Shown here: in pieces, positions 1-64,000 of the stretch
How the letters are laid out: every line of letters starts with the position of its first letter
Numbering within the stretch: the stretch's first letter is position 1
NCBI RefSeq assembly: GCF_031202305.1
Contig: NZ_CP101731.1
Span: forward strand, 806,001-870,000
Length of the DNA stretch: 64,000 bases
Reading direction: 5' to 3'
From: Pelagibacterium sp. 26DY04
Lineage (GTDB): Bacteria > Pseudomonadota > Alphaproteobacteria > Rhizobiales > Devosiaceae
Program-made: the position numbers and the translations under genes
The notes under the pieces: generated by a model
What the model saw: the letters and a program-made list of their open reading frames with translations, nothing else
Database searches by the model: none
What the model was told of the DNA's origin: nothing

Positions 1-573
1 GATGGTCCAGGTCTCGCCGGTTCCGTGGATGCGGTAGATGGTGTCGCGATTGCCCTCGTGGATGTAGAGCGCGCGGGCTCCGAGCGGATTATCGAGGCCC
101 GGTGGCTGGCCGTTGCGCCACTGTTCGAGTTCCGGCTGGCGATCGATCATTTCCGAAGGCGGGGTCCAGACCGGCCATTCGCGGGCGTAGGCGATGTGGC
201 CGCGTCCCGCCCATTCGAAGCCCGCACGACCCAGGCCACAGCCATAGCGCATGGCCATGCCGCCTTCCTCGACATGGTAGAGGTAGAAATTGGGTGTATC
301 GACCACGACCGTTCCCGGCTTCTCAGTGGTCTGATAGGGGACGCGCTTGCGGTAATATTTGGCATCGAGATAGCGCAGGTCGACCGCCGGGACGGGGAAC
401 CGCTCCTGGGGTAGGGCGGCATACATCATCACCACATCGGCCGGGATGGGGGGCGGCAGATTGGCTTGCTCACGCGTGGTCTGGGTGGTCGTGGTACAGC
501 CTGCGGCCGTCATGGCCAGAAGCGTAGACGCGCCGGCAAGAAAGCCGCGCCTGCTCATCAATAGATCAGTCAT
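1..573 (-). CDS. L,D-transpeptidase (YkuD family), C-terminus cut off by window edge
   Basis: The reverse strand reads without a stop from an ATG at 573 to the window edge (191 codons). The N-terminus carries a twin-arginine-like stretch (MSRRGFLAG) and a hydrophobic segment ending in a lipobox-like TAAGC, so it is probably exported and perhaps lipid-anchored. The rest reads as a YkuD/ErfK enzyme: VVVDTPNFYLYHVEEGG, then YAREWPVWTPP, then NPLGARALYIHEG and YRIHGTGETWTI, which is the start of the active-site region. The catalytic Cys and Arg would lie just outside the window. These enzymes make 3-3 crosslinks in peptidoglycan or attach proteins to it, in the periplasm. A second in-frame ATG six codons in (before SRRG) is an equally good start. 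Confidence 0.85.
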   Translation of the reverse strand, partial: MTDLLMSRRGFLAGASTLLAMTAAGCTTTTQTTREQANLPPPIPADVVMMYAALPQERFPVPAVDLRYLDAKYYRKRVPYQTTEKPGTVVVDTPNFYLYHVEEGGMAMRYGCGLGRAGFEWAGRGHIAYAREWPVWTPPSEMIDRQPELEQWRNGQPPGLDNPLGARALYIHEGNRDTIYRIHGTGETWTI

Positions 574-644
574 GTCAACGTCTCGGTGTTGGGGCGGCGC
601 AGATGCGCGCCCGGTACGGAAAAACAGAGGAAAGTCGCGGGCGA

Positions 645-983
645 TCAGGCCCGGGGAGGCGGGATGTCGAGTGGCGGGGAAGGCCCCTCATAGAGGACGG
701 GATCGATAAGCGGCGCCCAGCCTGGCGCGGGCGGCTGCCTCATGGGGCACGGTTCGGCGGGCAAGGCCACCTGGAGCTTGCAGCCATGGACCAATATGCC
801 CAGACCTACCTGCTTCCAGCAGCGCCCGAGTTTTTCGTCCTCCAGTTGGAACGCCGAGGCTGGCTCGAAGCAGATTTCCTGCGCGTTCGCCTCGTACGCC
901 GCGCCGGTCTGTGCGGCGGCGAACGAGGTCGACACCAGGAGAAGGCCCAGCGCCACCATCACTATGGGCAAGAAGCGGATCAT
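645..983 (-). CDS. small secreted protein, unknown function
   Basis: This 112-residue protein begins with a clear Sec signal peptide: a hydrophobic core followed by an AAAQ cleavage site near residue 25. The mature part has four cysteines (in ICFEP, GRCWKQ, HGCKLQ and EPCPM) that could form two disulfides, and a proline-rich tail. I recognise no domain. It lies between the L,D-transpeptidase on the same strand and the divergent tex gene. The signal peptide and paired cysteines support a real periplasmic protein, but no homologue could be checked. Confidence 0.6.
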   Translation of the reverse strand: MIRFLPIVMVALGLLLVSTSFAAAQTGAAYEANAQEICFEPASAFQLEDEKLGRCWKQVGLGILVHGCKLQVALPAEPCPMRQPPAPGWAPLIDPVLYEGPSPPLDIPPPRA

Positions 984-1183
984 GGCCTATCGGTTACCGC
1001 AACAATCGTGGCGCGAAAAAGGCGCATGGCGGTCACGGAGCAGTGAGCAGGCGCCGCACGGTCTCCGGTGTTGCCGACCGACCACAGATTGCGGTGTCCC
1101 CGGCTGTGGAAGGAGCAGTCGAAGACTTTGCCTGCGCCACAATCGCCGCCTAATGTCCGACCACACAACTGAACCGGAAGCCC

Positions 1184-3487
<2,304 letters not shown>

Positions 3488-3543
3488 GCCCCGGAACCGG
3501 GGGCGAGGCTGCGCCGTTCTTCCTCCTCTTTCAAGGAGGAGGC

Positions 3544-3819
3544 ATGTCGCACTTTCGCACCTTCACGGGGGACGAACCGGCTGGCACCATCATTGTGAGG
3601 CTGGTTTCGGGTGAGGACGGGCCGCGTGCCTTCATCCGCCAAGTGTCCGACCCTTCCGACGAGGCCGAAGAGTCTATCGAGCAGAGCGAGCAGCTTGCCG
3701 TCGAGGAGGCTCTGGCGCTGGCGCGCAACAAGGCCGCCAATATCGAAGGCGGCGCCGAGATCGTCATCGATCTCGGGCCTGAGGCAGAATGGGACGAGCG
3801 CTGGGGGCGGCTCGCCTGA
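3544..3819 (+). CDS. small acidic protein, unknown function
   Basis: This is a 91-residue acidic cytoplasmic protein with a very strong ribosome site (AAGGAGGAGG) just upstream of the ATG. It has no signal peptide or membrane segment. The centre is a Glu/Ala-rich helical stretch (EEALALARNKAA), followed by EIVIDLGPEAEWDERWG. The spacing from tex is 56 bases, so it may be transcribed with it. It runs tail to tail against the YqjD-like gene, with adjoining stops. I do not recognise a family. The strong Shine-Dalgarno and lack of conflict with neighbours make it a likely real gene. Confidence 0.7.
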   Translation: MSHFRTFTGDEPAGTIIVRLVSGEDGPRAFIRQVSDPSDEAEESIEQSEQLAVEEALALARNKAANIEGGAEIVIDLGPEAEWDERWGRLA

Positions 3820-4140
3820 TCAATCCCGCTGGGCGAGGTGATAAAGAAAGCCCAACCCGAACCCAACGGCGGCGGCAACGACCAGCACCGTGCCGGTGGC
3901 CGCGGGTGCCTTCTGGGCGGCGTGGGCGATGACGTCCGCATCGCGGCGGACCTGACGCGCGGCGCGACGGGCATTCTTGCGCGCTCCATGCATGAAGTCT
4001 TCGGCTTCGTCGGCCAGGTCCTCGAAGTCGATGCCGTGGTCGGCCAGCGCCTTGGAGACATGTGCAAGCTGGCGCCGCAAATCGCGAACCTGGCTGTGAA
4101 GTGATGAATTGAGCCTCTTAGGAAAGCCAAGCTCGGCCAT
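3820..4140 (-). CDS. YqjD/ElaB-like (DUF883-type) membrane-anchored protein
   Basis: This 106-residue protein has the DUF883 layout: a charged helical N-terminal region (residues 15-75, with HSQVRDLRRQLAHVSKAL and LADEAEDFMHGARKNARRAARQ), then one C-terminal membrane segment (about 82-100, TVLVVAAAVGFGLGFLYHLA). YqjD/ElaB proteins bind ribosomes and anchor them to the inner membrane in stationary phase, a role known from E. coli and only inferred here. The start follows GACAGGAG. A perfect EcfG-type promoter lies 30-55 bases upstream, so it is probably part of the general stress regulon. Confidence 0.8.
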   Translation of the reverse strand: MAELGFPKRLNSSLHSQVRDLRRQLAHVSKALADHGIDFEDLADEAEDFMHGARKNARRAARQVRRDADVIAHAAQKAPAATGTVLVVAAAVGFGLGFLYHLAQRD

Positions 4141-4170
4141 GGCGTTACTCCTGTCATTGAACGGGAGGGG

Positions 4171-4195
4171 AACGAGTTTGCCCCCGCGCGGTTCC
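4171..4195 (-). promoter_or_regulatory. EcfG (general stress sigma) promoter for the YqjD-like gene
   Basis: Reading the minus strand, GGAAC (4195-4191) is followed after exactly 16 bases by CGTT (4174-4171). This is the alphaproteobacterial EcfG consensus GGAAC-N16/17-CGTT. The start codon at 4140 lies 30 bases past the -10, a normal leader length. The assignment is by motif only. Confidence 0.65.
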
Positions 4196-4200
4196 CCGCG

Positions 4201-4524
4201 CTACCGGCCGGTGGCGCTCAGATGGGCTTCATAGGCGCCGGTGCACATATACTCCGCGATCACCCGATGTGATGGCGCAAACTGTGCCGAAAGGCGCGCG
4301 CAAACGCCGTGATGGTCCTCTGCGACATCATCGTCGATCAGGCCGAAATAGCAGACCACCTTGTAGGGATGCTTGAAGCTGGCGGAAAATTCGGGGCGCA
4401 TGGCGCTTTCGACAAAGCTTTCGCAGCGGTTGATCGCGTCAACCGGGGCCAAACCCTGCGCCATTGCCGAGCCGACACTCAATCCACCAGAAAGCCCTAT
4501 CGTCAAGGCAACCAGAACGCGCAT
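4201..4524 (-). CDS. small secreted cysteine-containing protein, unknown function
   Basis: From the ATG at 4524 the product is 107 residues with a Sec signal peptide (VLVALTIGLSGGLSVGSAMAQG, cleavage near residue 22). The mature part has four cysteines, in NRCESF, VVCYFG, GVCARL and YMCTG, spaced as expected for two disulfides. The frame stays open to an upstream ATG at 4554, but the 4524 start is directly followed by the signal peptide and has a GGGG-type ribosome site. No domain is recognised. It is probably a periplasmic protein. Confidence 0.6.
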   Translation of the reverse strand: MRVLVALTIGLSGGLSVGSAMAQGLAPVDAINRCESFVESAMRPEFSASFKHPYKVVCYFGLIDDDVAEDHHGVCARLSAQFAPSHRVIAEYMCTGAYEAHLSATGR

Positions 4525-4636
4525 CGCCCGAACCCCTGTACCATCACTTTGCACTCAACTGGAAAATCGGGCGGGCCTCAACTCCAAGACGGCGATTGCA
4601 TGCACGCCGATCGCGGGCTGTTGCCCAACTGCCGCA

Positions 4637-5398
4637 TCAGGCGGTCCACAAGGCGAATAGACCGGACCAGATCAGCCTAAGAGCCAGGAGCCCGAGAACG
4701 ATATCGAGAGCGATGCGGAAGCGGTGGTCGGTCATCCTGTTGAGCACCAGCCGCCCCAGCAGCGTGCCCACCGCACCCGCAACGATCATCGCGGCCATAA
4801 AGCCCACCCAGGGCACGAAGGCAAAGCCGAGCAAGCCGAAAGTCAGTGTCTTGAACAGATGCTGGACCGTCATGAATGCCGCATGGGTGGCCACGTGCCC
4901 GTGGCGGTCGAGCGCGAACGATTTGGTCAAGGTGGCAACGAACGGGCCGGTGGCGCCGAAGAACATGGTGAGGAAGCTCGAAATCGCGCCCGAAACGATC
5001 GGCATGCCACTCATCCAGCGCGGCGGCTTGCGGAAGATCGACCATAGGACGAACGATCCCACGCCCACCTGAACCAAAGCCGGCGACAGATTGAAAGAGA
5101 TGGCGCCGCCGGCGAGGACGCCGACCAGAGAGCCCGCTGCAAAGGCCAGCATAGGCTGCCAGTTGACATGGGCGAACATCAGGGCGAACCGGCCGAAATT
5201 GGAGCCCATCTGCACGACGCCATGCACGGGAATGAGCGCCGTCGGCGGCAGCAGGCTGGCCAGTACCGCCAGGAGCAGCACGCCGCCGCCAATGCCGAAG
5301 GCAATGGTGATGAACGAGGCGATGACGCTGGTCAGAAGCAGTGTGAGGGTTATTCCCGCATCGAGGCCCGGCGGGATGAGAAGATCGAAAAACGGCAT
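4637..5398 (-). CDS. TSUP family transporter (TauE/SafE type sulfite/organosulfur exporter)
   Basis: This 253-residue integral membrane protein has about eight hydrophobic segments. It carries the TauE/SafE repeat: the first half has FGIGGGVLLLAVLASLLPPTALIPVHG and the second has FFGATGPFVATLTKSFALDR followed by HAAFMTVQHLFKTLTFGLLG. The family exports sulfite, sulfonates or related anions; the substrate here cannot be read from sequence. It sits 76 bases downstream of quiC on the same strand, so read-through from the quiC promoter is possible, though a link to quinate metabolism is unproven. Confidence 0.9.
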   Translation of the reverse strand: MPFFDLLIPPGLDAGITLTLLLTSVIASFITIAFGIGGGVLLLAVLASLLPPTALIPVHGVVQMGSNFGRFALMFAHVNWQPMLAFAAGSLVGVLAGGAISFNLSPALVQVGVGSFVLWSIFRKPPRWMSGMPIVSGAISSFLTMFFGATGPFVATLTKSFALDRHGHVATHAAFMTVQHLFKTLTFGLLGFAFVPWVGFMAAMIVAGAVGTLLGRLVLNRMTDHRFRIALDIVLGLLALRLIWSGLFALWTA

Positions 5399-5474
5399 GA
5401 CTGGCAGAACTCACCGGGAATCGGGGTGACGTTCATCTCTGCCACGATAGGGCCGGACTCGCCAGAGCCGCAAT

Positions 5475-7364
5475 TTACCGGGCGGGGATGGATTTGCCCC
5501 GTAGCGCGCGCTTCTGCGCTGCGATCCTGAACTGGGCGTTGGGAGCGCCATAGCCATTATAGCCGCCGCGGCGCTCGACGATCTCGAAGAAGAAGCCGTC
5601 GCCATAGAGGGTGGAATAGAGCTGGAAATATTCTCCGCCGGCCTCGTCGCGATCATAGAGGATGTTGGCGGACTGGAGTTGCGCGACGAAGGCATCTTCG
5701 AGCCCGAAGCGGGCCTGGATATCGGCGAAATAGTTGGGCGAGATGACGAGCGGGGTGAACCCGGCGGATTTGAGCGCTTCGGCGGTCCTTAAAATGTCGG
5801 ACGAGGCGAAGGCGACGTGCTGGACCGAGGAGCCGAAGCTTTCGGAGATGAAATGGCCGGCCAGGGTCGAGCTGCGATCGGCGCCGTTGAGGGTGAAGCG
5901 GATGGAGCCGGCCTTGTTCTCGATCACCTGGGAGCGCACCAGGCCCGCCGGGTCGACCACGTCGAGCATGGGCGTCTTCTGGGTGTCGAACAGGGTGGTA
6001 TAAAAGAGCAGCCAGGTGAGCAGCTCCTCGTAATTCATGGTCTGGCCGATATGGTCGATATGGGTGATGCCCATGTCGGGGGCGTCTGTCTGGACGGGCG
6101 TGAACTCTGTTTCCCAGACGCGGCCCAGTTCGGTCTTGGTGTCGATGAAGTGCATCAGCCCGCCGCCGACGCCGCGGATGGCGGGGATCTTGAGCTCGCC
6201 CGGGCCGACAGGCTGCTCGAACGGTTCGGCGCCGAGCGCGCGGGCGCGTTCGACTGTGGCGCGGGCATCCTCGACCTTGAGCCCGATGTCGCAAACGCAG
6301 GTGCCGTGCATGAGATAGGCCGAATGGGCGAAGCCCTCGCGCTCGGTGTTGACGACGATGTTGACGCCACCATTGCGGTAGAGTTGCACATCCTTGGCGA
6401 TGTGTTGACCGGCATGGGCAAAGCCCATGGAGGCGAGCATGGATGTGAGGTCGGCGGCCTCGGCCTCGTTGGCGGCGAACTCGATGAATTCGACGCCCTC
6501 GACGGCAATCGGGGCGGGCATGGGGTCGAGGTCTACGGCGATCTCGGGTTCGGTGCGGCGCACGGTGTCGAGCAGCGCAACGAGCGAGCGGTGGCCGTCG
6601 GCGGCGATCGTCCCGGGCGAGCCGCCGCGGAACTGATCGTTGAAGATCTCCAGCGACCAGACGCCCTTGTAACCGGTGGCGGCGACGGCGCGGGCGAAGG
6701 CGGGGACGTCGAGATCACCCTGGCCCGGCATGGTGCGGAAATGGCGGCTCCAATAGAGCAGATCCATGTCGATCAGCGGCGCATCGGCGAGCTGGACGAA
6801 GAAGATCTTGTCGCCGGGGATGGAGCGGATGGTCTCGGGGTCGATCTTGCGGGCGAAAGTGTGGAAGCTGTCGACGATCAGCCCGACATTGGCGTGATCG
6901 GCGCGGCGCACGATCTCCCAGGCGTCGCGGTGATCGTTGACGTGCCGGCCCCAGGCCAGCGCCTCGTAGCCGATGCGCAGATTGCGCCTTGCGGCGCGTT
7001 CGCCGAGTTCGCGCAGGTCGGCGGCTGCACGGTCGATGCCGCCGAGGGCTGCGGGGGAGACGTTGGAGCAGACCAGCACCAGATCGGTCCCCAGCTCCTC
7101 CATCACGTCGAACTTGCGCTCGGCCCGGTCGAAGGCGCGGGAGCGGTGCGGCTCGGGCAGGCCTTCGAAATCGCGGAAGGGCTGGAAGAGTGAAATCTCC
7201 AGCCCATGATCGCGCACCATGCGCCCGACTTCGCGCGGACCGCCGTCAAAGGCCAGAAAGTCGTTCTCGAAGATTTCGATGCCGTCGAACCCGGCAGCGG
7301 CAATCGCCGCGAGCTTTTCGCGCAAATCACCGCTGATCGATACCGTGGCGATCGAGGTCTTCAT
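5475..7364 (-). CDS. quiC: 3-dehydroshikimate dehydratase, two-domain QuiC type
   Basis: The 629-residue protein joins a sugar-phosphate isomerase-like TIM barrel (residues 1-270, starting TSIATVSISGDLREKLAAIA and including EALAWGRHVNDHRDAWEIV and VDSFHTFAR) to a 4-hydroxyphenylpyruvate-dioxygenase-like domain (about 285-610, with IDHIGQTMNYEELLTWLLFY and ending FFFEIVERRGGYNGYG). This is the layout of bacterial QuiC1, where the barrel turns 3-dehydroshikimate into protocatechuate. The barrel metal ligands appear present (E in GYEALAWG, D in IVDSFHT, E in WSLEIFND). It is the last step of the quinate/shikimate route encoded around it. The ATG at 7364 follows GGAG, and the TetR operator lies just upstream. 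Confidence 0.9.
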   Translation of the reverse strand: MKTSIATVSISGDLREKLAAIAAAGFDGIEIFENDFLAFDGGPREVGRMVRDHGLEISLFQPFRDFEGLPEPHRSRAFDRAERKFDVMEELGTDLVLVCSNVSPAALGGIDRAAADLRELGERAARRNLRIGYEALAWGRHVNDHRDAWEIVRRADHANVGLIVDSFHTFARKIDPETIRSIPGDKIFFVQLADAPLIDMDLLYWSRHFRTMPGQGDLDVPAFARAVAATGYKGVWSLEIFNDQFRGGSPGTIAADGHRSLVALLDTVRRTEPEIAVDLDPMPAPIAVEGVEFIEFAANEAEAADLTSMLASMGFAHAGQHIAKDVQLYRNGGVNIVVNTEREGFAHSAYLMHGTCVCDIGLKVEDARATVERARALGAEPFEQPVGPGELKIPAIRGVGGGLMHFIDTKTELGRVWETEFTPVQTDAPDMGITHIDHIGQTMNYEELLTWLLFYTTLFDTQKTPMLDVVDPAGLVRSQVIENKAGSIRFTLNGADRSSTLAGHFISESFGSSVQHVAFASSDILRTAEALKSAGFTPLVISPNYFADIQARFGLEDAFVAQLQSANILYDRDEAGGEYFQLYSTLYGDGFFFEIVERRGGYNGYGAPNAQFRIAAQKRALRGKSIPAR

Positions 7365-7379
7365 GCGGCGGCTCCGATT

Positions 7380-7400
7380 AAACGAACTGTTTCGTACATT
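7380..7400. promoter_or_regulatory. TetR operator copy 1 (quiC)
   Basis: The core ACGAACTGTTTCGT is a near-palindrome differing at the centre from the perfect copy at 10445-10458. Conservation extends over 21 bases (AAAC before, ACATT after) in all three copies. It overlaps the 3' edge of the quiC promoter. Confidence 0.65.
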
Positions 7401-7427
7401 TTAGATGGCGGTGGACGGTGCGGTCAA
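7398..7427 (-). promoter_or_regulatory. quiC promoter
   Basis: On the minus strand TTGACC (7427-7422) is separated by 18 bases from TAAAAT (7403-7398). Transcription would start inside or next to the TetR operator at 7380-7400, a position suited to repression. The quiC ATG is about 34 bases past the -10. Confidence 0.5.
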
Positions 7428-7448
7428 TGCGGGGCGGATGCGCTTGGC

Positions 7449-7529
7449 GCGCGTCCAGCAAAAGCATGTCCTCGGCTCGGGCGGGATGGACCCGGTTTTG
7501 CGGTTCGGGCACGCGACCCTGAACGGCCC
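7449..7529. repeat. palindromic interspersed repeat, shortened copy
   Basis: GCGTCCAGCAAAAGCATGTCC, a variable stretch, then GGTTTTGCGGTTCGGGCACGCG match the longer copy at 8490-8614. This copy jumps directly to CCTGAACGGC and lacks the internal ATTTGG palindrome, so it looks like a deletion derivative. It fills most of the gap between tetR and quiC. Confidence 0.65.
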
Positions 7530-7544
7530 CAGCCCAAGGGCGGA

Positions 7545-8213
7545 CTATTTCGCATCGAAGAATTCCGGCTTCACCACGTAACGCACCACCATGTCGATGA
7601 CGTTCTGGCGCAGAGACGCCTGGGAGTCGGCCGATCCGATATCGCGCTGGAAGAGATGGGAAAACGTGGCGCGGTTGGAGACGTTGAAAAAGCACAGGGC
7701 GCTGATCTGCCAGTGTATCTCCAGAGGATCGAGATCTGAGCGGAACTGGCCGGCCTCAACACCCTTGCCGTAAAGCGCCTCGATGCGGCGGATGGCGGAC
7801 TGGTTGACGGTGTGCAGGTCCGAGCGTTCGAGATAGCGGCCGGAATGAATGTTTTCGATCATCACCATGCGGATGAAATCCTCGTGCTGGTGATGGTGGT
7901 CGAAGGTGAAGCCGACGAGGCGCTTCAAGCCCTCGATGGGCGAAAGGCTCTCGATGTCGAGCTTGGCTTCGCCCTCGCGGACAACGCGATAGGCGTTCTC
8001 GAGAGCGCTGACGTACAACCCCTCCTTGTCGCCGAAATAATAATAAATCATGCGCTTGGACGCGCGGGTCTTTTCCGCGATCTCGTCGATCCGTGCGCCG
8101 GCCAGTCCGTTGAGCGCGAATTCGGTCGACGCGACGGCGATTATGTCACGGCGCGTGCCTTCGGGATCCTGCTGCCGCCTGGCTGTTTTCGGGTGAGCTT
8201 CGGAGTCGGTCAC
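7545..8213 (-). CDS. TetR/AcrR family transcriptional regulator of the quinate/shikimate genes
   Basis: The 222-residue protein has an N-terminal TetR helix-turn-helix (residues about 20-65: RDIIAVASTEFALNGLAGARIDEIAEKT, then SKRMIYYYFGDKEGLY) and a helical C-terminal ligand domain with HHHQHEDFIRMVMIENIHSGRYL. The start is GTG at 8213 with AAGG upstream. It lies between quiC and aroE. A 21-bp palindromic site occurs at its own divergent promoter, before quiC and in the TRAP promoter, so it most likely represses all three. The inducer is probably a pathway intermediate (inference). Confidence 0.9.
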   Translation of the reverse strand: MTDSEAHPKTARRQQDPEGTRRDIIAVASTEFALNGLAGARIDEIAEKTRASKRMIYYYFGDKEGLYVSALENAYRVVREGEAKLDIESLSPIEGLKRLVGFTFDHHHQHEDFIRMVMIENIHSGRYLERSDLHTVNQSAIRRIEALYGKGVEAGQFRSDLDPLEIHWQISALCFFNVSNRATFSHLFQRDIGSADSQASLRQNVIDMVVRYVVKPEFFDAK

Positions 8214-8246
8214 AATACGCCTTCTTGCCTGTCGGACAGATTGACT

Positions 8247-8267
8247 AAACTAACTAGTTCGTACATT
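8247..8267. promoter_or_regulatory. TetR operator copy 2 (tetR/aroE divergent region)
   Basis: The core ACTAACTAGTTCGT differs by one base in the left half from the perfect palindrome at 10445-10458. On the minus strand GTGACA and TAGTTT spaced 17 bases flank or overlap it, giving a plausible autoregulated tetR promoter. TTGACT at 8241-8246 and TACATT at 8262-8267 could serve the plus strand, but their 15-base spacing is short. Confidence 0.65.
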
Positions 8268-8489
8268 AATGTCACGAAGCGATGCTGCATTTAGGTCGAG
8301 CAGGCGTCAAAAGACAAGGGCGACCCTGAGGGCATAGGGCGTCGGGGATGGCTGCCAGCGCACGGTATCGGCGACCACAGGGTTGGGCGCCGCTTCTGTA
8401 CCGGACATCGGGCAGGATTGGAAGGATGGGGCGGAGCTTGTGGGGGTACGCCATCGCTACGTGAGCACCAGGCGACAAGACAACGATTA

Positions 8490-8614
8490 GAGCGTGTCCA
8501 GCAAAAGCATGTCCCTGGCGTGACCGGGGATGGGAACGATTTTGCGGTTCGGACACGCGACAGAACGAAGGATTAGGGCCGAGGATTTGGTTCAAACCAA
8601 ATCCTGAACGGCTC
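8490..8614. repeat. palindromic interspersed repeat, full copy
   Basis: The outer arms GCGTGTCC (8492-8499) and GGACACGC (8551-8558) are inverted, with inner arms CAAAA and TTTTG. It is followed by a perfect palindrome GGATTTGGTT/AACCAAATCC (8583-8604) and CCTGAACGGC. This composite resembles interspersed repeats common between genes in Hyphomicrobiales (recalled, not searched). It occupies much of the 464-base gap between tetR and aroE; I see no gene in the rest of the gap. Confidence 0.7.
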
Positions 8615-8677
8615 CCAGGGGCACCCGGCGCCAGCGGCGTGGGGGTGCTCAAGGCAGATGGGGCGCGGCCGGAATAA

Positions 8678-9577
8678 ATGAGTGAAGACGGAATGGAAAA
8701 ACTGACGCGCGGGCTGGCCGATCTGATCAATCTGGGTGCACGGGGCGCGATTCATATCGGGCTGCTCGGCCGCGGTATCGGCGCTTCGCTTTCTCCGGTC
8801 ATGCATCGGCGCGAAGGCGAACGGCTTGGACTGGACTATCATTATCACCTCATCGATTTCGATGCGCTGGGCCTGGGCAATGACGATCTGCCCGAGGTGA
8901 TCGGCATATTGGAACAGATCGGATTCACCGGGCTCAACGTCACCCATCCCTTCAAGCAGGCGGTGATCGCTCATCTTGCCTCGCTCTCCGAGGATGCAGC
9001 CGCTATTGGAGCGGTCAATACGGTGCTGTTCCGGCCCGAAGGGCGTATCGGTCACAACACCGATTGCTGGGGCTTTGCCGAGAGCTTCAGGATCGGCATG
9101 CCTCAGGTGCCGCGCGGGCGCGTGCTCCAGGTCGGGGCAGGGGGCGCGGGTGCGGCGGTTGCCCATGCCCTGCTCGAACTGGGGGTGGAGGATCTGGCGA
9201 TTTTCGATCTCGCCGCCGAAAAGGCCCAAGCTCTCGCCGCTCAGCTTGCCCGCTCGGGCCGGTCGGTGCATGTGGTGAGCGATACCGAGACGGTACTGAC
9301 GGGCGTGGATGGTGTCGTCAACACAACGCCGATCGGCATGGAGAAATATCCGGGGCTTCCGGTCGATGCCGATCGGCTCGACGCCCGCCAATGGGTGGCC
9401 GACATCATCTATTTCCCGCGCATCACCGCCCTCATCGAAACGGCGCGCGAAAAAGGTTGCCTGACATTGCCGGGATCGGGAATGGCCATCTTTCAGGCAG
9501 TCAAGGCGTTCGAGTTGTTTACCGGCCAAAAACCCTCGCGCGACGGTATGACGGAAACATTCGAGGCGGCTGCGTAA
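8678..9577 (+). CDS. aroE: shikimate (quinate/shikimate) dehydrogenase
   Basis: The 299-residue protein has the AroE layout: N-terminal substrate domain with IGLLGRGIGASLSPVMHRRE (residues 27-46) and the catalytic Lys in FTGLNVTHPFKQAV, the paired Asp in GAVNTVLF...GHNTDCWGF, then a Rossmann fold with LQVGAGGAGAAVAHALLELG. After the Rossmann beta2 strand comes IFDLAAEKA, an acidic residue where NADP enzymes have Asn-Arg, which favours NAD and a catabolic role. It lies beside quiC and the TRAP genes, so it probably oxidises shikimate (or quinate). An internal ATG at 8693 is an alternative start; the ribosome site for either is weak. Confidence 0.9.
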   Translation: MSEDGMEKLTRGLADLINLGARGAIHIGLLGRGIGASLSPVMHRREGERLGLDYHYHLIDFDALGLGNDDLPEVIGILEQIGFTGLNVTHPFKQAVIAHLASLSEDAAAIGAVNTVLFRPEGRIGHNTDCWGFAESFRIGMPQVPRGRVLQVGAGGAGAAVAHALLELGVEDLAIFDLAAEKAQALAAQLARSGRSVHVVSDTETVLTGVDGVVNTTPIGMEKYPGLPVDADRLDARQWVADIIYFPRITALIETAREKGCLTLPGSGMAIFQAVKAFELFTGQKPSRDGMTETFEAAA

Positions 9578-9593
9578 GCCCCTTGCCGCTCTG

Positions 9594-10283
9594 CTAGAGC
9601 TTGCCCGTGCTCAATATATGGTCGATGCCCAGATGAATGTGAGAGGCGAGCTTGGCTTGGGCTCCCTCCACATCGCGGGCAAGCGCGAGCCTGAAAAGCT
9701 CGCCATGATCTTCCGCCACCCCGCCGCCGCGAAAGCTTTGGGCCAACATGTGGTAACGCATGAACCTGTCGAAGATAGATTGATGGATGGCCAGCAGCGA
9801 TTTCGAGCCGCAGGCCGAAATCATCGCGTGGTGGAAGGCGAAATCGTATTTGATCCATTGCTCGGTACGGTCGGCGTCGCCACCCAGGAGCGCCTTTTCG
9901 ATCGAAGAAAGCTTGTGGTGAGCGGCGACCACCTCGGCCTCCCAATCGAGATCGCCGGCGGCAAATGAAAGCGCCAGTGCGTGATTCTCGAGCACCAGGC
10001 GCAGATCGCCCACTTCACGCAGATTGTCGACCGAGGCGGGGGCCACCTCGAAACCGCGCTGACCTTCGGCGAGGACCAGATCCTCGGTGGTGAGGCGGTT
10101 GAGGATTTCGCGCAGCGTGGACACGCTCACCCCGTACTGGCTCTTGAGCCTTTCGAGCTTGAGTTTTTGGCCCGGCTTGAGCGTGCCCGAGATGATGTCG
10201 CCCCGGATGCGGCGGAACGCCTGTTCACCTACGGTATCGTTGATCTCGTCCATGGAGTCGCTCAAAGGCCTCGTCCCCGCCAT
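9594..10283 (-). CDS. GntR family transcriptional regulator (FadR/FCD subfamily)
   Basis: From the ATG at 10283 (AGGGAAA upstream) the product is 229 residues, normal for this subfamily. The winged helix spans about residues 15-80 (EQAFRRIRGDIISGTLKPGQKL, then YGVSVSTLREILNRLTTEDLV), followed by an FCD all-helical ligand domain with DLRLVLENHAL, the metal-binding-type His in FHHAMISACGS, and LASHIHLGIDHIL. The frame stays open far upstream, but that part shows no domain. It ends 17 bases from the convergent aroE. A sequence shared between its upstream region and that of the ThuA/PQQ operon may be its operator. Confidence 0.9.
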   Translation of the reverse strand: MAGTRPLSDSMDEINDTVGEQAFRRIRGDIISGTLKPGQKLKLERLKSQYGVSVSTLREILNRLTTEDLVLAEGQRGFEVAPASVDNLREVGDLRLVLENHALALSFAAGDLDWEAEVVAAHHKLSSIEKALLGGDADRTEQWIKYDFAFHHAMISACGSKSLLAIHQSIFDRFMRYHMLAQSFRGGGVAEDHGELFRLALARDVEGAQAKLASHIHLGIDHILSTGKL

Positions 10284-10360
10284 TTCCGGCTTTCCCTTTG
10301 CGTTTTCTCTTGCATGAATTGACGCTGCTGTCACCACGCCGCTACCACAGAAGAAATCTC

Positions 10361-10376
10361 TTTCATATGAGATTTT
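10361..10376. promoter_or_regulatory. candidate GntR operator upstream of gntR
   Basis: The reverse strand reads AAAATCTCATATGAAA, and the arms AAATCTC and GAGATTT form an inverted repeat separated by eight bases. The same 16 bases with one change recur at 14421-14436 before the ThuA operon. The position is about 80 bases upstream of the gntR start. Assignment to GntR is inference. Confidence 0.4.
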
Positions 10377-10433
10377 CCAGTTTGACATACGGTAGCGGCA
10401 AAGATAGATGTCGGCAAGGGTCGGCAAAGTAGC

Positions 10434-10463
10434 TTGACACTTAAACGAACTAGTTCGTACATT
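10434..10463 (+). promoter_or_regulatory. TRAP operon promoter with TetR operator copy 3
   Basis: TTGACA (10434-10439) and TACATT (10458-10463) are spaced 18 bases. Between and overlapping them lies a perfect 14-base palindrome ACGAACTAGTTCGT (10445-10458), the best of the three TetR sites. An occupied operator here would block RNA polymerase. The dctP start is 83 bases downstream. No other feature was seen in the 262-base gap apart from the GntR-type motif. Confidence 0.65.
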
Positions 10464-10545
10464 TGGTCGTCGGCGAGATGGGGGAGTTTGTCGCGCAATT
10501 GGCTGCGGCGCGCCAATCGAAGCCGGACCAAACAAGGAGGAACCT

Positions 10546-11532
10546 ATGAATTTCAATCTTACCCGCCGTGCGGCTTTGCTCGGCTCGGCCCTGCTCGCAG
10601 TGGCCGCATCCGTTCCCGCGCTGGCGCAGGACGTGCCCACCTTCCGCTTTTCGGCAGTGTTCTCCGAACAGGACATCCGCGCGTCCATGATGGAGCAGCT
10701 TGCCGACAGCGTTCGCGATGTCGCGACCATCGAACCCTATTATGGCGGCACGCTGTTCCGCCAGGGCACCGAACTGGTGGCCCTGCAGCGCGGCAATCTG
10801 GAAATGAGCAATGTCGCCCCTCAGGACATTTCCAACCAGATTCCCGAATGGTCGCTGCTGACCTCGGCCTATCTCTTCCGCGATGCCGAGCATCTGCGCG
10901 CCTTCTTCGATAGCGAAGTCGGTGATCAGTTCAAGCAGATGGCCGAAGATCAGCTCGGCATCCACGTGCTTGGCCCCACCTATTTCGGCGCGCGTCAGGT
11001 CGGCCTGCGCGGTGATCGCCAGATCAATACGCCCGAGGACATGAACGGCATCCGCCTGCGCATGCCCGGCGGCGACGCCTGGCAGTTCCTGGGCACCGCA
11101 ATCGGCGCCAGCCCCACTCCGATGGATTACGCGGAGGTCTATACGGGCCTTCAGACCGGCGCCATCGACGGGCAGGACAATCCGCTGCCCAACGTGCAGA
11201 ACATGAAGTTCTACGAAGTGATGGACCAGATCGTCCTCACCTCGCACCTCGTCGGCTTCGACCTGCTCGTGGTTTCCAGCGAAGCCTGGAACGCGCTCTC
11301 GCCCGAAGATCAGCAAGCTTTCCAGACGGCCGCCAACGAGGCGATCGACTGGAGCCAGAACATGCACCTGGAAATGGAAGCCGAGCTGATCGCCCAGTTC
11401 GAGGAAGCCGGCCTGGATATCTACGAGCCCGATCAGGACGCGTTCCGCGCCTATGCCCAGCAGATGTATCTGGACAACCCCATTTCCGATAGCTGGCCCG
11501 AAGGTGCCCTCGAGGCCATCAACGCCCTTTAA
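10546..11532 (+). CDS. dctP: TRAP transporter solute-binding protein, DctP family
   Basis: The 328-residue protein has an export signal (LTRRAALLGSALLAVAASVPALAQ, with two arginines) and a DctP fold: TFRFSAVFSEQDIR at the start, PYYGGTLFRQGTELVALQRGNLEMS, the carboxylate-binding region around GIRLRMPGG and the signature GLQTGAIDGQDNPLPNVQ. It binds its ligand in the periplasm and delivers it to DctQM. Its place between aroE and dehydroquinase and its TetR operator suggest quinate, shikimate or a related cyclic carboxylate. A strong AAGGAGGAA site precedes the ATG. Confidence 0.95.
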   Translation: MNFNLTRRAALLGSALLAVAASVPALAQDVPTFRFSAVFSEQDIRASMMEQLADSVRDVATIEPYYGGTLFRQGTELVALQRGNLEMSNVAPQDISNQIPEWSLLTSAYLFRDAEHLRAFFDSEVGDQFKQMAEDQLGIHVLGPTYFGARQVGLRGDRQINTPEDMNGIRLRMPGGDAWQFLGTAIGASPTPMDYAEVYTGLQTGAIDGQDNPLPNVQNMKFYEVMDQIVLTSHLVGFDLLVVSSEAWNALSPEDQQAFQTAANEAIDWSQNMHLEMEAELIAQFEEAGLDIYEPDQDAFRAYAQQMYLDNPISDSWPEGALEAINAL

Positions 11533-11542
11533 CGGCCCAATC

Positions 11543-11575
11543 GGGCGCCGCGGCGATTGTCGCGGCGCCCTTTCT
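11543..11575 (+). terminator. hairpin between dctP and dctQ
   Basis: GGGCGCCGCG and CGCGGCGCCC form a perfect 10-bp stem with an 8-base loop, followed by TTTCT. It could act as a partial terminator or 3' stabiliser so that the binding protein is made in excess of the membrane subunits. Confidence 0.6.
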
Positions 11576-11617
11576 GTATTTCCTTGAAGCCGGTTCGATT
11601 CAGGGAGGGAGATTTCC

Positions 11618-12118
11618 ATGTCAGGACTATTGCGCGTCGGGCGCTGGCTGGCGGCGCGGGCCGAGAACATACTGGCCGCAGCGCTGGGCCTGATGTTCCT
11701 CCTGTTCATCCTGCAGATCGTGTTCCGCTATGTTCTCAACCTCTCCAGCGGTTGGGCCTATGAGCTGAGCGCCATTCTCTGGGTCTGGATCGTGCTGTTC
11801 GGTGCCACGTTCGTGTTGCGCAAGCGCGACGAGGTTCGGCTCGACATCATCTACAGTTCGGTTCCCTCCAAGGTGAGGCGGGCAATGACCGTCGTGTTTT
11901 CGCTCGCCGTGATCGTGCTTCTGGGGATCGGCCTGCCGGCCATCGTCGACTACGTGCTCTTCATGCGGGTCGAGCGAACCGCTTATCTCAAGCTCCGCTA
12001 CGACTATGTCTATTCAATCTTCATCGTCTTCGCGGTGGTGACCATCATCCGCTACATCTGGCTGGCGGGCGTGGCCGTATGGGGCAAGGACGAAGACGAA
12101 GAAAGCCCGGCCCAATGA
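11618..12118 (+). CDS. dctQ: TRAP transporter small permease, DctQ family
   Basis: The 166-residue protein has four membrane helices, typical of DctQ: one at about residues 18-40 (ILAAALGLMFLLFILQIVFRYV), then the conserved WAYELSAILWVWIVLFGATFVLRKRDEVRLD, then a third around 89-110 and a fourth around 130-155. It pairs with DctM in the inner membrane. GGGAGGGAG precedes the ATG, and its stop overlaps the dctM start by four bases, showing translational coupling. Confidence 0.95.
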   Translation: MSGLLRVGRWLAARAENILAAALGLMFLLFILQIVFRYVLNLSSGWAYELSAILWVWIVLFGATFVLRKRDEVRLDIIYSSVPSKVRRAMTVVFSLAVIVLLGIGLPAIVDYVLFMRVERTAYLKLRYDYVYSIFIVFAVVTIIRYIWLAGVAVWGKDEDEESPAQ

Positions 12119-13416
12119 TTTTTCTCGATCCGTTCTTCCTGTGCATCGCCTCGATCCTGGTGCTGGCCGTTATCGGGCTGCCGATCGGGCTCTCGATGAT
12201 CGTGGGGTCGATCCTCTACCTGTTCCTGTCCGGGCTCGACATGGGCATTGCCGCCGAGCAGTTCATGAACCGGATGTATTCGAACTACATCATCCTGGCC
12301 GTGCCCCTGTTCATCCTGGCGGCGGAACTCATGAACACCGGCTCGCTGTCGGACCGTCTGCTGGCCTGGTGCAACGCGGTCGTGGGGCGCTTCCGGGGCG
12401 GGCTGGCCCAGGTCAACGTGCTCCAGTCGATCGTCTTTGCCGGCATGTCGGGTTCGGCCCTGGCCGATGCGGCCGGCACCGGCAAGATGATCCACTCGCT
12501 GATGACGCGGGACGGGAAATACACCTCATCGTTCGCCGCGGCGCTGACGGCGGCTTCGGCGGTGATCGGGCCGATTATTCCGCCTTCGATCCCCATGGTG
12601 TTTTATGCGCTCGTGTCCGATGCCTCGATCGGCTACCTGTTTCTGGGCGGCGTGATCCCGGGCCTGATCATGGGGCTGACCCAGGCGGTCGTCGTCTATA
12701 TTCAGGCGCGCCGGCAGAACTTCCCTGTCGAAGATCCCGTGCCGCTGCGCAAATTGCCCGGCATCACCTGGCGCTCCCTGCCGGCCCTCATGATGCCGGT
12801 GGTGCTGATGTACTGTATCTATTCAGGCATCACGACGCCCACCGAAGCCGCCGCCGTGGCTGCCGCCTATGCCTTGGTGGTGTCCATCGTGCTCTATCGC
12901 GGCATCACCTGGCGCGGCCTCTACGACTCCCTTGTTGTAAGCTCCAAGACCACGGTTTCGATCGGCATGCTGATCGGCGGGGCACTGGTGCTCAATTATG
13001 TGGTCACCGTCGAGAACATTCCGGCAAGCCTGAGCGTGCTGCTGACCGAGTGGGATCTCGACCCGATCACCTTCCTGATCTTCGTCAATATCCTTCTGAT
13101 CCTGCTTGGCTGCGTGCTCGAGGGCACCGCCATCATCCTGATCATCGTGCCGGTGCTGGTGCCTTCGGCCCAGGCGTTGGGTATCGATCTCGTTCACTTC
13201 GGAGTCGTGGTCGTCGTCAACGTGATGATCGGGCTGATCACGCCGCCATATGGCATGCTGTTGTTCGTCATGAGTTCGATATCGGGCGCCAAGCTGCGCG
13301 ACATCATCGCCGACACGCTGCCGTTCCTTGCCGCGCTGATCTTCTCACTTTTGTTGTTCACCTTCGTTCCTGAAACCGTGCTGTGGCTTCCGCGGCTGCT
13401 CGGATATCAGGGGTAG
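12115..13416 (+). CDS. dctM: TRAP transporter large permease, DctM family
   Basis: From the ATG overlapping the dctQ stop the product is 433 residues, the usual DctM length, with about 12 membrane helices. Family landmarks include VPLFILAAELMNTGSLSDRL, QSIVFAGMSGSALADAAGTGKM, PIIPPSIPMVFYALVSDASIGYLFLGGVIPG and LVHFGVVVVVNVMIGLITPPYG. It is the sodium-coupled transport channel. An in-frame ATG at 12079 would add 12 residues inside dctQ and is less likely. The dehydroquinase gene follows after 16 bases, so import and catabolism are co-transcribed. Confidence 0.95.
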   Translation: MIFLDPFFLCIASILVLAVIGLPIGLSMIVGSILYLFLSGLDMGIAAEQFMNRMYSNYIILAVPLFILAAELMNTGSLSDRLLAWCNAVVGRFRGGLAQVNVLQSIVFAGMSGSALADAAGTGKMIHSLMTRDGKYTSSFAAALTAASAVIGPIIPPSIPMVFYALVSDASIGYLFLGGVIPGLIMGLTQAVVVYIQARRQNFPVEDPVPLRKLPGITWRSLPALMMPVVLMYCIYSGITTPTEAAAVAAAYALVVSIVLYRGITWRGLYDSLVVSSKTTVSIGMLIGGALVLNYVVTVENIPASLSVLLTEWDLDPITFLIFVNILLILLGCVLEGTAIILIIVPVLVPSAQALGIDLVHFGVVVVVNVMIGLITPPYGMLLFVMSSISGAKLRDIIADTLPFLAALIFSLLLFTFVPETVLWLPRLLGYQG

Positions 13417-13432
13417 TTGCCGGATAGAGTAA

Positions 13433-13873
13433 ATGACCAAACCGATCTTCGTCCTCAACGGACCCAACCTCAACCGCCTGGGCCTGCGCGAGCCTGAAAT
13501 CTACGGCTCGACCACCCTGGCGCAGGTCGAAGAGCTCTGCCGCACGGCGGCGGGCCATCGGCCGGTGGAGTTCCGGCAGACCAACAGCGAAGAGCGCCTG
13601 ATCGAATGGGTGCACGAGGCGATTGACGCCGCGGCTGGGATCATCATCAATCCCGCCGCCTTCACCTTCACCTCGCTCGCCCTGTTCGATGCGCTCAAGA
13701 TGTTCCCCGGGCCGATTTTCGAGTTGCACATCACCAATGTGCACAAGCGCGAGCAGGTCTATCACCATTCGCACGTCTCGCGCGTGGCCACCGCTGTGAT
13801 GGCGGGGTTCGGGGCGGATGGATATGGCGTGGCGATGGGCGCCATGTGCGCCCGCAAGGACCTGCTGCAATAG
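13433..13873 (+). CDS. aroQ: type II 3-dehydroquinate dehydratase
   Basis: The 146-residue protein has the type II dehydroquinase landmarks: VLNGPNLNRLGLREPEIYG at residues 6-24 (catalytic Tyr at the end), the active-site lid region, Asn and His in IIINPAAFTFTSLALFDAL and FELHITNVHKREQVYHHS. It interconverts 3-dehydroquinate and 3-dehydroshikimate. Co-transcription with a TRAP importer under the TetR operator points to a catabolic role (quiB-like) feeding quiC, rather than biosynthesis. Confidence 0.95.
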   Translation: MTKPIFVLNGPNLNRLGLREPEIYGSTTLAQVEELCRTAAGHRPVEFRQTNSEERLIEWVHEAIDAAAGIIINPAAFTFTSLALFDALKMFPGPIFELHITNVHKREQVYHHSHVSRVATAVMAGFGADGYGVAMGAMCARKDLLQ

Positions 13874-13875
13874 CG

Positions 13876-14289
13876 ATGGCTATCGAAACGCTCACCCTTG
13901 CCCGGGCTCAAGCCATAGCCGAAGCGGTGATTTCGGCGGCACGCGGGAAGGACTTCCAGCTCGCCCTTGCCGTCGTCGATACCGGTGGCTGGTCCCATTT
14001 GCAGATCCGCATGGACGGGGCCTTTCCCGCCGCTATTGACGCTGCGCTTGCCAAGGCGCGGACGGCGGCGCTGTTTCGGCGGCCAAGTTCGGATTTCTCG
14101 CGCCGGGTCAAGGAAGGCATGCCTCTCGCCCATCTGCCTCATGTCGTGCCGCTGGGCGGTGGCGTGCTGCTGGAGCGAGATGGGGTGTTGTTCGGCGCCT
14201 TGGGCGTCAGTGGGGCCCGAGAGGATACTGAAACCGAACTTGCCGAAGAGATCGCTGTCGGCTTCGCGCAGGGGCTGATCGGCCGCTGA
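13876..14289 (+). CDS. GlcG/HbpS family protein
   Basis: The 137-residue protein matches the GlcG/HbpS fold: LTLARAQAIAEAVISAARGKDFQLALAVVDTGGWSHL at the start, the helix with ALAKARTAALFRRPS in the middle, and GGGVLLERDGVLFGALGVSGAREDTE near the end. Members bind haem or small molecules, and many sit in catabolic operons without an assigned role. It starts two bases after the dehydroquinase stop, so it is the last gene of the TRAP-aroQ operon. An upstream in-frame start at 13846 lies inside aroQ and is less likely. Confidence 0.85.
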   Translation: MAIETLTLARAQAIAEAVISAARGKDFQLALAVVDTGGWSHLQIRMDGAFPAAIDAALAKARTAALFRRPSSDFSRRVKEGMPLAHLPHVVPLGGGVLLERDGVLFGALGVSGAREDTETELAEEIAVGFAQGLIGR

Positions 14290-14344
14290 ACCTCTTCGCG
14301 GCCAGCCGTACTTGATTGCTGAGTGGTGAATTGGACGTTGCGGG

Positions 14345-14359
14345 CTGAGTTGAACTCAG
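14345..14359. promoter_or_regulatory. 15-base palindrome upstream of the ThuA/PQQ operon
   Basis: CTGAGTTGAACTCAG is a perfect inverted repeat around a central G. It lies in the 267-base gap before the ThuA-like gene and is unlike the TetR site. It may bind an unidentified regulator. Confidence 0.35.
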
Positions 14360-14420
14360 TGCGCCGGAAACCTATGCCTGGCGCGATCTCAAGGTAAATT
14401 TAAATCAGCATATAAAATCA

Positions 14421-14436
14421 AAAATCTCATATTAAA
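14421..14436. promoter_or_regulatory. candidate GntR operator upstream of the ThuA/PQQ operon
   Basis: AAAATCTCATATTAAA matches the motif on the minus strand at 10361-10376 at 15 of 16 positions. It lies in an unusually A/T-rich stretch (about 14395-14445) that stands out from the GC-rich surroundings and probably includes the operon promoter. Confidence 0.4.
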
Positions 14437-14556
14437 TCTTGCATGACAGATCGTGCCATGTAATCACTTCCATGCGGGTCTGGAGGCCGCTCGGATGGCG
14501 AGAGCCGGCCGGTTGCGAGGCGCCGAACCCGAATTGAGGTTTTGGAGGAGACATCG

Positions 14557-15444
14557 ATGATCAGGATGATTGCGCGCCTTGCCGGCGCTTCGGCTCTTTG
14601 CATGGCGCTGGCGGGGTTGCCCGCCCAGGCGCAGGAGCCCGAGCAGTATACGACGTTCGAGCGCTACGGGGTTTGCGGCTCGATCGACGAGAGTTGCTAC
14701 AATCCGTGGAACAACCGCACCGAGGGCGAGGAAGAGCCCTGGAAGGTGCTGATCTACTATCACGTCGCCCCCGGCGTTAACCCGCACGACAATCTCGAAG
14801 CCGGTGTCGCGGCGCTGACGGCGCTGTTCGAGGGCGAGGGCTATGAGGTGACCGCGTCCAACGATCCGGCGACCTTCGAAAGCGCTCGCAATATCCGCTC
14901 GATGGATACGATCGTCTTCTTTTCGACCGGCCGCGAGGCGCTGACCGATCTCGGCAAGCATCAGCTCATGCTCTATATGCGGGGCGGCGGCGGGTTCGTG
15001 GGCATCCACAATGCCTTCGGCACCAGCTATAGCTGGAACTGGTACGAAGGCCTGCTCGGCGGGCAGCTTTTCAACCACGGCCCGCGCCAGCAGGGCACGG
15101 TGATCGTGCAATCGGAGAACGACCCCTCGGTGGCCCATATCGAGGAGGGCACCTTCTTCATCGAGGAAGAGTGGTACAACATCTACCCCGATCCGCGGAA
15201 ACTCTCCGACATCAACATTCTTCTCACCGTCGATGAAGCGACCATGACACAGGGGCAGTCCGATACCCATCCGGGCATGGGCGAGGGGCACCCTGTCTCC
15301 TGGTGCCACTATTATGATGGCGGGCGCGCCTGGATGACCGTGCTGGGGCACAGCCACGATATCCTCGAGGACGACAATTTCCTCCAGCATGTCCTGGCCG
15401 GCGTCGATGGCGCGATGGGCAAGGGCGACTTCTGCCTTCAATAG
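14557..15444 (+). CDS. secreted ThuA-like protein
   Basis: From the ATG at 14557 (TTGGAGGAG upstream) the product is 295 residues with a Sec signal peptide ending in GLPAQAQ (about residue 26). The body is a ThuA-like (glutamine amidotransferase-like) fold: KVLIYYHVAPGVNPHDN, IRSMDTIVFFSTGREALTD, LMLYMRGGGGFVGIHNAFG, and the closing HPVSWCHYYDGGRAWMTVLGHSHD. ThuA was named for sugar utilisation, and members often sit with sugar or cyclitol oxidoreductases; the chemistry is unclear. It is first in an operon with a PQQ dehydrogenase and a XoxJ-like protein, all exported, so they probably act together in the periplasm. Confidence 0.85.
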   Translation: MIRMIARLAGASALCMALAGLPAQAQEPEQYTTFERYGVCGSIDESCYNPWNNRTEGEEEPWKVLIYYHVAPGVNPHDNLEAGVAALTALFEGEGYEVTASNDPATFESARNIRSMDTIVFFSTGREALTDLGKHQLMLYMRGGGGFVGIHNAFGTSYSWNWYEGLLGGQLFNHGPRQQGTVIVQSENDPSVAHIEEGTFFIEEEWYNIYPDPRKLSDINILLTVDEATMTQGQSDTHPGMGEGHPVSWCHYYDGGRAWMTVLGHSHDILEDDNFLQHVLAGVDGAMGKGDFCLQ

Positions 15445-15550
15445 CGCAGGCAGCCCGGCGGTCGCTGGGCCGTCGCTCCGTTATCCCTGAATTTCCCCGA
15501 TCTCCCGCAGTTCCGGTTTGGAATTGCACCGCTTAACGAGGAGGATGAGT

Positions 15551-17251
15551 ATGAAGATCAACCTTTTGGGCGCGAGCCTGTTCGTGCTTGGCGCGCTGGC
15601 CGTCTCGGTTCCGGCAACGGCGCAGGTGACCGGTTTCCAGCCGGTAACCGACGAGGATATCCTGGATCCAGCCCCCGAGGACTGGATCCACTGGCGCAAC
15701 ACGCTCGATGGCTGGGGCTATTCCGAGCTCGACCAGATCACCACGGAAAATGTCGCAAATCTCGACTACGCCTGGGGCTGGGTCATGGAGCCGGGCAGCC
15801 AGGAAACCACTCCCATCGTGCATGACGGCGTCATGTATCTGGCCAACCCCGGTGCCATCGTTCAGGCGCTCGATGCCACGTCGGGGCAGATGCTGTGGGA
15901 ATATCGCCGCGAGATGCCCGAGGGCTCGCGCCCCGGTGGGCTCAACCGTGGTCTCGCCATTTATGGCGACAAGATCTACGTGCCCACGCCCGACGCCGCG
16001 CTGGTTGCACTCAACGCCGAAACCGGCCAGGTCGAATGGGAGGCCCAGGTTGCGGACTACCAGAACCGCAAGACACTGACTGCCGCTCCGCTGGTTGCCG
16101 ATGGCAAGGTGTTCGTCGGCTTCCAGGGTTGCAACGTCTTCAGTGAAGAAAAATGCGCCATGGTCGCCTTCGACGCCGAGACGGGCGAGGAACTCTGGCG
16201 CACCATCACCATCGAACGTCCCGGCGAAAGCGAAGACACCTGGGAAGGCATCCCCTTTGCCCTGCGTGGGGGCGGAGACATCTGGACCACGGCGAGTTAC
16301 GACCCGGACGCGGATTTGATCTATATCGGTGTCTCACAGGCCAAGCCCTGGTCGCGTCTCAGCCGTGGCCATGACGGTGACGCGCTTTACACCACCTCCA
16401 CCCTTGCGCTGAATCCCGACAGCGGCGAGATCGTCTGGCATCGCCAATACATTCCCGGCGAAACCAATGACATGGACGAGTCCTTCGAGCACATCCTGAT
16501 CGATATCGCGGGCGAGCCTGCCTACGTCAATATGGGCAAGCTCGGCATTTTGTGGCGCGGTAACCGGGAAACCGGCGAACCCTTGCCCGCCTTCGACATC
16601 GGGCTGCAGGATCAGATCGACCTCAATGAGGATGGGACGTTCGCGGCCTATCGCGAGGGGGCGATCGGCGAGCTCAACGTGCCTCTGTCGAGCTGCCCGA
16701 GTGCGACGGGGTTCAGGAGCTGGCGCGCCATGGCCTTCAGCCCCGAGACCCGCGCGGTCTACGTGCCCATGGCCATCAATTGCGATGACGGCATCGTCTA
16801 TACCGAAGTGGAAATGGTCGAAGGCGGTGGGGGTAATGGCCGTGGCGGCACCAACCGCGTCAACCATCCCGACGATCCGGACAATTCTGGCCGCATTCTG
16901 GCCATGAATGTCGATACCGGCGACATCATGTGGGAATTCCCGATGCGGACCACCGCCAATTCGGCCACGCTGGCAACGGCTGGCGGCGTGGTGTTCGGCG
17001 GCGACTGGGCGCGCAATTTCTACGCCTTCGACGCCGAAGACGGCGAAGTGCTGTGGGAAGTGACGCTGCCCCAGGCTGCCCAGGGCTACCCGATCACCTA
17101 TGCGGTCGACGGCCGCCAATATGTGGCGATCCCCATCGGTGTGGGTGGCGCCACCTGGTCCACCAGCGTGCCCGAGGCGCTGGCGCCCGAGGTCCGTCGC
17201 CCCTCAGGCGGCAACATGATGATGGTCTTTGCTCTCCCCGAAGACGTCTGA
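15551..17251 (+). CDS. soluble periplasmic PQQ-dependent dehydrogenase with Asp-x-Asp signature
   Basis: The 566-residue protein has a signal peptide (cleavage near ATA-Q, residues 24-25) and the eight-bladed quinoprotein propeller with repeated W-docking motifs (LDATSGQMLWEY, LNAETGQVEWEA, FDAETGEELWRT, NPDSGEIVWHR, FDAEDGEVLWEV). There is no CxxCH, so it is not a haem fusion and needs an outside acceptor. The catalytic segment reads NDMDE, with Asp307 and Asp309 at the places where lanthanide enzymes of the XoxF/PedH type have Asp-x-Asp. The usual metal-ligand Asn appears replaced by Gln263 (VSQAKPW), and the vicinal Cys pair is not seen. Substrate unknown; quinate, shikimate or another polyol fits the surroundings. 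GGAGG precedes the chosen ATG. Confidence 0.88.
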   Translation: MKINLLGASLFVLGALAVSVPATAQVTGFQPVTDEDILDPAPEDWIHWRNTLDGWGYSELDQITTENVANLDYAWGWVMEPGSQETTPIVHDGVMYLANPGAIVQALDATSGQMLWEYRREMPEGSRPGGLNRGLAIYGDKIYVPTPDAALVALNAETGQVEWEAQVADYQNRKTLTAAPLVADGKVFVGFQGCNVFSEEKCAMVAFDAETGEELWRTITIERPGESEDTWEGIPFALRGGGDIWTTASYDPDADLIYIGVSQAKPWSRLSRGHDGDALYTTSTLALNPDSGEIVWHRQYIPGETNDMDESFEHILIDIAGEPAYVNMGKLGILWRGNRETGEPLPAFDIGLQDQIDLNEDGTFAAYREGAIGELNVPLSSCPSATGFRSWRAMAFSPETRAVYVPMAINCDDGIVYTEVEMVEGGGGNGRGGTNRVNHPDDPDNSGRILAMNVDTGDIMWEFPMRTTANSATLATAGGVVFGGDWARNFYAFDAEDGEVLWEVTLPQAAQGYPITYAVDGRQYVAIPIGVGGATWSTSVPEALAPEVRRPSGGNMMMVFALPEDV

Positions 17252-17256
17252 TCGAC

Positions 17257-17281
17257 AGGGGCCGGATACGTCATCCGGCCC
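17257..17281 (+). terminator. GC-rich hairpin after the PQQ dehydrogenase
   Basis: GGGGCCGGAT and ATCCGGCCCC form a perfect 10-bp stem with a 5-base loop. There is no T run, so it is more likely an mRNA stabiliser or attenuator than a full terminator before the XoxJ-like gene. Confidence 0.45.
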
Positions 17282-17306
17282 CTCACTCAATAAACGAGGC
17301 GGCGCG

Positions 17307-18104
17307 ATGACCAGTTTTCAGTCGATGGTGCTTCGCGGTCTTTTGGCCATCGGGTTCTGCATTCCGGCCGGCGGTCATGCGGTCGCGCAAGTGCCGTTCG
17401 TGCCGCCGGAATTCTACAATTCCATTCGCCCCGATTTCGGCAATCGGCTGCCGCTTTGCATATTGCCCGAAAGCGCGACGGCGCCGCAGGATCGTGAGGC
17501 GGCCCACGAGATCGCGCAGATGCTGCTGCTCGAGCCCGAGATCGTCGAGATCGACGCCGACATGGGCATGCTCGACGAGCTGGGCATCTGGCCCGTCATA
17601 TTCGAAGAGCTTGCCCAGTCCTGTCTCGGGGTCATGGGCGTCCAGATCATTCCGGGGGAGGTGACGCCCGACTGGATGACGCTATCGCGCCCCTATTTCG
17701 AAGCGCCTTACGTTCTCATCTCCACCGATCCGGACGTCGAGTCGCTGGCTGATCTGCCAGAAGGGGCGCGACTTGGCGTGCCGCTGTTTACCCCGATCGA
17801 TGCCGAAGTGATGATGACTATCGAGTCCGGCGCCTTGGGTGGCGTGCGCCGGCTCCCCTATGACCGGCCCGGACTCATGGCCTCGCTGATGCGTGATGGC
17901 GAGCTTGATGCGGCGATCGTTTGGGCGCCACATCTGGAGCAACCTTCGCTGCAGCCGCTTGATTTTTTCAAAGGGCAGGGAAGTGTCGCGCCATTGCGTC
18001 AGGACACGCGAGCGGTCGCCGTGCTGATGCGCGAGCAGGACCAGATGCTGCGCGCCATGATCGATCAGGCGATCGGAGCGCTCGGGGTGGGCGCCGAACG
18101 TTAA
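17307..18104 (+). CDS. XoxJ/MxaJ-like periplasmic substrate-binding protein
   Basis: From the ATG at 17307 the product is 265 residues with a signal peptide (GLLAIGFCIPAGGHAVAQ). It belongs to the family of extracellular solute-binding type 3 proteins found with quinoprotein dehydrogenases: LPLCILPESATAPQDRE near the start, IIPGEVTPDWMTLSRPYFEAPYVLIS, ESLADLPEGARLGVPLFTPID and LDAAIVWAPHLEQ. In methanol dehydrogenase clusters XoxJ/MxaJ is thought to help activate the enzyme. Its position 55 bases after the PQQ dehydrogenase supports that role here. Its stop overlaps the stop of the convergent treZ by a few bases. Confidence 0.8.
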   Translation: MTSFQSMVLRGLLAIGFCIPAGGHAVAQVPFVPPEFYNSIRPDFGNRLPLCILPESATAPQDREAAHEIAQMLLLEPEIVEIDADMGMLDELGIWPVIFEELAQSCLGVMGVQIIPGEVTPDWMTLSRPYFEAPYVLISTDPDVESLADLPEGARLGVPLFTPIDAEVMMTIESGALGGVRRLPYDRPGLMASLMRDGELDAAIVWAPHLEQPSLQPLDFFKGQGSVAPLRQDTRAVAVLMREQDQMLRAMIDQAIGALGVGAER

Positions 18105-19885
18105 TCGTCGAGGGAAACGGCAACGCTCCACGGACCGAGGATCTGCGCTTGGACATTTCCTGTCGCCCAGATGCGGCGGCCCGCGTCGAAGCCATTCCCC
18201 TCGTGCGGGTCGGGCCCCAGATTGGCCAGTAGCCGAAGCTCGCTCCCATCGGCCAGGCGCCAGCGGGCGTCGATCGTCGTGTCGCCGATCCGCTCGGCCT
18301 TGCCGGCATGTCCACCGATGCCAACGAGCCTTGGGACGATTTCGCGGCGGCGGGTTTCGATCAGGCCGCGATAAAAATCCAGCCATTCGGCGTGCGGTTC
18401 TCGCGCAATCTCCGACCAGTCGAGGCAGGAACGCTCGAACGTCGATACGGCAAACGGATCGGGCGCCTGAGCGTCCATGTTCCAGGTGGCCAGGAACTCC
18501 TCGCGCGAACGGCGCACGGGATCGCGCAGATCCTCGCCAAGATCGGAGAAATAGAAGAACCGCGTGCTCGCCGCCCATTCCTCACCCATGAACAGCATGG
18601 GGATGGTGGGGCTTAGAAACACCAGCGTGGCCATGGCGCGCACCTGCTCGGGGGGCAGGAAGTGGGTGATGCGCGTGCCGTCGGGCCGGTTGCCGATCTG
18701 GTCGTGATTCTGCACGAAGGCGATAAATGCTGTGGGCGGGAGATGTCCGCTCGGCTCCCCCGGCTTCTTGCCTCCGCTCGCCTCGTCCTGCTGAAAGGCA
18801 AAACCTTCGCTCAGAGCCTTGGTCAGCATGTCGAACGGCTCGGTGATCTTTTCGTAAAAGCCGCCCTTTTCGCCGCTGACCGCGACATGGAGCGAATGGT
18901 GGATATCGTCGTCCCATTGGGCGTCATAGGGGGCTTCGGTCTGCGCCTTATCGAGCCAGCGTGCCTCGTTATGGCTGTTTTCGAGGATCAGGTGGACCTG
19001 GCGACCGTCTCCCAGACGTTCCTTGACCGTGGCGCTCAGCTCGGCCAGCAGATGGGTTTCGCTCTCATCGGGAATCTCATGGACGGCATCGAGGCGAAGC
19101 CCGTCGCAATGAAAGGTTTCCAGCCAATACAAGGCGTTTTCGATGATGAACCGGCGCACCGGGCCGCTGTTGTCGTCATCGAAATTGAGCGGCGTGCCGT
19201 ATTCGCCCTCATGGCGGCGGGACAATAGCGGCATGAACCTGGGCATCAGGTTCCCCTCCGGCCCGAAGTGATTGTAGACCACGTCGAGATAGACCATCAG
19301 GGCGCGGGCGTGGGCGGCATCGACGAGTGCCTTGAAGTCGTCGGGCGTGCCATAGGCCGAATGGGGCGCATAGAGGCAGACGCCGTCATATCCCCATCCT
19401 CGATTTCCGGGAAAGGCATGAAGGGGCATGATTTCGACGGCAGTGACCCCCAGCGCAGCCAGGGCATCGAGCCTGTCGATGGCGGCGCGGAAGGTGCCTT
19501 CGGCCGTGAAGGTGCCGACATGGAGTTCATAAATGACGGCTTCCTCCCAGCGCCGGCCGGTCCATTCGCCGTCGGTCCAACCGAACTCGGGAGCGCATAT
19601 CACGCTCGGGCTCAATACCCCGTGTGGCTGGAAGCGTGAAGCAGGATCGGAAACTTCGGTGCCGTCGGGGAGCACGAAGAGATAGCGCGTGCCGGCACCA
19701 ACGCCCTCGACACGAATCTCGAACCAGCCCTCGGCATGGCGCTCCATGGCAATGAGGCGTTCGGGCTCATACAGCTTCAGCGTGACGGTTTCGACGAGCG
19801 AAGCCCACAGGCGAAACACCGTGCCGCGACCGTCGAGAACAGGGCCGAATGCGTATCGAATGCTGGTGGCGGAGCTGCCGTGCAA
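18101..19885 (-). CDS. treZ: malto-oligosyltrehalose trehalohydrolase
   Basis: The protein has the TreZ order: an N-terminal E-set domain (FGPVLDGRGTVFRLWAS, then LPDGTEVSDPASRFQPHGV), a GH13 barrel with VIYELHVGTFTAEGTFRAAIDRL, VYLDVVYNHFGPEGN, CDGLRLDAVHEIPDE (nucleophile Asp), LILENSHNEARWL (acid/base Glu) and FVQNHDQIGNRPDG, then a C-terminal beta domain. It releases trehalose from maltooligosyltrehalose. The frame is open to 20044, but that extra part overlaps the divergent small gene. I place the start at the TTG at 19885 (AAGGTTAGCG upstream), giving about 594 residues, the usual length. No treY or treS is in the window. Confidence 0.9.
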   Translation of the reverse strand: MHGSSATSIRYAFGPVLDGRGTVFRLWASLVETVTLKLYEPERLIAMERHAEGWFEIRVEGVGAGTRYLFVLPDGTEVSDPASRFQPHGVLSPSVICAPEFGWTDGEWTGRRWEEAVIYELHVGTFTAEGTFRAAIDRLDALAALGVTAVEIMPLHAFPGNRGWGYDGVCLYAPHSAYGTPDDFKALVDAAHARALMVYLDVVYNHFGPEGNLMPRFMPLLSRRHEGEYGTPLNFDDDNSGPVRRFIIENALYWLETFHCDGLRLDAVHEIPDESETHLLAELSATVKERLGDGRQVHLILENSHNEARWLDKAQTEAPYDAQWDDDIHHSLHVAVSGEKGGFYEKITEPFDMLTKALSEGFAFQQDEASGGKKPGEPSGHLPPTAFIAFVQNHDQIGNRPDGTRITHFLPPEQVRAMATLVFLSPTIPMLFMGEEWAASTRFFYFSDLGEDLRDPVRRSREEFLATWNMDAQAPDPFAVSTFERSCLDWSEIAREPHAEWLDFYRGLIETRRREIVPRLVGIGGHAGKAERIGDTTIDARWRLADGSELRLLANLGPDPHEGNGFDAGRRIWATGNVQAQILGPWSVAVSLDD

Positions 19886-20036
19886 TTTCGCTAACCTTGA
19901 GTGGCGGGTGTCCCGTGGCCTGCAAACATCCCTGAGGACAGCAGGTTGCGTCAACCAACGCAGGTTGACGATTTTGACTCGGGGAACAGGGCGCGCCGCC
20001 AGCGCATTGGCCAGGGACAATCGAAAGGATCTGACC

Positions 20037-20219
20037 ATGGTCATACAGCCCGAACAGCCTAAGCCGCCCCTGGGCGAGCCTCCGCCTCCCGCGCCTCATC
20101 CCCGGCCGCCCCAGCCCGAAAAGCAGCCACCGCCGGTCGAGCCCGAAAACGACGTGCCGCCCACCCCGCCCGCGCCCGATCCGGACGTTCAGTTTCCCGA
20201 TCCCCCTCTGGAACGATAG
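20037..20219 (+). CDS. small proline-rich protein 1
   Basis: The 60-residue product is about 45 per cent proline (PPLGEPPPPAPHPRPPQPEK and PPTPPAPDPDVQFPDPP) with scattered acidic residues and no signal peptide or membrane segment. AAAGGAT precedes the ATG at 20037. A GGAAC-N17-CATT sequence at 19983-20008 is a near-EcfG promoter. It is 9 bases upstream of a second proline-rich gene. The function is unknown; such tracts usually form extended or disordered chains. Confidence 0.55.
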   Translation: MVIQPEQPKPPLGEPPPPAPHPRPPQPEKQPPPVEPENDVPPTPPAPDPDVQFPDPPLER

Positions 20220-20228
20220 GAGCATGCC

Positions 20229-20441
20229 ATGACGCGCCCGCCCATGGAGCCGCAGCCCGATATTGCCGATCCCTCGCGCAAGGGACCGGTTCCGCCCATG
20301 CGCAACCCCGCCGATCCTCCGCGTCCTACGCCTCCCGACTCGCCGGTGCCCGATCCCGACGATCCGACCGGCAACCCCGATCCCGGCCCGGAGCGTGCGC
20401 CAGGACAAACCCCGTTCCCGGATCACGAGCCCGATCGGTGA
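20229..20441 (+). CDS. small proline-rich protein 2
   Basis: The 70-residue product is rich in Pro and Asp (NPADPPRPTPPDSPVPDPDD and NPDPGPERAPGQ). An AGGAGCATGCC ribosome site precedes the ATG. It is compositionally like the preceding gene but not an obvious copy, since only the Pro/Asp character is shared. It runs tail to tail with the secreted protein at 20449-21036. The function is unknown. Confidence 0.55.
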   Translation: MTRPPMEPQPDIADPSRKGPVPPMRNPADPPRPTPPDSPVPDPDDPTGNPDPGPERAPGQTPFPDHEPDR

Positions 20442-20448
20442 TCGGGGA

Positions 20449-21036
20449 CTATGCTGGCGTGCACTGGCTGGGCAGAATGGTCTCGAGCGCGCCTTCGGAC
20501 GGCTCGAGGTTCCCTTCCATGATCGCCAGCGGCCGAAACGGCGGGGTGGCCTGGAGCACCGGCTGGGCCAGCTTGAGCGTATAGCAGCCCGCAAACGTCT
20601 CGCTTGCGCCATTCCGGTCGGTCGCTTCGATGGCGACGGGGATGGAGTAATAAACGGTTCCGGCGGCGCCCTCGGTGATCTCCGGCCCGACGAGAAGCTG
20701 GACGTTGTCGGTGTTCCGGTAGCCCTCTGCGAAGGCTTCGAAATCCTGGGCCAGGGCCTCCTCATCGAGTGCAGCGTCGTGGTCGAAATAGGACCAGGCG
20801 CGGAGATATTCGGACCGGTTGATGGCGTTATAGAGCGATTCAACGACCGCCGCCGCGGTCGAGCGGTCGTCGTAATAGGGATTTTCCGGCAGCGCCTCGC
20901 CTTCATCAAGCGTGCTTTCAGGGACGAGCGGATCCTGGGTCACCACCTCGGGCGCTTCCGGCAGGTCAGGCTCCTGCGCTGCAAGCGGAAGGACGACGAG
21001 GAAAGCGGTGAAAAGCGATGCGGGGAAAACGTGCAT
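20449..21036 (-). CDS. secreted protein of unknown function
   Basis: The 195-residue product starts with a Sec signal peptide (ending PLAAQEPD, about residue 20), then an acidic Pro-rich linker, then a compact domain from about residue 55 (STAAAVVESLYNAINRSEYLRAWSYF) that resembles NTF2-like or DUF4864-like periplasmic domains, ending with a Cys pair (GCYTLKL and PSQCTPA). AAAAGGAG precedes the ATG. A promoter with one mismatch to EcfG lies just upstream. Function unknown; fold assignment is tentative. Confidence 0.7.
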   Translation of the reverse strand: MHVFPASLFTAFLVVLPLAAQEPDLPEAPEVVTQDPLVPESTLDEGEALPENPYYDDRSTAAAVVESLYNAINRSEYLRAWSYFDHDAALDEEALAQDFEAFAEGYRNTDNVQLLVGPEITEGAAGTVYYSIPVAIEATDRNGASETFAGCYTLKLAQPVLQATPPFRPLAIMEGNLEPSEGALETILPSQCTPA

Positions 21037-21056
21037 GAAAATCTCCTTTTCCCCCT

Positions 21057-21082
21057 AACGATCCGGCAGCCCGCTTGTTTCC
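21057..21082 (-). promoter_or_regulatory. possible EcfG-type promoter of the secreted protein gene
   Basis: On the minus strand GGAAA (21082-21078) is followed after 17 bases by CGTT (21060-21057). The -35 differs from GGAAC at one position. The ATG is about 21 bases downstream of the -10. Confidence 0.35.
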
Positions 21083-21124
21083 TGCGAACTGAACGGCCAC
21101 GAGCAACGAGGAGAAGGAGAATGG

Positions 21125-21196
<72 letters not shown>

Positions 21197-21322
21197 GTTT
21201 GAGACGCCGGGGATCGACCCGCCGGCTGAATGCGGGCCGTTACTGCCACAGGCCATCTGTGGACGCAAGGGCAAAAAACTGTCAGTACAACACTGAAATT
21301 CGAGGCGTTCCAGGTCGAGCCC

Positions 21323-21487
21323 ATGCCCAGTCAGGATCGTGATCAAAGATTGGCCGCAAAGCTGCGGGAAAATCTCCGTCGCCGCAAAGCCCAGGCCAAG
21401 GCGCGCACGGCGCCCAAACCGGAGTCGACATCGCAAGGAGAAGGGGACAGCAAGGGCGAACCGTCGGGCGGCAAATCCTCGGCCTGA
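21323..21487 (+). CDS. small basic/charged protein upstream of murA
   Basis: From the ATG at 21323 the product is 54 residues: a Lys/Arg helix (RDQRLAAKLRENLRRRKAQAKA) and a polar Ser/Gly/Glu tail. Similar tiny proteins with an LRENLRRRK-like helix occur just before murA in related bacteria (recalled, not searched). The frame stays open upstream to 21230 but that part looks non-coding. It may be co-transcribed with murA. Confidence 0.6.
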   Translation: MPSQDRDQRLAAKLRENLRRRKAQAKARTAPKPESTSQGEGDSKGEPSGGKSSA

Positions 21488-21612
21488 TCCGTTCCTTCCG
21501 CGCTTTCGCGCCTTTCTTGCAGCCTATTGCCGGCTGCGCTACCACACATCAACTGTAACGCGTCGCCCCATGCGTGGCGATTCGCGACCGACCCTGTCCA
21601 AGGAGTAGCCTT

Positions 21613-22905
21613 ATGGACCGCATCCGCATCGTGGGTGGCAACCAGCTCAACGGCGAGATTCCGATTTCCGGCGCCAAGAACGCGGCGCTGCCGCTGATGA
21701 TCGCCTCGCTCCTCACCGACGAACCGCTGGTCCTCGTCAACGTGCCGCGCCTGGCCGACGTCAAGCAGCTCGAGCGGATTTTGGAAAACCACGGCGTCGA
21801 TATCGCCGTTCACGGCCGCCGGCGCGGCGACACGGATATGGGCGGGCAGCGGATCACCTTCACCGCGTCCGACATCGTCGATACCACCGCGCCTTACGAG
21901 CTGGTTTCGACAATGCGCGCCAGCTTCTGGGTCATCGGTCCGCTTCTGGCGCGTGAGGGCAATGCCCGCGTTTCGCTGCCGGGCGGCTGCGCCATCGGCA
22001 CCCGGCCGGTTGATTTCTACCTCGACGGCTTGCGCCAGCTTGGCGCCGAGATCGATATCGACGGCGGTTATGTCGTGGCCCGCGCGCCCGGCGGACGGCT
22101 CAAGGGCGCCTCGGTTCGTTTCCCCAAGGTTTCGGTCGGCGCCACCCATGTGGTGATGATGGCCGCGACCCTGGCCGAAGGCACGACGATCATCGAGAAT
22201 GCGGCGCGTGAGCCCGAAGTGGGCAATCTCGCCGAATGCCTGGTTGCCATGGGCGCGAAGATTTCCGGCATCGGCACCGAGCGGCTGGTGATCGAGGGCG
22301 TCGAAAAGCTCGGCGGTGCGATCCATGAAGTGCTGCCCGACCGGATCGAGACAGGCACCTACGCCATGGCGACCGCGATGACCGGTGGCGAGGTGTTCCT
22401 GCGCAATGCACGTCCGGAACTGCTTCAGGCAGCGCTCGATACGCTGGCCCAGGCCGGAACGAAAGTGACGCGTGAAGAGGGCGGGCTGCGCGTCTATCGC
22501 AATGGCAACGGCATTCTGCCGGTGGACGTCGAAACCGAACCCTTCCCCGGCTTTCCCACCGACCTGCAGGCCCAGTTCATGGCGCTGATGACCCGATCCG
22601 AGGGCACTTCGGCCATCAAGGAAACCATCTTCGAAAACCGCTTCATGCATGTGGCCGAACTGGCCCGTTTCGGAGCAAAGATCGCCGTCGACGGGCAGGT
22701 GGCTACCGTCACCGGCGTGCCCGAACTCAAGGGCGCCCAGGTTATGGCGACCGATCTGCGGGCTTCCGTGTCGCTGGTCATTGCAGGGCTGGCGGCACGG
22801 GGGGAGACGGTGGTCAACCGCATCTATCATCTCGATCGCGGATTCGAGCGGCTCGAGGACAAGCTGTCCCGCTGCGGAGCGCAGATCGAGCGGATCGCGG
22901 GTTAG
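21613..22905 (+). CDS. murA: UDP-N-acetylglucosamine 1-carboxyvinyltransferase
   Basis: The 430-residue protein (ATG at 21613, CAAGGAG upstream) is a typical Mur[25 protein letters not shown] at the start with the substrate-binding Lys-Asn, the loop Cys in [19 protein letters not shown] around residue 115-120, and [19 protein letters not shown] with the base Asp, then [15 protein letters not shown]. It adds enolpyruvate to UDP-GlcNAc, the first committed step of peptidoglycan synthesis. The Cys loop predicts fosfomycin sensitivity of the enzyme. A MITE-like element begins at its stop codon. Confidence 0.98.
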
Positions 22906-23167
22906 GGCCTGCACTCATAATATTCGCGCTCACGACGCTGCCGGATTTGGTCAGCCCGGCAGGAAAGACGTGCCGGCCGTGTCTGGACACGGGCAAGCGG
23001 CTTGACGCACCGGATGGGCAAATCCGGCGCGCTCCTTCGGGGTGGGACGAAAATGGCCAACTGGTGCGTCAGAGAGCTTGCACGTATTCGATACGCGCTG
23101 CGCTCTCTTCCTGCCATTTGGCCATTTTCGTCTCCATCGTGAGTGCGAATATTATGAGTGCAGGCCC
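22905..23167. mobile_element. MITE-like element, 263 bp, with 31-bp inverted ends
   Basis: The left end (22905-22935, beginning GGGCCTGCACTCATAATATT) and the right end (23137-23167) are inverted repeats matching at 30 of 31 bases. Inside, GACGAAAATGGCCAA near 23047 and TTGGCCATTTTCGTC near 23118-23132 form a second inverted pair. No transposase is encoded and I find no clear target duplication. The left end begins at the last base of the murA stop codon, so it may also serve as an RNA hairpin or transcription end. It accounts for nearly all of the 349-base gap before the DUF2948 gene. Confidence 0.7.
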
Positions 23168-23254
23168 TGGCCATGTGTCAGAATATGCTTGCACTTTGGA
23201 GCCATAGTGCCCAGATGTGCAAGCATGACTGACGCAATCGCACACAAGGCTCCC

Positions 23255-23686
23255 ATGACCGATCTCAAGCTCCTGGCGCTCGACAGCGAAGATCTCGAGA
23301 TCGTTTCGGCTCACCTTCAGGATGCCGTCGTCCGGGTGGGCGACATGGGGTATTCCAAGTCCGACAAGCGCTTCGTTCTGCTCATGAACCGTTATGCCTG
23401 GGAAGCGGGCGACGCTCGCGGCAGGGGCCAGCGCAAGCGGGCGGGGCTGCATTTCGATCATGTCACGGTGGCCCATGCGGAGGGGTTCGACCTCAAGTCC
23501 AAGGAGGGCGTGCTCGAACTGCTCGCGGTGACGTTCGAGCCCAAGGATGCGCCCAGCGGCGAGGTCTTGCTTACCTTTGCCGGCGGTGGCAGGGTGCGGC
23601 TCGAAGTCGAGTGTCTCGAAGCGCGTCTTCGCGATCTCGGCGGGGTATGGGCGGCCAAGGCCCAGCCCAAGCACGACGTCGACTGA
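23255..23686 (+). CDS. DUF2948 family protein
   Basis: The 143-residue product starts MTDLKLLALDSEDLEIVSAH, continues with LQDAVVRVGDMGYSKSDKRFVLLMNRYAWE and ends with RLEVECLEARLRDLGGVWAA, matching the DUF2948 family, which in alphaproteobacteria sits between murA and hisD. Function is unknown. An upstream ATG at 23225 is possible, but AAGG lies before 23255 and the family normally starts with MTDLKL. Confidence 0.85.
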   Translation: MTDLKLLALDSEDLEIVSAHLQDAVVRVGDMGYSKSDKRFVLLMNRYAWEAGDARGRGQRKRAGLHFDHVTVAHAEGFDLKSKEGVLELLAVTFEPKDAPSGEVLLTFAGGGRVRLEVECLEARLRDLGGVWAAKAQPKHDVD

Positions 23687-23705
23687 CCGGGACGCGATCG
23701 GTTAC

Positions 23706-24998
23706 ATGCCTACCATTCTTTCGAGCGCCGAAGCCGGCTTTACCGAGGCTTTTGAGACTCTACTCGCCTCCAAGCGCGAAGCCTCGGTCGAGGTCGGCGA
23801 CACGGTGGCTGCGATCATCTCCGATGTGCGCCAGCGCGGTGATGCCGCGCTGATCGAATTGACCCGCAAGTTCGACGCGCTCGAATTGACGCCGGAAACC
23901 ATGCGGTTCTCTCAGGCTGAAATCGACGCTGCCTACCAGGCCGTCGCGCCGGAAATCCGCGATGCGCTGGTTCTGGCTCATCGGCGCATCACTGCGCATC
24001 ATGAAAAGCAAAAGCCGGCCGATCACACCTATACAGACGATATCGGGGTGACGTTGGGCAGCCGCTGGACGGCTGTCGAGGCGGCGGGGCTATATGTGCC
24101 CGGCGGCTTGGCCTCCTATCCATCCTCGGTCCTGATGAACGCCATCCCCGCCAAGGTGGCCGGGGTCGAGCGGCTGGCGATCGTGGTGCCCACGCCTCGA
24201 GGCGAGGTCAATCCCGCCATTCTGGCGGCGGCCAAGATCGCTGGGGTCGATGAGATCTATCGGGTGGGCGGCGCCCAGGCCATTGCGGCGCTGGCGTTCG
24301 GCACCGAAACGATCGCGCCGGTCGCCAAGATCACCGGGCCGGGCAATGCCTATGTCGCTGCCGCCAAGCGGCAGGTGTTCGGCACCGTGGGCATCGACAT
24401 GATCGCCGGTCCGTCCGAAGTGCTGATCATCGCCGACGCTTCGGCCAATCCCGCATGGGTCGCGGCCGACCTTTTGGCGCAGGCCGAGCACGGGGCAGGA
24501 GCCCAGTCGATCCTTTTGACCACCGATCCCGGCCTGGGAGAGGCCGTCGCTGCCGAGGTGGAACGCCAGCTCGATACCCTGCGCGCTCCCGACAATGCCC
24601 GCGCCGGTTGGGACGAGTTCGGCGCCATCATCACCGTTTCGAGCCTCGAGGACGCCATTCCGCTCGCCAATCGCATAGCGTCGGAACATGTGGAACTGGC
24701 GCTCGACGATCCCGAGCCGCTGATCGGGAAAATCCGCAATGCGGGTGCGATCTTTGTCGGCCACCACACGCCCGAGGCCGTTGGCGATTATGTCGGCGGC
24801 TCCAATCACGTTTTGCCAACGGCCCGCTCGGCGCGGTTCGCGTCCGGGCTCGGCGTGCTCGACTTCATGAAGCGCACCTCGATACTGGGTTGCACGCCCG
24901 CTGCGCTCGCCGAACTTGCCGATGCCACGGTCACCCTGGCGGAAACCGAGGGGTTACAAGCCCATGGCCGGTCGGTTTCGATAAGGCTCAATACCTGA
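23706..24998 (+). CDS. hisD: histidinol dehydrogenase
   Basis: The 430-residue protein has the HisD landmarks: GLYVPGGLASYPSSVLMNAIPAKVAGV, KITGPGNAYVAAAKRQVFGTVGIDMIAGPSE, the metal ligands in LLAQAEHGAGAQ, IASEHVELALDDP and the closing GSNHVLPT with FMKRTS. It makes histidine from histidinol in two NAD-dependent oxidations using zinc. Its ribosome site is weak. The next gene starts inside its stop codon (overlap TGATG), so the two are coupled. Confidence 0.97.
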   Translation: MPTILSSAEAGFTEAFETLLASKREASVEVGDTVAAIISDVRQRGDAALIELTRKFDALELTPETMRFSQAEIDAAYQAVAPEIRDALVLAHRRITAHHEKQKPADHTYTDDIGVTLGSRWTAVEAAGLYVPGGLASYPSSVLMNAIPAKVAGVERLAIVVPTPRGEVNPAILAAAKIAGVDEIYRVGGAQAIAALAFGTETIAPVAKITGPGNAYVAAAKRQVFGTVGIDMIAGPSEVLIIADASANPAWVAADLLAQAEHGAGAQSILLTTDPGLGEAVAAEVERQLDTLRAPDNARAGWDEFGAIITVSSLEDAIPLANRIASEHVELALDDPEPLIGKIRNAGAIFVGHHTPEAVGDYVGGSNHVLPTARSARFASGLGVLDFMKRTSILGCTPAALAELADATVTLAETEGLQAHGRSVSIRLNT

Positions 24999-25957
24999 TG
25001 GACAAGCGGCCCTTCGATCCGCAAAAGGACAGGATCGTCACGGTCACGCTCGACCCCAACACCATCACTTCGGTTGATCCGGACGAGGTCCATGAATGGC
25101 GCGTCGCGAGCTACGATCTGGTGGATTCCAACCGGTTCTATCCGGCGCGCGTTACCGCGCAGGGGCCATACGCGCTGCACCTGTCGATCGTGGGCAACCA
25201 CATCGTGCTCGACGTGCGGCACCCTGAAACCTTCTCGCCGATTGCCGCGCACTACCTATCGCTGACCCCGTTCCGCAGCCTCATCCGGGATTATTTTCGC
25301 ATTCGCGAAAGCTATTACGAGGCCATCCGCTCGGCCTCGACCTTCCAGATCGAGGCCGTGGACATGGGCCGGCGCGGGCTGCACAACCAGGCGGCCGAAC
25401 TGCTGATCGAGCGGCTCGACAACAAGCTGGTGATGGATCTGGAAACCGCTCGGCGGCTGTTCACCCTCATCTGCGCCGTTCAGCCCTATGCTGCGCGTAT
25501 TCCCGAGCAGGACAGCCAACTGCCCACAGTCCTTTTCGTCTGCTCGATGAATTCGGTGCGCTCGCCCATCGCCGCAGCTTTGGCCCGCAAGCATTTCCCC
25601 GGCCGGCTTATCGCGCGTTCGGCGGGCGTGCGTTCGGGTAAGGCCGATCATTTCGTCCATCAGGTGATGGAGGAGATCGGGGTGGATATGTCGGTCCATA
25701 CGCCTCACACCATGGACGAATTGATGGCATCGCATTTCGATGTCGTCGTCACCCTGGCCGAGGACGCCCGAAAGGCCGTGGCCGAACGCGGGCTGGAGGC
25801 CGAGGTCACCGAACATTGGCAAGTTGCCGATCCGTCCGAAGTCGAAGGCACGCGCGAGGTGGCGCTTGCCGCTTACCGCGATTTGCGCGATGACCTCGAC
25901 AAGCGGCTGCGCTCCGCCCTCGAACCGCTGCTGGAAAGAGCAGACAGGTCTGGCTGA
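24998..25957 (+). CDS. UPF0262 domain fused to low-molecular-weight phosphatase domain
   Basis: This single 319-residue frame combines two proteins that are usually separate neighbours in Hyphomicrobiales. Residues 1 to about 165 are UPF0262 (RIVTVTLDPNTITSVDPDEVHEW, MGRRGLHNQAAELLIERL). From about 175 on it is a low-molecular-weight tyrosine phosphatase/arsenate reductase-like domain with the P-loop CSMNSVRSP (C-x5-R-S), RSAGVRSGKADHFV and VTLAEDARKAV. The P-loop is intact, so phosphatase activity is plausible. There is no internal stop or evident start at the junction (IPEQDSQLPTVLFVC). It overlaps hisD by one base and precedes infA. Confidence 0.9.
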   Translation: MDKRPFDPQKDRIVTVTLDPNTITSVDPDEVHEWRVASYDLVDSNRFYPARVTAQGPYALHLSIVGNHIVLDVRHPETFSPIAAHYLSLTPFRSLIRDYFRIRESYYEAIRSASTFQIEAVDMGRRGLHNQAAELLIERLDNKLVMDLETARRLFTLICAVQPYAARIPEQDSQLPTVLFVCSMNSVRSPIAAALARKHFPGRLIARSAGVRSGKADHFVHQVMEEIGVDMSVHTPHTMDELMASHFDVVVTLAEDARKAVAERGLEAEVTEHWQVADPSEVEGTREVALAAYRDLRDDLDKRLRSALEPLLERADRSG

Positions 25958-26092
25958 AGCGGGGACTTTCAATTATCGGCGTTTGCGTTTAGTTTGCGCG
26001 CCAAATCGCGCCCCGAAGCGGCTGGAGCCGGTTCCTCGCAAAGGAACGGGCCGGCACCGCAAGAATGCCCCGGGGCATCATCAGGAGAAAGA

Positions 26093-26311
26093 ATGGCAAA
26101 GGAAGAAGTGCTCGAATTCCCGGGCGTGGTCACTGAATTGCTCCCCAACGCGACCTTTCGCGTCAAGCTCGAGAACGATCACGAGATCATCGCCCACACC
26201 GCGGGCCGCATGCGCAAGAACCGCATCCGCGTTCTGGCGGGGGACAAGGTGCTCGTCGAAATGACGCCCTATGACCTCACCAAGGGCCGCATCACCTATC
26301 GTTTCAAATAG
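26093..26311 (+). CDS. infA: translation initiation factor IF-1
   Basis: The 72-residue protein is a standard IF-1 with an S1/OB fold: [46 protein letters not shown] and [18 protein letters not shown]. It binds the ribosomal A site during initiation. AGGAGAAAGA precedes the ATG. Upstream, GCCGGTTCCT and AGGAAC..GCCGGC form an imperfect hairpin around 26026-26057 in its leader. Confidence 0.98.
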
Positions 26312-26320
26312 AGCAGCGCC

Positions 26321-26962
26321 TTGTCCAGCAGACGCCCCGAACTGATCCTTGCTTCGGCCTCGCCGCGTCGGCTCGCGCTCTTGAACCAGATCGGCATCGA
26401 ACCCGATCACCTGATTCCCGCCCATGTGGATGAAACGCCCGAAAAGGGTGAGCTGCCGCGCCGTCTGGCTCAGCGGCTGGCTCACGCCAAGGCCGTGGAA
26501 GTCCGCAAGAAAGCGCGCCAGGCCGGGTTGGCGTCCGATGCGCTGATCCTTGCCGCCGATACGGTGGTCGCCGTTGGACGACGCATCCTGCCAAAGGCCG
26601 AAACCATGGACGAGGCGGCAGGCTGCCTGCGGCTGCTTTCGGGCCGTGCGCATCGCGTATTCACCGGTCTTTGCGTGATTTCGGCCGCCGGCCAGGCACG
26701 CGAGCGGCTTGTCGATACGCGCATCCGCTTCAAGCGGCTTTCCAACAAGGAAATCGAAGCCTACCTGGCGAGCGGCGAATGGAGCGGCAAGGCGGGCGGT
26801 TATGCCATCCAGGGCATTGCCGGAGCTTTTGCCGTCAAGATGAGCGGTTCGTACTCCGCCGTCGTCGGCCTTCCGCTGTTCGAAACCGCCGCGCTTCTGA
26901 CCGGCGAGGGATACCCGGTCCAGTTCAACTGGCTCAATCCGGCGTCGCTTCCGGGGGTCTGA
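26321..26962 (+). CDS. maf: Maf family nucleotide pyrophosphatase
   Basis: The 213-residue protein starts at a TTG with the Maf motif [24 protein letters not shown], then [14 protein letters not shown] (catalytic Asp), the AHRVFTGL segment and [19 protein letters not shown]. Maf enzymes remove pyrophosphate from non-canonical or methylated nucleotides. Ten bases separate it from infA, and its stop adjoins yacG, so the three form an operon. Confidence 0.93.
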
Positions 26963-26963
26963 G

Positions 26964-27176
26964 ATGGCCAACACCAACGTCACCCGCCTGCGGACGCCTA
27001 AGCCGTGCCCGATCTGCGGAAAACCCTCGGTCCAGCAATTCCATCCCTTCTGCTCGGCGCGCTGCGCCGATGTCGATCTCAACCGCTGGCTCAAGGGCAA
27101 CTATGTCATTCCCGGCGGCCGGAGCGACGACGACGCCGACAAAAGCGCGCGGATCGACAGTGAGGACGAGGAGTAA
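26964..27176 (+). CDS. yacG: DNA gyrase inhibitor YacG
   Basis: The 70-residue protein carries a four-Cys zinc site, CPICGKPS followed by PFCSARCADVDLNRWLKGNY, which defines YacG. In E. coli YacG binds GyrB and blocks DNA binding. The C-terminus is acidic (SDDDADKSARIDSEDEE). The ATG follows one base after the maf stop. Confidence 0.95.
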   Translation: MANTNVTRLRTPKPCPICGKPSVQQFHPFCSARCADVDLNRWLKGNYVIPGGRSDDDADKSARIDSEDEE

Positions 27177-27262
27177 GCGCCTGTCAGAGCGGCTGTTTTC
27201 CTGACCTGGCATTGCATTGACGACAAAATCGTCGCGAAGGTGGAAAATTCGTCGCGAGGTGC

Positions 27263-27291
27263 TGGACAGCCCCGACGGGACTGCCTATAAC
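27263..27291 (+). promoter_or_regulatory. tRNA-Phe promoter
   Basis: TGGACA (27263-27268) and TATAAC (27286-27291) are spaced 17 bases, 44 bases before the mature tRNA-Phe 5' end. Confidence 0.5.
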
Positions 27292-27334
27292 CCGGCCACC
27301 AACGACGGGGCCGCAGCGCCCCTGGAACAGGCAA

Positions 27335-27410
27335 GCCCGGGTAGCTCAGTTGGTAGAGCAGCGGATTGAAAATCCGCGTGTCGGTGGTTCGATTCCGCCC
27401 CCGGGCACCA
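27335..27410 (+). tRNA. tRNA-Phe (anticodon GAA)
   Basis: The 76-base cloverleaf has acceptor GCCCGGG/CCCGGGC, anticodon stem GCGGA/TCCGC with loop TTGAAAA (anticodon GAA), T-arm with GGTTCGATTCC and an encoded CCA end. It closes the conserved murA-yacG block. Confidence 0.97.
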
Positions 27411-27498
27411 CCACTCCTTCCCATGCCGACCATTTAATCTTGAATGTGCCTGCCCGATCGGCAACACATGGGGATTGCCCTTGCTTCGCGTCCTCACA

Positions 27499-28503
27499 AT
27501 GAACAAGCTCTCCACAAGCCTGCATACCGAAATCTCACTGCATCAGCTCCGGATCTTCACCGCCGTCGCGCATGCGGCGACGCTGACCGAGGCGGCAAAG
27601 CAGCTCGGGATTGCCCAACCATCGCTCTCGCAACAGCTTTCGCGCCTGGAAACCTTGGTCGGCACCCGGCTTTTCAATCGCCGTCCGGGTGAGATGGAGC
27701 TGACCGAAGCGGGGCTATACCTGCTGCCCAAGGCCGAGCATGTATTGCGCGGCATGCGCGACCTCGAGGATGGGCTGATGCAGTATACGACGGGCCGTCG
27801 CATGACGATCCGGCTTGCCGGCATCACCTCGGTGCTGCGCATCCTGTTGCCCGGCGCGCTGAAACGGGTGCGCGAGATTTTTCCCGAGATCGATTTCGAC
27901 ATCCAGGACAGGGCGCCCGCCGATATCCTCGAACTGCTCTATGAGCGGCGCATCGCGCTGGGATTGCTGGCGGAAAATTCCATGGTCGCTTCGGGTGCCG
28001 GGTTTTCCCAGGTTCCGCTTTTGACAGATGCGCATGTGCTTGCCGTTCCCGATACGCTCGATCTCTCCGGCGTTATCGATCCCCGGCGCCAGCTCAGCGC
28101 CGATCAATACGCTACGCTCAACCAGTCGATCCAATTCTCGTTTGGCACCCAGCATACCAAGCGGGTGCGAAACTGGTATGAGCGGCTGTTTCCCGATCAT
28201 GCGGTGGTCGCCCAATGCCGCAGCTTCGAGGTGGCCACCGAATTGGTGCGCGCCGGGGCAGGGGTGTGCCTGGTGCCCACCCTTGCCGTGCTCCATGGCA
28301 CCCAGACGCTTAAGGGTGTGCGCCTTTATCGAGTCAATGCCACGGCGCGCCGGATCGTCGCCCTGATCCCTTCGCAATATCAGCGGGTCGAACCCTACAA
28401 GAGTTTCATCGAGGCGCTTGAGAAGACGGCGCGCGAGGTTGCATTGCCGGAAACCCTTGGCGTTCCGCCCTTCCTCGATATCGGCCCCCAGGCCCAGTTC
28501 TAG
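27499..28503 (+). CDS. LysR family transcriptional regulator upstream of pqq operon
   Basis: From the ATG at 27499 the product is 334 residues. The winged helix-turn-helix is at about residues 14-70 (HQLRIFTAVAHAATLTEAAKQLGIAQPSLSQQLSRLETLVGTRLFNRR), followed by the two-lobed LysR effector domain (IRLAGITSVLRILLPGALKRV, LGLLAENSM, VRAGAGVCLVPTLAVL). An in-frame start at 27475 is also possible. It is transcribed in the same direction as pqqA, 113 bases upstream, so it may regulate PQQ synthesis; this is inferred from position. Confidence 0.9.
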   Translation: MNKLSTSLHTEISLHQLRIFTAVAHAATLTEAAKQLGIAQPSLSQQLSRLETLVGTRLFNRRPGEMELTEAGLYLLPKAEHVLRGMRDLEDGLMQYTTGRRMTIRLAGITSVLRILLPGALKRVREIFPEIDFDIQDRAPADILELLYERRIALGLLAENSMVASGAGFSQVPLLTDAHVLAVPDTLDLSGVIDPRRQLSADQYATLNQSIQFSFGTQHTKRVRNWYERLFPDHAVVAQCRSFEVATELVRAGAGVCLVPTLAVLHGTQTLKGVRLYRVNATARRIVALIPSQYQRVEPYKSFIEALEKTAREVALPETLGVPPFLDIGPQAQF

Positions 28504-28616
28504 ACGAGGCGGTTCCATAGCTTTGGACCTATGGGCTCCATAGATTGCGGGCGGGCCCTTCTCTTCGCAGCATGGCCGGCACGGCAATATCGCCGTGTTC
28601 TATGAGGAGAAAAGCT

Positions 28617-28697
28617 ATGGCCTGGAACAAGCCCAAGCTCACCGAAATCCCGGTTTCGATGGAAATCAACATGTACGCTTGCGCCAAGCGCAAGTAA
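28617..28697 (+). CDS. pqqA: PQQ precursor peptide PqqA
   Basis: The 26-residue peptide is too short for usual gene finders. It starts MAWNKPKLTEIPVSMEIN and ends MYACAKRK. Glu16 and Tyr20, the two residues that are crosslinked and become the PQQ skeleton, are in the expected E-x3-Y spacing. GAGGAGAAAAGCT precedes the ATG. PqqE links Glu and Tyr with PqqD as chaperone. Confidence 0.97.
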   Translation: MAWNKPKLTEIPVSMEINMYACAKRK

Positions 28698-28703
28698 TCC
28701 ATT

Positions 28704-28761
28704 CGCCTGCCGCGGTATCTTCCTATGATCAAGATCATCATACTCGGAGCCGCGGCAGGCG
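28704..28761 (+). promoter_or_regulatory. hairpin enclosing the pqqB start codon
   Basis: CGCCTGCCGCGG (28704-28715) and CCGCGGCAGGCG (28750-28761) form a perfect 12-bp stem; the 34-base loop contains the pqqB ATG at 28725, itself in the small palindrome ATGATC-AA-GATCAT. In mRNA this would mask translation of pqqB while leaving pqqA free, a way to make the precursor peptide in excess. Confidence 0.5.
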
Positions 28762-29615
28762 GCGGAGTCCCGCAATGGAATTGCGGCTGCGCCAATTGCC
28801 GTGACGCCCGCGAAGGGCGTCCGGAACTGAAGGCGAATCAGGCTTCGGCTGCGATCAGCGCCGATGGCGAGCACTGGTTCCTCGTCAACGCTTCTCCCGA
28901 TTTGCGCCAGCAGATCGCCAACACGCCCGCGTTGCATCCGCGCGCCGGCGAGCTGCGGCACTCCCCGATCGCTGGGGTCATTCTCACCAATGGCGAGATC
29001 GATGCGATCACCGGATTGCTGACCCTGCGCGAAGGTTCGCCCTTTACGCTTTACGCACACTCTCGGGTGCATTCGATCCTTGCCGCCAATTCGATTTTCA
29101 ACGCCCTCAAGCCCGGCATCGTGACGCGGGAGACGCTGACCTTGGGCGAAAGCTTCAGCCCGGCCGCGGGTCTCGACATCCTGCCCTTCGCCGCGCCCGG
29201 CAAGACCGCGCTCTTTCTCGAGGACGAGGAAGAAAGCGATCCGGGCGATACGATCGGACTCAAGATCACCGATCTCTCGACTGGACGGAGCGTGGTGTTC
29301 CTGCCGGCCTGCGCTCAGCTTACCGATGATGTGCTTGACCTCACTGACGGCACGGACGCCGTGTTCTTCGACGGCACGCTCTGGCGCGACGACGAATTGC
29401 TAGCGCAGGGACTGGGCAAGAAGACCGGGCAGCGCATGGGGCATATGTCCATGCAGGACGTCATCCCAACGCTTGCCGACATGCGGATCGGCCAGAAATT
29501 CTTCTTTCACATCAACAACTCGAACCCCGCCTGGCGAACCGATTCGGAAGAGCGGAAAAAGATCGAGGCGGCGGGATGGACCATTCCCGCCGAAGGGATG
29601 GAGATTACCCTATGA
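28725..29615 (+). CDS. pqqB: PQQ biosynthesis protein PqqB
   Basis: The 296-residue protein is a metallo-beta-lactamase-fold PqqB: IIILGAAAGGGVPQWNCGCANCRDAREG at the start with the Cys-rich zinc site, VNASPDLRQQI, then GVILTNGEIDAITGLLTLREGSPF and FFDGTLWRDDELLAQGLGKKTGQRMGHMSM. It is proposed to hydroxylate the Glu-Tyr intermediate. Its stop overlaps the pqqC start (ATGA). Confidence 0.97.
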   Translation: MIKIIILGAAAGGGVPQWNCGCANCRDAREGRPELKANQASAAISADGEHWFLVNASPDLRQQIANTPALHPRAGELRHSPIAGVILTNGEIDAITGLLTLREGSPFTLYAHSRVHSILAANSIFNALKPGIVTRETLTLGESFSPAAGLDILPFAAPGKTALFLEDEEESDPGDTIGLKITDLSTGRSVVFLPACAQLTDDVLDLTDGTDAVFFDGTLWRDDELLAQGLGKKTGQRMGHMSMQDVIPTLADMRIGQKFFFHINNSNPAWRTDSEERKKIEAAGWTIPAEGMEITL

Positions 29616-30376
29616 ACGCCATGTCGGCCCTCACAATTGCCCCCGACACTCCCTTGAATACGGCCGAAGAGCTCGAAGCCCAGCTCCGCCATATCGGCGC
29701 TACGCGCTACCACAGCCTTCATCCCTTCCATCGCCTGCTGCATGGGGGCAAGCTCGACAAGGGGCAGGTGCAAGCCTGGGCGCTCAACCGCTATTATTAC
29801 CAGAGCACCATCCCCATTAAGGATGCGGTGGTGATCTCGCGCTTCCGCGATCGCGCTACGCGCATCGAGTGGCGGCACCGCATTTCCGACCATGACGGCG
29901 ACATCGGCAGCGAGGGCGGCATCGAACGCTGGCTCCAGCTGACCACCGGTCTCGGGTTCGATCCCGACTATGTGGAATCGACCGAAGGCATCCTGCCCGC
30001 TACCCGCTTTGCTGTGGAAGCCTATGTGCATTTCGTGCGTGACCGTTCCCCGCTCGAAGCGATTGCTTCCTCATTGACCGAACTCTTTGCGCCCAATCTG
30101 CATCAGGAGCGCATCGCCGGGATGCTCGAGCATTATGACTTCATCGATCCGACGGTGATGACCTATTTCACCCGCCGGCTCGAACAGGCACCGCGCGATG
30201 CCGGCTTCGCGCTCGATTATGTCAAGGAGCACGCCAGGACGCCCGAGGAGCGACGGCTGGTCTGCAATGCGTTGATCTTCAAGACCAACGTGCTCTGGGT
30301 GCAGCTCGACGCGCTTTATCATGCCTATGTCGACGGGCACGTCCCGCCCGGCGCGTTCGTTCCGGAAAAGCCGTGA
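29612..30376 (+). CDS. pqqC: pyrroloquinoline-quinone synthase PqqC
   Basis: The 254-residue protein matches PqqC, a haem-oxygenase-like helical enzyme that does the last ring closure and eight-electron oxidation: RYHSLHPFHRLLHGGKLDKGQVQAWALNRYYYQ, PIKDAVVISRF, HRISDHDGD, and YDFIDPTVMTYFTRRLEQAPRD. Start overlaps pqqB by four bases and the stop overlaps pqqD. Confidence 0.97.
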   Translation: MNAMSALTIAPDTPLNTAEELEAQLRHIGATRYHSLHPFHRLLHGGKLDKGQVQAWALNRYYYQSTIPIKDAVVISRFRDRATRIEWRHRISDHDGDIGSEGGIERWLQLTTGLGFDPDYVESTEGILPATRFAVEAYVHFVRDRSPLEAIASSLTELFAPNLHQERIAGMLEHYDFIDPTVMTYFTRRLEQAPRDAGFALDYVKEHARTPEERRLVCNALIFKTNVLWVQLDALYHAYVDGHVPPGAFVPEKP

Positions 30377-30690
30377 TGGAAGGCGCGCCCGCAGCACGCC
30401 GCCGCATGGCGGTTTCGCTCGAAAGCGTCCCCAAGCTGGCGCGGGGCGTCAAATTGCGGTTCGACGAAACGCGCGGACGCTGGGTGCTGCTGGTGCCCGA
30501 ACGGGTGCTGGCCCCCGACGAGATCGCCGTCGAAGTGCTCCAGCTTTGCGATGGTGACCGCAGCGTTTCGGACATGGTGGACGTGCTCGCCGCCAAATAT
30601 GCGGCGCCTGCCGAAGAGATCGGCAGCGACGTGATCGACATGCTTCAGGACCTGGCCGATTCCGGGTTCCTGATCGAAGCAAGGAGATAA
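30376..30690 (+). CDS. pqqD: PQQ biosynthesis peptide chaperone PqqD
   Basis: The 104-residue protein is a RiPP recognition element: ARGVKLRFDETRGRWVLLVPERVLAPDEIAVEVLQLCDGDRSVSDMVDVLAAKY, then DVIDMLQDLADSGFL. PqqD binds PqqA and presents it to PqqE. The ATG at 30376 overlaps the pqqC stop by one base; a GTG at 30373 is an alternative. Confidence 0.95.
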   Translation: MEGAPAARRRMAVSLESVPKLARGVKLRFDETRGRWVLLVPERVLAPDEIAVEVLQLCDGDRSVSDMVDVLAAKYAAPAEEIGSDVIDMLQDLADSGFLIEARR

Positions 30691-30693
30691 GAG

Positions 30694-31908
30694 ATGAGCC
30701 CGACCCTGGATCGCAACAGCCCCGTGCTGGAAGAAGAACGTCTCGATGGCGTGGCACTCCTCGAAGGCGATGGTAGATCGGTCGCCCAGCAATATGGCAT
30801 ACCGCTCGCCGTGCTGCTCGAACTCACCCACAGATGTCCGCTCCAGTGCCCCTATTGCTCCAATCCGGTGGAAATGGAGCGGGCGCGCAACGAGTTGACG
30901 ACCGAGGAGTGGAAGCGCGTACTGGACGAGCTGGCCGAAATCGGCGTGCTGCAAGTGCATTTTTCCGGCGGCGAGCCGACCGCGCGCAAGGACATCGTCG
31001 AACTCATCCAGCACGCGACGGACCTCAATCTCTATTCCAACCTCATCACCTCGGCGGTGCTGCTTTCCAAGGAAAAGCTCACCGAAATCGCCGATGCGGG
31101 GCTGTCCCACATCCAGATCAGTTTCCAGGGCAGCGATGCCGCCAAGGCCGACAGGGTCGGAGGGTTCAAGAACGGGCATGTGAAAAAGCGTGAGGTGGCC
31201 CAATGGGCGCGCGAGCTCGACCTGCCGCTGACGGTCAACGCCGTCATGCACCGGCAAAATCTCGACCAGCTCGAAGACATCATCGCCATGGCCGTCGAAA
31301 TGGACGCCGACCGCATCGAGGTCGCCAACGTCCAGTATTACGGCTGGGCGCTGAAAAATCGCGCGGCGCTGATGCCGACCATCGAACAGCTCGACCGGGC
31401 GACCGAAATCGTCGAGGACGCCCGCGTGCGGCTCAAGGGCATTCTCGATATCGATTTCGTCATTCCCGACTACTACGCCGAGCGGCCCAAGAAGTGCATG
31501 GGGGGCTGGGGGCGGCAGTTCTTCAACATCACGCCTTCGGGCAAGGTGCTGCCCTGCCACGCGGCGGAATCGATCACCGATCTTGATTTCATGTCGGTGC
31601 GCTCGAACCATTCCATCGCCTGGATCTGGCACAATTCCGAAGCCTTCAACCGCTATCGCGGCACGGGCTGGATGCCTGAACCCTGCCAGAGCTGCGCCTT
31701 CAAGGAGATCGATTTCGGCGGTTGCCGCTGCCAGGCCTTCGCGCTGACGGGCAGCGCCAGCAACACCGATCCGGCCTGCGGCTTTTCTCCGCTGCACGAA
31801 AAGATCTTCAAGACAGCACAGACCGAATCCGAAACCGGCTCGACGCGGTTCATCTACCGCAACTTCTCGGGCGGCACTCTGGAGGCGGAGCCGGGCGATG
31901 CCTCCTGA
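30694..31908 (+). CDS. pqqE: radical SAM PqqA peptide cyclase PqqE
   Basis: The 404-residue protein has the radical SAM CxxxCxxC motif in LTHRCPLQCPYCSNP (around residue 46-58) and a C-terminal SPASM-type iron-sulfur region with CHAAESI, CQSCAFKEIDFGGCRCQAF and DPACGFSPLHE. It forms the carbon-carbon bond between Glu16 and Tyr20 of PqqA. AAGGAGAT precedes the ATG. Its last 11 bases overlap the next gene. Confidence 0.97.
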   Translation: MSPTLDRNSPVLEEERLDGVALLEGDGRSVAQQYGIPLAVLLELTHRCPLQCPYCSNPVEMERARNELTTEEWKRVLDELAEIGVLQVHFSGGEPTARKDIVELIQHATDLNLYSNLITSAVLLSKEKLTEIADAGLSHIQISFQGSDAAKADRVGGFKNGHVKKREVAQWARELDLPLTVNAVMHRQNLDQLEDIIAMAVEMDADRIEVANVQYYGWALKNRAALMPTIEQLDRATEIVEDARVRLKGILDIDFVIPDYYAERPKKCMGGWGRQFFNITPSGKVLPCHAAESITDLDFMSVRSNHSIAWIWHNSEAFNRYRGTGWMPEPCQSCAFKEIDFGGCRCQAFALTGSASNTDPACGFSPLHEKIFKTAQTESETGSTRFIYRNFSGGTLEAEPGDAS

Positions 31909-32881
31909 GGGCGCGGCCTCGGGCGATCTCTTTTCCCCTTTGACCACGCAGATGCTGCCGGTGGGGGAGGGGCATAGGCTCTATGTCGAAACCGTCGGGC
32001 GCGACGATGGGCTACCGGCGGTCTATCTCCACGGCGGACCAGGCAGCGGCTGCCAGCCCGGTCATCGACAGCTCTTCGATCCGCGGTGGTTCCGGGCGGT
32101 GCTGTTCGATCAGCGCGGGGCAGGGCGCAGTACGCCGCGCCGTTCGCGCAAGGATAACACCACCGCTCACCTTGTCGCCGATATGGAGACGATCCGCGCT
32201 GCGCTCGGCATCGAGCGTTGGCTTGTGGTTGGCGGTTCGTGGGGCGCGACACTGGCGCTGGCTTACGCCCAGGCGCATCCCGAGCGGGTGAGCGGCATCG
32301 TGCTGCGCGCCACGTTCCTGGGCACCCGCCGCGAACTGGAAACCGCGTTCGGCACGACCCTCTCCACGTTCTATCCGCGGCTCTACCAGGATTTCCTCGA
32401 CCTGCTCGACCCGGCCGAACGCACCGCCCCGCTCGAAGCGTACTGGCGTCGCATTCTCGATCCCGATCCGGCAATCCACCTGCCGGCTGTCTGGGGTTGG
32501 TACGATGTCGAGCGCACGCTTTCCCAGGTCAACCCGCCCGCCGATCGTCTCGATCTTGAAAAGCGGCTGCAGGGCAATGATCCGTTGCCCGCCTCCCCCT
32601 TCATGGAAGCGCATTATTTTTCCAACGATTGCTTCTTGGCCCCCGATCAATTGATGACCAATGCCGGCCGACTGGCGGGCATTCCTGGCCGCATTATCCA
32701 GGGGCGCTACGATCTGCTCTGCCCGCCGGCGACGGCCTACGCCCTCGCCGAGCGCTGGACGGAAGCCAAAATCATCCCCGTGCCCTCGGCCGGCCACGGT
32801 CAGACAGAGCCCGGCGTGGAACGGGCCATGCGCGACGCCATAGCCGAATTGGCGCGGTCCATCCTTCCAATGAACGCCTAG
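31898..32881 (+). CDS. proline iminopeptidase-like alpha/beta hydrolase in the pqq operon
   Basis: The 327-residue protein follows the prolyl aminopeptidase (S33) pattern: YVETVGRDDGLPAVYLHGGPGSGCQPGHRQLFDP with the HGGPG oxyanion motif, VLFDQRGAGRSTP, the nucleophile in GGSWGATLALAYA, the acid in IQGRYDLLCPP and the His in SAGHGQTEP. It starts inside pqqE with GGAGG in the pqqE 3' end, so it is translationally coupled. No pqqF/pqqG protease is present, so it could help remove PqqA flanking residues; this is inference. Confidence 0.9.
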   Translation: MPPEGAASGDLFSPLTTQMLPVGEGHRLYVETVGRDDGLPAVYLHGGPGSGCQPGHRQLFDPRWFRAVLFDQRGAGRSTPRRSRKDNTTAHLVADMETIRAALGIERWLVVGGSWGATLALAYAQAHPERVSGIVLRATFLGTRRELETAFGTTLSTFYPRLYQDFLDLLDPAERTAPLEAYWRRILDPDPAIHLPAVWGWYDVERTLSQVNPPADRLDLEKRLQGNDPLPASPFMEAHYFSNDCFLAPDQLMTNAGRLAGIPGRIIQGRYDLLCPPATAYALAERWTEAKIIPVPSAGHGQTEPGVERAMRDAIAELARSILPMNA

Positions 32882-32984
32882 CGGCTCTTCCTTTCGGTGC
32901 AAAAAGTTTGCTGCGGCGCCGCGTGCCCATTTTCATTGCCGTCCCGCATCAATAATATACCGGCGCACTGAGCGGAGGGCGAAC

Positions 32985-34772
32985 TTGATCGCAACCCTGG
33001 TCGAGCCTTATGGCGCGCTGATCGTTAGCGTCGTCATCGTGGCCCTCTTTGTCGCGTTTGCCCGTGAGTGGCGGACGCCGGAAGTCAGCGCGGGCATCGC
33101 CCTATCCGTTCTTTTGCTGCTTCGGCTTGTTTCGGTTGAGGACGTGCTCGGCGTTCTCTCCAATTCCGCGCCGGCCACGATCGCCAGCATGTTCGTGATT
33201 TCGGCGGCACTGGTGCGTACCGGAGCTTTGGAGGCGTTCGCCCTGCTGTTCAGGAGCGGCGCGAGAAGCCATCCGCTCCGCACCATGGCAATGTTTCTGG
33301 TTGCCATCGCGGCCATGTCGGCCTTCATGAACAACACCCCATTGGTGATGCTCATGATCCCGGTGGCCTTTACCCTGTCGCGGGAAATGGAAACATCGCC
33401 CTCGCGCCTGCTGATCCCCGTGTCGTTCTCGGCCATACTCGGAGGCACCTGCTCGCTGATCGGAACCTCCACCAACATTCTGGTCGACAGCGTGGCCCAG
33501 GAAAACGGCATGGCGCCGTTCCACATCTTCGAAATCGCCCCGCTGGGCGCGGCGCTTGCCGCCGCCGGCATCGTGACCATGCTGCTCTTGCGCAATCTGT
33601 TGCCCGAACGGACTACCGTCTCGGCAGTCTCCCATTCGGAATCGAGCAAGAAATTCGTTCTTGAAGCCGTGATCGAGGACAACTCGCCCCATGTCGGCAG
33701 GAAGGCCCGCGATGTCGCTGCCTTCAACCGTCCCGACCGCCAGCTTATCGACGTTCTGCGCGCCAATTTCTCGCTGCGCCGCCACATGCATGATGTGGTG
33801 CTCCAACCCGGCGACGTCGTCGTGCTGCGCACCTCGATCGCCGAACTTCTCTCCATGAAGGAAGAAGGCAATCTGACGGTGCCCGAGACCGAGCACATGC
33901 AATCGCTGGGCACGCGCTCTTCTGCCATCGTTGAAGTGCTTGTGGGGCCGACCGCCGGTATTTTGAACAAGACGCTGCGCCATCTTCGGCTGCGCCGACG
34001 CTATGGCATCTATCCCCTGGCGCTTCACAGGCGCGGTGCCAATCTTGCCGAACGGTTCGAAACGTCGCCCATAGAAGTGGGCGACACACTTCTGATCGAA
34101 GGCGCGCCTGAAGACCTGCGGCGGCTGGTGGAAGACTATGATCTGGTCAATGTCGCCGAGCCCAGCGAGCGCGGGTTCCGCCGCTCCAAGGCTCCGATTG
34201 CCATCGGCGTGCTCATTGCGGTCGTCGTGGGCGCGGCGCTGGGGTTGATGCCGATCGCAGGGCTCGCCATCATCGGCGCGGCAACCGTGCTCGTCACCCG
34301 ATGCGTGGAGGCCGAGGAAGCTGTGCAAGCCGTCGATTGGCGCACGCTGGGCCTGATCGTCGCCATGCTGGGGATCGGCGTGGCCATGGAGAATGTCGAC
34401 CTGGTTGGAGAGATCGTTCGTGCCATCGCGCCCTATCTGGCGATCTTTTCTCCTCTCTTTGCTCTGGGCGTCATCTATCTGCTGTCCTCGGCGCTCACAG
34501 AAGTCGTGACCAACAACGCCGTCGCCGTCATCGTGACGCCGGTGGCCATTGGTCTCGCCAGTGGCCTGGGTGTCGATCCGCGCCCCTTCGTGGTTGCCGT
34601 GATGTTTGCGGCCAGCGCCAGTTTTCTCACCCCCATCGGCTATCAGACCAACACGCTGGTCTATGGCGCGGGCGGCTACAAATTCTTCGATTTCCTTCGC
34701 ATCGGCGGCGTGCTGAACCTCGTGAGCTTTGCGATTGCCATGGTGCTCATCCCCGTCTTCTGGCCGCTCTAG
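32985..34772 (+). CDS. SLC13/DASS family anion transporter with TrkA-C domains
   Basis: The 595-residue membrane protein starts at a TTG behind GGAGGGCG. It has two transporter halves separated by two cytoplasmic RCK-C (TrkA-C) domains: MNNTPLVMLMIPVAF with ILGGTCSLIGTSTNILVDS in the first, domains around residues 205-385 (PGDVVVLRTSIAELLSM, EVGDTLLIEGAPEDLRRL), and TEVVTNNAVAVIVTPVAIG with SASFLTPIGYQTNTLVYG in the second. Family members carry sulfate, dicarboxylates or similar anions with sodium; substrate unknown. Confidence 0.9.
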   Translation: MIATLVEPYGALIVSVVIVALFVAFAREWRTPEVSAGIALSVLLLLRLVSVEDVLGVLSNSAPATIASMFVISAALVRTGALEAFALLFRSGARSHPLRTMAMFLVAIAAMSAFMNNTPLVMLMIPVAFTLSREMETSPSRLLIPVSFSAILGGTCSLIGTSTNILVDSVAQENGMAPFHIFEIAPLGAALAAAGIVTMLLLRNLLPERTTVSAVSHSESSKKFVLEAVIEDNSPHVGRKARDVAAFNRPDRQLIDVLRANFSLRRHMHDVVLQPGDVVVLRTSIAELLSMKEEGNLTVPETEHMQSLGTRSSAIVEVLVGPTAGILNKTLRHLRLRRRYGIYPLALHRRGANLAERFETSPIEVGDTLLIEGAPEDLRRLVEDYDLVNVAEPSERGFRRSKAPIAIGVLIAVVVGAALGLMPIAGLAIIGAATVLVTRCVEAEEAVQAVDWRTLGLIVAMLGIGVAMENVDLVGEIVRAIAPYLAIFSPLFALGVIYLLSSALTEVVTNNAVAVIVTPVAIGLASGLGVDPRPFVVAVMFAASASFLTPIGYQTNTLVYGAGGYKFFDFLRIGGVLNLVSFAIAMVLIPVFWPL

Positions 34773-34775
34773 AAA

Positions 34776-34801
34776 GGAACCGCGCGCGCTCGCTCGGCGT
34801 T
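34776..34801 (+). promoter_or_regulatory. EcfG (general stress sigma) promoter for the MgtC-like gene
   Basis: GGAAC (34776-34780) and CGTT (34798-34801) are spaced exactly 17 bases, a perfect EcfG consensus. The MgtC-like ATG lies 28 bases past the -10. It begins four bases after the stop of the SLC13 gene. Confidence 0.65.
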
Positions 34802-34828
34802 TAGACGCAATCGACAAAGGGCAGTTGG

Positions 34829-35326
34829 ATGGAAGACTTTCTAGCGCTTGGCGGCAATCCCACCCATGAGTCTTTCGGCGTCATTGCAGTCAGGCTATTG
34901 GTCGCCGCCATATTGGGGGCGCTGATTGGCCTGGAACGCGAAATCAAGAACCACCCCGCGGGCCTTCGAACCCACATGCTTGTTTCGACCGCGGCGGCTG
35001 CCTTTACGGTCATGACCTTCGAGATCTACCACGAAATGGTCGATCTGAGCGCCGATGCCATCGCCCGACTCGATCCCATCCGCGTCATCGAGGCGGTGAC
35101 GGCCGGCGTTGCGTTTCTGGCCGCCGGCGCGATCATCCGATCGGGCAGGGGCGATATCAAGGGGCTCACCACCGGGGCCGCGATGTGGATGGCCGGTGCC
35201 ATCGGGGTGGCGGCGGGTGCCGGCTTCTTCTCGGTCGCCGCGCTGGCCACCGTGCTCGTCCTGGTCATCACCATTTTGCTCGGCCAGTTCGAGAAGCGTT
35301 TCCTCGATGACCGCAGGGAAGATTGA
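34829..35326 (+). CDS. MgtC/SapB family membrane protein
   Basis: The 165-residue protein has the MgtC N-terminal membrane domain: VIAVRLLVAAILGALIGLEREIKNHPAGLRTHMLVSTAAAAFTVMTF, then RVIEAVTAGVAFLAAGAIIRSGRGDIKGLTTGAAMWMAGAIGVAAGAGFF and one more helix. Family members influence magnesium homeostasis, acid tolerance or ATP synthase. There is no C-terminal ACT-like domain, so it is the short form. AAAGGGCAG precedes the ATG, and an EcfG promoter suggests stress induction. Confidence 0.93.
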   Translation: MEDFLALGGNPTHESFGVIAVRLLVAAILGALIGLEREIKNHPAGLRTHMLVSTAAAAFTVMTFEIYHEMVDLSADAIARLDPIRVIEAVTAGVAFLAAGAIIRSGRGDIKGLTTGAAMWMAGAIGVAAGAGFFSVAALATVLVLVITILLGQFEKRFLDDRRED

Positions 35327-35704
35327 TCAGGCGGCGAGCGCCATCATCCGCGCGAGCGTGTCGATCAGCCGCTGCGGCGTCACCGGTTTGACGCAAACCG
35401 GTATTTCGGCAAATTCCGTGCGCAGCACTTCGCGTTCGGGCTGGCCGGTATAGAAGAGGAACGGCACGCCGCGCTTGCGCAGCAGGCTTGCGGCGGGAAA
35501 TACTTCCTCTCCATTGAGATCGATGTCGAGCATCGCCAGGTCGAGACCGGGCATTCCCGCATGGTCGAGCGCCTGCCGCAGCGACGTGCACGGGCCGATC
35601 ACCTCGGCGCCGGCGTTCGTCAACGTGTCGGCGATGTCCAGGGCAATAAGGAATTCATCCTCGACAAGGAGTATCCTCTTGCCCTCGAGAAGGCGGTCGG
35701 TCAC
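35327..35704 (-). CDS. single-domain response regulator
   Basis: The 125-residue protein is one receiver domain without output domain: the acidic pair in RILLVEDEFLIALDIADTL, the phospho-acceptor Asp in LDLAMLDIDLNGEEVFP, Thr in PFLFYTGQPE and the switch Lys in PVCVKPVTPQRL. It starts at a GTG with GGGGGAGCC upstream. It abuts the convergent MgtC gene. Such small receivers often act with HWE-family kinases in alphaproteobacteria; no partner kinase is adjacent. Confidence 0.92.
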   Translation of the reverse strand: MTDRLLEGKRILLVEDEFLIALDIADTLTNAGAEVIGPCTSLRQALDHAGMPGLDLAMLDIDLNGEEVFPAASLLRKRGVPFLFYTGQPEREVLRTEFAEIPVCVKPVTPQRLIDTLARMMALAA

Positions 35705-35929
35705 CTCGGCTCCCCCAAGCCGTCGTAAAGCAGGGGCGATTATGGCGCGGCCACCTTGCGTGAGGGTTAAGAAGCGCTTGAGATAAATTTATTCAAATGC
35801 CAGGCATGTTCTTGGCAGGAACTTCACCACGCTTCGTTACTATTGTGCGCAATGAGGGAACGGCGCTGGTCCGACTCGGCTGCGCTTTCTAACTCATGGG
35901 GGCACGCCGAAACGAAACGGAGAAGCCCG

Positions 35930-36151
35930 ATGCCATCCGCATATTTACTGGCCAAGGATCACATCGAGCAGGCGCGCGCCATGTTGGCCAACGAGGTGTG
36001 GTTCGACCCGGAAATGGACCACCTCTTTGATGTCGCCCTTGCCCGGCTCAATGCGCTCGATGCCAAGATCTATGACGACAACGTCACGCCCCTTCCGCGG
36101 CGGCGGGGGCCCCGCCGGCGCGCTCGCATGATGCCTTGGCTTGATCCGTGA
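35930..36151 (+). CDS. small protein, unknown function
   Basis: From the ATG at 35930 (GGAGAAGCC upstream) the product is 73 residues: an N-terminal helical part (LLAKDHIEQARAMLANEVWFDPEMDHLFDVALARLNALDAKI) and a basic Arg/Pro tail (PRRRGPRRRARMM). No signal peptide. I do not recognise a family. The 225-base gap upstream, shared with the divergent response regulator, contains an A/T-rich stretch around 35778-35800 but no motif I can assign. Confidence 0.5.
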   Translation: MPSAYLLAKDHIEQARAMLANEVWFDPEMDHLFDVALARLNALDAKIYDDNVTPLPRRRGPRRRARMMPWLDP

Positions 36152-36181
36152 AAGCAGGGAACCAGACGACACGCCCGAAAT

Positions 36182-37105
36182 TTGCTAGAAAGCAAAGGTA
36201 TCGAACAGATACTGATTCTCTTTCGGCGCGCGCCGACACGCTTTCGACAGGGGGTTCCGATCGGTACCGCACCGCACGACACCGTCCTCAACAAGGCCGC
36301 CATTCGCTGGAGCCTTTCCAAACTCACCCTTGTGGGGGAGTCCGCCGAAGCATGGACCTATAAGGTTCAGCGTGACGACAACTCTCCCGCCGCCCTGCGT
36401 ATTTACAAGGGCGAAACCGGCGATCCCGTCCGGGCGGGCGATCTGCTCGAATGGTATCGCGGCGACGGTGCGATAAGGCATCTGGGCACGTCGGAGAACG
36501 CCATCCTCACCGAATGGGCCGAAGGCAAGATGCTCTCGGAACCCGCGCTCGATGGCAAGGATGCCCAGGCGACCAGCGCGCTGGCCAATCTGATCGGCAT
36601 GCTGCACGTCAATCGGCCGGACTTGCCGGAGAACCTGGTGCCGCTGCGCGAATACCTCTCCGACTTCTTTGCCGCCGATGTGCGCGTCTGGCCAGATACG
36701 GCCCGCGATCTTTACGCCCGCTCGGTGGGTATCGCTTATGCAACCCTGGATAAGCCCGCCGCCGAAATCCCTCTGCACGGGGAAGTGCATCACGACCGCG
36801 TCGTCCTGGCCGAACGCGGCTGGATCGCGCGCACCCCACTCGGGCTGTTGGGCGACCCTGCCTATGATCTTGCGGCGAGCTTCCTGCATCCCTGGGGCAA
36901 GGTGGAATTGGCGGCCGATCCGGTCCGCATCAATGCCATGGCCGACGCCTTTGCCGCCAAGCTCGGCTACAAGCGCAAGCGCATTCTCGCTTTCGCCGCG
37001 ATCTACGCCGCCAACTCGGCCTGCAAGGCGCTGGCGGTCGGCGGTTCGATCAATTGGCATCTGGCCGTGCTGCCTAACCTTCTGGCGGTTTACGACCTGG
37101 CCTAG
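36182..37105 (+). CDS. degenerate APH(6)-type (streptomycin kinase-like) protein
   Basis: The frame from a TTG at 36182 gives 307 residues matching the aminoglycoside/hydroxyurea antibiotic kinase family (LKLTLVGES-like start, ALRIYKG, NLIGMLHVNRPDL, LLGDPAYDLAASFLHP). The catalytic loop reads HGEVHHDRV where active enzymes have HGD..H.N: the base Asp is Glu201 and the Mg-binding Asn is Arg206. The later IDPKG metal site reads RTPLG. All three key positions are changed, so it is probably a pseudokinase or has another role. The start is uncertain; there is no clear ribosome site. It converges on glpK. Confidence 0.75.
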   Translation: MLESKGIEQILILFRRAPTRFRQGVPIGTAPHDTVLNKAAIRWSLSKLTLVGESAEAWTYKVQRDDNSPAALRIYKGETGDPVRAGDLLEWYRGDGAIRHLGTSENAILTEWAEGKMLSEPALDGKDAQATSALANLIGMLHVNRPDLPENLVPLREYLSDFFAADVRVWPDTARDLYARSVGIAYATLDKPAAEIPLHGEVHHDRVVLAERGWIARTPLGLLGDPAYDLAASFLHPWGKVELAADPVRINAMADAFAAKLGYKRKRILAFAAIYAANSACKALAVGGSINWHLAVLPNLLAVYDLA

Positions 37106-37107
37106 CG

Positions 37108-38604
37108 TTATCTTGTAAGCGTTCGGCTCACCGCATCGCGCCAGCCGGCCAGCTTCGCGGCGCGGATCGATTCGTCCATTTCGGGCACAAATTGGCGCTC
37201 CAGCGCCCAGCGCCGCGCGAATTCTTCCTGCCCCGGCCACAAGCCCACGGCCTGTCCGGCGAGCCAGGCCGCTCCGAGCACGGTTGTTTCCAGCATCTGC
37301 GGCCGATCGACCGGCGCATCGAGGATGTCGGAGAGGAACTGCATTGTGTAATCCGAGGCGACCATGCCGCCATCGACCCGCAAAACCGTTTGCGTGCCGC
37401 GTCCGTCCCAATCCTTGTACATCGCTTCGAGCAGATCTGCCGTCTGGTAGCAAACCGCTTCCAGTGCAGCGCGGGCGAATTCTTCTGGCCCCGTATTGCG
37501 CGTCAGCCCGAACATCGCCCCGCGCGCCTCCGCGTCCCAATAGGGCGCCCCGAGGCCTACGAAAGCGGGTACGAGATAGACGTTCTGGTTGGGATCGGCA
37601 TCGATGGCCAACCGCCCGGAATCCGAGGCCTTGCCGATGATCTTGAGTCCATCGCGCAGCCATTGCACGGCGGCGCCGGCAACAAAGATCGAGCCTTCCA
37701 GCGCGTAGACCGTCTTGCCGCCGATGCAATAGGCGATGGTCGAGAGCAGCCGGTTCTGCGAGCGCACCAGCGTTTCCCCGGTGTTGAGCACGGCAAAGCA
37801 GCCGGTGCCATAGGTCGATTTGATCATGCCCGGCGAAAAGCAGGCCTGTCCGATCACCGCCGCATGCTGGTCGCCGGCCACGCCGCGAATGGGGATGGCC
37901 GCGCCCAGAACGGCTGCGTCAGTCTCACCGAAATCGCCGTCACAATCGATCACCTCAGGCAAGATCGCCTCGGGAACGCCCAGCAGATCCAGCAACTCGG
38001 GGTCCCACGCACCCTTTTCGATATCGAACAACAGCGTGCGGCTGGCATTGGTGGCATCGGTCGCGTGCACCTTGCCGCCAGTCAGCCGCCAGACGAGATA
38101 GGTGTCAACCGTTCCGAAGGCGAGTTCTCCCGCCTCGGCCCGCTGGCGCGCGCCCTCCATGGTGTCGAGCAGCCATTTGACCTTTGTTCCCGCGAAATAG
38201 GGGTCGAGCAGCAGCCCCGTCTTGCGGGCGACGAGATCCTCGGCGCCTTGGGCCTTGAGCTGGTTGCAGATATCGGCCGTGCGCCGATCCTGCCAGACGA
38301 TGGCGTTGTGGATCGGCTTGCCGGTCTGCCGGTCCCAGACCAGGGTGGTCTCGCGCTGATTGGTGATACCGATCGCCGCGATGTCATCGGCGCCAAGTCC
38401 TGCACCCCTGAGCGCCCGCCGCATCGACCACACGACCGTTTCCCAGATGTCTTCGGGGTCGTGTTCCACCCAACCACTTTTGGGGAAATGCTGCCTGAAT
38501 TCCTTCTGACCCTGACCCACCACGCTCATGTTCTTGTCGAACACCATGGCCCGGCTTGATGTCGTGCCTTGGTCGATCGCCAGAATGTGGCTGCGCATGG
38601 CCAT
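37108..38604 (-). CDS. glpK: glycerol kinase
   Basis: The 498-residue FGGY kinase has [19 protein letters not shown] with the ATP-binding DQGTTS, the [11 protein letters not shown] segment, [60 protein letters not shown] and [18 protein letters not shown]. It makes glycerol 3-phosphate from glycerol and ATP. AGGAAGGG lies directly before ATGGCCATG; the second ATG (38598) has better spacing. No glpF or glpD neighbours are present. Confidence 0.97.
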
Positions 38605-38728
38605 CCCTTCCTCTTTCCCGTTCCGCCAGAACCTGCCGGAAAGCCGTCCGCCCGTAAAGATTGACGCGCGGGACGCAATCGGTATCTGTTAGCCCAACCC
38701 GCCCGCCTTGCGTCAAAGCCCCGCCCGC

Positions 38729-39664
38729 ATGCTTTCCGTTCTCAACGTCATCGCCCCCGTCTTCATCCTGATCGGGCTTGGCTTTTTCGCCGTCCGGCTA
38801 AAGCTCTATCCACAGTCGGGCGTGGCTGGGCTGATCGCCTATGTGAACAATTTCGCCACGCCGTGCCTGTTGTTCCGCGCCATGATCGATGTGGACTTCG
38901 GAGCGGCGTTCAATCTGGCGATCATCGGTCCTTATTATGCCGGCGCCGTATCGGTGCTCGCGCTCGGGGCGATCTTTGCTGCTCGCCTCTTCAAGCGCCG
39001 GCCGGGCGAAGCGGTCGCGGTGGGCTTTTCGGCCATGTTCACCAATACTGTTCTGGTGGGCATCCCCGTCATGCAGCGCGCTTATGGCGACGAGGCCATG
39101 CCCATCGTCTATTCCATCATCGGCCTGCACGCGCCGATCCTGATGACGCTGGGCATGTTTGTCATGGAACTGGTCCGGCGCGATGGCGGCAAGGTGACCA
39201 CCGCGCTTTGGCAGGGCTTGCGGAAGGCGTTCTCCAACCCGATCCTAATCGGCATCGCCTTGGGCCTTGCTGCCAATGCGGCGGGTCTGGAGCTTGGCGG
39301 GCTCGCCGATGAAGTGACGCTGCTTCTGGCCGGGACGGTGATGCCGGTGGCGCTGTTCGGCCTGGGCGGGGCGCTCAATGAATACCGGTTGGGCGAGACC
39401 TGGACGCAGGCCTTGATGACCAGCGGCATGCAGTTGATCGTCCATCCCGCGATTGCCTGGCTGCTTATGGTGCCGGTCCTTGGCGTCGATCCGCACATTG
39501 CGCGCTATGGCGTGTTGCTGGCCGCCATGCCTGCAGGCATCAACGTCTATATCTTTGCCACCTATTACAACCGCGCCACCGACGTCGCCGCCAACACGAT
39601 CCTGCTTTCGACATTGCTTTCGCTCTTTACCATCACCGGTTGGCTTCTGCTTCTAGGGGCCTGA
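38729..39664 (+). CDS. AEC family transporter (auxin efflux carrier-like)
   Basis: The 311-residue protein has about ten membrane helices in two five-helix repeats: VLNVIAPVFILIGLGFFAVRLKLYPQSGVAGLIAYVNNFATPCLLFRAM in the first, and ANAAGLELGGLADEVTLLLAGTVMPVALFGLGGALNEYRL and the second repeat with PAGINVYIFATYYNR. Substrates in this family include dicarboxylates and amines; not predictable here. I start at ATG 38729; an upstream TTG at 38708 is in frame. Confidence 0.9.
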   Translation: MLSVLNVIAPVFILIGLGFFAVRLKLYPQSGVAGLIAYVNNFATPCLLFRAMIDVDFGAAFNLAIIGPYYAGAVSVLALGAIFAARLFKRRPGEAVAVGFSAMFTNTVLVGIPVMQRAYGDEAMPIVYSIIGLHAPILMTLGMFVMELVRRDGGKVTTALWQGLRKAFSNPILIGIALGLAANAAGLELGGLADEVTLLLAGTVMPVALFGLGGALNEYRLGETWTQALMTSGMQLIVHPAIAWLLMVPVLGVDPHIARYGVLLAAMPAGINVYIFATYYNRATDVAANTILLSTLLSLFTITGWLLLLGA

Positions 39665-39756
39665 GGTTCGAAACGAAGGCGGCCCGCTCCCTGTTGCCCA
39701 GCGGCGCGATTTGCGCAATTGTTCCCTTGTTTTGATCACCTACGAGGGCTTTCCCA

Positions 39757-39942
39757 ATGTACAAATTCGAAGTCTATAAAGATAAGGCCGGTGAGTTCCG
39801 CTTCCGTTTCCGGGCGTCCAATGGCGAAGCGATGTTCTCGTCGGAAGGCTACAAGGCCAAGGCTTCAGCGATCAGCGCCATCGAATCGATTCGCAAGAAC
39901 GTGCCTGAGGCTGGGCTCGAGGATCAGACCACCACGGCCTAA
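39757..39942 (+). CDS. YegP family (DUF1508) protein
   Basis: The 61-residue protein starts YKFEVYKDKAGEFRFRFRASNG and continues with EAMFSSEGYKAKASAISAIESIRKN, one copy of the DUF1508/YegP unit; many members have two. GAGGG lies before the ATG. The cellular role of the family is unknown. Confidence 0.88.
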   Translation: MYKFEVYKDKAGEFRFRFRASNGEAMFSSEGYKAKASAISAIESIRKNVPEAGLEDQTTTA

Positions 39943-39948
39943 GCCCGT

Positions 39949-40302
39949 TCAAGCGTCGTCCGGATCGAGGAAGGTCTGGATGATGCGTTCGGAGTCGTGC
40001 ACGCACATCATCTTGAGCACGTCTTCTCCAATATTTTCGAACCCGTGCGGCGTCTCGGGTTCGACGATCATGATATCGCCAGGCCTCGCCTCGACCACGT
40101 CCTCGCCGGCAAAGAACCGCACGGTTCCCTCCTGCACGATCCATGTTTCCGTATAGGGATGGACGTGCAGTCCCACTCGCTTGCCCGGATCGGAAACGAC
40201 CGCGAAGAAGGAAATCGCCGCGCCATAGGGCGCGCCTTCGAACTTGATGGTCTTGGGCGCATCCTTGGGGCGGTCGGCGGCGCGCAGCATGTGGTGAGGC
40301 AT
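39949..40302 (-). CDS. cupin domain protein
   Basis: From the ATG at 40302 (AGGAGTCGGG upstream) the product is 117 residues with a single cupin barrel: GLHVHPYTETWIVQEGTVRFFAGEDVVEARPGDIMIVEPETPHGFENIG, with metal-ligand positions His, His, Glu and His all present. Small cupins can be isomerases, dioxygenases or sensors; no specific role can be read. It converges on the YegP gene. TTGACA in the upstream region (minus strand, around 40365) is a possible -35. Confidence 0.85.
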   Translation of the reverse strand: MPHHMLRAADRPKDAPKTIKFEGAPYGAAISFFAVVSDPGKRVGLHVHPYTETWIVQEGTVRFFAGEDVVEARPGDIMIVEPETPHGFENIGEDVLKMMCVHDSERIIQTFLDPDDA

Positions 40303-40625
40303 CGATGTTTCCCGACTCCTGATTGTCGTCACGCGATCAAAATAGCACCATCGTCAGGTGTCAACGCGCAATGGCTCCGCCCGTGCCTAACCCAACAGCC
40401 AGAGCACGATCAGACGGAGATCACCGCCTTCGACGGTCCGGGGATTGAGAGCATGGCCCTGTTCGTCCATTGCCGCGCCGTCCCGTGGTGAGCCGGCGCC
40501 CCTAGCCGGGTTCGCCAATCAAGTTCGGGAACTGGCATGCCGCCATGCAACCGTTCGAACCCCCTCGCATTTGTGTGGGGGCCTGTTAAGGTTTGGCAAC
40601 TGGACATCGACGAGAGGAACGGCTG
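40303..40625. other. intergenic region, no gene seen
   Basis: The 323-base gap separates the cupin gene from the divergent GH13 gene. I see short hairpins (GCATG/CATGC around 40532-40545, CCCCC/GGGGG around 40560-40582) and the upstream promoter region of the cupin gene. There is no convincing frame, tRNA or known small RNA. Confidence 0.4.
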
Positions 40626-42278
40626 ATGACTGAATGGTGGCGCGGCGGAGTGATCTATCAGGTGTATCCGCGCTCCTTCCAGGACAGTAACGGCGACGGT
40701 GTCGGCGATCTGCGCGGCATTCTGGGACGGCTCGAACACGTCGCCAGTATCGGAGCGGACGCCGTCTGGCTCTCCCCCATCTTTCCCTCCCCCATGGACG
40801 ATATGGGGTATGACGTATCCAACTATACCGATATCGATCCGCTTTTCGGCTCGCTCGAGGATTTCGATGCCCTGATCGAGAAGGCCCATGCCCTCGGTCT
40901 CAAGGTCATCATCGATCAGGTCCTCAGCCACACCTCCGACAAGCACCCCTGGTTCATCGAATCCAAGTCCTCCCGCGACAATCCCCGCGCCGATTGGTAT
41001 GTCTGGGCCGATCCAAACGAGGACGGGACCCCGCCCAACAATTGGCCGTCGGTGTTCGGTGGCCCGGCCTGGGAATGGAATGGCGCCCGCCGGCAGTACT
41101 ATCTGCACAATTTCCTCATTTCCCAGCCCGATCTCAACTTCCACAACCCCGAAGTCCAGGACGCCATGCTCGCGGCCATGCGCTTCTGGCTCGATCGCGG
41201 CGTGGACGGCTTCCGCTTCGATACGGTCAACTATTATTTCCACGACAGCAGGCTACGGAACAATCCGCCGGCGCCACGCGAAAAGGAAACCCCGCTCGAA
41301 GTCGACCCTTATGGCATGCAATTGCATAAATTCTCCAAGAACCGCCCGGAGAATATTGGCTTTCTCAAGCGCGTCCGCGCCCTGCTCAATCAATACCCCG
41401 GCACCACCACCGTAGGCGAAGTCGGCGAGGCGCACCGGGCCATCGAGATCATGGCCGAATACACCGCCGGTGACGATCTTTTGCACATGTGCTATTCCTT
41501 CGAGATGCTCGGGCCGTCGTTCTCCGCCGAGCATTTCCGCTCCCGGGTCAAGAAATTCTTCAAGGGTGCGCCCGATGGCTGGCCGTGCTGGAGCTTTTCC
41601 AACCACGACGTCAACCGCCACATGTCGCGCTGGGAATCTCACGCGGTCAATCCCGATACCATGGGGCGCCTGGCGATTGCGCTTTTGAGCTCGCTCAAAG
41701 GCTCGATCTGCATCTATCAGGGCGAGGAACTTGGCCTGCCCGAAGCCGAGCTCGAATATTCCGAACTGACCGACCCGCCGGGCCTGCGCTTCTGGCCCGA
41801 GAACAAGGGCCGCGACGGCTGCCGCACGCCCATGCCCTGGACAGACGCCCAGTACGGTGGATTTTCCGACGTCAAACCCTGGCTGCCGGTCAAGGGCCCG
41901 CATCTCAAGCGCAATGTCGAAGCGCTCGAAGCCGATCCCGGCTCGCTGCTGCATTACTACCGCGCCATCATCCGCTACCGTCGCGACCACCAGGCGCTGG
42001 TCGACGGCGACATCAGCTTTTACAAGATCAGCGAGCCGATCCTGGCCCACGCCCGGATCGGGGAAGACGGGGTGATCCTGTGCGTCTTCAACCTCTCGGC
42101 GACCCCGCATGCCGTCTCGATCAAGGGATTGCCCGAGGGGCTGGAGCCGGCAGCGATCTCGCGCGGCGCCGTTCGCGAGGAGAATGCGCTGGCCCTCGAG
42201 GGCAACGGGTTTGCCTTTATCGAATGCGGCGCCGGGTTCGATCCCGATACTCTCTCGCTCACCTTGGCCAAGGGGTGA
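40626..42278 (+). CDS. alpha-glucosidase, GH13 family (AglA paralogue)
   Basis: From the ATG at 40626 (GAGGAACGG upstream) the 550-residue protein has the four GH13 regions: VIIDQVLSHTS, GFRFDTVNYYF (nucleophile Asp), TTVGEVGEAH (acid/base Glu) and FSNHDVNRH. It starts WWRGGVIYQVYPRSFQDSNGDGVGDL and closes with a short beta domain. No signal peptide, so it acts on imported di- or oligosaccharides in the cytoplasm. It is closely similar along its length to aglA at 59892-61574 but stands apart from the transporter genes. Confidence 0.95.
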   Translation: MTEWWRGGVIYQVYPRSFQDSNGDGVGDLRGILGRLEHVASIGADAVWLSPIFPSPMDDMGYDVSNYTDIDPLFGSLEDFDALIEKAHALGLKVIIDQVLSHTSDKHPWFIESKSSRDNPRADWYVWADPNEDGTPPNNWPSVFGGPAWEWNGARRQYYLHNFLISQPDLNFHNPEVQDAMLAAMRFWLDRGVDGFRFDTVNYYFHDSRLRNNPPAPREKETPLEVDPYGMQLHKFSKNRPENIGFLKRVRALLNQYPGTTTVGEVGEAHRAIEIMAEYTAGDDLLHMCYSFEMLGPSFSAEHFRSRVKKFFKGAPDGWPCWSFSNHDVNRHMSRWESHAVNPDTMGRLAIALLSSLKGSICIYQGEELGLPEAELEYSELTDPPGLRFWPENKGRDGCRTPMPWTDAQYGGFSDVKPWLPVKGPHLKRNVEALEADPGSLLHYYRAIIRYRRDHQALVDGDISFYKISEPILAHARIGEDGVILCVFNLSATPHAVSIKGLPEGLEPAAISRGAVREENALALEGNGFAFIECGAGFDPDTLSLTLAKG

Positions 42279-42282
42279 GCCT

Positions 42283-43332
42283 CTATTGCCCGGCGGCTGT
42301 CGCCGCTTTGGCTTCGTTGGCCTTGATGAGCATCACTACCAGCGGAATGGCGAAGGTGAGCATCAACAGCCGCGCCACGTGATGGGCGGCGATAAAGGCG
42401 GTGTCGTAGCCCAGGGCGATCCCCAGCGAGCCCATCGATTCCAGCCCGCCAGGAGAAAGACCCAGCCAAAGCTGGCCGATCGGCATGGAAACGAAAAAGC
42501 TCACGCCGATGGCAAAGAGGGTGGTCACGGCCACCGTGATCGTCGTCGCCACCGTCCCGCCCCAGGCCGCCTGCATGAATTCGGACCGCGTGATGCCGGC
42601 AAAACGCGAGCCGATCAGCGCACCCATGCCGATAAAGGTCAGGTCGATGAACAGGGGTGGCAGCGCGCCGGGAAAATTGCCGGTAAGCTTCATCACCGTC
42701 GCAAACAGCATGGACCCCAACACATAGGCGGCCGGCACCTTGAACCGGGTGAAGGCCCAGCCAACCAGCGCGCACCCCGCCGCCACCATGGCGAGCGTGG
42801 TGAGCACCATGGGTTCGCTCGAAGCGCCCGAATATTGACCCACCGGCAGGAACAGCGCGCCTATCGGGGCAAACAGCGTCAGCACCGCCACGCGCTGCAC
42901 CTGAATGATGGTGATCTGCCGCGAATTGCCGATCCCGGTGCTCGCCAAGGCCACGATGAAGGAAAGGTGCCCTGGAAACGAGCTCAGATAGGCGGTTCCC
43001 GGATCGAACTTGAACAGCCGGCGCAGCACTACGCCGCACAGAACCACGATAACCACCAATTCCGCCGCCAGCGCCCCAAGGGTGATCGGCCACTGACCGA
43101 TGAGGGTCAGCGTATCGGGCGCAACGCTCGCACCCATGGAAAGGCCGACGCAGATGAACAGCACATCCCGCAGCCGCGTGGGCACGAGGGCGGGCAGTCC
43201 GATAAGCGAAGCGATCATCACCGCCAGCGCTCCGCCCATCAGCATTCCTCCCGGAATACCCAACGCCCCGAAGGCATAGGCGCCCAGCGTGGACACGATC
43301 AGCGTGAGAATGGTGCGGAGCGCTATCTTCAT
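42283..43332 (-). CDS. AbrB family membrane protein
   Basis: The 349-residue protein has about ten helices in two halves of the AbrB/AmoA-like duplication: TLGAYAFGALGIPGGMLMGGALAVM and LVGWAFTRFKVPAAYVLGSMLFATV. It ends with WLGLSPGGLESMGSLGIALGYDTAFIAAHHVARLLMLTFAIPLVV. The family is distinct from the AbrB DNA-binding protein and is of unknown transport function. GGAGCGGAG precedes the ATG at 43332. It lies eight bases from the M20 gene on the same strand, forming an operon. Confidence 0.88.
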   Translation of the reverse strand: MKIALRTILTLIVSTLGAYAFGALGIPGGMLMGGALAVMIASLIGLPALVPTRLRDVLFICVGLSMGASVAPDTLTLIGQWPITLGALAAELVVIVVLCGVVLRRLFKFDPGTAYLSSFPGHLSFIVALASTGIGNSRQITIIQVQRVAVLTLFAPIGALFLPVGQYSGASSEPMVLTTLAMVAAGCALVGWAFTRFKVPAAYVLGSMLFATVMKLTGNFPGALPPLFIDLTFIGMGALIGSRFAGITRSEFMQAAWGGTVATTITVAVTTLFAIGVSFFVSMPIGQLWLGLSPGGLESMGSLGIALGYDTAFIAAHHVARLLMLTFAIPLVVMLIKANEAKAATAAGQ

Positions 43333-43340
43333 CTCCGCTC

Positions 43341-44507
43341 CTATTGCGCCGGCAGCGCCCTCTCGGCCAGCCGCACCCAATAGCTCACCCCCAATGGGAT
43401 GGCCTCGTCGTTGAAATCATAGGTGTCGGTATGCAGGTCCGAGCTGTCGCCATTGCCGATGAAGATATAGGCCCCCGGCCGGGCATTGAGCATATAGGCA
43501 AAGTCCTCGCCGCCCATGGTGGGATCGACATTGGCGACGACCCGCTCCTCGCCCGCCACCTCGCGGGCGATTTCGGCGGCAAAGTCGGTCTGCCGTGGCG
43601 CGTTCACGGTCACCGGATATCCCGGCAGCCAGTTGACTGTCGCCTTGGCGCCGAAGGCTTGGGCAAGCTGGGGCGCGAGCCGCTTGATGCCCTCTTCCAT
43701 CTGTTGGCGCACATCCTCGTCCAGGGTGCGCACGGTGCCGGTGAGGCGTGCGGTGCGCGGAATGACGTTATAGGCCGTTCCCGCGTTGACGGTGGTTACC
43801 GAGAGCACGGCCGAGCGGATCGGATCGACATTGCGCGACACCAGCGTCTGCAGCCCGGTAATGAGGTGGGCGGCAACGATCACAGGATCGGTGGCCAGAT
43901 GCGGCATGGCCGCGTGCCCGCCATGGCCTTCGATGTCGATGGCGAACTGGTCGGTCCCCGCCATGATGCCGCCTTCGCGGATGGCGAATTCGCCCAAGGG
44001 GATGCCCGGCATGTTGTGCATGCCGAACACTTCGGTAATTCCGAAACGTTCCATCAGCCCATCCTGGACCATGGCGCGACCGCCCCCGCCACCTTCTTCG
44101 GCCGGCTGGAAGATGACGACCACCGTGCCGTCGAAATTGCGCGTTTCGGCCAGATGACGTGCCGCGCCCAACAGCATTGCCGTGTGTCCGTCATGCCCAC
44201 AGGCATGCATCTTGCCGGTATTGGCCGATGCATAGGGCTTGCCCGTCTGCTCGGTGATGGGCAGCGCGTCCATGTCCGCGCGCAGTCCGATCACCTTGTC
44301 CGAACTGCCCTTGCCCTTGATGATTCCCACAACGCCCGTGCGCCCCAGCCCGGTCACCACCTCGTCGACGCCGAACTCCCGGAGCTTGCTTTCGACGAAG
44401 GCTGCGGTGTCGTGAACGTCGTAGAGGATTTCGGGATTGGCATGGAGCTGCCGGCGCCACGCGGTGATTTCGGCGTGGAATTCGGCAACGCGGTTGAGAA
44501 CGGGCAT
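43341..44507 (-). CDS. M20 family amidohydrolase (hippurate hydrolase-like)
   Basis: The 388-residue protein has the M20D landmarks: WRRQLHANPEILYDVHDTAAFV, GLRADMDALPITEQTGKPYAS, MHACGHDGHTAMLLGAA (metal ligands), FQPAEEGGGGGRAMVQDG, and MGGEDFAYMLNARPGAYIFIGNGD near the end. It hydrolyses N-acyl amino acids or similar amides with two divalent metals. It is first in an operon with the AbrB-type membrane protein, which may move its substrate or product (inference). Confidence 0.93.
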   Translation of the reverse strand: MPVLNRVAEFHAEITAWRRQLHANPEILYDVHDTAAFVESKLREFGVDEVVTGLGRTGVVGIIKGKGSSDKVIGLRADMDALPITEQTGKPYASANTGKMHACGHDGHTAMLLGAARHLAETRNFDGTVVVIFQPAEEGGGGGRAMVQDGLMERFGITEVFGMHNMPGIPLGEFAIREGGIMAGTDQFAIDIEGHGGHAAMPHLATDPVIVAAHLITGLQTLVSRNVDPIRSAVLSVTTVNAGTAYNVIPRTARLTGTVRTLDEDVRQQMEEGIKRLAPQLAQAFGAKATVNWLPGYPVTVNAPRQTDFAAEIAREVAGEERVVANVDPTMGGEDFAYMLNARPGAYIFIGNGDSSDLHTDTYDFNDEAIPLGVSYWVRLAERALPAQ

Positions 44508-44629
44508 GAAGGAACCAGAAAGGAGAAAACGGTAAGGCCAGTGTCTGCGCCCCGGCCAGGTCCGTCAACGCCTCTTGTGCGTCGCGATGCCGGGGGCTAT
44601 GCCCCGGACATATCCCCTCGGATCGAGCA

Positions 44630-45244
44630 ATGCCAGACCCCGGACGTCAAAACGAAAAACTCGTGATCGACTTTATCGGCGGCGCCGTGGGCTTTCGCTT
44701 CCGCGCCGGCGAAGGCAGGGGGCAGCCGCTCGCCCGCGCTGTGGGTTTCAAGGGCAGCGTCGTCCCCAGCATCGTCGATGCAACCGCCGGCATGGGGCGC
44801 GATGCGTTCTTCCTCGCCTCGCTGGGCGCCTCGGTGACATTGATCGAGCGCAGCTCCGAGGTCCATGCCGCACTCGCCGAGGCTATGGTTAGGGCCGCAG
44901 CCCATAGCGAAGACCTCGCCGTGATCACCGGGCGCATGACCCTCATCCATGGCGATTCCCGCCTCTTGCTGCCCGAACTCGCACCGGAAGTGGTTCTGGT
45001 CGATCCAATGCACCCCGAGCGCACAAAATCGGCCCTGGTCAAAAAGCAGATGCGCGATCTGCGCGATATCGTAGGCGCCGACCCCGATGCACGGGAATTG
45101 ATGGCGGTGGCCTTGGCCAGCGCCACCCGCCGCGTGGTGCTCAAATGGCCGCTGCGCGCCGCGCCCATCGACGGCCTGCGCAAGCCCAGCCACCAGATCC
45201 TGGGGAAGACCACGCGCTATGACGTGTTCGTGACCGGAACATAG
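44630..45244 (+). CDS. rsmJ: 16S rRNA (guanine-1516-N2)-methyltransferase
   Basis: The 204-residue protein resembles RsmJ: LVIDFIGGAVGFRFRAGEGRGQPLARAVG, IVDATAGMGRDAFFLASLGASVTLIERS (SAM site), and the catalytic VDPMHPERTKSALVKKQMRDLRDIVGAD. It methylates G1516 of 16S rRNA. It is short relative to the E. coli protein (about 250), missing part of the N-terminal extension. It appears as a single gene, with no nearby partner. Confidence 0.88.
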   Translation: MPDPGRQNEKLVIDFIGGAVGFRFRAGEGRGQPLARAVGFKGSVVPSIVDATAGMGRDAFFLASLGASVTLIERSSEVHAALAEAMVRAAAHSEDLAVITGRMTLIHGDSRLLLPELAPEVVLVDPMHPERTKSALVKKQMRDLRDIVGADPDARELMAVALASATRRVVLKWPLRAAPIDGLRKPSHQILGKTTRYDVFVTGT

Positions 45245-45345
45245 CCGGTCCGCGCGCCAGATTGCGGTTTTTTAACTTGAGTTAGTTTCCCGGTTGGCGA
45301 TCGTGTGCGGTGGGAGGACAACCCCCTCGCAAAAGGACCGCCAGC

Positions 45346-45798
45346 ATGACTGAAACGATTTCCCAGCCCCAGCCCCGCTTCATCGTTCCCGCGCTCGCCA
45401 GCATCTATGCGGCTGGTAAGCCCATTTCCGAGACGCTGATGCGCGTCTTTGCCGGCGCGGCGCTCGTCGTCCACGGCTGGCCCAAGATCAACGACCCTAT
45501 GGGCATGGCCGGAATGGTCGAGGGATTGGGGTTCGTTCCCGGCGTCTTCTGGTCGCCGTTACTGGCCATGACCGAATTCTTCGGCGGCATTCTTCTCATC
45601 CTGGGCCTGCTCACGCGCCCGGCCGCCTTCGCCACCATGATCGTTCTTCTCGTCACCGTTTACGCACACTGGATCGCCATGGATCAGGGCTGGGCGGGGG
45701 CGGAGCTCTCGATTCTGTGGTCGACGATCCTGTTCTATTTCGTCATGCACGGCGGCAATCGCTTCTCGGTCGATGCCATGATCGGACGCCAGTTCTAA
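45346..45798 (+). CDS. DoxX family membrane protein
   Basis: From the ATG at 45346 (AAAAGGAC upstream) the 150-residue protein has four membrane helices and the DoxX pattern: RVFAGAALVVHGWPKINDPMGMAGMVEGLGF, SPLLAMTEFFGGILLILGLLTRPAAFATMIVLLVTVY, and WAGAELSILWSTILFYFVMHGGNRFSVDAMIGR. DoxX proteins are linked to redox and oxidative stress; no specific substrate can be given. Confidence 0.9.
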   Translation: MTETISQPQPRFIVPALASIYAAGKPISETLMRVFAGAALVVHGWPKINDPMGMAGMVEGLGFVPGVFWSPLLAMTEFFGGILLILGLLTRPAAFATMIVLLVTVYAHWIAMDQGWAGAELSILWSTILFYFVMHGGNRFSVDAMIGRQF

Positions 45799-45848
45799 TA
45801 GGCTCCGCTTTTCGCAAAACCATTCCGCTTGCCGTGTTCCCCCGGCCA

Positions 45849-45876
45849 TTGCATTAGCGCCGGGGGAAACTATAAA
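45849..45876 (+). promoter_or_regulatory. possible promoter of the aminotransferase gene
   Basis: TTGCAT (45849-45854) and TATAAA (45871-45876) are spaced 16 bases, 38 bases before the ATG. The spacer contains one arm of a CCCCCGG/CCGGGGG inverted repeat (45839-45866), which may end DoxX transcription or regulate this gene. Confidence 0.4.
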
Positions 45877-45914
45877 GGCCGCGCGCCACTTTCTTCCCAG
45901 TTTCGAGAGCGAGA

Positions 45915-47099
45915 ATGTTCGAGACCCTTTCCAAGGCCCCGCAGGACAAGATTTTTGCGCTGATGGCCGAGATTGCCGCCGATGATCGGCCCGGCAAGAT
46001 CGACCTCGGCATCGGCGTCTATAAGGACGACGAAGGCAACACCCCCATCATGTCCGCCGTGAAAAAAGCCGAGGAACGCATTCTCGCGACCGCCAAGACC
46101 AAGACCTATATCGGAGTGGCCGGCAACAAGGGTTTCGCCGCCGCCATGGTCAGGCTCGCGCTGGGCGATACCGTTTCCGCCGACCGCGTGCGGGCCGCCC
46201 AGGCTCCGGGCGGCACTGGGGCGCTGTGGGTGTTGCTGATGCTTTTGAAGCGCGCCAACCCCGATGCGACGGTCTGGATCTCCGACCCCTCCTGGCCCAA
46301 CCACAAGCCCATGGCCGAACAGGCCGGCTTCAAGGTCGCGTCTTACCCCTATTTCGATCCCGAAACTCGCGGCGTCCGCTTTGACGAGATGCTGGCGACG
46401 CTGGACAAGCTGGGCAAGAACGACATCGTCCTCCTGCACGGCTGCTGCCACAACCCCACCGGCGCCAACCTCACCCATGAGCAATGGGATCAGGTCGTCG
46501 CATCCCTCAAGCGCACCGGCGCCTTCCCGCTGGTCGACATGGCCTATCAGGGCTTCGGCGATGGGCTCGAGGAGGATGCCTACGGCCTGCGCGCCGTCGC
46601 CCGCGAGATCGATGAATTCGTCTGCGCCACCTCGTGCTCGAAGAATTTCGGCATCTACCGCGAGCGTGTCGGCTGTTCCATCGTCGTCGCCAGGGATCCT
46701 TCATCGGCCGACGTCGCCAATTCGCAGATGCTCAATGTCGTGCGCGGCGCCTATTCCCAGCCGCCCGACCATGGTGCGGAAATCGTGCGCATCATTTTGG
46801 AAGACGATGCGCTGCGCGCCGAGTGGAAGGCGGAGTTGGAGGCCATGCGCAACCGCATGATTTCCAACCGTCAGGCGCTGGCCGATGCCATCCGTTCGCG
46901 GTCCAATTCGACCGATTTCGATTTCGTGGCCGAGCACCGGGGCATGTTTTCGCTGCTTGGCTTGCCGGTCGAAACCGTCAACCATTTAAAAGCCGAAAAT
47001 GCTGTCTATATGTTGGATGATAGCCGCATAAACATCGCCGGCCTGGCCGATGAGCGCATCCAGCGCCTGGCCGATGCCATTGTCGGTGCGACACGCTGA
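45915..47099 (+). CDS. aromatic/aspartate aminotransferase (class I, TyrB/AspC type)
   Basis: The 394-residue PLP enzyme has the AspC/TyrB order: [53 protein letters not shown], the cofactor region [12 protein letters not shown] and [32 protein letters not shown] and the PLP Lys in [17 protein letters not shown]. It moves amino groups between aromatic amino acids or aspartate and 2-oxoglutarate. Specificity between the two is not decided by sequence inspection. Confidence 0.93.
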
Positions 47100-47181
47100 C
47101 AGGCCTGAATCAGTTGCGGCAAAGCCGCTCTGTGCTACACCTTGGGTCCTAGACCAAAGTATGATCCCGAAGGGGGAAACA

Positions 47182-47838
47182 ATGAAGTTCTTCGTCGATA
47201 CCGCCGACATCAATGAGATCCGCGAGCTGCACGATGCCGGCCTGCTCGACGGCGTCACCACCAACCCTTCGCTGGTCGCCAAGTCGGGCCGTGATTTCAA
47301 GGAAGTGGTCAAGGAAATCTGCGACCTGCTGCCCGGCTTGCCGGTCTCGGCCGAAGTCGCTGCCACCGACTATGATGGCATGATGGCCGAGGCCGATGTG
47401 CTCTCGAAAATCGCCGACAACGTGGTCATCAAGGTTCCGCTGACCCTGGCTGGCCTCAAGGCCTGCAAGACCTTGTCCGATCGCGGCATCAAGACCAACG
47501 TCACCCTGTGCTTTTCGGCCAACCAGGCGCTGCTCGCCGCCAAGGTGGGCGCGACCTACATCTCGCCGTTCCTGGGCCGCCTCGATGACATCAATCTCGA
47601 TGGCATGCAGCTCATCCAGGATATCCGGGTGATCTACGACAATTACGATTTCTCGACCCAGATCCTGGCTGCTTCCATCCGTTCGGCCAATCACGTTTCC
47701 GATGCCGCACTGGCCGGCGCCGATGTGGCGACCATTCCGCCCGCAGTCCTCAAGAAGCTGGCCGATCACCCGCTGACCGATAAGGGTCTGGCCGCCTTCG
47801 TCAAGGATTGGCAGTCCACCGGTCAGTCGATCATCTGA
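47182..47838 (+). CDS. fsa: transaldolase / fructose-6-phosphate aldolase (small form)
   Basis: The 218-residue protein matches the short transaldolase/FSA group: [86 protein letters not shown] with the Schiff-base Lys in VIKVP, and [29 protein letters not shown]. It is a TIM-barrel decamer in the pentose-phosphate area. The 4-residue difference separating FSA from transaldolase cannot be judged with certainty. GAAGGGGG precedes the ATG. Confidence 0.93.
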
Positions 47839-47846
47839 CACCGGCG

Positions 47847-48920
47847 TTGGACCAAGACGTAGCGAAAAAAGTCCGCGCGGCGCTGGGCACCATTGAGGTG
47901 CCCGGCGGCGCTTCGCTTGCCGAATTCCCTGGCCTTTCCGACATCATCGTCACCAAGAGCGCCATTGCCTTTGCCATTTCGGTGGCGCCGGGCATGGAAA
48001 AGGCCTTCGCCCCGGCCCGCACCGCCGCCGAGGAAGCGGCCAAGGCCGTTGCCGATGGCCGCAAGGTCATGGTGTCGCTCACCGGAGACAAGGCCCCGGC
48101 CCAGGCCGCCCCGCAAACGCCGGGCAAGCGCCCGGGGCCTCCGCCCAAGACCCCGGTTCCCGGCATCCGGCACATCATTGCCGTGGGCTCGGGCAAGGGC
48201 GGCGTCGGTAAATCCACCTGCGCCGTCAACATTGCCCTCGGGCTGGCCCAGCAGGGGCTCAAAGTCGGCATTCTCGATGCCGACCTCTATGGTCCTTCGC
48301 TTCCCAAGCTCCTGGGGCTTGAGGGCAAGCCTGCCGTTCGCGATGACGGCATCTTCAAGCCGTTCGAGGTCTTTGGCCTCAAGGCCATGTCCATCGGCCC
48401 CATGCTGACCGGCAGCCAGGCCGTCGTCTGGCGCGGCCCCATGGCCACATCGGCCCTGCGCCAGCTCCTGCGGGAGACCGCCTGGGGCGAACTCGACGTA
48501 CTTGTCGTCGACATGCCGCCGGGCACCGGCGACATCCAGATTTCGCTCGTCCAACAGGTCGAGCTGACCGGCGCGGTGATTGTCTCCACCCCGCAGGACC
48601 TCGCCCTGATCGATGCGCAAAAAGCCATCGACATGTTCCGGCGCACCAATGTGCCGGTCCTGGGCATCGTTGAAAACATGAGCTTTTTCATCGCCCCGGA
48701 CACCGGCAACCGCTACGACATTTTCGGCCATGGTGGCGCCAGGGCGGCAGCCGGCGAACTCGGCATCCCCTTCCTTGGCGAAATCCCGCTGGTGATGGCC
48801 ATCCGCGAGGGCGCCGACGCCGGCCGCCCCGCCGTAGCAACCAGCCCCGACGGCCCGGAAGCCCAGGCTTTCCTCACTGTCGCGCGCCAGCTTACAGAAA
48901 CGGTCTCGCCGCGCAGCTAA
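47847..48920 (+). CDS. Mrp/NBP35 family iron-sulfur carrier ATPase
   Basis: The protein (about 357 residues) has a short N-terminal MIP18/DUF59-like part, a Pro/Ala-rich linker (residues about 75-105), then the deviant Walker A GSGKGGVGKSTCAVNIALGLA, DADLYGPSLPKLLGL, VDMPPGTGDIQISLVQQ and IVENMSFFI. The family loads [4Fe-4S] clusters onto targets; the CxxC often seen near the C-terminus is missing, with DTGNRYDIFG following IVENMSFFIAP. I choose TTG 47847; an earlier in-frame start at 47808 would overlap fsa. No clear ribosome site. Confidence 0.9.
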   Translation: MDQDVAKKVRAALGTIEVPGGASLAEFPGLSDIIVTKSAIAFAISVAPGMEKAFAPARTAAEEAAKAVADGRKVMVSLTGDKAPAQAAPQTPGKRPGPPPKTPVPGIRHIIAVGSGKGGVGKSTCAVNIALGLAQQGLKVGILDADLYGPSLPKLLGLEGKPAVRDDGIFKPFEVFGLKAMSIGPMLTGSQAVVWRGPMATSALRQLLRETAWGELDVLVVDMPPGTGDIQISLVQQVELTGAVIVSTPQDLALIDAQKAIDMFRRTNVPVLGIVENMSFFIAPDTGNRYDIFGHGGARAAAGELGIPFLGEIPLVMAIREGADAGRPAVATSPDGPEAQAFLTVARQLTETVSPRS

Positions 48921-48929
48921 GTGTGACTT

Positions 48930-49940
48930 CTACGCTGCGGCCAATGCCTCAAGCGCAGCAAGGTTGTCGTGCGAAATGGGAATGCCGTGCCAGGCGGCCC
49001 TTCGCCGATATTCGAGCCGCCGGTCCCCCGGCAGTCTCGAAACCCCTGCCGCTTTCATCCGATCGATCAGTGTCTCGACCCGCAGCCCGAACCGTTCGGC
49101 ACCACCGCGGGCCGGATCGATCAGCAGGATGAACTGCCCGGTATGGGGTGTCTGCGCACCCTTATGCCCCGACCAGTCGAACTCGAAGGAAAAATGGCCG
49201 CCCGTGAGCGCCGCGCTCAGCAACTCGACCATCATCGAAATCGAAGAGCCCTTGTGCCCGCCGAAGGTCAGGAGCGCGCCGCCATCGAGCACCGCCCGCG
49301 GATCGGTGGTCGGCTGCCCCTGGGCGTCCACGCCCGAATTGGGCGGCAGGCTCTTGCCGGTCCGGGCTGAAATCTGAACGTCGCCATTGGCCATGGCCGA
49401 GGTGGCAAGATCAAAGACCAGCGGCTCGTCCGCTCCCGCGACCGGCGTGGCAAGGGCAATGGGGTTGGTCCCGAACAGAGCGCTCTTGCCATCGAAGGGA
49501 ACGGTACAGGCAAAGCTGTTGACGGCGCTGAGCGCCAGGATTCCATCTTGCGCGAACGGCTCCACGTCGGGCCAAAGGGCGCTCAGATGGTGGGAATTGC
49601 GGATGGCGAGAATGGCAACCCCGTTCGCCCGTGCCTTCTCGATGGCCATGTCGCGCCCCAGCGCCAAGGCGGTCTGGGCAAAACCGTTGTCGGCGTCCAC
49701 GCGGCAGAAGGCGGGAGCGACATCCTCGAGCACGGGGTTGGCTTTCCCGTTCACCCAGCCTGAACTGAGGGAATCGACATAACCCTTCATGCGGAAGATG
49801 CCATGGCTATAGGCGCCGTCTCGCTCGCACATCGCGCAGTTCTCCGCCAGAAGCGCCGCGACGTCCTCGCGCGTGCCATGCCGCAGAAAAATGGCCCGCA
49901 AGAGAGCGACGAGTTCTGAATACGTAAGGGTCGAGGTCAC
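48930..49940 (-). CDS. Ldh/malate dehydrogenase-like (Ldh_2) oxidoreductase
   Basis: The 336-residue protein belongs to the YlbC/DpkA/ComC-type NAD(P)H oxidoreductases: CERDGAYSHGIFRMKGYVDSL with the SHG motif, VAILAIRNSHHLSALWPDVEPFA with the catalytic His, VPFDGKSALFGTNPIALATP, LATSAMANGDVQISARTGK and GGHKGSSISMMVELLSAAL. Members reduce imines such as piperideine-2-carboxylate or oxidise 2-hydroxy acids; the substrate here is open. It ends next to mrp and diverges from the GH1 gene. Confidence 0.9.
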   Translation of the reverse strand: MTSTLTYSELVALLRAIFLRHGTREDVAALLAENCAMCERDGAYSHGIFRMKGYVDSLSSGWVNGKANPVLEDVAPAFCRVDADNGFAQTALALGRDMAIEKARANGVAILAIRNSHHLSALWPDVEPFAQDGILALSAVNSFACTVPFDGKSALFGTNPIALATPVAGADEPLVFDLATSAMANGDVQISARTGKSLPPNSGVDAQGQPTTDPRAVLDGGALLTFGGHKGSSISMMVELLSAALTGGHFSFEFDWSGHKGAQTPHTGQFILLIDPARGGAERFGLRVETLIDRMKAAGVSRLPGDRRLEYRRRAAWHGIPISHDNLAALEALAAA

Positions 49941-50026
49941 GGGGAGCTCCGGCGGGTCCTGTCGGAAGATTTCCTATAGGAAATATCCTCCCGCGTGACA
50001 AATTCGCCAAACCCTGCTACCTCTAA

Positions 50027-50040
50027 TGTAACCGATTACA
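50027..50040. promoter_or_regulatory. LacI-type palindrome upstream of the GH1 gene
   Basis: TGTAACCGATTACA has perfect 5-base arms around CCGA, 27 bases before the GH1 ATG. The shape matches LacI-family operators, but no matching regulator is adjacent; aglR's operator is different. Confidence 0.4.
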
Positions 50041-50066
50041 AAAACTTCTTCGGGCGGAGAGCACCC

Positions 50067-51398
50067 ATGTTCAGCCATAAGCGCGCCGATTTCGGCGACG
50101 GTTTCCTTTTCGGCACCGCAACCGCTTCCTATCAGATCGAGGGCGGTCAAACCGATGGGCGTGGCCCGTCCATTTGGGACAGCTTTTCGGCCACCCCCGG
50201 CAATGTCCACAATGGGGAAACCGGCAAGATCGCCTGCGATCATTACAACCGCTGGCCGGAGGATCTGGACCTGCTGGCCGATGGCGGTTTCGACGCCTAC
50301 CGCTTCTCTTTCGCCTGGCCGCGCCTCATTCCCGAGGGCGTGGGGCCGGTCAACCAGAAGGGTCTCGATTTCTATGATCGCCTGATCGACGGCATGCTGG
50401 AGCGGGGGCTGAAGCCCTTCGCCACCCTCTACCATTGGGATCTGCCCAGCGCCCTGCAGGACAAGGGCGGCTGGCTCAATCGCGACATCGCCAACTGGTT
50501 CGCCGATTACGCCACCCTGGTGCACAAGCATTTCGGCGACCGCCTCGAAACCATCGCCACCATCAACGAACCCTGGTGCGTCGCTTTCCTCTCGCATATG
50601 CTGGGCGCTCACGCTCCGGGCTACCGCGATATCCGCGCCGCCGCCCGCGCATCCCACCATGTGCTTTTCGCCCATGGCACTGCCATCAACGCGATGCGCG
50701 CCCAGGGCGGGAAAAATCTCGGCATCGTGTGCAATTTCGAGATCGCCCAGGCCGCAACCGGCAAGCCCGAGGACATGGGCGCCGCGCGCCTCTGGGATGG
50801 CATTTTCAATCGCTGGTATCTCGACGGCCTGTTCAAGGGCAAATATCCGGCCGATGTCGTTTCCCATTTCAATCCGCACATGCCCGACGAATACGCGGAC
50901 GACATGGACGTCGTTTCCACCCCGATCGACTGGCTGGGCGTCAATTACTATACCCGCGGCCTTTACGAGCACGACCCCGAGCGCGGCGCCTTCCCACTGC
51001 GCAAGGTCGATGGCCCACTTGAAAAGACCGATATCGGCTGGGAAATCTTCCCCGAGGGCCTTGAGGAAATCCTGACCCGCATCTCGGCCGACTACACCGA
51101 TCTGCCGCTCTACGTCACCGAAAACGGCATGGCCGAGGTGGAAGGCACCGACGATCCCCGCCGCGTCGCCTATTACGATGCCCATCTGGGTTCGGTACTG
51201 GCGGCCAAAAAGCGCGGCGCCGACGTGCGCGGCTATTTCGGCTGGTCGCTGCTCGACAACTACGAATGGGCCGAAGGCTATAACAAGCGCTTCGGCCTGG
51301 TTCACGTCGATTACAAGACCCAGAAGCGCACCCCCAAATCCTCCTACCGCGCCTTCCAGACGCTCCTGACCGGCGCCAACCGTTCGCAGGTGGCGTAG
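50067..51398 (+). CDS. GH1 beta-glucosidase
   Basis: From the ATG at 50067 the product is 443 residues, the usual GH1 length: FLFGTATASYQIEGG, SIWDSF, YRFSFAWPRLIPEG, the acid/base Glu in TINEPWCVAFL, LGVNYYTRGLYE, the nucleophile Glu in LPLYVTENGMAE, and YFGWSLLDNYEWAEGYNKRFGLVHVD. No signal peptide, so it hydrolyses imported beta-glucosides in the cytoplasm. No dedicated transporter is adjacent. A GTG at 49995 is in frame but would place the operator inside the gene. Confidence 0.96.
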   Translation: MFSHKRADFGDGFLFGTATASYQIEGGQTDGRGPSIWDSFSATPGNVHNGETGKIACDHYNRWPEDLDLLADGGFDAYRFSFAWPRLIPEGVGPVNQKGLDFYDRLIDGMLERGLKPFATLYHWDLPSALQDKGGWLNRDIANWFADYATLVHKHFGDRLETIATINEPWCVAFLSHMLGAHAPGYRDIRAAARASHHVLFAHGTAINAMRAQGGKNLGIVCNFEIAQAATGKPEDMGAARLWDGIFNRWYLDGLFKGKYPADVVSHFNPHMPDEYADDMDVVSTPIDWLGVNYYTRGLYEHDPERGAFPLRKVDGPLEKTDIGWEIFPEGLEEILTRISADYTDLPLYVTENGMAEVEGTDDPRRVAYYDAHLGSVLAAKKRGADVRGYFGWSLLDNYEWAEGYNKRFGLVHVDYKTQKRTPKSSYRAFQTLLTGANRSQVA

Positions 51399-51541
51399 CC
51401 GAGGCAGCCGTTGCCTCGGGGCCTTGTGTGGTCTTCGAGGCCTTGAGGGACAAGGGAACTCGAAGGGGCGGACGAGGGTGCGGCGAGTTTAAGCAATCAC
51501 CACGGTGGGCGCTGAGTCTGCCAAAAGCACTCTCGCGGCTG

Positions 51542-53791
51542 CTATCCCACCTCCCGCAATTCCTCCGCCGGCGGAATGGCAAAGTTCTGGTTGAACACAT
51601 TGTCCGGATCGTAGCGCCGCTTGAGCGCCCGCAGTCGGGACAAGGCCGGCTCGGGAAAGGCCTCGGCCAGCCGATCGGGATGCGTATCGGTCTCGAAGTT
51701 GAGATACATTCCGTCGAGCAACGGCCGCAATTGGTTCCAAAGCGCGTCGAGCACGTCCGCGCTTCCCCGACTGCCTGCCGCGATCAGCGAGAAATTCTGC
51801 GTCCGGTGCGGATAGGCCATCGCATCGCTCGGCACGTCGTTGACCGCTCCGCCCACCGAGCGGACCTGCAGCAGATTGGCCGCTCCGGAGGAGAGCAGGG
51901 CGCTTGCCCGTCCGGCAATCTCGGGCGTGAAATGCTCCACCAGCCCCGAGCGGATCACCGCGCCCCCACCACGGTGCTCCCCACCCGGTTGCGCAATGAT
52001 CGCAGGGTAGGGCACGAGATAGGCCCTCTGCTCGATGATCGGCCCGGCTTCGGACAATGCGTTGATGGCTTCGGCCGCCGCGTCGGTATCCTCGCCGGCA
52101 TAAACCGTGATCGCCTGCGCCACGGGCGGCTGGTCGCCGCGCCGTCCCACCGCCATCAGGAAGCTGGTGACCTCGCGCGGCGAGGCTTCGACCAGTCCGC
52201 CCCAGCGCTCCAGAACGCCCGCCATGTCGCTGCCATCGAACACCTGGATCGCCTGCACGATATTGCCCAACCGATAGGCTTCGAGTTCGAACGCCGTGAC
52301 GATCCCGAAATTGCCGCCCGCGCCTCGAATGGCCCAGAACAGGTCCGGCTCGTTTTCCGCATCGGCACGCACGAGCCGCCCATCGGCCAGAACGATTTCC
52401 GCCGCCACCACATGGTCGATGGTCAGCCCGAACTTGCGCGCCAGATAGCCAAGCCCGCCCGCCGTCGCGAGGCCGCCCACGCCGACGCCGCCATAATCGC
52501 CCGAACTCATCGCAAGCCCATGCTCGGCAAGCTTGGCGGCGACCTCGCTCCAGCGTGCCCCTGGCCCCAATCGCACCAGCCCGCGTTCGGCATCGAACAC
52601 CTCGATCCCGTTCATCGCCCCCAGGTCGATGACGATGCCGCCCCGATTGGTGGACCGTCCGCTGATCCCATGCCCGCCACTCCGCACTGAAAGCGGCACG
52701 TCTTGCGCGCGGGCGTAAAGCACCGCCTCGGAAACTTCCCCGGCGTTTTGCGGCTTGATCACCAGGCCCGGCCGCCCCGACCAGACATAGGAATGACGCA
52801 CCCCGTCATAGCGGAAATCCCCCGGCTCGATCGCCCGGTCGGAAAGAGCAGCGGGCAGGGCGTCATAGTCGATCCCCTCGACGCGTTTGGACAGCGCCCG
52901 GTTCGATTTCGGCGCAGCCGTCCCGGTCTGCGCCCGCGCCTGGCTCACAGCCGCGCGGACGGCAGGCGCGATCTCCTCGCCGAGCGTGCGGATCATCTCC
53001 GGATCGTCGCCACCGAAGAAGAAACCCGAAAACCCGTGCTCGAGCACCAGCCCCGTCAACTGCTCGATCCACTCCCCAGCCGTTTCCCCGGACAGCCGCA
53101 TGATGTTGAGCAGCCGCTTTATGTCCGAAGGCTGCCGCCCCGCCGCGAGGGCCGCCTCGTCGATCATGGCGTTCGATTCAGCGATCGTGGGCGATTTGAT
53201 GTAGTCGAGCGAAGGCAGCCAGCCGTCGGCCTTGGCCCCGGTCAGCGCCAGCATGCGCGGCTTGTAGGCGCCCAGCCAGATGCCGATCTCATGGGCAGGC
53301 CTCGGCCCGCGCCGCAGCCCGGCAATCTTGTAGTGCTCGCCCTCATGCTTCAAACCGGCACGGCTGGTGTCCCACACCCCGCGCATTACCTCGATCGCCT
53401 CCTTAAGCGCGTCCACGCGCTGGCCTGCGGTGAGGTCCGGCCCGCCGGCCGCCTTGATCGCGTCGCCGAACCCGCCGGCGCCCAACCCCATCTCGAAGCG
53501 TCCGCCCGACAGCAGGTCGATGCTGGCCGCTGCCTTGGCCAGAACGACCGGCGGGCGCAGCGGCAAATTGCTCACATTGGCCGCCACCCTGATCCGGCTG
53601 GTCGTGGCCGCGATCCAGGTCAGAAGCGTGTAGGTGTCCAGAAAATCCGAGTTGTAGGGATGGTCCTGGATCGTCACCGCATCGAGCCCCGCCGCCTCGG
53701 CGGCCTGGGCCACCGAAACGGCGTGCTGCGGATCTTTTGCTGACGGGGTGGTGAAGGTGCCGAACAGAAGCTCGTGTCCAAAGTCAGGCAT
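51542..53791 (-). CDS. fusion of LLM-class flavin oxidoreductase and berberine-bridge-type FAD oxidase
   Basis: This 749-residue frame joins two enzymes. Residues 1 to about 300 are a bacterial luciferase-like (LLM) barrel: LLFGTFTTPSAKDPQHAVSVAQAAEAAGLDAVTIQDHPY, LLSGGRFEMGLGAGG and GYKPRML-like AYKPRMLALTGAKADGWLPS. From about 345 to 745 it is a PCMH-type FAD oxidase: LVIKPQNAGEVSEAVLYAR, PLSVRSGGHGISGRS (His for covalent FAD), TAGGLGYLARKFGLTIDHVV, WAIRGAGGNFGIVTAFEL, and RLRALKRRYDPDNVFNQNFAIPP at the end. Both halves look intact. The pairing suggests consecutive oxidations or flavin relay on one substrate (inference). An HxlR regulator diverges from it. Confidence 0.9.
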   Translation of the reverse strand: MPDFGHELLFGTFTTPSAKDPQHAVSVAQAAEAAGLDAVTIQDHPYNSDFLDTYTLLTWIAATTSRIRVAANVSNLPLRPPVVLAKAAASIDLLSGGRFEMGLGAGGFGDAIKAAGGPDLTAGQRVDALKEAIEVMRGVWDTSRAGLKHEGEHYKIAGLRRGPRPAHEIGIWLGAYKPRMLALTGAKADGWLPSLDYIKSPTIAESNAMIDEAALAAGRQPSDIKRLLNIMRLSGETAGEWIEQLTGLVLEHGFSGFFFGGDDPEMIRTLGEEIAPAVRAAVSQARAQTGTAAPKSNRALSKRVEGIDYDALPAALSDRAIEPGDFRYDGVRHSYVWSGRPGLVIKPQNAGEVSEAVLYARAQDVPLSVRSGGHGISGRSTNRGGIVIDLGAMNGIEVFDAERGLVRLGPGARWSEVAAKLAEHGLAMSSGDYGGVGVGGLATAGGLGYLARKFGLTIDHVVAAEIVLADGRLVRADAENEPDLFWAIRGAGGNFGIVTAFELEAYRLGNIVQAIQVFDGSDMAGVLERWGGLVEASPREVTSFLMAVGRRGDQPPVAQAITVYAGEDTDAAAEAINALSEAGPIIEQRAYLVPYPAIIAQPGGEHRGGGAVIRSGLVEHFTPEIAGRASALLSSGAANLLQVRSVGGAVNDVPSDAMAYPHRTQNFSLIAAGSRGSADVLDALWNQLRPLLDGMYLNFETDTHPDRLAEAFPEPALSRLRALKRRYDPDNVFNQNFAIPPAEELREVG

Positions 53792-53880
53792 ACCTTGCCC
53801 CTTGTTACTGTTTGTTCCTGCAGTATATGAAGATCACGTTCAAAGCCCGCAAGACGGCACTTCGATGTTAGGTAAGGCAC

Positions 53881-54258
53881 ATGAATGTAACGACTTCGGA
53901 ACAGACCCATCCCACGGCCGAATGCCTCAAGGTCAGCCAGGTTCTTGCCCGCATCGGCGACAAATGGAGCCTTCTGATCGTCACCCGCTTGGGTGAGGGC
54001 CCCTTGCGGTTCGGCCAATTGCTGCGCTCGATCGAGGATATCTCCCAACGCATGCTCACGCGCACCCTGCGCGGCCTTGAGCGCGACGGCCTCGTCCAGC
54101 GCACCGTCATCCCCTCGCTGCCGCCGCGCGTGGAGTACGAATTGACCGAATTGGGCAGGTCCCTGCAGGGGCCGGTGACGGTCCTGAGCACCTGGGCGGC
54201 CGAGAATCTTTCGGCCATCGACGCAGCCCGAGCCAGTTACGATCGGGAACCCGGTTAA
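53881..54258 (+). CDS. HxlR family transcriptional regulator
   Basis: The 125-residue winged-helix protein follows the HxlR pattern: ECLKVSQVLARIGDKWSLLIVTRLGEGPLRFGQLLRSIEDISQRMLTRTLRGLERDGLVQRTVIP and PPRVEYELTELGRSL. The single Cys before the first helix sits where redox- or quinone-sensing members have theirs. It diverges from the LLM/FAD oxidase fusion with an 89-base gap, so it probably controls that gene. Confidence 0.93.
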   Translation: MNVTTSEQTHPTAECLKVSQVLARIGDKWSLLIVTRLGEGPLRFGQLLRSIEDISQRMLTRTLRGLERDGLVQRTVIPSLPPRVEYELTELGRSLQGPVTVLSTWAAENLSAIDAARASYDREPG

Positions 54259-54388
54259 CGTTTGCGCATTTAGTTGCCGGCTGCGGTTCCAGGCCGGATC
54301 GCAACCGCGTTACATGCTTGGCAATCAACACACTTTATGCAACCCTCGAAGTGCCGCACGTCAGAGCCCGCATCCTCAATTGGGCCGG

Positions 54389-54432
54389 CAAAAACGTTTT
54401 GGTTGCCAAAACGTTTTGGAGTGTCGTATGCG
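54389..54432 (+). promoter_or_regulatory. aglE promoter with two AglR operators
   Basis: AAAACGTTTT (54391-54400, within CAAAAACGTTTTGG) and the perfect CCAAAACGTTTTGG (54406-54419) are tandem palindromes with centres 17 bases apart. TTGCCA (54403-54408) and TATGCG (54427-54432), spaced 18, form a candidate promoter overlapped by the second site. The 220-base gap before aglE contains nothing else I can name. Confidence 0.6.
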
Positions 54433-54478
54433 GCAGCTTGACGCGTCTTCGCGTCGCCATGTGCTATGGGAGGACTAC

Positions 54479-55849
54479 ATGCACAAAACCCTTTTGGCCG
54501 GAGTGTCCGCTCTGGCTCTTTCCCTTGTCGCGACGTCCGGCTTCGCTCAGGATATCGTCCGCGGCGAGGGCGATTTCAGCTGGGATTCGCTCGACGCTTT
54601 CGAAGCCGAATATGGCGACTCGCTTGAGGGTCAGCAATTGAGCTTCTGGACCCCCTGGCGGGACGATCCGGGTGACGCCTCCCAGTGGCGCGCCGTCGTC
54701 TCGTTCTTTGAGGAAGCCACCGGCGTCACCGCCCAGCTCGGCTCTTCGCCCAATTACGAGGAACAGGCCCGCATCGATATCGCAGCCGGTTCGCCCGCCA
54801 ACATCACCATTCTGCCCCAGCCCGGCCTTCTCGCCGAATTTGCGGGCCAGGGCGCGCTCGTCGATCTGGGCGAGGAAACCACCAGCTGGATCGATGAAAA
54901 CTATGCCGCCGGGGAATCCTGGTCGGCCCTTGGCCAGTTCGAAGGCGAAGGCGGCGAGGTGGCCCAATATGCCTTCCCCTTCAAGCAGGAAGTCAAATCC
55001 CTGATCTGGTACTCGCCCATCAATTTCGATGAAATGGGCTATGAAGTTCCCGAAACCATGGAGCAGCTTTTCGAGCTGCAGGAACAGATCAAGGCCGATG
55101 GCGGCGTGCCCTGGTGCGTGGGTCTTGAATCGGGCGGCGCCACCGGCTGGCCGGCGACCGACTGGATCGAAGACCTGATGCTGCGCACCCAGACCCCGGA
55201 AGATTATGACGCCTGGGTGTCCAACGAGCTGCCCTTCAACGATCCCAAGGTGGTCGAGGCCATCGAGATTTTCGGCTCCATCGTCAAGGACGATGCCAAT
55301 GTCGCCGGCGGCACGGCTGCCGTGGCCACCACGGCGTTTGGTGACAGCCCGCTGGGCCTCTTCACCATCCCGCCCCAGTGCTACCTGCACAAGCAGGCTT
55401 CCTTCATCGCGTCCTTTTTCCCGGAAGGAACCGAAGCGGGCACCGACTACGACTTCTTCTACATGCCGCCCTATGAAGCCGAAGCCGATCTGGGCCGTCC
55501 GGTCCTGGGTTCGGGCACGCTCGTGTCGATCACCTCGGATTCCGATGCGGCTCGCGCCTTCATCGAATATCTCAAGACCCCGATCGCGCATGAAATCTGG
55601 ATGGCGCAGGACAATTCGAGCTTCCTGACCGCCCATACCGGCGCCAATGTCGATGTCTATTCGTCCGACGCGCTGCGCGCACAGGGCGAAATCCTGCTCG
55701 AAGCGACCACCTTCCGCTTCGACGGATCGGACATGATGCCCGGCGCCATCGGTGCTGGCGCGTTCTGGACCGGCATGGTCGATTTCGTGAATGGCGCTTC
55801 CGCGCAGGAAGCGGCCGACCAGATCCAGGCCGCCTGGGACAATCTCTGA
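54479..55849 (+). CDS. aglE: alpha-glucoside ABC transporter, substrate-binding protein
   Basis: From the ATG at 54479 (GGGAGGAC upstream) the 456-residue protein has a Sec signal (SALALSLVATSGFAQD) and the AglE-type solute-binding domain: QLSFWTPWRDDPGDASQWRAVVSFFEEATG, SPANITILPQPGLLAEFA, PFKQEVKSLIWYSP, GVPWCVGLESGGATGWPATDWIED and GTLVSITSDSDAARAFIEYLKTP. Known AglE binds sucrose, maltose, trehalose and related alpha-glucosides. It is the first gene of the agl transport operon. Confidence 0.95.
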   Translation: MHKTLLAGVSALALSLVATSGFAQDIVRGEGDFSWDSLDAFEAEYGDSLEGQQLSFWTPWRDDPGDASQWRAVVSFFEEATGVTAQLGSSPNYEEQARIDIAAGSPANITILPQPGLLAEFAGQGALVDLGEETTSWIDENYAAGESWSALGQFEGEGGEVAQYAFPFKQEVKSLIWYSPINFDEMGYEVPETMEQLFELQEQIKADGGVPWCVGLESGGATGWPATDWIEDLMLRTQTPEDYDAWVSNELPFNDPKVVEAIEIFGSIVKDDANVAGGTAAVATTAFGDSPLGLFTIPPQCYLHKQASFIASFFPEGTEAGTDYDFFYMPPYEAEADLGRPVLGSGTLVSITSDSDAARAFIEYLKTPIAHEIWMAQDNSSFLTAHTGANVDVYSSDALRAQGEILLEATTFRFDGSDMMPGAIGAGAFWTGMVDFVNGASAQEAADQIQAAWDNL

Positions 55850-55858
55850 TCAAGCATC

Positions 55859-55882
55859 GGCTGCGGGGCTAACCCCGCAGCC
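55859..55882 (+). terminator. hairpin between aglE and aglF
   Basis: GGCTGCGGGG and CCCCGCAGCC form a perfect 10-bp stem with a CTAA loop, followed by TTTCC. As with the dctP hairpin it probably lets the binding protein be expressed above the permeases. Confidence 0.6.
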
Positions 55883-55991
55883 TTTCCGGCTTGGCGCGGC
55901 TCGCGCCTCGGATTAATCTTTTTCCATCGGGCTTTCCGATGGAGGAACAACAATAGCCGCATCAGCGGCCAGTGAGGGGGGCAGGCGGGGG

Positions 55992-56999
55992 ATGATAGAA
56001 CAGGTTCTTGGTGCCGTCCTGGCGGTGATCGTGGCCCTTGCCGCGGCAGTGGCCTATTTCTGGGGCAGCAATTGGCTGCTCGACAAGTTCCTTGTCGGCG
56101 ATGCGTCCGCCGAAGGCTCGGTGCGGCAGGATCGGCTGCGCACCTCGATCCGGCCCTGGCTGTTTCTCGCCCCGGCGCTGTTGTTCCTGTCGCTCTATCT
56201 CGTCTACCCGGTTTTCGAAACCATCCGGCTGAGCCTGTTCAACGCCAATGGCTCGCGCTTCGTGGGTTTTTCCAACTATATCTGGGCGATAAACGACGCC
56301 AATTTCCGCCAGTCGCTGCTCAACAATTTCCTCTGGCTGCTGATCGTGCCGGCGCTCTCCACCGCCTTCGGCCTGGTCATCGCCGTGCTGGCCGATCGCG
56401 TCTGGTGGGGTAACATCGCCAAATCGCTGATCTTCATGCCCATGGCGATTTCATTTGTCGGTGCCTCGGTCATCTGGCGGTTCGTCTATGCCTATCGCGG
56501 CCCCGACCAACCGCAGATCGGCGTCCTCAACGCCATCGCCACTGGCCTCGGCAATCCGCCGCAAAACTGGCTCACCATCATTCCCTGGAACTCCTTCCTC
56601 CTGATGGTCATCCTCATCTGGATTCAGACCGGCTTTGCCATGGTCATCCTCTCGGCCGCCCTGCGCGGCATCCCGGAAGAAACCATCGAGGCGGCGCGTA
56701 TCGACGGCGCCAACGACATTCAGATTTTCTTCACCATCATGATCCCGCAGATCACCGGCACGCTGATCGTGGTCTGGACCACCATCACCATTACCGTGCT
56801 CAAGGTCTTCGATATCGTCTTCGCCATGACCGGCGGTCAGTTCCAGACCGAGGTTCTGGCCAACCTCATGTATTCGTGGATGTTCCGCTCGGGCGATTTC
56901 GGGCGCGGTTCGACCATCGCCGTGGTCATCCTTATCGCCGTCCTCCCGATCATGATCTGGAACATCCGTAACGCCAACCGCGAGCAGGGGACACGCTGA
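55992..56999 (+). CDS. aglF: alpha-glucoside ABC transporter, permease AglF
   Basis: The 335-residue MalF-type permease has an extra N-terminal helix (VLAVIVALAAAVAYFWGSNWLLDKFLVGD), then RPWLFLAPALLFLSLYLVYPVFETIRLSLFN, WRFVYAYRGPDQPQIGVLNAI and the EAA loop ETIEAARIDGANDIQIFFTIMIPQI, which contacts AglK. The stop overlaps aglG's start by one base. Confidence 0.95.
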   Translation: MIEQVLGAVLAVIVALAAAVAYFWGSNWLLDKFLVGDASAEGSVRQDRLRTSIRPWLFLAPALLFLSLYLVYPVFETIRLSLFNANGSRFVGFSNYIWAINDANFRQSLLNNFLWLLIVPALSTAFGLVIAVLADRVWWGNIAKSLIFMPMAISFVGASVIWRFVYAYRGPDQPQIGVLNAIATGLGNPPQNWLTIIPWNSFLLMVILIWIQTGFAMVILSAALRGIPEETIEAARIDGANDIQIFFTIMIPQITGTLIVVWTTITITVLKVFDIVFAMTGGQFQTEVLANLMYSWMFRSGDFGRGSTIAVVILIAVLPIMIWNIRNANREQGTR

Positions 57000-58204
57000 T
57001 GAGCACCGCCACCACAGCCCCCGCCACCGAGGCGGCCGAGGAGCAATATCGGGCTTCGATCTGGTCCCGCATCAAGGTGGGGCGGCTTGTCGCCAATATC
57101 GCACTGTTGCTGATCGTCGCGCTCTGGACCTTCCCGACCGCCGGCCTTTTGATCTCCTCGGTCCGCGATGCCGACCAACTCGCTCTGTCAGGCTGGTGGA
57201 CCTCGCTCACCACCTCCCAAACCACCGGTGCCGCCGCACTGGGTAGGGCCGAGGAACAGGTCGAGGAAAACGGGCAATACGTCATATCCGGAGATATTCT
57301 GGACGAATCATCGGGGCTGACCGTCAGCGCGGTGGGCATCACCAGCCGCGAACCCGGAGCCTTCGAAGTCGGTCAACCGGTGGAAATGCGCGATGGCGGG
57401 CAGATGGTTGTCGAGCCCGACGGCGCCTATCGCTGGACCTCGGCGACGCCGTTCGAGCACGAACGCGGCCCGCGCGTCTATTACCGCGCCAGCGAGCCGC
57501 CGCGCTTCACCCTCGACAACTATTGGTCGGTCCTCACCGCCAACGGCATTGGCCAGTCCTTCCTCAATTCATTGACTGTCGCCATCCCCGCCACCGTCGT
57601 CCCGATCCTCATCGCCGCCTTCGCCGCCTATGCCCTGGCCTGGATGAGCTTTCCGGGGCGCGGCGTGCTGGTCGCCATTATCGTCGGCCTCCTCGTCGTG
57701 CCGCTGCAGATGTCGCTGATCCCGATCCTGCGCTTCTACAATGGCGTTGCGGATGTCTTCGGCGGCGAGGCCAAGGGCTATCTCGGGGTCTGGTTGGCGC
57801 ATACGGCTTTCGGCCTGCCACTCGCCATATTTCTTTTGCGCAACTACATGGTCGGCCTGCCGCGCGAGATCATGGAGAGCGCGCGCATGGATGGCGCCAG
57901 CCACTTCCAGATCTTCACCACAATGGTGCTGCCCCTGAGCTTTCCGGCGCTGGCCTCCTTCGCCATCTTCCAGTTCCTCTGGGTCTGGAACGATCTGCTC
58001 GTCGCGCTGATCTTCCTCGGTTCGCAAAACACCGAACTGGTATTGACCGGCCGCCTCATCAATCTGCTCGGCAGCCGCGGCAACAATTGGGAACTTTTGA
58101 CCGCCGGCGCCTTCATTTCGATGATCGTGCCGCTGGTCGTCTTCTTCTCCCTCCAACGCTACTTCGTCCGTGGCCTGCTCGCCGGTTCGGTCAAGGGGGG
58201 ATAG
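56999..58204 (+). CDS. aglG: alpha-glucoside ABC transporter, permease AglG
   Basis: The 401-residue MalG-type permease has a long periplasmic insert after its first helix (residues about 60-185, FPTAGLLISSVRDADQLALSGWWTSL onwards), a known AglG trait. Then come helices with VPLQMSLIPILRFYNG, AHTAFGLPLAIFLLRNYMVGLPREIMESARMDGASHFQIFTTMVLPL (EAA loop) and the final FFSLQRYFVRGLLAGSVKGG. It completes the channel with AglF. Confidence 0.95.
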   Translation: MSTATTAPATEAAEEQYRASIWSRIKVGRLVANIALLLIVALWTFPTAGLLISSVRDADQLALSGWWTSLTTSQTTGAAALGRAEEQVEENGQYVISGDILDESSGLTVSAVGITSREPGAFEVGQPVEMRDGGQMVVEPDGAYRWTSATPFEHERGPRVYYRASEPPRFTLDNYWSVLTANGIGQSFLNSLTVAIPATVVPILIAAFAAYALAWMSFPGRGVLVAIIVGLLVVPLQMSLIPILRFYNGVADVFGGEAKGYLGVWLAHTAFGLPLAIFLLRNYMVGLPREIMESARMDGASHFQIFTTMVLPLSFPALASFAIFQFLWVWNDLLVALIFLGSQNTELVLTGRLINLLGSRGNNWELLTAGAFISMIVPLVVFFSLQRYFVRGLLAGSVKGG

Positions 58205-58221
58205 CGCCAGCGCCAATCTTT

Positions 58222-58474
58222 CCTTCTCCCTTTGAAGGGGAGAAGGTGCCCCGGAGGGGCGGATGAGGGTGCGCTGAGGTTCCATGCGCACCTTGGCTGA
58301 TGCAGTGACTCAGCGCACCCCTCACCCCCGACCCTCTCCCTCAAGGGGAGAGGGAGGCTCTTTGGTCAACGTCGGAGTTCTTGCCGAAACGTCACCACGA
58401 GCTACCCTTCTCCCCTTGAGGGAGAAGGTGGGCTTTCGCTGAAAGCGAAAGGTCGGATGAGGGGTGCGCTGAGC
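58222..58474. repeat. cluster of three palindromic interspersed repeats
   Basis: Copies lie at 58222-58278 and 58405-58474 in the same direction and 58311-58358 inverted. Each has a CTTCTCCC/GGGAGAAG stem followed by a G-rich GGATGAGGGTGCGCTGAG box. They fill the 301-base gap between aglG and aglR. Related copies are at 62857-63024. Confidence 0.7.
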
Positions 58475-58505
58475 GTCAACGGGCGACCAGGCCAAAAGTT
58501 GGCCT

Positions 58506-59594
58506 TCAAGCTACCTCCACACTCTCCGCGATCGCCCCGCCATCAACCCCATCCCCCAGATCGAACACGGACGGAATCAACGTCCCCGACACAGTCTTCC
58601 GTTCGCACTGCCGGATCACCTCGGCCACCAGCGCCCGTCCAGCCGCCCGCAGCGATGAGCGCACATAGGTGATCTGCCCCTCGATGGGCGCGAGGTTGAG
58701 ATATTGCAGCTCGTCATTCATCGAGGCGATCATCACGTCGCGCCCCGGCATGCGTCCTGCCCGCGTCACCGCCGAAACCCCTTCCACCGCCATCAGGATC
58801 GACGAATACATGAAGGCGGTGATTGACGGATCGGCCAGCGCCAGCTCGGTCAACTGGAACCCCGCCTCCACCATGGGGTGGGTGCCCTCGAAATAGGTCA
58901 CCGTTTCGGGCGGCAGGCCATGGTCGGCCAGCGCATCGTAAACCGCCTGCCGGCGCGTCGTTGCATAAAGGAACCGCTCGTCGCCATTGATGAAGGCGAT
59001 CCGCCTGTGCCCATTGGCGATCATCAGCTTGGTGAGATTGTAGAAATTGCCGTAATTGTCGACATCCACCCAGCCATATTGGCCCTGCCGCTCCTCGCGC
59101 CCATGCACCACGAACGGCACCCCCGCTTCGAGCAGGAAGCTGATGCGCGGATCGTTGGGGCGGGGCAGGTCGACGATGAACCCGTCCACGCTCCCGTCGC
59201 GTACATAGCGCTCATAGGTGGCAAGCTGGCGCCCCGGCGTCTCCGAAGTCATCACGATATCGTAGTGATCGATGCGCGCCTCGCGCAAAACGCCAGCCAT
59301 CACCTCCACGAAATGCGGATCGACGAATTTGTTGTCGTCGTCCGATTGCACCCAGGCGATCGAGTGGGAGCGCTGCGTCACCAGCCGCTGCGCATTGCGG
59401 TTAGGCGTATATCCCAGCCGCCGCGCCGCATCCACGATCTTCTCGCGCGTCTTTTCGCCCACATCGGTATAGCCGTTGAGCGCCCGCGAGATCGTGGTGA
59501 TCGAAACGTCCAGCTCGGCCGCCAGATCCTTGATCGTGACGTTTCTGCTTGTTGAGCCGCCCTGCTTGCGCGAGCGGCGGGGTGGAGTGGTCAT
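58506..59594 (-). CDS. aglR: LacI family regulator of alpha-glucoside genes
   Basis: From the ATG at 59594 the product is 362 residues. The DNA-binding helices are at about 20-65 (VTIKDLAAELDVSITTISRALNGYTDVGEKTREKIVDAARRLGYTPN), followed by a sugar-sensing periplasmic-binding-like domain (SIAWVQSDDDNKFVDPHFVEVMAGVLREA, GRQLATYERYVRDGSVDGFIV, GHRRIAFINGDE). The perfect palindrome CCAAAACGTTTTGG before aglE and between aglR and aglA is probably its operator, so it represses transport and hydrolysis genes and itself. Confidence 0.93.
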   Translation of the reverse strand: MTTPPRRSRKQGGSTSRNVTIKDLAAELDVSITTISRALNGYTDVGEKTREKIVDAARRLGYTPNRNAQRLVTQRSHSIAWVQSDDDNKFVDPHFVEVMAGVLREARIDHYDIVMTSETPGRQLATYERYVRDGSVDGFIVDLPRPNDPRISFLLEAGVPFVVHGREERQGQYGWVDVDNYGNFYNLTKLMIANGHRRIAFINGDERFLYATTRRQAVYDALADHGLPPETVTYFEGTHPMVEAGFQLTELALADPSITAFMYSSILMAVEGVSAVTRAGRMPGRDVMIASMNDELQYLNLAPIEGQITYVRSSLRAAGRALVAEVIRQCERKTVSGTLIPSVFDLGDGVDGGAIAESVEVA

Positions 59595-59750
59595 CGTCGT
59601 TTTTCCGGGCTCCTCCGACCCGCGGGGCCAACGCCCGGCAATCCTTGTCATGGATCGGTCACACTGGGCTTGTCACACATGCACAACATTGCGCGCCCGA
59701 GCGCAAGTCCCGATTGACGGCGGCACGACGGCCGGCGTAAGCACGCAAAG

Positions 59751-59764
59751 CCAAAACGTTTTGG
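59751..59764. promoter_or_regulatory. AglR operator between aglR and aglA
   Basis: The perfect 14-base palindrome CCAAAACGTTTTGG is identical to the site at 54406-54419. It lies 157 bases upstream of the aglR ATG and 128 bases upstream of the aglA ATG, in the divergent gap of about 297 bases. CATAAT at 59780-59785 is a possible aglA -10. Confidence 0.6.
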
Positions 59765-59891
59765 AAACAAGTCGTAAGGCATAATGGAGAGCTGGCCCGC
59801 CGCACGAGGCCGGTCTCCGTCAGGGTCTTGAATTTTTGAACGCGCGCCGGCCCGGTCCGGCCGTTCTTCGCTTAGGGGAGTTCGCTCGGCG

Positions 59892-61574
59892 ATGAGTTAT
59901 TTTGCGCCCGAGTCCAGGCAGTATGTCCACCCGGAAGACATCTCGCCCGCAGCCCGTGATTGGTGGCGCGGCGCGGTGATCTACCAGATCTATCCGCGTT
60001 CCTTTCAGGACCACAACAATGACGGTGTGGGCGATCTCGTCGGCATCACCTCGCGCCTCGAATATGTCGCCGATCTCGGGGTGGATGCCGTCTGGCTGTC
60101 GCCGGTCTTTACCTCGCCGATGAAGGATTTCGGCTACGACGTCTCGAACTATCGCGACATCGATCCCACCTTCGGCACGCTGGAAGATTTCGATCGCCTC
60201 GTGGAAAAGGCCCATTCCCTTGGTCTCAAGGTCATCATCGACCAGGTGATCTCCCACTCCTCGGATCGCCATCCCTGGTTTGCTGAAAGCCGGCTGTCCC
60301 GCACCAATGAAAAGGCTGATTGGTATGTCTGGGCCGATCCCAAGCCCGATGGCAGCCCCCCCAACAACTGGCTTTCGATCTTCGGCGGCTCGGCCTGGCA
60401 CTGGGACGGGCGGCGCATGCAGTATTACCTGCACAACTTTCTCACCGCCCAGCCGGACCTCAACTTCCACAACCCGGCGGTGCAGGACGCGCTTTTGGGC
60501 GAGATGCGCTTCTGGCTCGAGCGCGGCGTGGACGGTTTCCGCCTCGATACCGTGAACTTTTATTTCCACTCCCAGACGCTGCAATCCAACCCGCCCGTGC
60601 GGCCCGAGGATTACAGCGCCTCGACGGCGCCGGCGGTCAATCCCTACAATCTGCAGGAACATCTCTACGACAAGAGCCAACCCGAAAACGTCGAGTTTTT
60701 AAAGCGCGTACGCGCCCTGCTCGATGAATATCCCGGCTCGACCACCGTAGGCGAGATCGGCGACGCCCAGCATCAGCTTGAAGTCATGGCCCAATACACC
60801 TCAGGCAATGACAAGCTCCATATGTGTTACACCTTCGATTATCTGGGCGGCGAATACACTGCCCGCCATTTCGCCGAAGCGCTGAGGATGACAAAGGAAA
60901 AGGCGCCCGAAGGCTGGATCTGCCTTGCCTTTTCCAACCACGACGTCGTCCGCCACGTCTCGCGCTGGGCGCCGCACGGTCATGAGGGGCGCCTCACCAA
61001 TCAGGCCGCGCTGCTCCTGATGACCATGCGCGGTTCGGTCTGCCTTTACCAGGGCGAGGAGCTGGGGCTCACTGAAGCCGAGATCGCCTATGACGATCTC
61101 GTCGATCCTTACGGCATCGAATTCTGGCCCGAATTCAAGGGCCGCGACGGCTGCCGCACCCCCATGGTCTGGCACGCCCATGTCCGCAATGGCGGCTTTT
61201 CCGCCGCCGATCGCACATGGCTGCCGGTTCCCGCCCAGCACCTGGCGTATGCCGTCGACCAGCAGGACAATGTCGCCAACTCGACGCTCTCGTTCTACCG
61301 TGCCGTGCTGCGCTTCCGTAAGGAGCATCCGGAGCTGGTCAAGGGCGATATCGAGGTGATCGAGGGAACCCCCGAAGGGGTATTGGCCTTCACCCGCTCG
61401 CTGGACGGGCGCACCCTGTTCTGCGCCTTCAACATGTCCACCGAACCGGTCGACTACGATCTGCCCGAAGGGCTGTCCCCCACCGATGCCGGCGCGCCCG
61501 GCTCGGATGGTCAGCTCACCGGCACTCGGTTGAGTTTCGGCCCGTTCGGGGCCTATATTGCAAGCATAAGCTAA
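59892..61574 (+). CDS. aglA: alpha-glucosidase AglA, GH13 family
   Basis: The 560-residue cytoplasmic enzyme has the GH13 regions VIIDQVISHSS, GFRLDTVNFYF (nucleophile), TTVGEIGDAQ (acid/base) and FSNHDVVRH, with DWWRGAVIYQIYPRSFQDHNNDGVGDL at the start. It hydrolyses imported sucrose, maltose or trehalose-type glucosides. It lies between aglR and aglK, 20 bases before aglK. It is closely similar to the GH13 gene at 40626-42278. Confidence 0.95.
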   Translation: MSYFAPESRQYVHPEDISPAARDWWRGAVIYQIYPRSFQDHNNDGVGDLVGITSRLEYVADLGVDAVWLSPVFTSPMKDFGYDVSNYRDIDPTFGTLEDFDRLVEKAHSLGLKVIIDQVISHSSDRHPWFAESRLSRTNEKADWYVWADPKPDGSPPNNWLSIFGGSAWHWDGRRMQYYLHNFLTAQPDLNFHNPAVQDALLGEMRFWLERGVDGFRLDTVNFYFHSQTLQSNPPVRPEDYSASTAPAVNPYNLQEHLYDKSQPENVEFLKRVRALLDEYPGSTTVGEIGDAQHQLEVMAQYTSGNDKLHMCYTFDYLGGEYTARHFAEALRMTKEKAPEGWICLAFSNHDVVRHVSRWAPHGHEGRLTNQAALLLMTMRGSVCLYQGEELGLTEAEIAYDDLVDPYGIEFWPEFKGRDGCRTPMVWHAHVRNGGFSAADRTWLPVPAQHLAYAVDQQDNVANSTLSFYRAVLRFRKEHPELVKGDIEVIEGTPEGVLAFTRSLDGRTLFCAFNMSTEPVDYDLPEGLSPTDAGAPGSDGQLTGTRLSFGPFGAYIASIS

Positions 61575-61594
61575 AAGGAAACTGGGAGGGGACC

Positions 61595-62821
61595 ATGTCT
61601 GACTTGAAGATTACCAATCTTTACAAGCGCTATGGCCATGTCGAGGTGTTGAAAGACATCAATCTCGACATCAAGTCGGGCGAGTTCATAGTCTTCGTTG
61701 GTCCCTCCGGCTGCGGCAAGTCCACGCTTTTGCGCACCATTTCAGGGCTCGAGACCATATCCTCGGGCAAGCTGGAGATCGGCGGGCGCGTCGTCAACGA
61801 CGTGGCGCCGTCCAAGCGCGGCATCGCCATGGTGTTCCAGTCCTATGCGCTCTATCCGCATATGACGGTCTTCGACAACATGGCCTATTCCTTAAAACTC
61901 ACCCGCACGCCCAAGGACGAAATCCGCCAGAAGGTCGAAGCCGCCGCCGACATGCTCCAGCTCCGCCCGTACCTCGATCGCCTGCCCAAGGCGCTCTCGG
62001 GCGGTCAGCGCCAGCGCGTCGCCATCGGCCGCGCCATCGTGCGCAACCCACAGGTGTTCCTGTTCGACGAACCGCTCTCCAACCTCGATGCCGCCCTGCG
62101 CGTCGCGACCCGCATGGAGATCGCCAAGCTCAAGGAATCGCTGCCCGACACCACCATGATCTACGTCACCCACGATCAGGTCGAAGCCATGACGCTGGCC
62201 GATCGCATCGTGGTCTTGAAGGACGGCAAGGTCATGCAGGTCGGCACGCCCATGGAGCTTTACGACCACCCCCAGTCCCTGTTCGTCGCCGGCTTCATCG
62301 GCAGCCCCAAGATGAATTTCCTGCACGGCAAATATGCCGAGGTCTATAAGGCCGCCACGGTCGGCGTCCGCCCCGAACACATGGAAATCGCCCCCAACGG
62401 CACGGGCAATTGGTCGGGCAAGGTGATCTATTCCGAAGACCTGGGCTCGGACAGCTACATCTATGTCGATATCGGCGAAGAGGAAGCGGTGATCATCCGC
62501 CAGGACGGCAAGGCTCCCTATCGTTCCGGCGATACCGTCTCGTTCCGCCCCAAGGGTGATCTCTACCACCTCTTCGATGCGTCCGGCGCCCCATTGAACG
62601 GCGGCGTTGCTACGCCCACGGTGGCATCTTCCGCGTCAGCCGAGCCCGCCAACCCGATGGAAGAGGGCACGCCCGACGCCGGAATCGTCGGCTCAGCCGG
62701 CGCCGTCGCTACCCCCGCTAAACCGGCGCGCGCCAGCTCGGCGACCAAATCGGCGACATCCAAGGCCGGCACGGTGAAGACCACCACCGCCCGAAAGACT
62801 CCTGCCAAGCCCAAGGCGTAA
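61595..62821 (+). CDS. aglK: alpha-glucoside ABC transporter ATPase with long basic tail
   Basis: The 408-residue ATPase has Walker A GPSGCGKSTLL, Q-loop MVFQSYALYPHM, signature LSGGQRQRVAIGRAIV, Walker B VFLFDEPLSNLD and the H-loop VTHDQVEAM, then the MalK-type C-terminal OB domain (VGVRPEHMEIAPNG, VSFRPKGDLYHLFDA). The normal protein ends there (about residue 331). Here about 77 residues follow, first Ala/Ser/Glu-rich and then a Lys/Ala/Thr/Pro tail (TPAKPARASSATKSATSKAG, ARKTPAKPKA) like histone H1 or DNA-binding tails. It energises AglFG. Confidence 0.95.
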   Translation: MSDLKITNLYKRYGHVEVLKDINLDIKSGEFIVFVGPSGCGKSTLLRTISGLETISSGKLEIGGRVVNDVAPSKRGIAMVFQSYALYPHMTVFDNMAYSLKLTRTPKDEIRQKVEAAADMLQLRPYLDRLPKALSGGQRQRVAIGRAIVRNPQVFLFDEPLSNLDAALRVATRMEIAKLKESLPDTTMIYVTHDQVEAMTLADRIVVLKDGKVMQVGTPMELYDHPQSLFVAGFIGSPKMNFLHGKYAEVYKAATVGVRPEHMEIAPNGTGNWSGKVIYSEDLGSDSYIYVDIGEEEAVIIRQDGKAPYRSGDTVSFRPKGDLYHLFDASGAPLNGGVATPTVASSASAEPANPMEEGTPDAGIVGSAGAVATPAKPARASSATKSATSKAGTVKTTTARKTPAKPKA

Positions 62822-62856
62822 GCCCGACGCGGCTACCGCAGGGCTGCCACTTCCTA

Positions 62857-63024
62857 CCCTTCTCCCTTGGTGGAAGAAGGTGGCTCGCGAAGCGAGACGG
62901 ATGAGGGGGCGCAGCGTTTACAGCCCAGCCAGGGTCGATGTTTGGCCGGACGTTGCCACGGGGCGCCCTTCTCCCCTTGAGGGAGAAGGTTGCCGCGAAA
63001 GGTCGGATGAGGGGTGCGCAGCGC
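62857..63024. repeat. two palindromic interspersed repeats after aglK
   Basis: Copies at 62857-62916 and 62966-63024 have the CCCTTCTCCC/GAAGG stem and the GGATGAGGGG-type box found between aglG and aglR. They fill most of the 231-base gap between the convergent aglK and kinase-like genes. Confidence 0.65.
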
Positions 63025-63052
63025 AGTGGCGACAACCAGCGCCTGATAAACC

Positions 63053-64000
63053 CTATCGCACCACCAGGCTCGCCGGAATCGTCAGCGTCATCAGCGTCCC
63101 GCTCTCGCTCGCCGGATCGAGGCTCAACGAACAGGCATTGACCGCCACCAGCGAGCGCGTGAGCGTCAGCCCGATGCTCGATTGGCTGGGCTTGCGCTGC
63201 GTGCCGTCCGCCGCCACCCCATCGCGGAACACCACGAACCGCTCGGCCAGCGCCCCGGGCGCCTTGGCGCCATCGCGCACATGGATGGAGATCGAGCGGT
63301 CGTCCTCGACCTGCCCTGAAAGCACCACGCGGCTGCCTTCGCCCGCTTCGCTTATGGCGCTCGCCAGCATGTTGAGCACGGCCTGTTTCAGCGTTGCCGC
63401 GTCCACCCGCGCCATGGGCAGCCGCTCGCTGATCGCGCTGCGCAGCAGCACGCGCTCCTTGCTGGCCTGTCCGCGCACCCGCACCAGGCATTCGGCCAGA
63501 AGCGTGGCGATATCCACATCGGCCGGCGAAACCTGCATCTCGCCCTCGGCCAGCCGCACGAAATCGTCGAGCTCGTCGGCAAGGTCGCCGATCTCCGCGC
63601 TCGCTGAACGGATGTCGCGGGCATATTCGAGATAGCGCGGATTGGCGAGCGGTCCGAAGGATTCCGAAGCGATCAACTCGGAAAATCCCGCGATGGTGTT
63701 GAGCGGCCGGCGCAGCCCGCGCGTGATCCGGCCCAGCGTCGCGGCGGGCAATGCGCCCTTGCCGGTGGTTGCGCCAGAGGTCGCCGCGCCGCCGAGGAGC
63801 CCGAAATAGCCTGAAACGATCCCCGCCCGACCTTCCGCAAACAGCGTCAGCGTCTGCCCCGCCCGTGTGCCCTTGAGCGCGATCGCGGGCCGCACTCCGC
63901 CAGCATAGCGCGCCGGCAGGCCCAGGAATTGGCGCAGCGCCGATTGCTCGGCCCGCGCCACCAGCACGGTGAGCGGCGCGCCCTCGCTCACATCGAGCCC
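63053..64000 (-). CDS. histidine kinase-like protein with altered phospho-acceptor site, N-terminus outside window
   Basis: The reverse-strand frame is open from the window edge to a stop at 63053 (315 codons seen). It includes a possible PAS-like part (LKGTRAGQTLTLFAEGRAGIVSGYFGLLGG), then a HisKA-like dimer region, LGRITRGLRRPLNTIAGFSELIASESFG, where the usual S-H-E-L/I-R-T-P-L reads T-R-G-L-R-R-P-L: the phospho-acceptor His is Arg. The N box reads LNMLASAI, with Ser for the conserved Asn, and the G boxes are weak (VRDGAKAPG, SSIGLTLTRSL). It is probably a non-phosphorylating sensor or scaffold. Confidence 0.75.
   Translation of the reverse strand, partial: GLDVSEGAPLTVLVARAEQSALRQFLGLPARYAGGVRPAIALKGTRAGQTLTLFAEGRAGIVSGYFGLLGGAATSGATTGKGALPAATLGRITRGLRRPLNTIAGFSELIASESFGPLANPRYLEYARDIRSASAEIGDLADELDDFVRLAEGEMQVSPADVDIATLLAECLVRVRGQASKERVLLRSAISERLPMARVDAATLKQAVLNMLASAISEAGEGSRVVLSGQVEDDRSISIHVRDGAKAPGALAERFVVFRDGVAADGTQRKPSQSSIGLTLTRSLVAVNACSLSLDPASESGTLMTLTIPASLVVR

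Follow-up and report, generated by a model that had tools for sequence, protein, structure and literature searches.

A distinct ThuA-like protein encoded with a soluble PQQ dehydrogenase beside quinate genes in Pelagibacterium

The operon and its surroundings

The window, a stretch of 64,000 nucleotides from Pelagibacterium sp. 26DY04, carries three adjacent open reading frames between positions 14557 and 18104, which encode a ThuA-like protein, a PQQ-dependent dehydrogenase (PQQ-DH) and a periplasmic binding protein (Table 1). All three frames are intact. The ATG of each gene is preceded by a purine-rich stretch, and for each product a signal peptide is predicted, with a hydrophobic N-terminus and an AxA site. 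This bears out the sequence-only reading, which had described three adjacent genes with signal peptides.

Ahead of the operon lies an island in the order quiC-tetR-aroE-gntR-TRAP-aroQ-hbpS. The aroQ, TRAP, aroE and quiC genes of the earlier description are all present. The last is named quiC-like here because its product scores 712.1 bits against NF042435, below the curated cut-off of 1200, although this is its best family and the match spans nearly the whole length. The tetR, GntR regulator and HbpS/GlcG-like genes were not in the earlier list.

Table 1. Features of the window around the ThuA operon
Feature	Position	Strand	Remarks
quiC-like 3-dehydroshikimate dehydratase	5475..7364	-	AP_endonuc_2 and HPPD-like domains; NF042435
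TetR regulator	7545..8213	-	
aroE-type shikimate dehydrogenase	8678..9577	+	NF009201, 380.2 bits (cut-off 235)
GntR/FCD regulator	9594..10292	-	start approximate; conservation limited to the final ~232 residues of the ORF as listed
dctP, TRAP solute-binding protein	10546..11532	+	
dctQ, TRAP small membrane subunit	11618..12118	+	
dctM, TRAP large membrane subunit	12079..13416	+	start tentative
aroQ, type II 3-dehydroquinate dehydratase	13433..13873	+	signal-like N-terminus absent
HbpS/GlcG-like small protein	13876..14289	+	
exported ThuA-like protein, distinct subfamily	14557..15444	+	motifs YGVC..CY..W, WCHYYDGG, FC
gap, 106 bp	15445..15550	.	counterpart in L047: 643 bp with a mono-haem cytochrome c gene
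soluble PQQ-DH without haem domain	15551..17251	+	
MxaJ/XoxJ-like periplasmic binding protein	17307..18104	+	
pqqB-like, PQQ synthesis	28725-29615	+	
pqqC-like, PQQ synthesis	29576-30376	+	
pqqE, PQQ synthesis	30790-31863	+	

The exported proteins and the missing cytochrome c

The PQQ-DH (566 aa) matches the PF01011 propeller with 216 bits (gathering cut-off 26.7). The match begins at residue 56 (ORF of 577 residues) and is preceded by a signal-like hydrophobic stretch alone; the N-terminal membrane domain of the TIGR03074 type is absent. Against TIGR03074 itself (membrane glucose/quinate/shikimate dehydrogenases, QuiA type) the score is 162.6 bits with a cut-off of 832.65, so that QuiA-type identity was rejected, and against TIGR03075 (methanol/ethanol type) it is 376.8 bits with a cut-off of 480.05. 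No CxxCH was found in any frame of 13800-18400; a fused C-terminal haem c domain is thus absent and identity as a quinohaemoprotein was likewise rejected. The view that the enzyme is soluble, without a haem domain and distinct from membrane-bound QuiA therefore holds.

Among solved structures the closest are alcohol and sorbose dehydrogenases by name, of the same beta-propeller family (PDB 22vi, 7wmd, 4mh1, 4cvb; E 4.2e-98 to 4.6e-91). The best five reach 305-333 bits whereas XoxF and MxaF reach at most 165 bits, and methanol oxidation was rejected on this ranking. Lanthanide-dependent PQQ-DHs are marked by a second Asp two residues past the catalytic Asp. The window enzyme has D-M-D at 307-309, and the membrane glucose-type enzyme of the same genome likewise aligns with D-Y-D.

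Unlike the soluble alcohol and sorbose dehydrogenases, the PQQ-DHs linked to ThuA (type A) form a clade of their own (support 100/100), with their own conserved residues and another neighbourhood. A column scan for K, R, H, D, E, N, Q, Y, W, S, T and C gave 23 polar or aromatic columns that separate them in sequence from nine others, although choosing columns by two groups always gives some. Eight of the columns are Arg/Lys, each conserved in 10/10, and would suit an acid substrate; five of the 23 are acidic.

The binding protein matches neither a Pfam nor an NCBIfam family at E<=1e-3. It has a type II periplasmic-binding-protein fold, i. e. that of XoxJ and MxaJ, and its profile weakly matches MxaJ (9ism_B, E 1.1e-5) and XoxJ (6onp, E 0.0012); amino-acid binding proteins match the same profile better, to E 2.1e-7. 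Among the best 50 fold-search matches listed no XoxJ or MxaJ chain occurs, which carries no evidential weight. The earlier label 'XoxJ/MxaJ-type' is thus justified by fold and weak profile likeness, in a loose sense only. In the methanol systems XoxF-XoxG-XoxJ and MxaF-G-J a PQQ-DH is combined with a cytochrome c and a periplasmic binding protein, and the stock trio of the present PQQ-DH family (cytochrome c, PQQ-DH, XoxJ-like) resembles them. As each of the five paralogues that the source genome has of this PQQ-DH has a XoxJ-like gene beside it, the latter accompanies the family generally and gives no information on quinate.

The third member of this trio is missing from the window operon. 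That no cytochrome c partner is present, as had been noted, is correct for 13800-18400 given the lack of CxxCH there, yet it looks like a local loss since such a gene is present in 8/9 other examined loci with a PQQ-DH of this kind. In the nearest relative, L047, the gap between ThuA and PQQ-DH measures 643 bp and holds the cytochrome c gene, versus 106 bp in the window. A search of the source genome for the lost cytochrome gave five matches (best 40%), four of which belong to PQQ-DH paralogues while one (C1:2274688-2275044) stands apart.

The ThuA-like protein is a member of its family (PF06283, 168.4 bits, gathering cut-off 33.4) with a fold resembling class I glutamine amidotransferases. 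It differs from ThuA proteins such as PDB 4jqs, 4e5v and 1t0b in that it is exported, has conserved motifs and cysteines of its own and is partnered with a PQQ-DH. In the model, whose quality is poor beyond residue 154, His151 comes after the strand 146-150; it is invariant in 19/19 rows and may correspond to the Cys nucleophile that follows the central strand in class I glutamine amidotransferases. ThuA is known from the trehalose/3-keto-sugar operon of rhizobia, where its partner is the adjacent NAD oxidoreductase ThuB, together with an ABC sugar importer. In the window the neighbours are instead TRAP, aroQ, hbpS, PQQ-DH and XoxJ-like genes.

Recurrence of the module in other genomes

The subfamily is rare: in a class-wide search only one of 385 alphaproteobacteria had it, namely the source genome itself. 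A contig search yielded 17 ThuA loci, four of which share genomes with a set of 13 Pelagibacterium genomes. The ORFs of relatives were chosen by codon-position score, and genes missed by it were taken from tblastn (PQQ-DH in L003, xoxJ in L002 and L004, hbpS in L001). At 15/17 loci, in two phyla, a PQQ-DH lies within 20 kb of ThuA. ThuA, for which the sequence-only reading had named no known place in such a pathway, is the most specific part of the module and a special addition to the stock trio. Its partnership with oxidising enzymes in unrelated bacteria suggests a step that, to our knowledge, has not yet been described.

A quiC-like gene lies within 20 kb of ThuA at 10/17 loci and elsewhere in three more genomes, giving 13/17, with none of these 13 matches above the NF042435 cut-off. 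No full-length QuiC was found in L007, L013, L014 (a fragmentary MAG) and L017, so that the tie between ThuA and quinate genes is strong, not absolute; at the thresholds applied, L013 lacked both QuiC and a type-B PQQ-DH. Besides PQQ-DH the commonest common neighbours are aroE, quiC, aroQ, tetR and TRAP genes, and a TetR homologue (45-50% identity) lies beside ThuA in five actinobacterial loci as well. None of six more distant ThuA loci, taken as controls from other phyla or genera and set apart after the search on the basis of rank and motif, had any such neighbour within 12 kb. The proposed link of the PQQ-DH to quinate/shikimate genes thus recurs far outside the source genome, and no methanol-oxidation genes were among those neighbours of the 17 loci that could be assigned. 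The sequence-only reading was therefore not refuted by the pattern it had named for this purpose, triplets widely beside methanol or sugar genes without quinate genes.

Within Pelagibacterium, ThuA and the orthologous PQQ-DH (at least 62% identity) co-occur in the same 8/13 genomes, and all eight have QuiC. The operon order is the same in other Pelagibacterium loci; its conservation in other genomes indicates more than chance. quiC lies ~8 kb or less from ThuA in seven of the eight, and in the eighth tetR-aroE-gntR-TRAP-aroQ-hbpS adjoins ThuA with quiC elsewhere.

Two copies without quiC have protocatechuate genes or a PcaQ regulator nearby. The K. vulgare locus adjoins pobA, pcaQ and pcaG, H, C, D and F. 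In the genome G505 the second copy has a PcaQ regulator in its vicinity (TIGR02424, 376.5 bits, cut-off 303.8), a shikimate-dehydrogenase-like gene ~12.6 kb from ThuA, a TAT-exported xylose-isomerase-like (AP_endonuc_2) protein and an SMP-30 lactonase.

ThuA has a second, distantly related PQQ-DH partner as well (type B, ~25% identity). As one ThuA subfamily is tied to two different PQQ-DHs in two phyla, its reaction becomes directly addressable. The cupredoxin-like tail of the type-B enzymes was considered as a built-in electron acceptor and is unsupported (Pfam match 25.5, cut-off 27, in L060); of the Cys-His that the Variovorax tail carries close to its end, L015 and L017 keep the Cys alone, and L059, L060 and L009 lack the pair. 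A TAT-exported AP_endonuc_2 protein of L048 was likewise considered, as a possible periplasmic dehydroshikimate dehydratase; it has one weak PDB match and no NCBIfam match.

A possible periplasmic route and its alternatives

PQQ-dependent oxidation of quinate and shikimate in bacteria is normally carried out by membrane-bound QuiA, which feeds AroQ and QuiC. A module that resembles QuiA in oxidising its substrate outside the cytoplasm and feeding AroQ/QuiC, but with a soluble enzyme bearing a signal peptide, with ThuA and in most relatives with an adjoining cytochrome c gene, could be a dedicated periplasmic route by which a plant-type ring acid of the quinate/shikimate class enters the protocatechuate pathway. 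We give this reading an even chance. The PQQ-DH would oxidise a ring hydroxyl of the acid and pass electrons to a cytochrome c, which for the window operon is presumably supplied in trans as the gene is absent. The XoxJ-like protein would serve the PQQ-DH in maturation or assembly. The oxidised ring would be the substrate of ThuA, which most plausibly would abstract a proton beside the new ketone and eliminate the group beta to it. TRAP would import the product and AroQ, AroE and QuiC would turn it into protocatechuate. If so, a soluble, cytochrome-linked PQQ route for the breakdown of quinate and shikimate exists beside membrane QuiA, and the ThuA family, widespread but little understood, acquires a defined partner and class of substrates open to testing. 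In favour of the route, relatives of the source genome's membrane-type PQQ-DH occur in 37/56 QuiC-bearing Devosiaceae, at best 77 kb from quiC on the same contig.

Counterpoints to this route are that intracellular AroE and AroQ could carry out the ring chemistry with no need for ThuA, that a nearby cytochrome c is lacking in the window operon and in K. vulgare, and that a sugar or glycoside as substrate would match the lactonase and xylose-isomerase-like protein of the second G505 copy. In a tentative alternative, which we consider unlikely, the module may act on a conjugate, i. e. a glycoside or ester of quinate or shikimate such as chlorogenate-like compounds. The PQQ-DH would oxidise sugar or ring, ThuA would free the ring acid by elimination in the style of 3-keto-glycosides, and the island would consume it. 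The rhizobial setting of ThuA, the second G505 cluster and the Micromonosporaceae locus L007, which is near a GH18 gene, a sugar-type regulator and a sugar-type binding protein, are consistent with this. However, there is no esterase among the scanned island proteins, the sole glycosidase-family neighbour, the convergent treZ (18101-20044), recurs in 0/17 loci, and the commonest shared neighbours besides PQQ-DH are the aroE, quiC, aroQ, tetR and TRAP genes named above.

It is distinctly unlikely that an ordinary alcohol or polyol PQQ-DH trio stands beside quinate genes by chance, with ThuA as a separate sugar enzyme. The same trio does occur without ThuA or quinate genes in the source genome, and also in Paracoccus, and the closest solved structures bear alcohol and sorbose dehydrogenase names; yet the ThuA-linked type-A enzymes form a single clade, ThuA pairs with type B too and the island link recurs across separate genera in two phyla. 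Very improbable is a decaying window copy whose dehydrogenase was uncoupled by loss of cytochrome c, as the short gap without a haem motif might suggest, for the three frames are intact, K. vulgare likewise keeps ThuA, XoxJ-like and PQQ-DH genes with no cytochrome c nearby, and the genome holds other cytochromes c of the family, one apart from any of its PQQ-DHs.

Within the preferred periplasmic route, a more specific and quite improbable version makes ThuA a periplasmic beta-eliminase: after oxidation of quinate at C3 it would remove the C1 hydroxyl of 3-dehydroquinate or a conjugate, by analogy with the 3-keto-sugar reactions proposed for other members of its family. It would then represent a third type of 3-dehydroquinate dehydratase, with a structure unrelated to the other two. 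The copy in Ketogulonicigenium and the second one in Pelagibacterium lack aroQ in the examined stretches and have a LIV-type importer; in the beta-eliminase case they would carry out the greater part of the pathway outside the cytoplasm.

The triplet and its surroundings

The sequence-only reading had described three adjacent genes with signal peptides. The three open reading frames are real, and all three products start with a signal-peptide-like N-terminus. The upstream island was likewise found as described, with a quiC-like gene, aroE, the TRAP genes dctPQM and aroQ; it also holds tetR, gntR and a HbpS/GlcG-like gene. Since the window's match stays below the cut-off of the QuiC model (NF042435), as do those in the related genomes (0 of 13 reach it), "quiC-like" is the safe name, shortened to quiC below. 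The window also holds PQQ synthesis genes (pqqB-like, pqqC-like and pqqE; 28725-31863), separated from the triplet by about 10.6 kb on its downstream side. The genome is a single contig of 3.89 Mb, in which the window occupies 806001-870000. The next gene 3' of the triplet is treZ, which is convergent with it and for which the 17 related ThuA loci show no equivalent; it overlaps the XoxJ-like gene tail-to-tail by four bases (window 18101-18104).

Coordinates of the triplet genes in the window
Feature	Position
ThuA	14557-15444
PQQ dehydrogenase	15551-17251
XoxJ-like binding protein	17307-18104

The nearest named relatives of the ThuA protein come from Pelagibacterium, and the motifs YGVC..CY..W, WCHYYDGG and a terminal FC are common to the subfamily (19 rows). 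Neither the ThuA protein nor the XoxJ-like binding protein matched an NCBIfam model at E<=1e-3. Judged in part from this absence, the system may be novel.

The dehydrogenase and its cytochrome c

By sequence, the PQQ dehydrogenase is nearest to soluble alcohol/sorbose dehydrogenases (22vi, 7wmd, 4mh1, 4cvb), whereas methanol dehydrogenases rank well behind. It scored below the cut-off of the membrane glucose/quinate dehydrogenase model. The genome has one membrane-type PQQ enzyme, about 325 kb away. Relatives of the membrane type occur in 70 of 136 Devosiaceae genomes and in 37 of the 56 with QuiC, at a threshold (E<=1e-150) which a more diverged QuiA could escape; on shared contigs, the gene closest to quiC was 77 kb away.

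The ThuA-linked enzymes of the window's kind (type A) form one clade with a support of 100/100 (10 rows against 9 others). Twenty-three columns are clade-specific, in that one residue (among K, R, H, D, E, N, Q, Y, W, S, T and C) is conserved in nine or more of the 10 rows and occurs in none of the 9 others: eight of these columns hold Arg/Lys, five an acidic residue, nine an uncharged one and one a His. Some of the Arg/Lys columns (127, 201, 265, 269, 298, 368, 392 and 550, each 10/10) could possibly contact a carboxylate, an argument weakened because acidic columns are clade-specific too.

Five paralogous PQQ dehydrogenases of the same family, soluble and 35-45% identical, are encoded in the window's own genome, all with a XoxJ-like neighbour. 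Cytochrome c is separate and adjacent in three and N-terminally fused in one (L053); none was seen in the fifth. Two more distant PQQ proteins of this genome (C1:548146-549972 and the membrane type, C1:1146134-1148683) showed no neighbour of this kind. As most of the paralogues and also Paracoccus aminophilus carry it, the trio of cytochrome c, PQQ dehydrogenase and XoxJ-like protein is the stock unit of the enzyme family, and ThuA is an extra part.

A type A dehydrogenase is present in six of the 17 ThuA loci (L001-L006). In L001, L003 and L004, ThuA and the dehydrogenase are separated by a gene for a mono-haem cytochrome c; in L002 and L005 such a gene is directly upstream of the dehydrogenase, and in L006 it is upstream as well, visible in a longer stretch. 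Both copies of the cluster in the Pelagibacterium genome G505 have one, the first (L047) between ThuA and the dehydrogenase, the second (L048) at the cluster end. At the Ketogulonicigenium vulgare locus no family cytochrome c was found within 12 kb. Thus cytochrome c accompanies eight of the nine other type A loci examined. The gap between ThuA and the dehydrogenase is 643 bp in L047, the closest relative, versus 106 bp in the window, where it contains no haem motif. Elsewhere in the window's genome, a further gene of this cytochrome c family (G000:C1:2274688-2275044) has no PQQ dehydrogenase of the triplet's family beside it; its product is a possible stand-in acceptor.

Distribution of the ThuA subfamily

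Among 385 alphaproteobacterial genomes sampled class-wide, only the window's own has the ThuA subfamily (E<=1e-30). In Devosiaceae it was found in 8 of 136 genomes (E<=1e-20), all Pelagibacterium (8 of 13), although genus counts are not independent, the genomes being related and the scores of G503 and G504 identical. Orthologues of the dehydrogenase (at least 62% identity) are confined to exactly these eight, and quiC lies within about 8 kb of ThuA in seven; in G505 quiC is elsewhere, with tetR, aroE, gntR, TRAP, aroQ and hbpS still beside ThuA. Three genomes of the genus (G506, G507, G513) have QuiC without ThuA, and hence ThuA is accessory.

Four of the 17 ThuA loci (L001, L003, L004, L006) belong to genomes of the Devosiaceae sample (G509, G511, G503, G514). 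In 15 of 17 loci ThuA has a PQQ dehydrogenase gene no more than 20 kb away; none was found within that distance in L013 or on the 3.9-kb contig L014, whose MAG has one on another contig. quiC is within 20 kb in ten (L001-L004, L006, L008, L010, L011, L012, L016) and elsewhere in the genome in three (L005, L009, L015); full-length quiC was not found in the other four genomes (L007, L013, L014, L017).

The dehydrogenases near ThuA are of two kinds. Those seen in alphaproteobacteria are type A; those seen in actinobacteria and Variovorax are type B, which has a length of about 715 residues or more and shares about 25% identity with type A. On each of the two Variovorax plasmids a type B dehydrogenase comes next after ThuA, with TRAP and aroQ genes nearby. 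In Streptomyces fructofermentans, dehydrogenase and ThuA are followed by lactamase-fold, TENA/PqqC-family and radical SAM genes, which look like PQQ synthesis genes. Towards their ends, the type B enzymes (L058, L059, L060, L009, L015, L017) carry a cupredoxin-like region. The Cys-His of the Variovorax enzyme L058 is absent in L059, L060 and L009, and L015 and L017 have the Cys only.

A possible pathway and loci without quiC

AroQ dehydrates 3-dehydroquinate, and QuiC dehydrates 3-dehydroshikimate to protocatechuate. The observations cover the module itself, how far it is conserved and what it is associated with; in the pathway we propose, the PQQ dehydrogenase would oxidise a hydroaromatic acid at a ring hydroxyl, supported by the XoxJ-like protein, and electrons would pass to cytochrome c, which the window's genome would have to supply in trans. 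ThuA would work on the ketone, and TRAP would bring the product into the cell. That ThuA could be an eliminase is an idea by analogy, because 3-dehydroquinate and 3-keto-glycosides are both ketones with a beta leaving group.

In K. vulgare WSH-001 (plasmid NC_017385.1, 218-236 kb) the order is ThuA, XoxJ-like, PQQ dehydrogenase, LIV-type ABC importer, pobA, a regulator and pcaQ, then a lyase-family gene, pcaG, H, C, D, F and CoA-transferase genes. Its dehydrogenase groups in the tree with that of the second G505 copy (G505:C1:1144000-1163000), where the ThuA/PQQ dehydrogenase/XoxJ-like/cytochrome c cluster is accompanied by a LIV-type importer, a PcaQ regulator (TIGR02424, 376.5 bits; cut-off 303.8) and, about 12.6 kb from ThuA, a shikimate-dehydrogenase-like gene. 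Since a TAT-exported xylose-isomerase-like (AP_endonuc_2) protein and an SMP-30 lactonase are also encoded there, this copy leaves room for a sugar-containing substrate. A porin-like gene, judged by eye and without Pfam match, is present as well. For L007, L013 and L017 no QuiC was found, and no protocatechuate gene was identified among the neighbours scanned.

As a control, six plasmid loci of distant ThuA-domain proteins (30-35% identical) were used; none has a type A or B dehydrogenase, quiC, aroE, aroQ or TRAP within 12 kb, in a rough comparison, as these loci were split from the subfamily after the search by rank and motif and come from other genera and phyla. One of them, on a plasmid of the archaeon Haladaptatus, encodes a ThuA-domain protein of great length (locus 11494-15339) near a sugar isomerase gene; the adjoining gene carries the annotation PQQ-dependent sugar dehydrogenase, which makes another ThuA-PQQ pairing.
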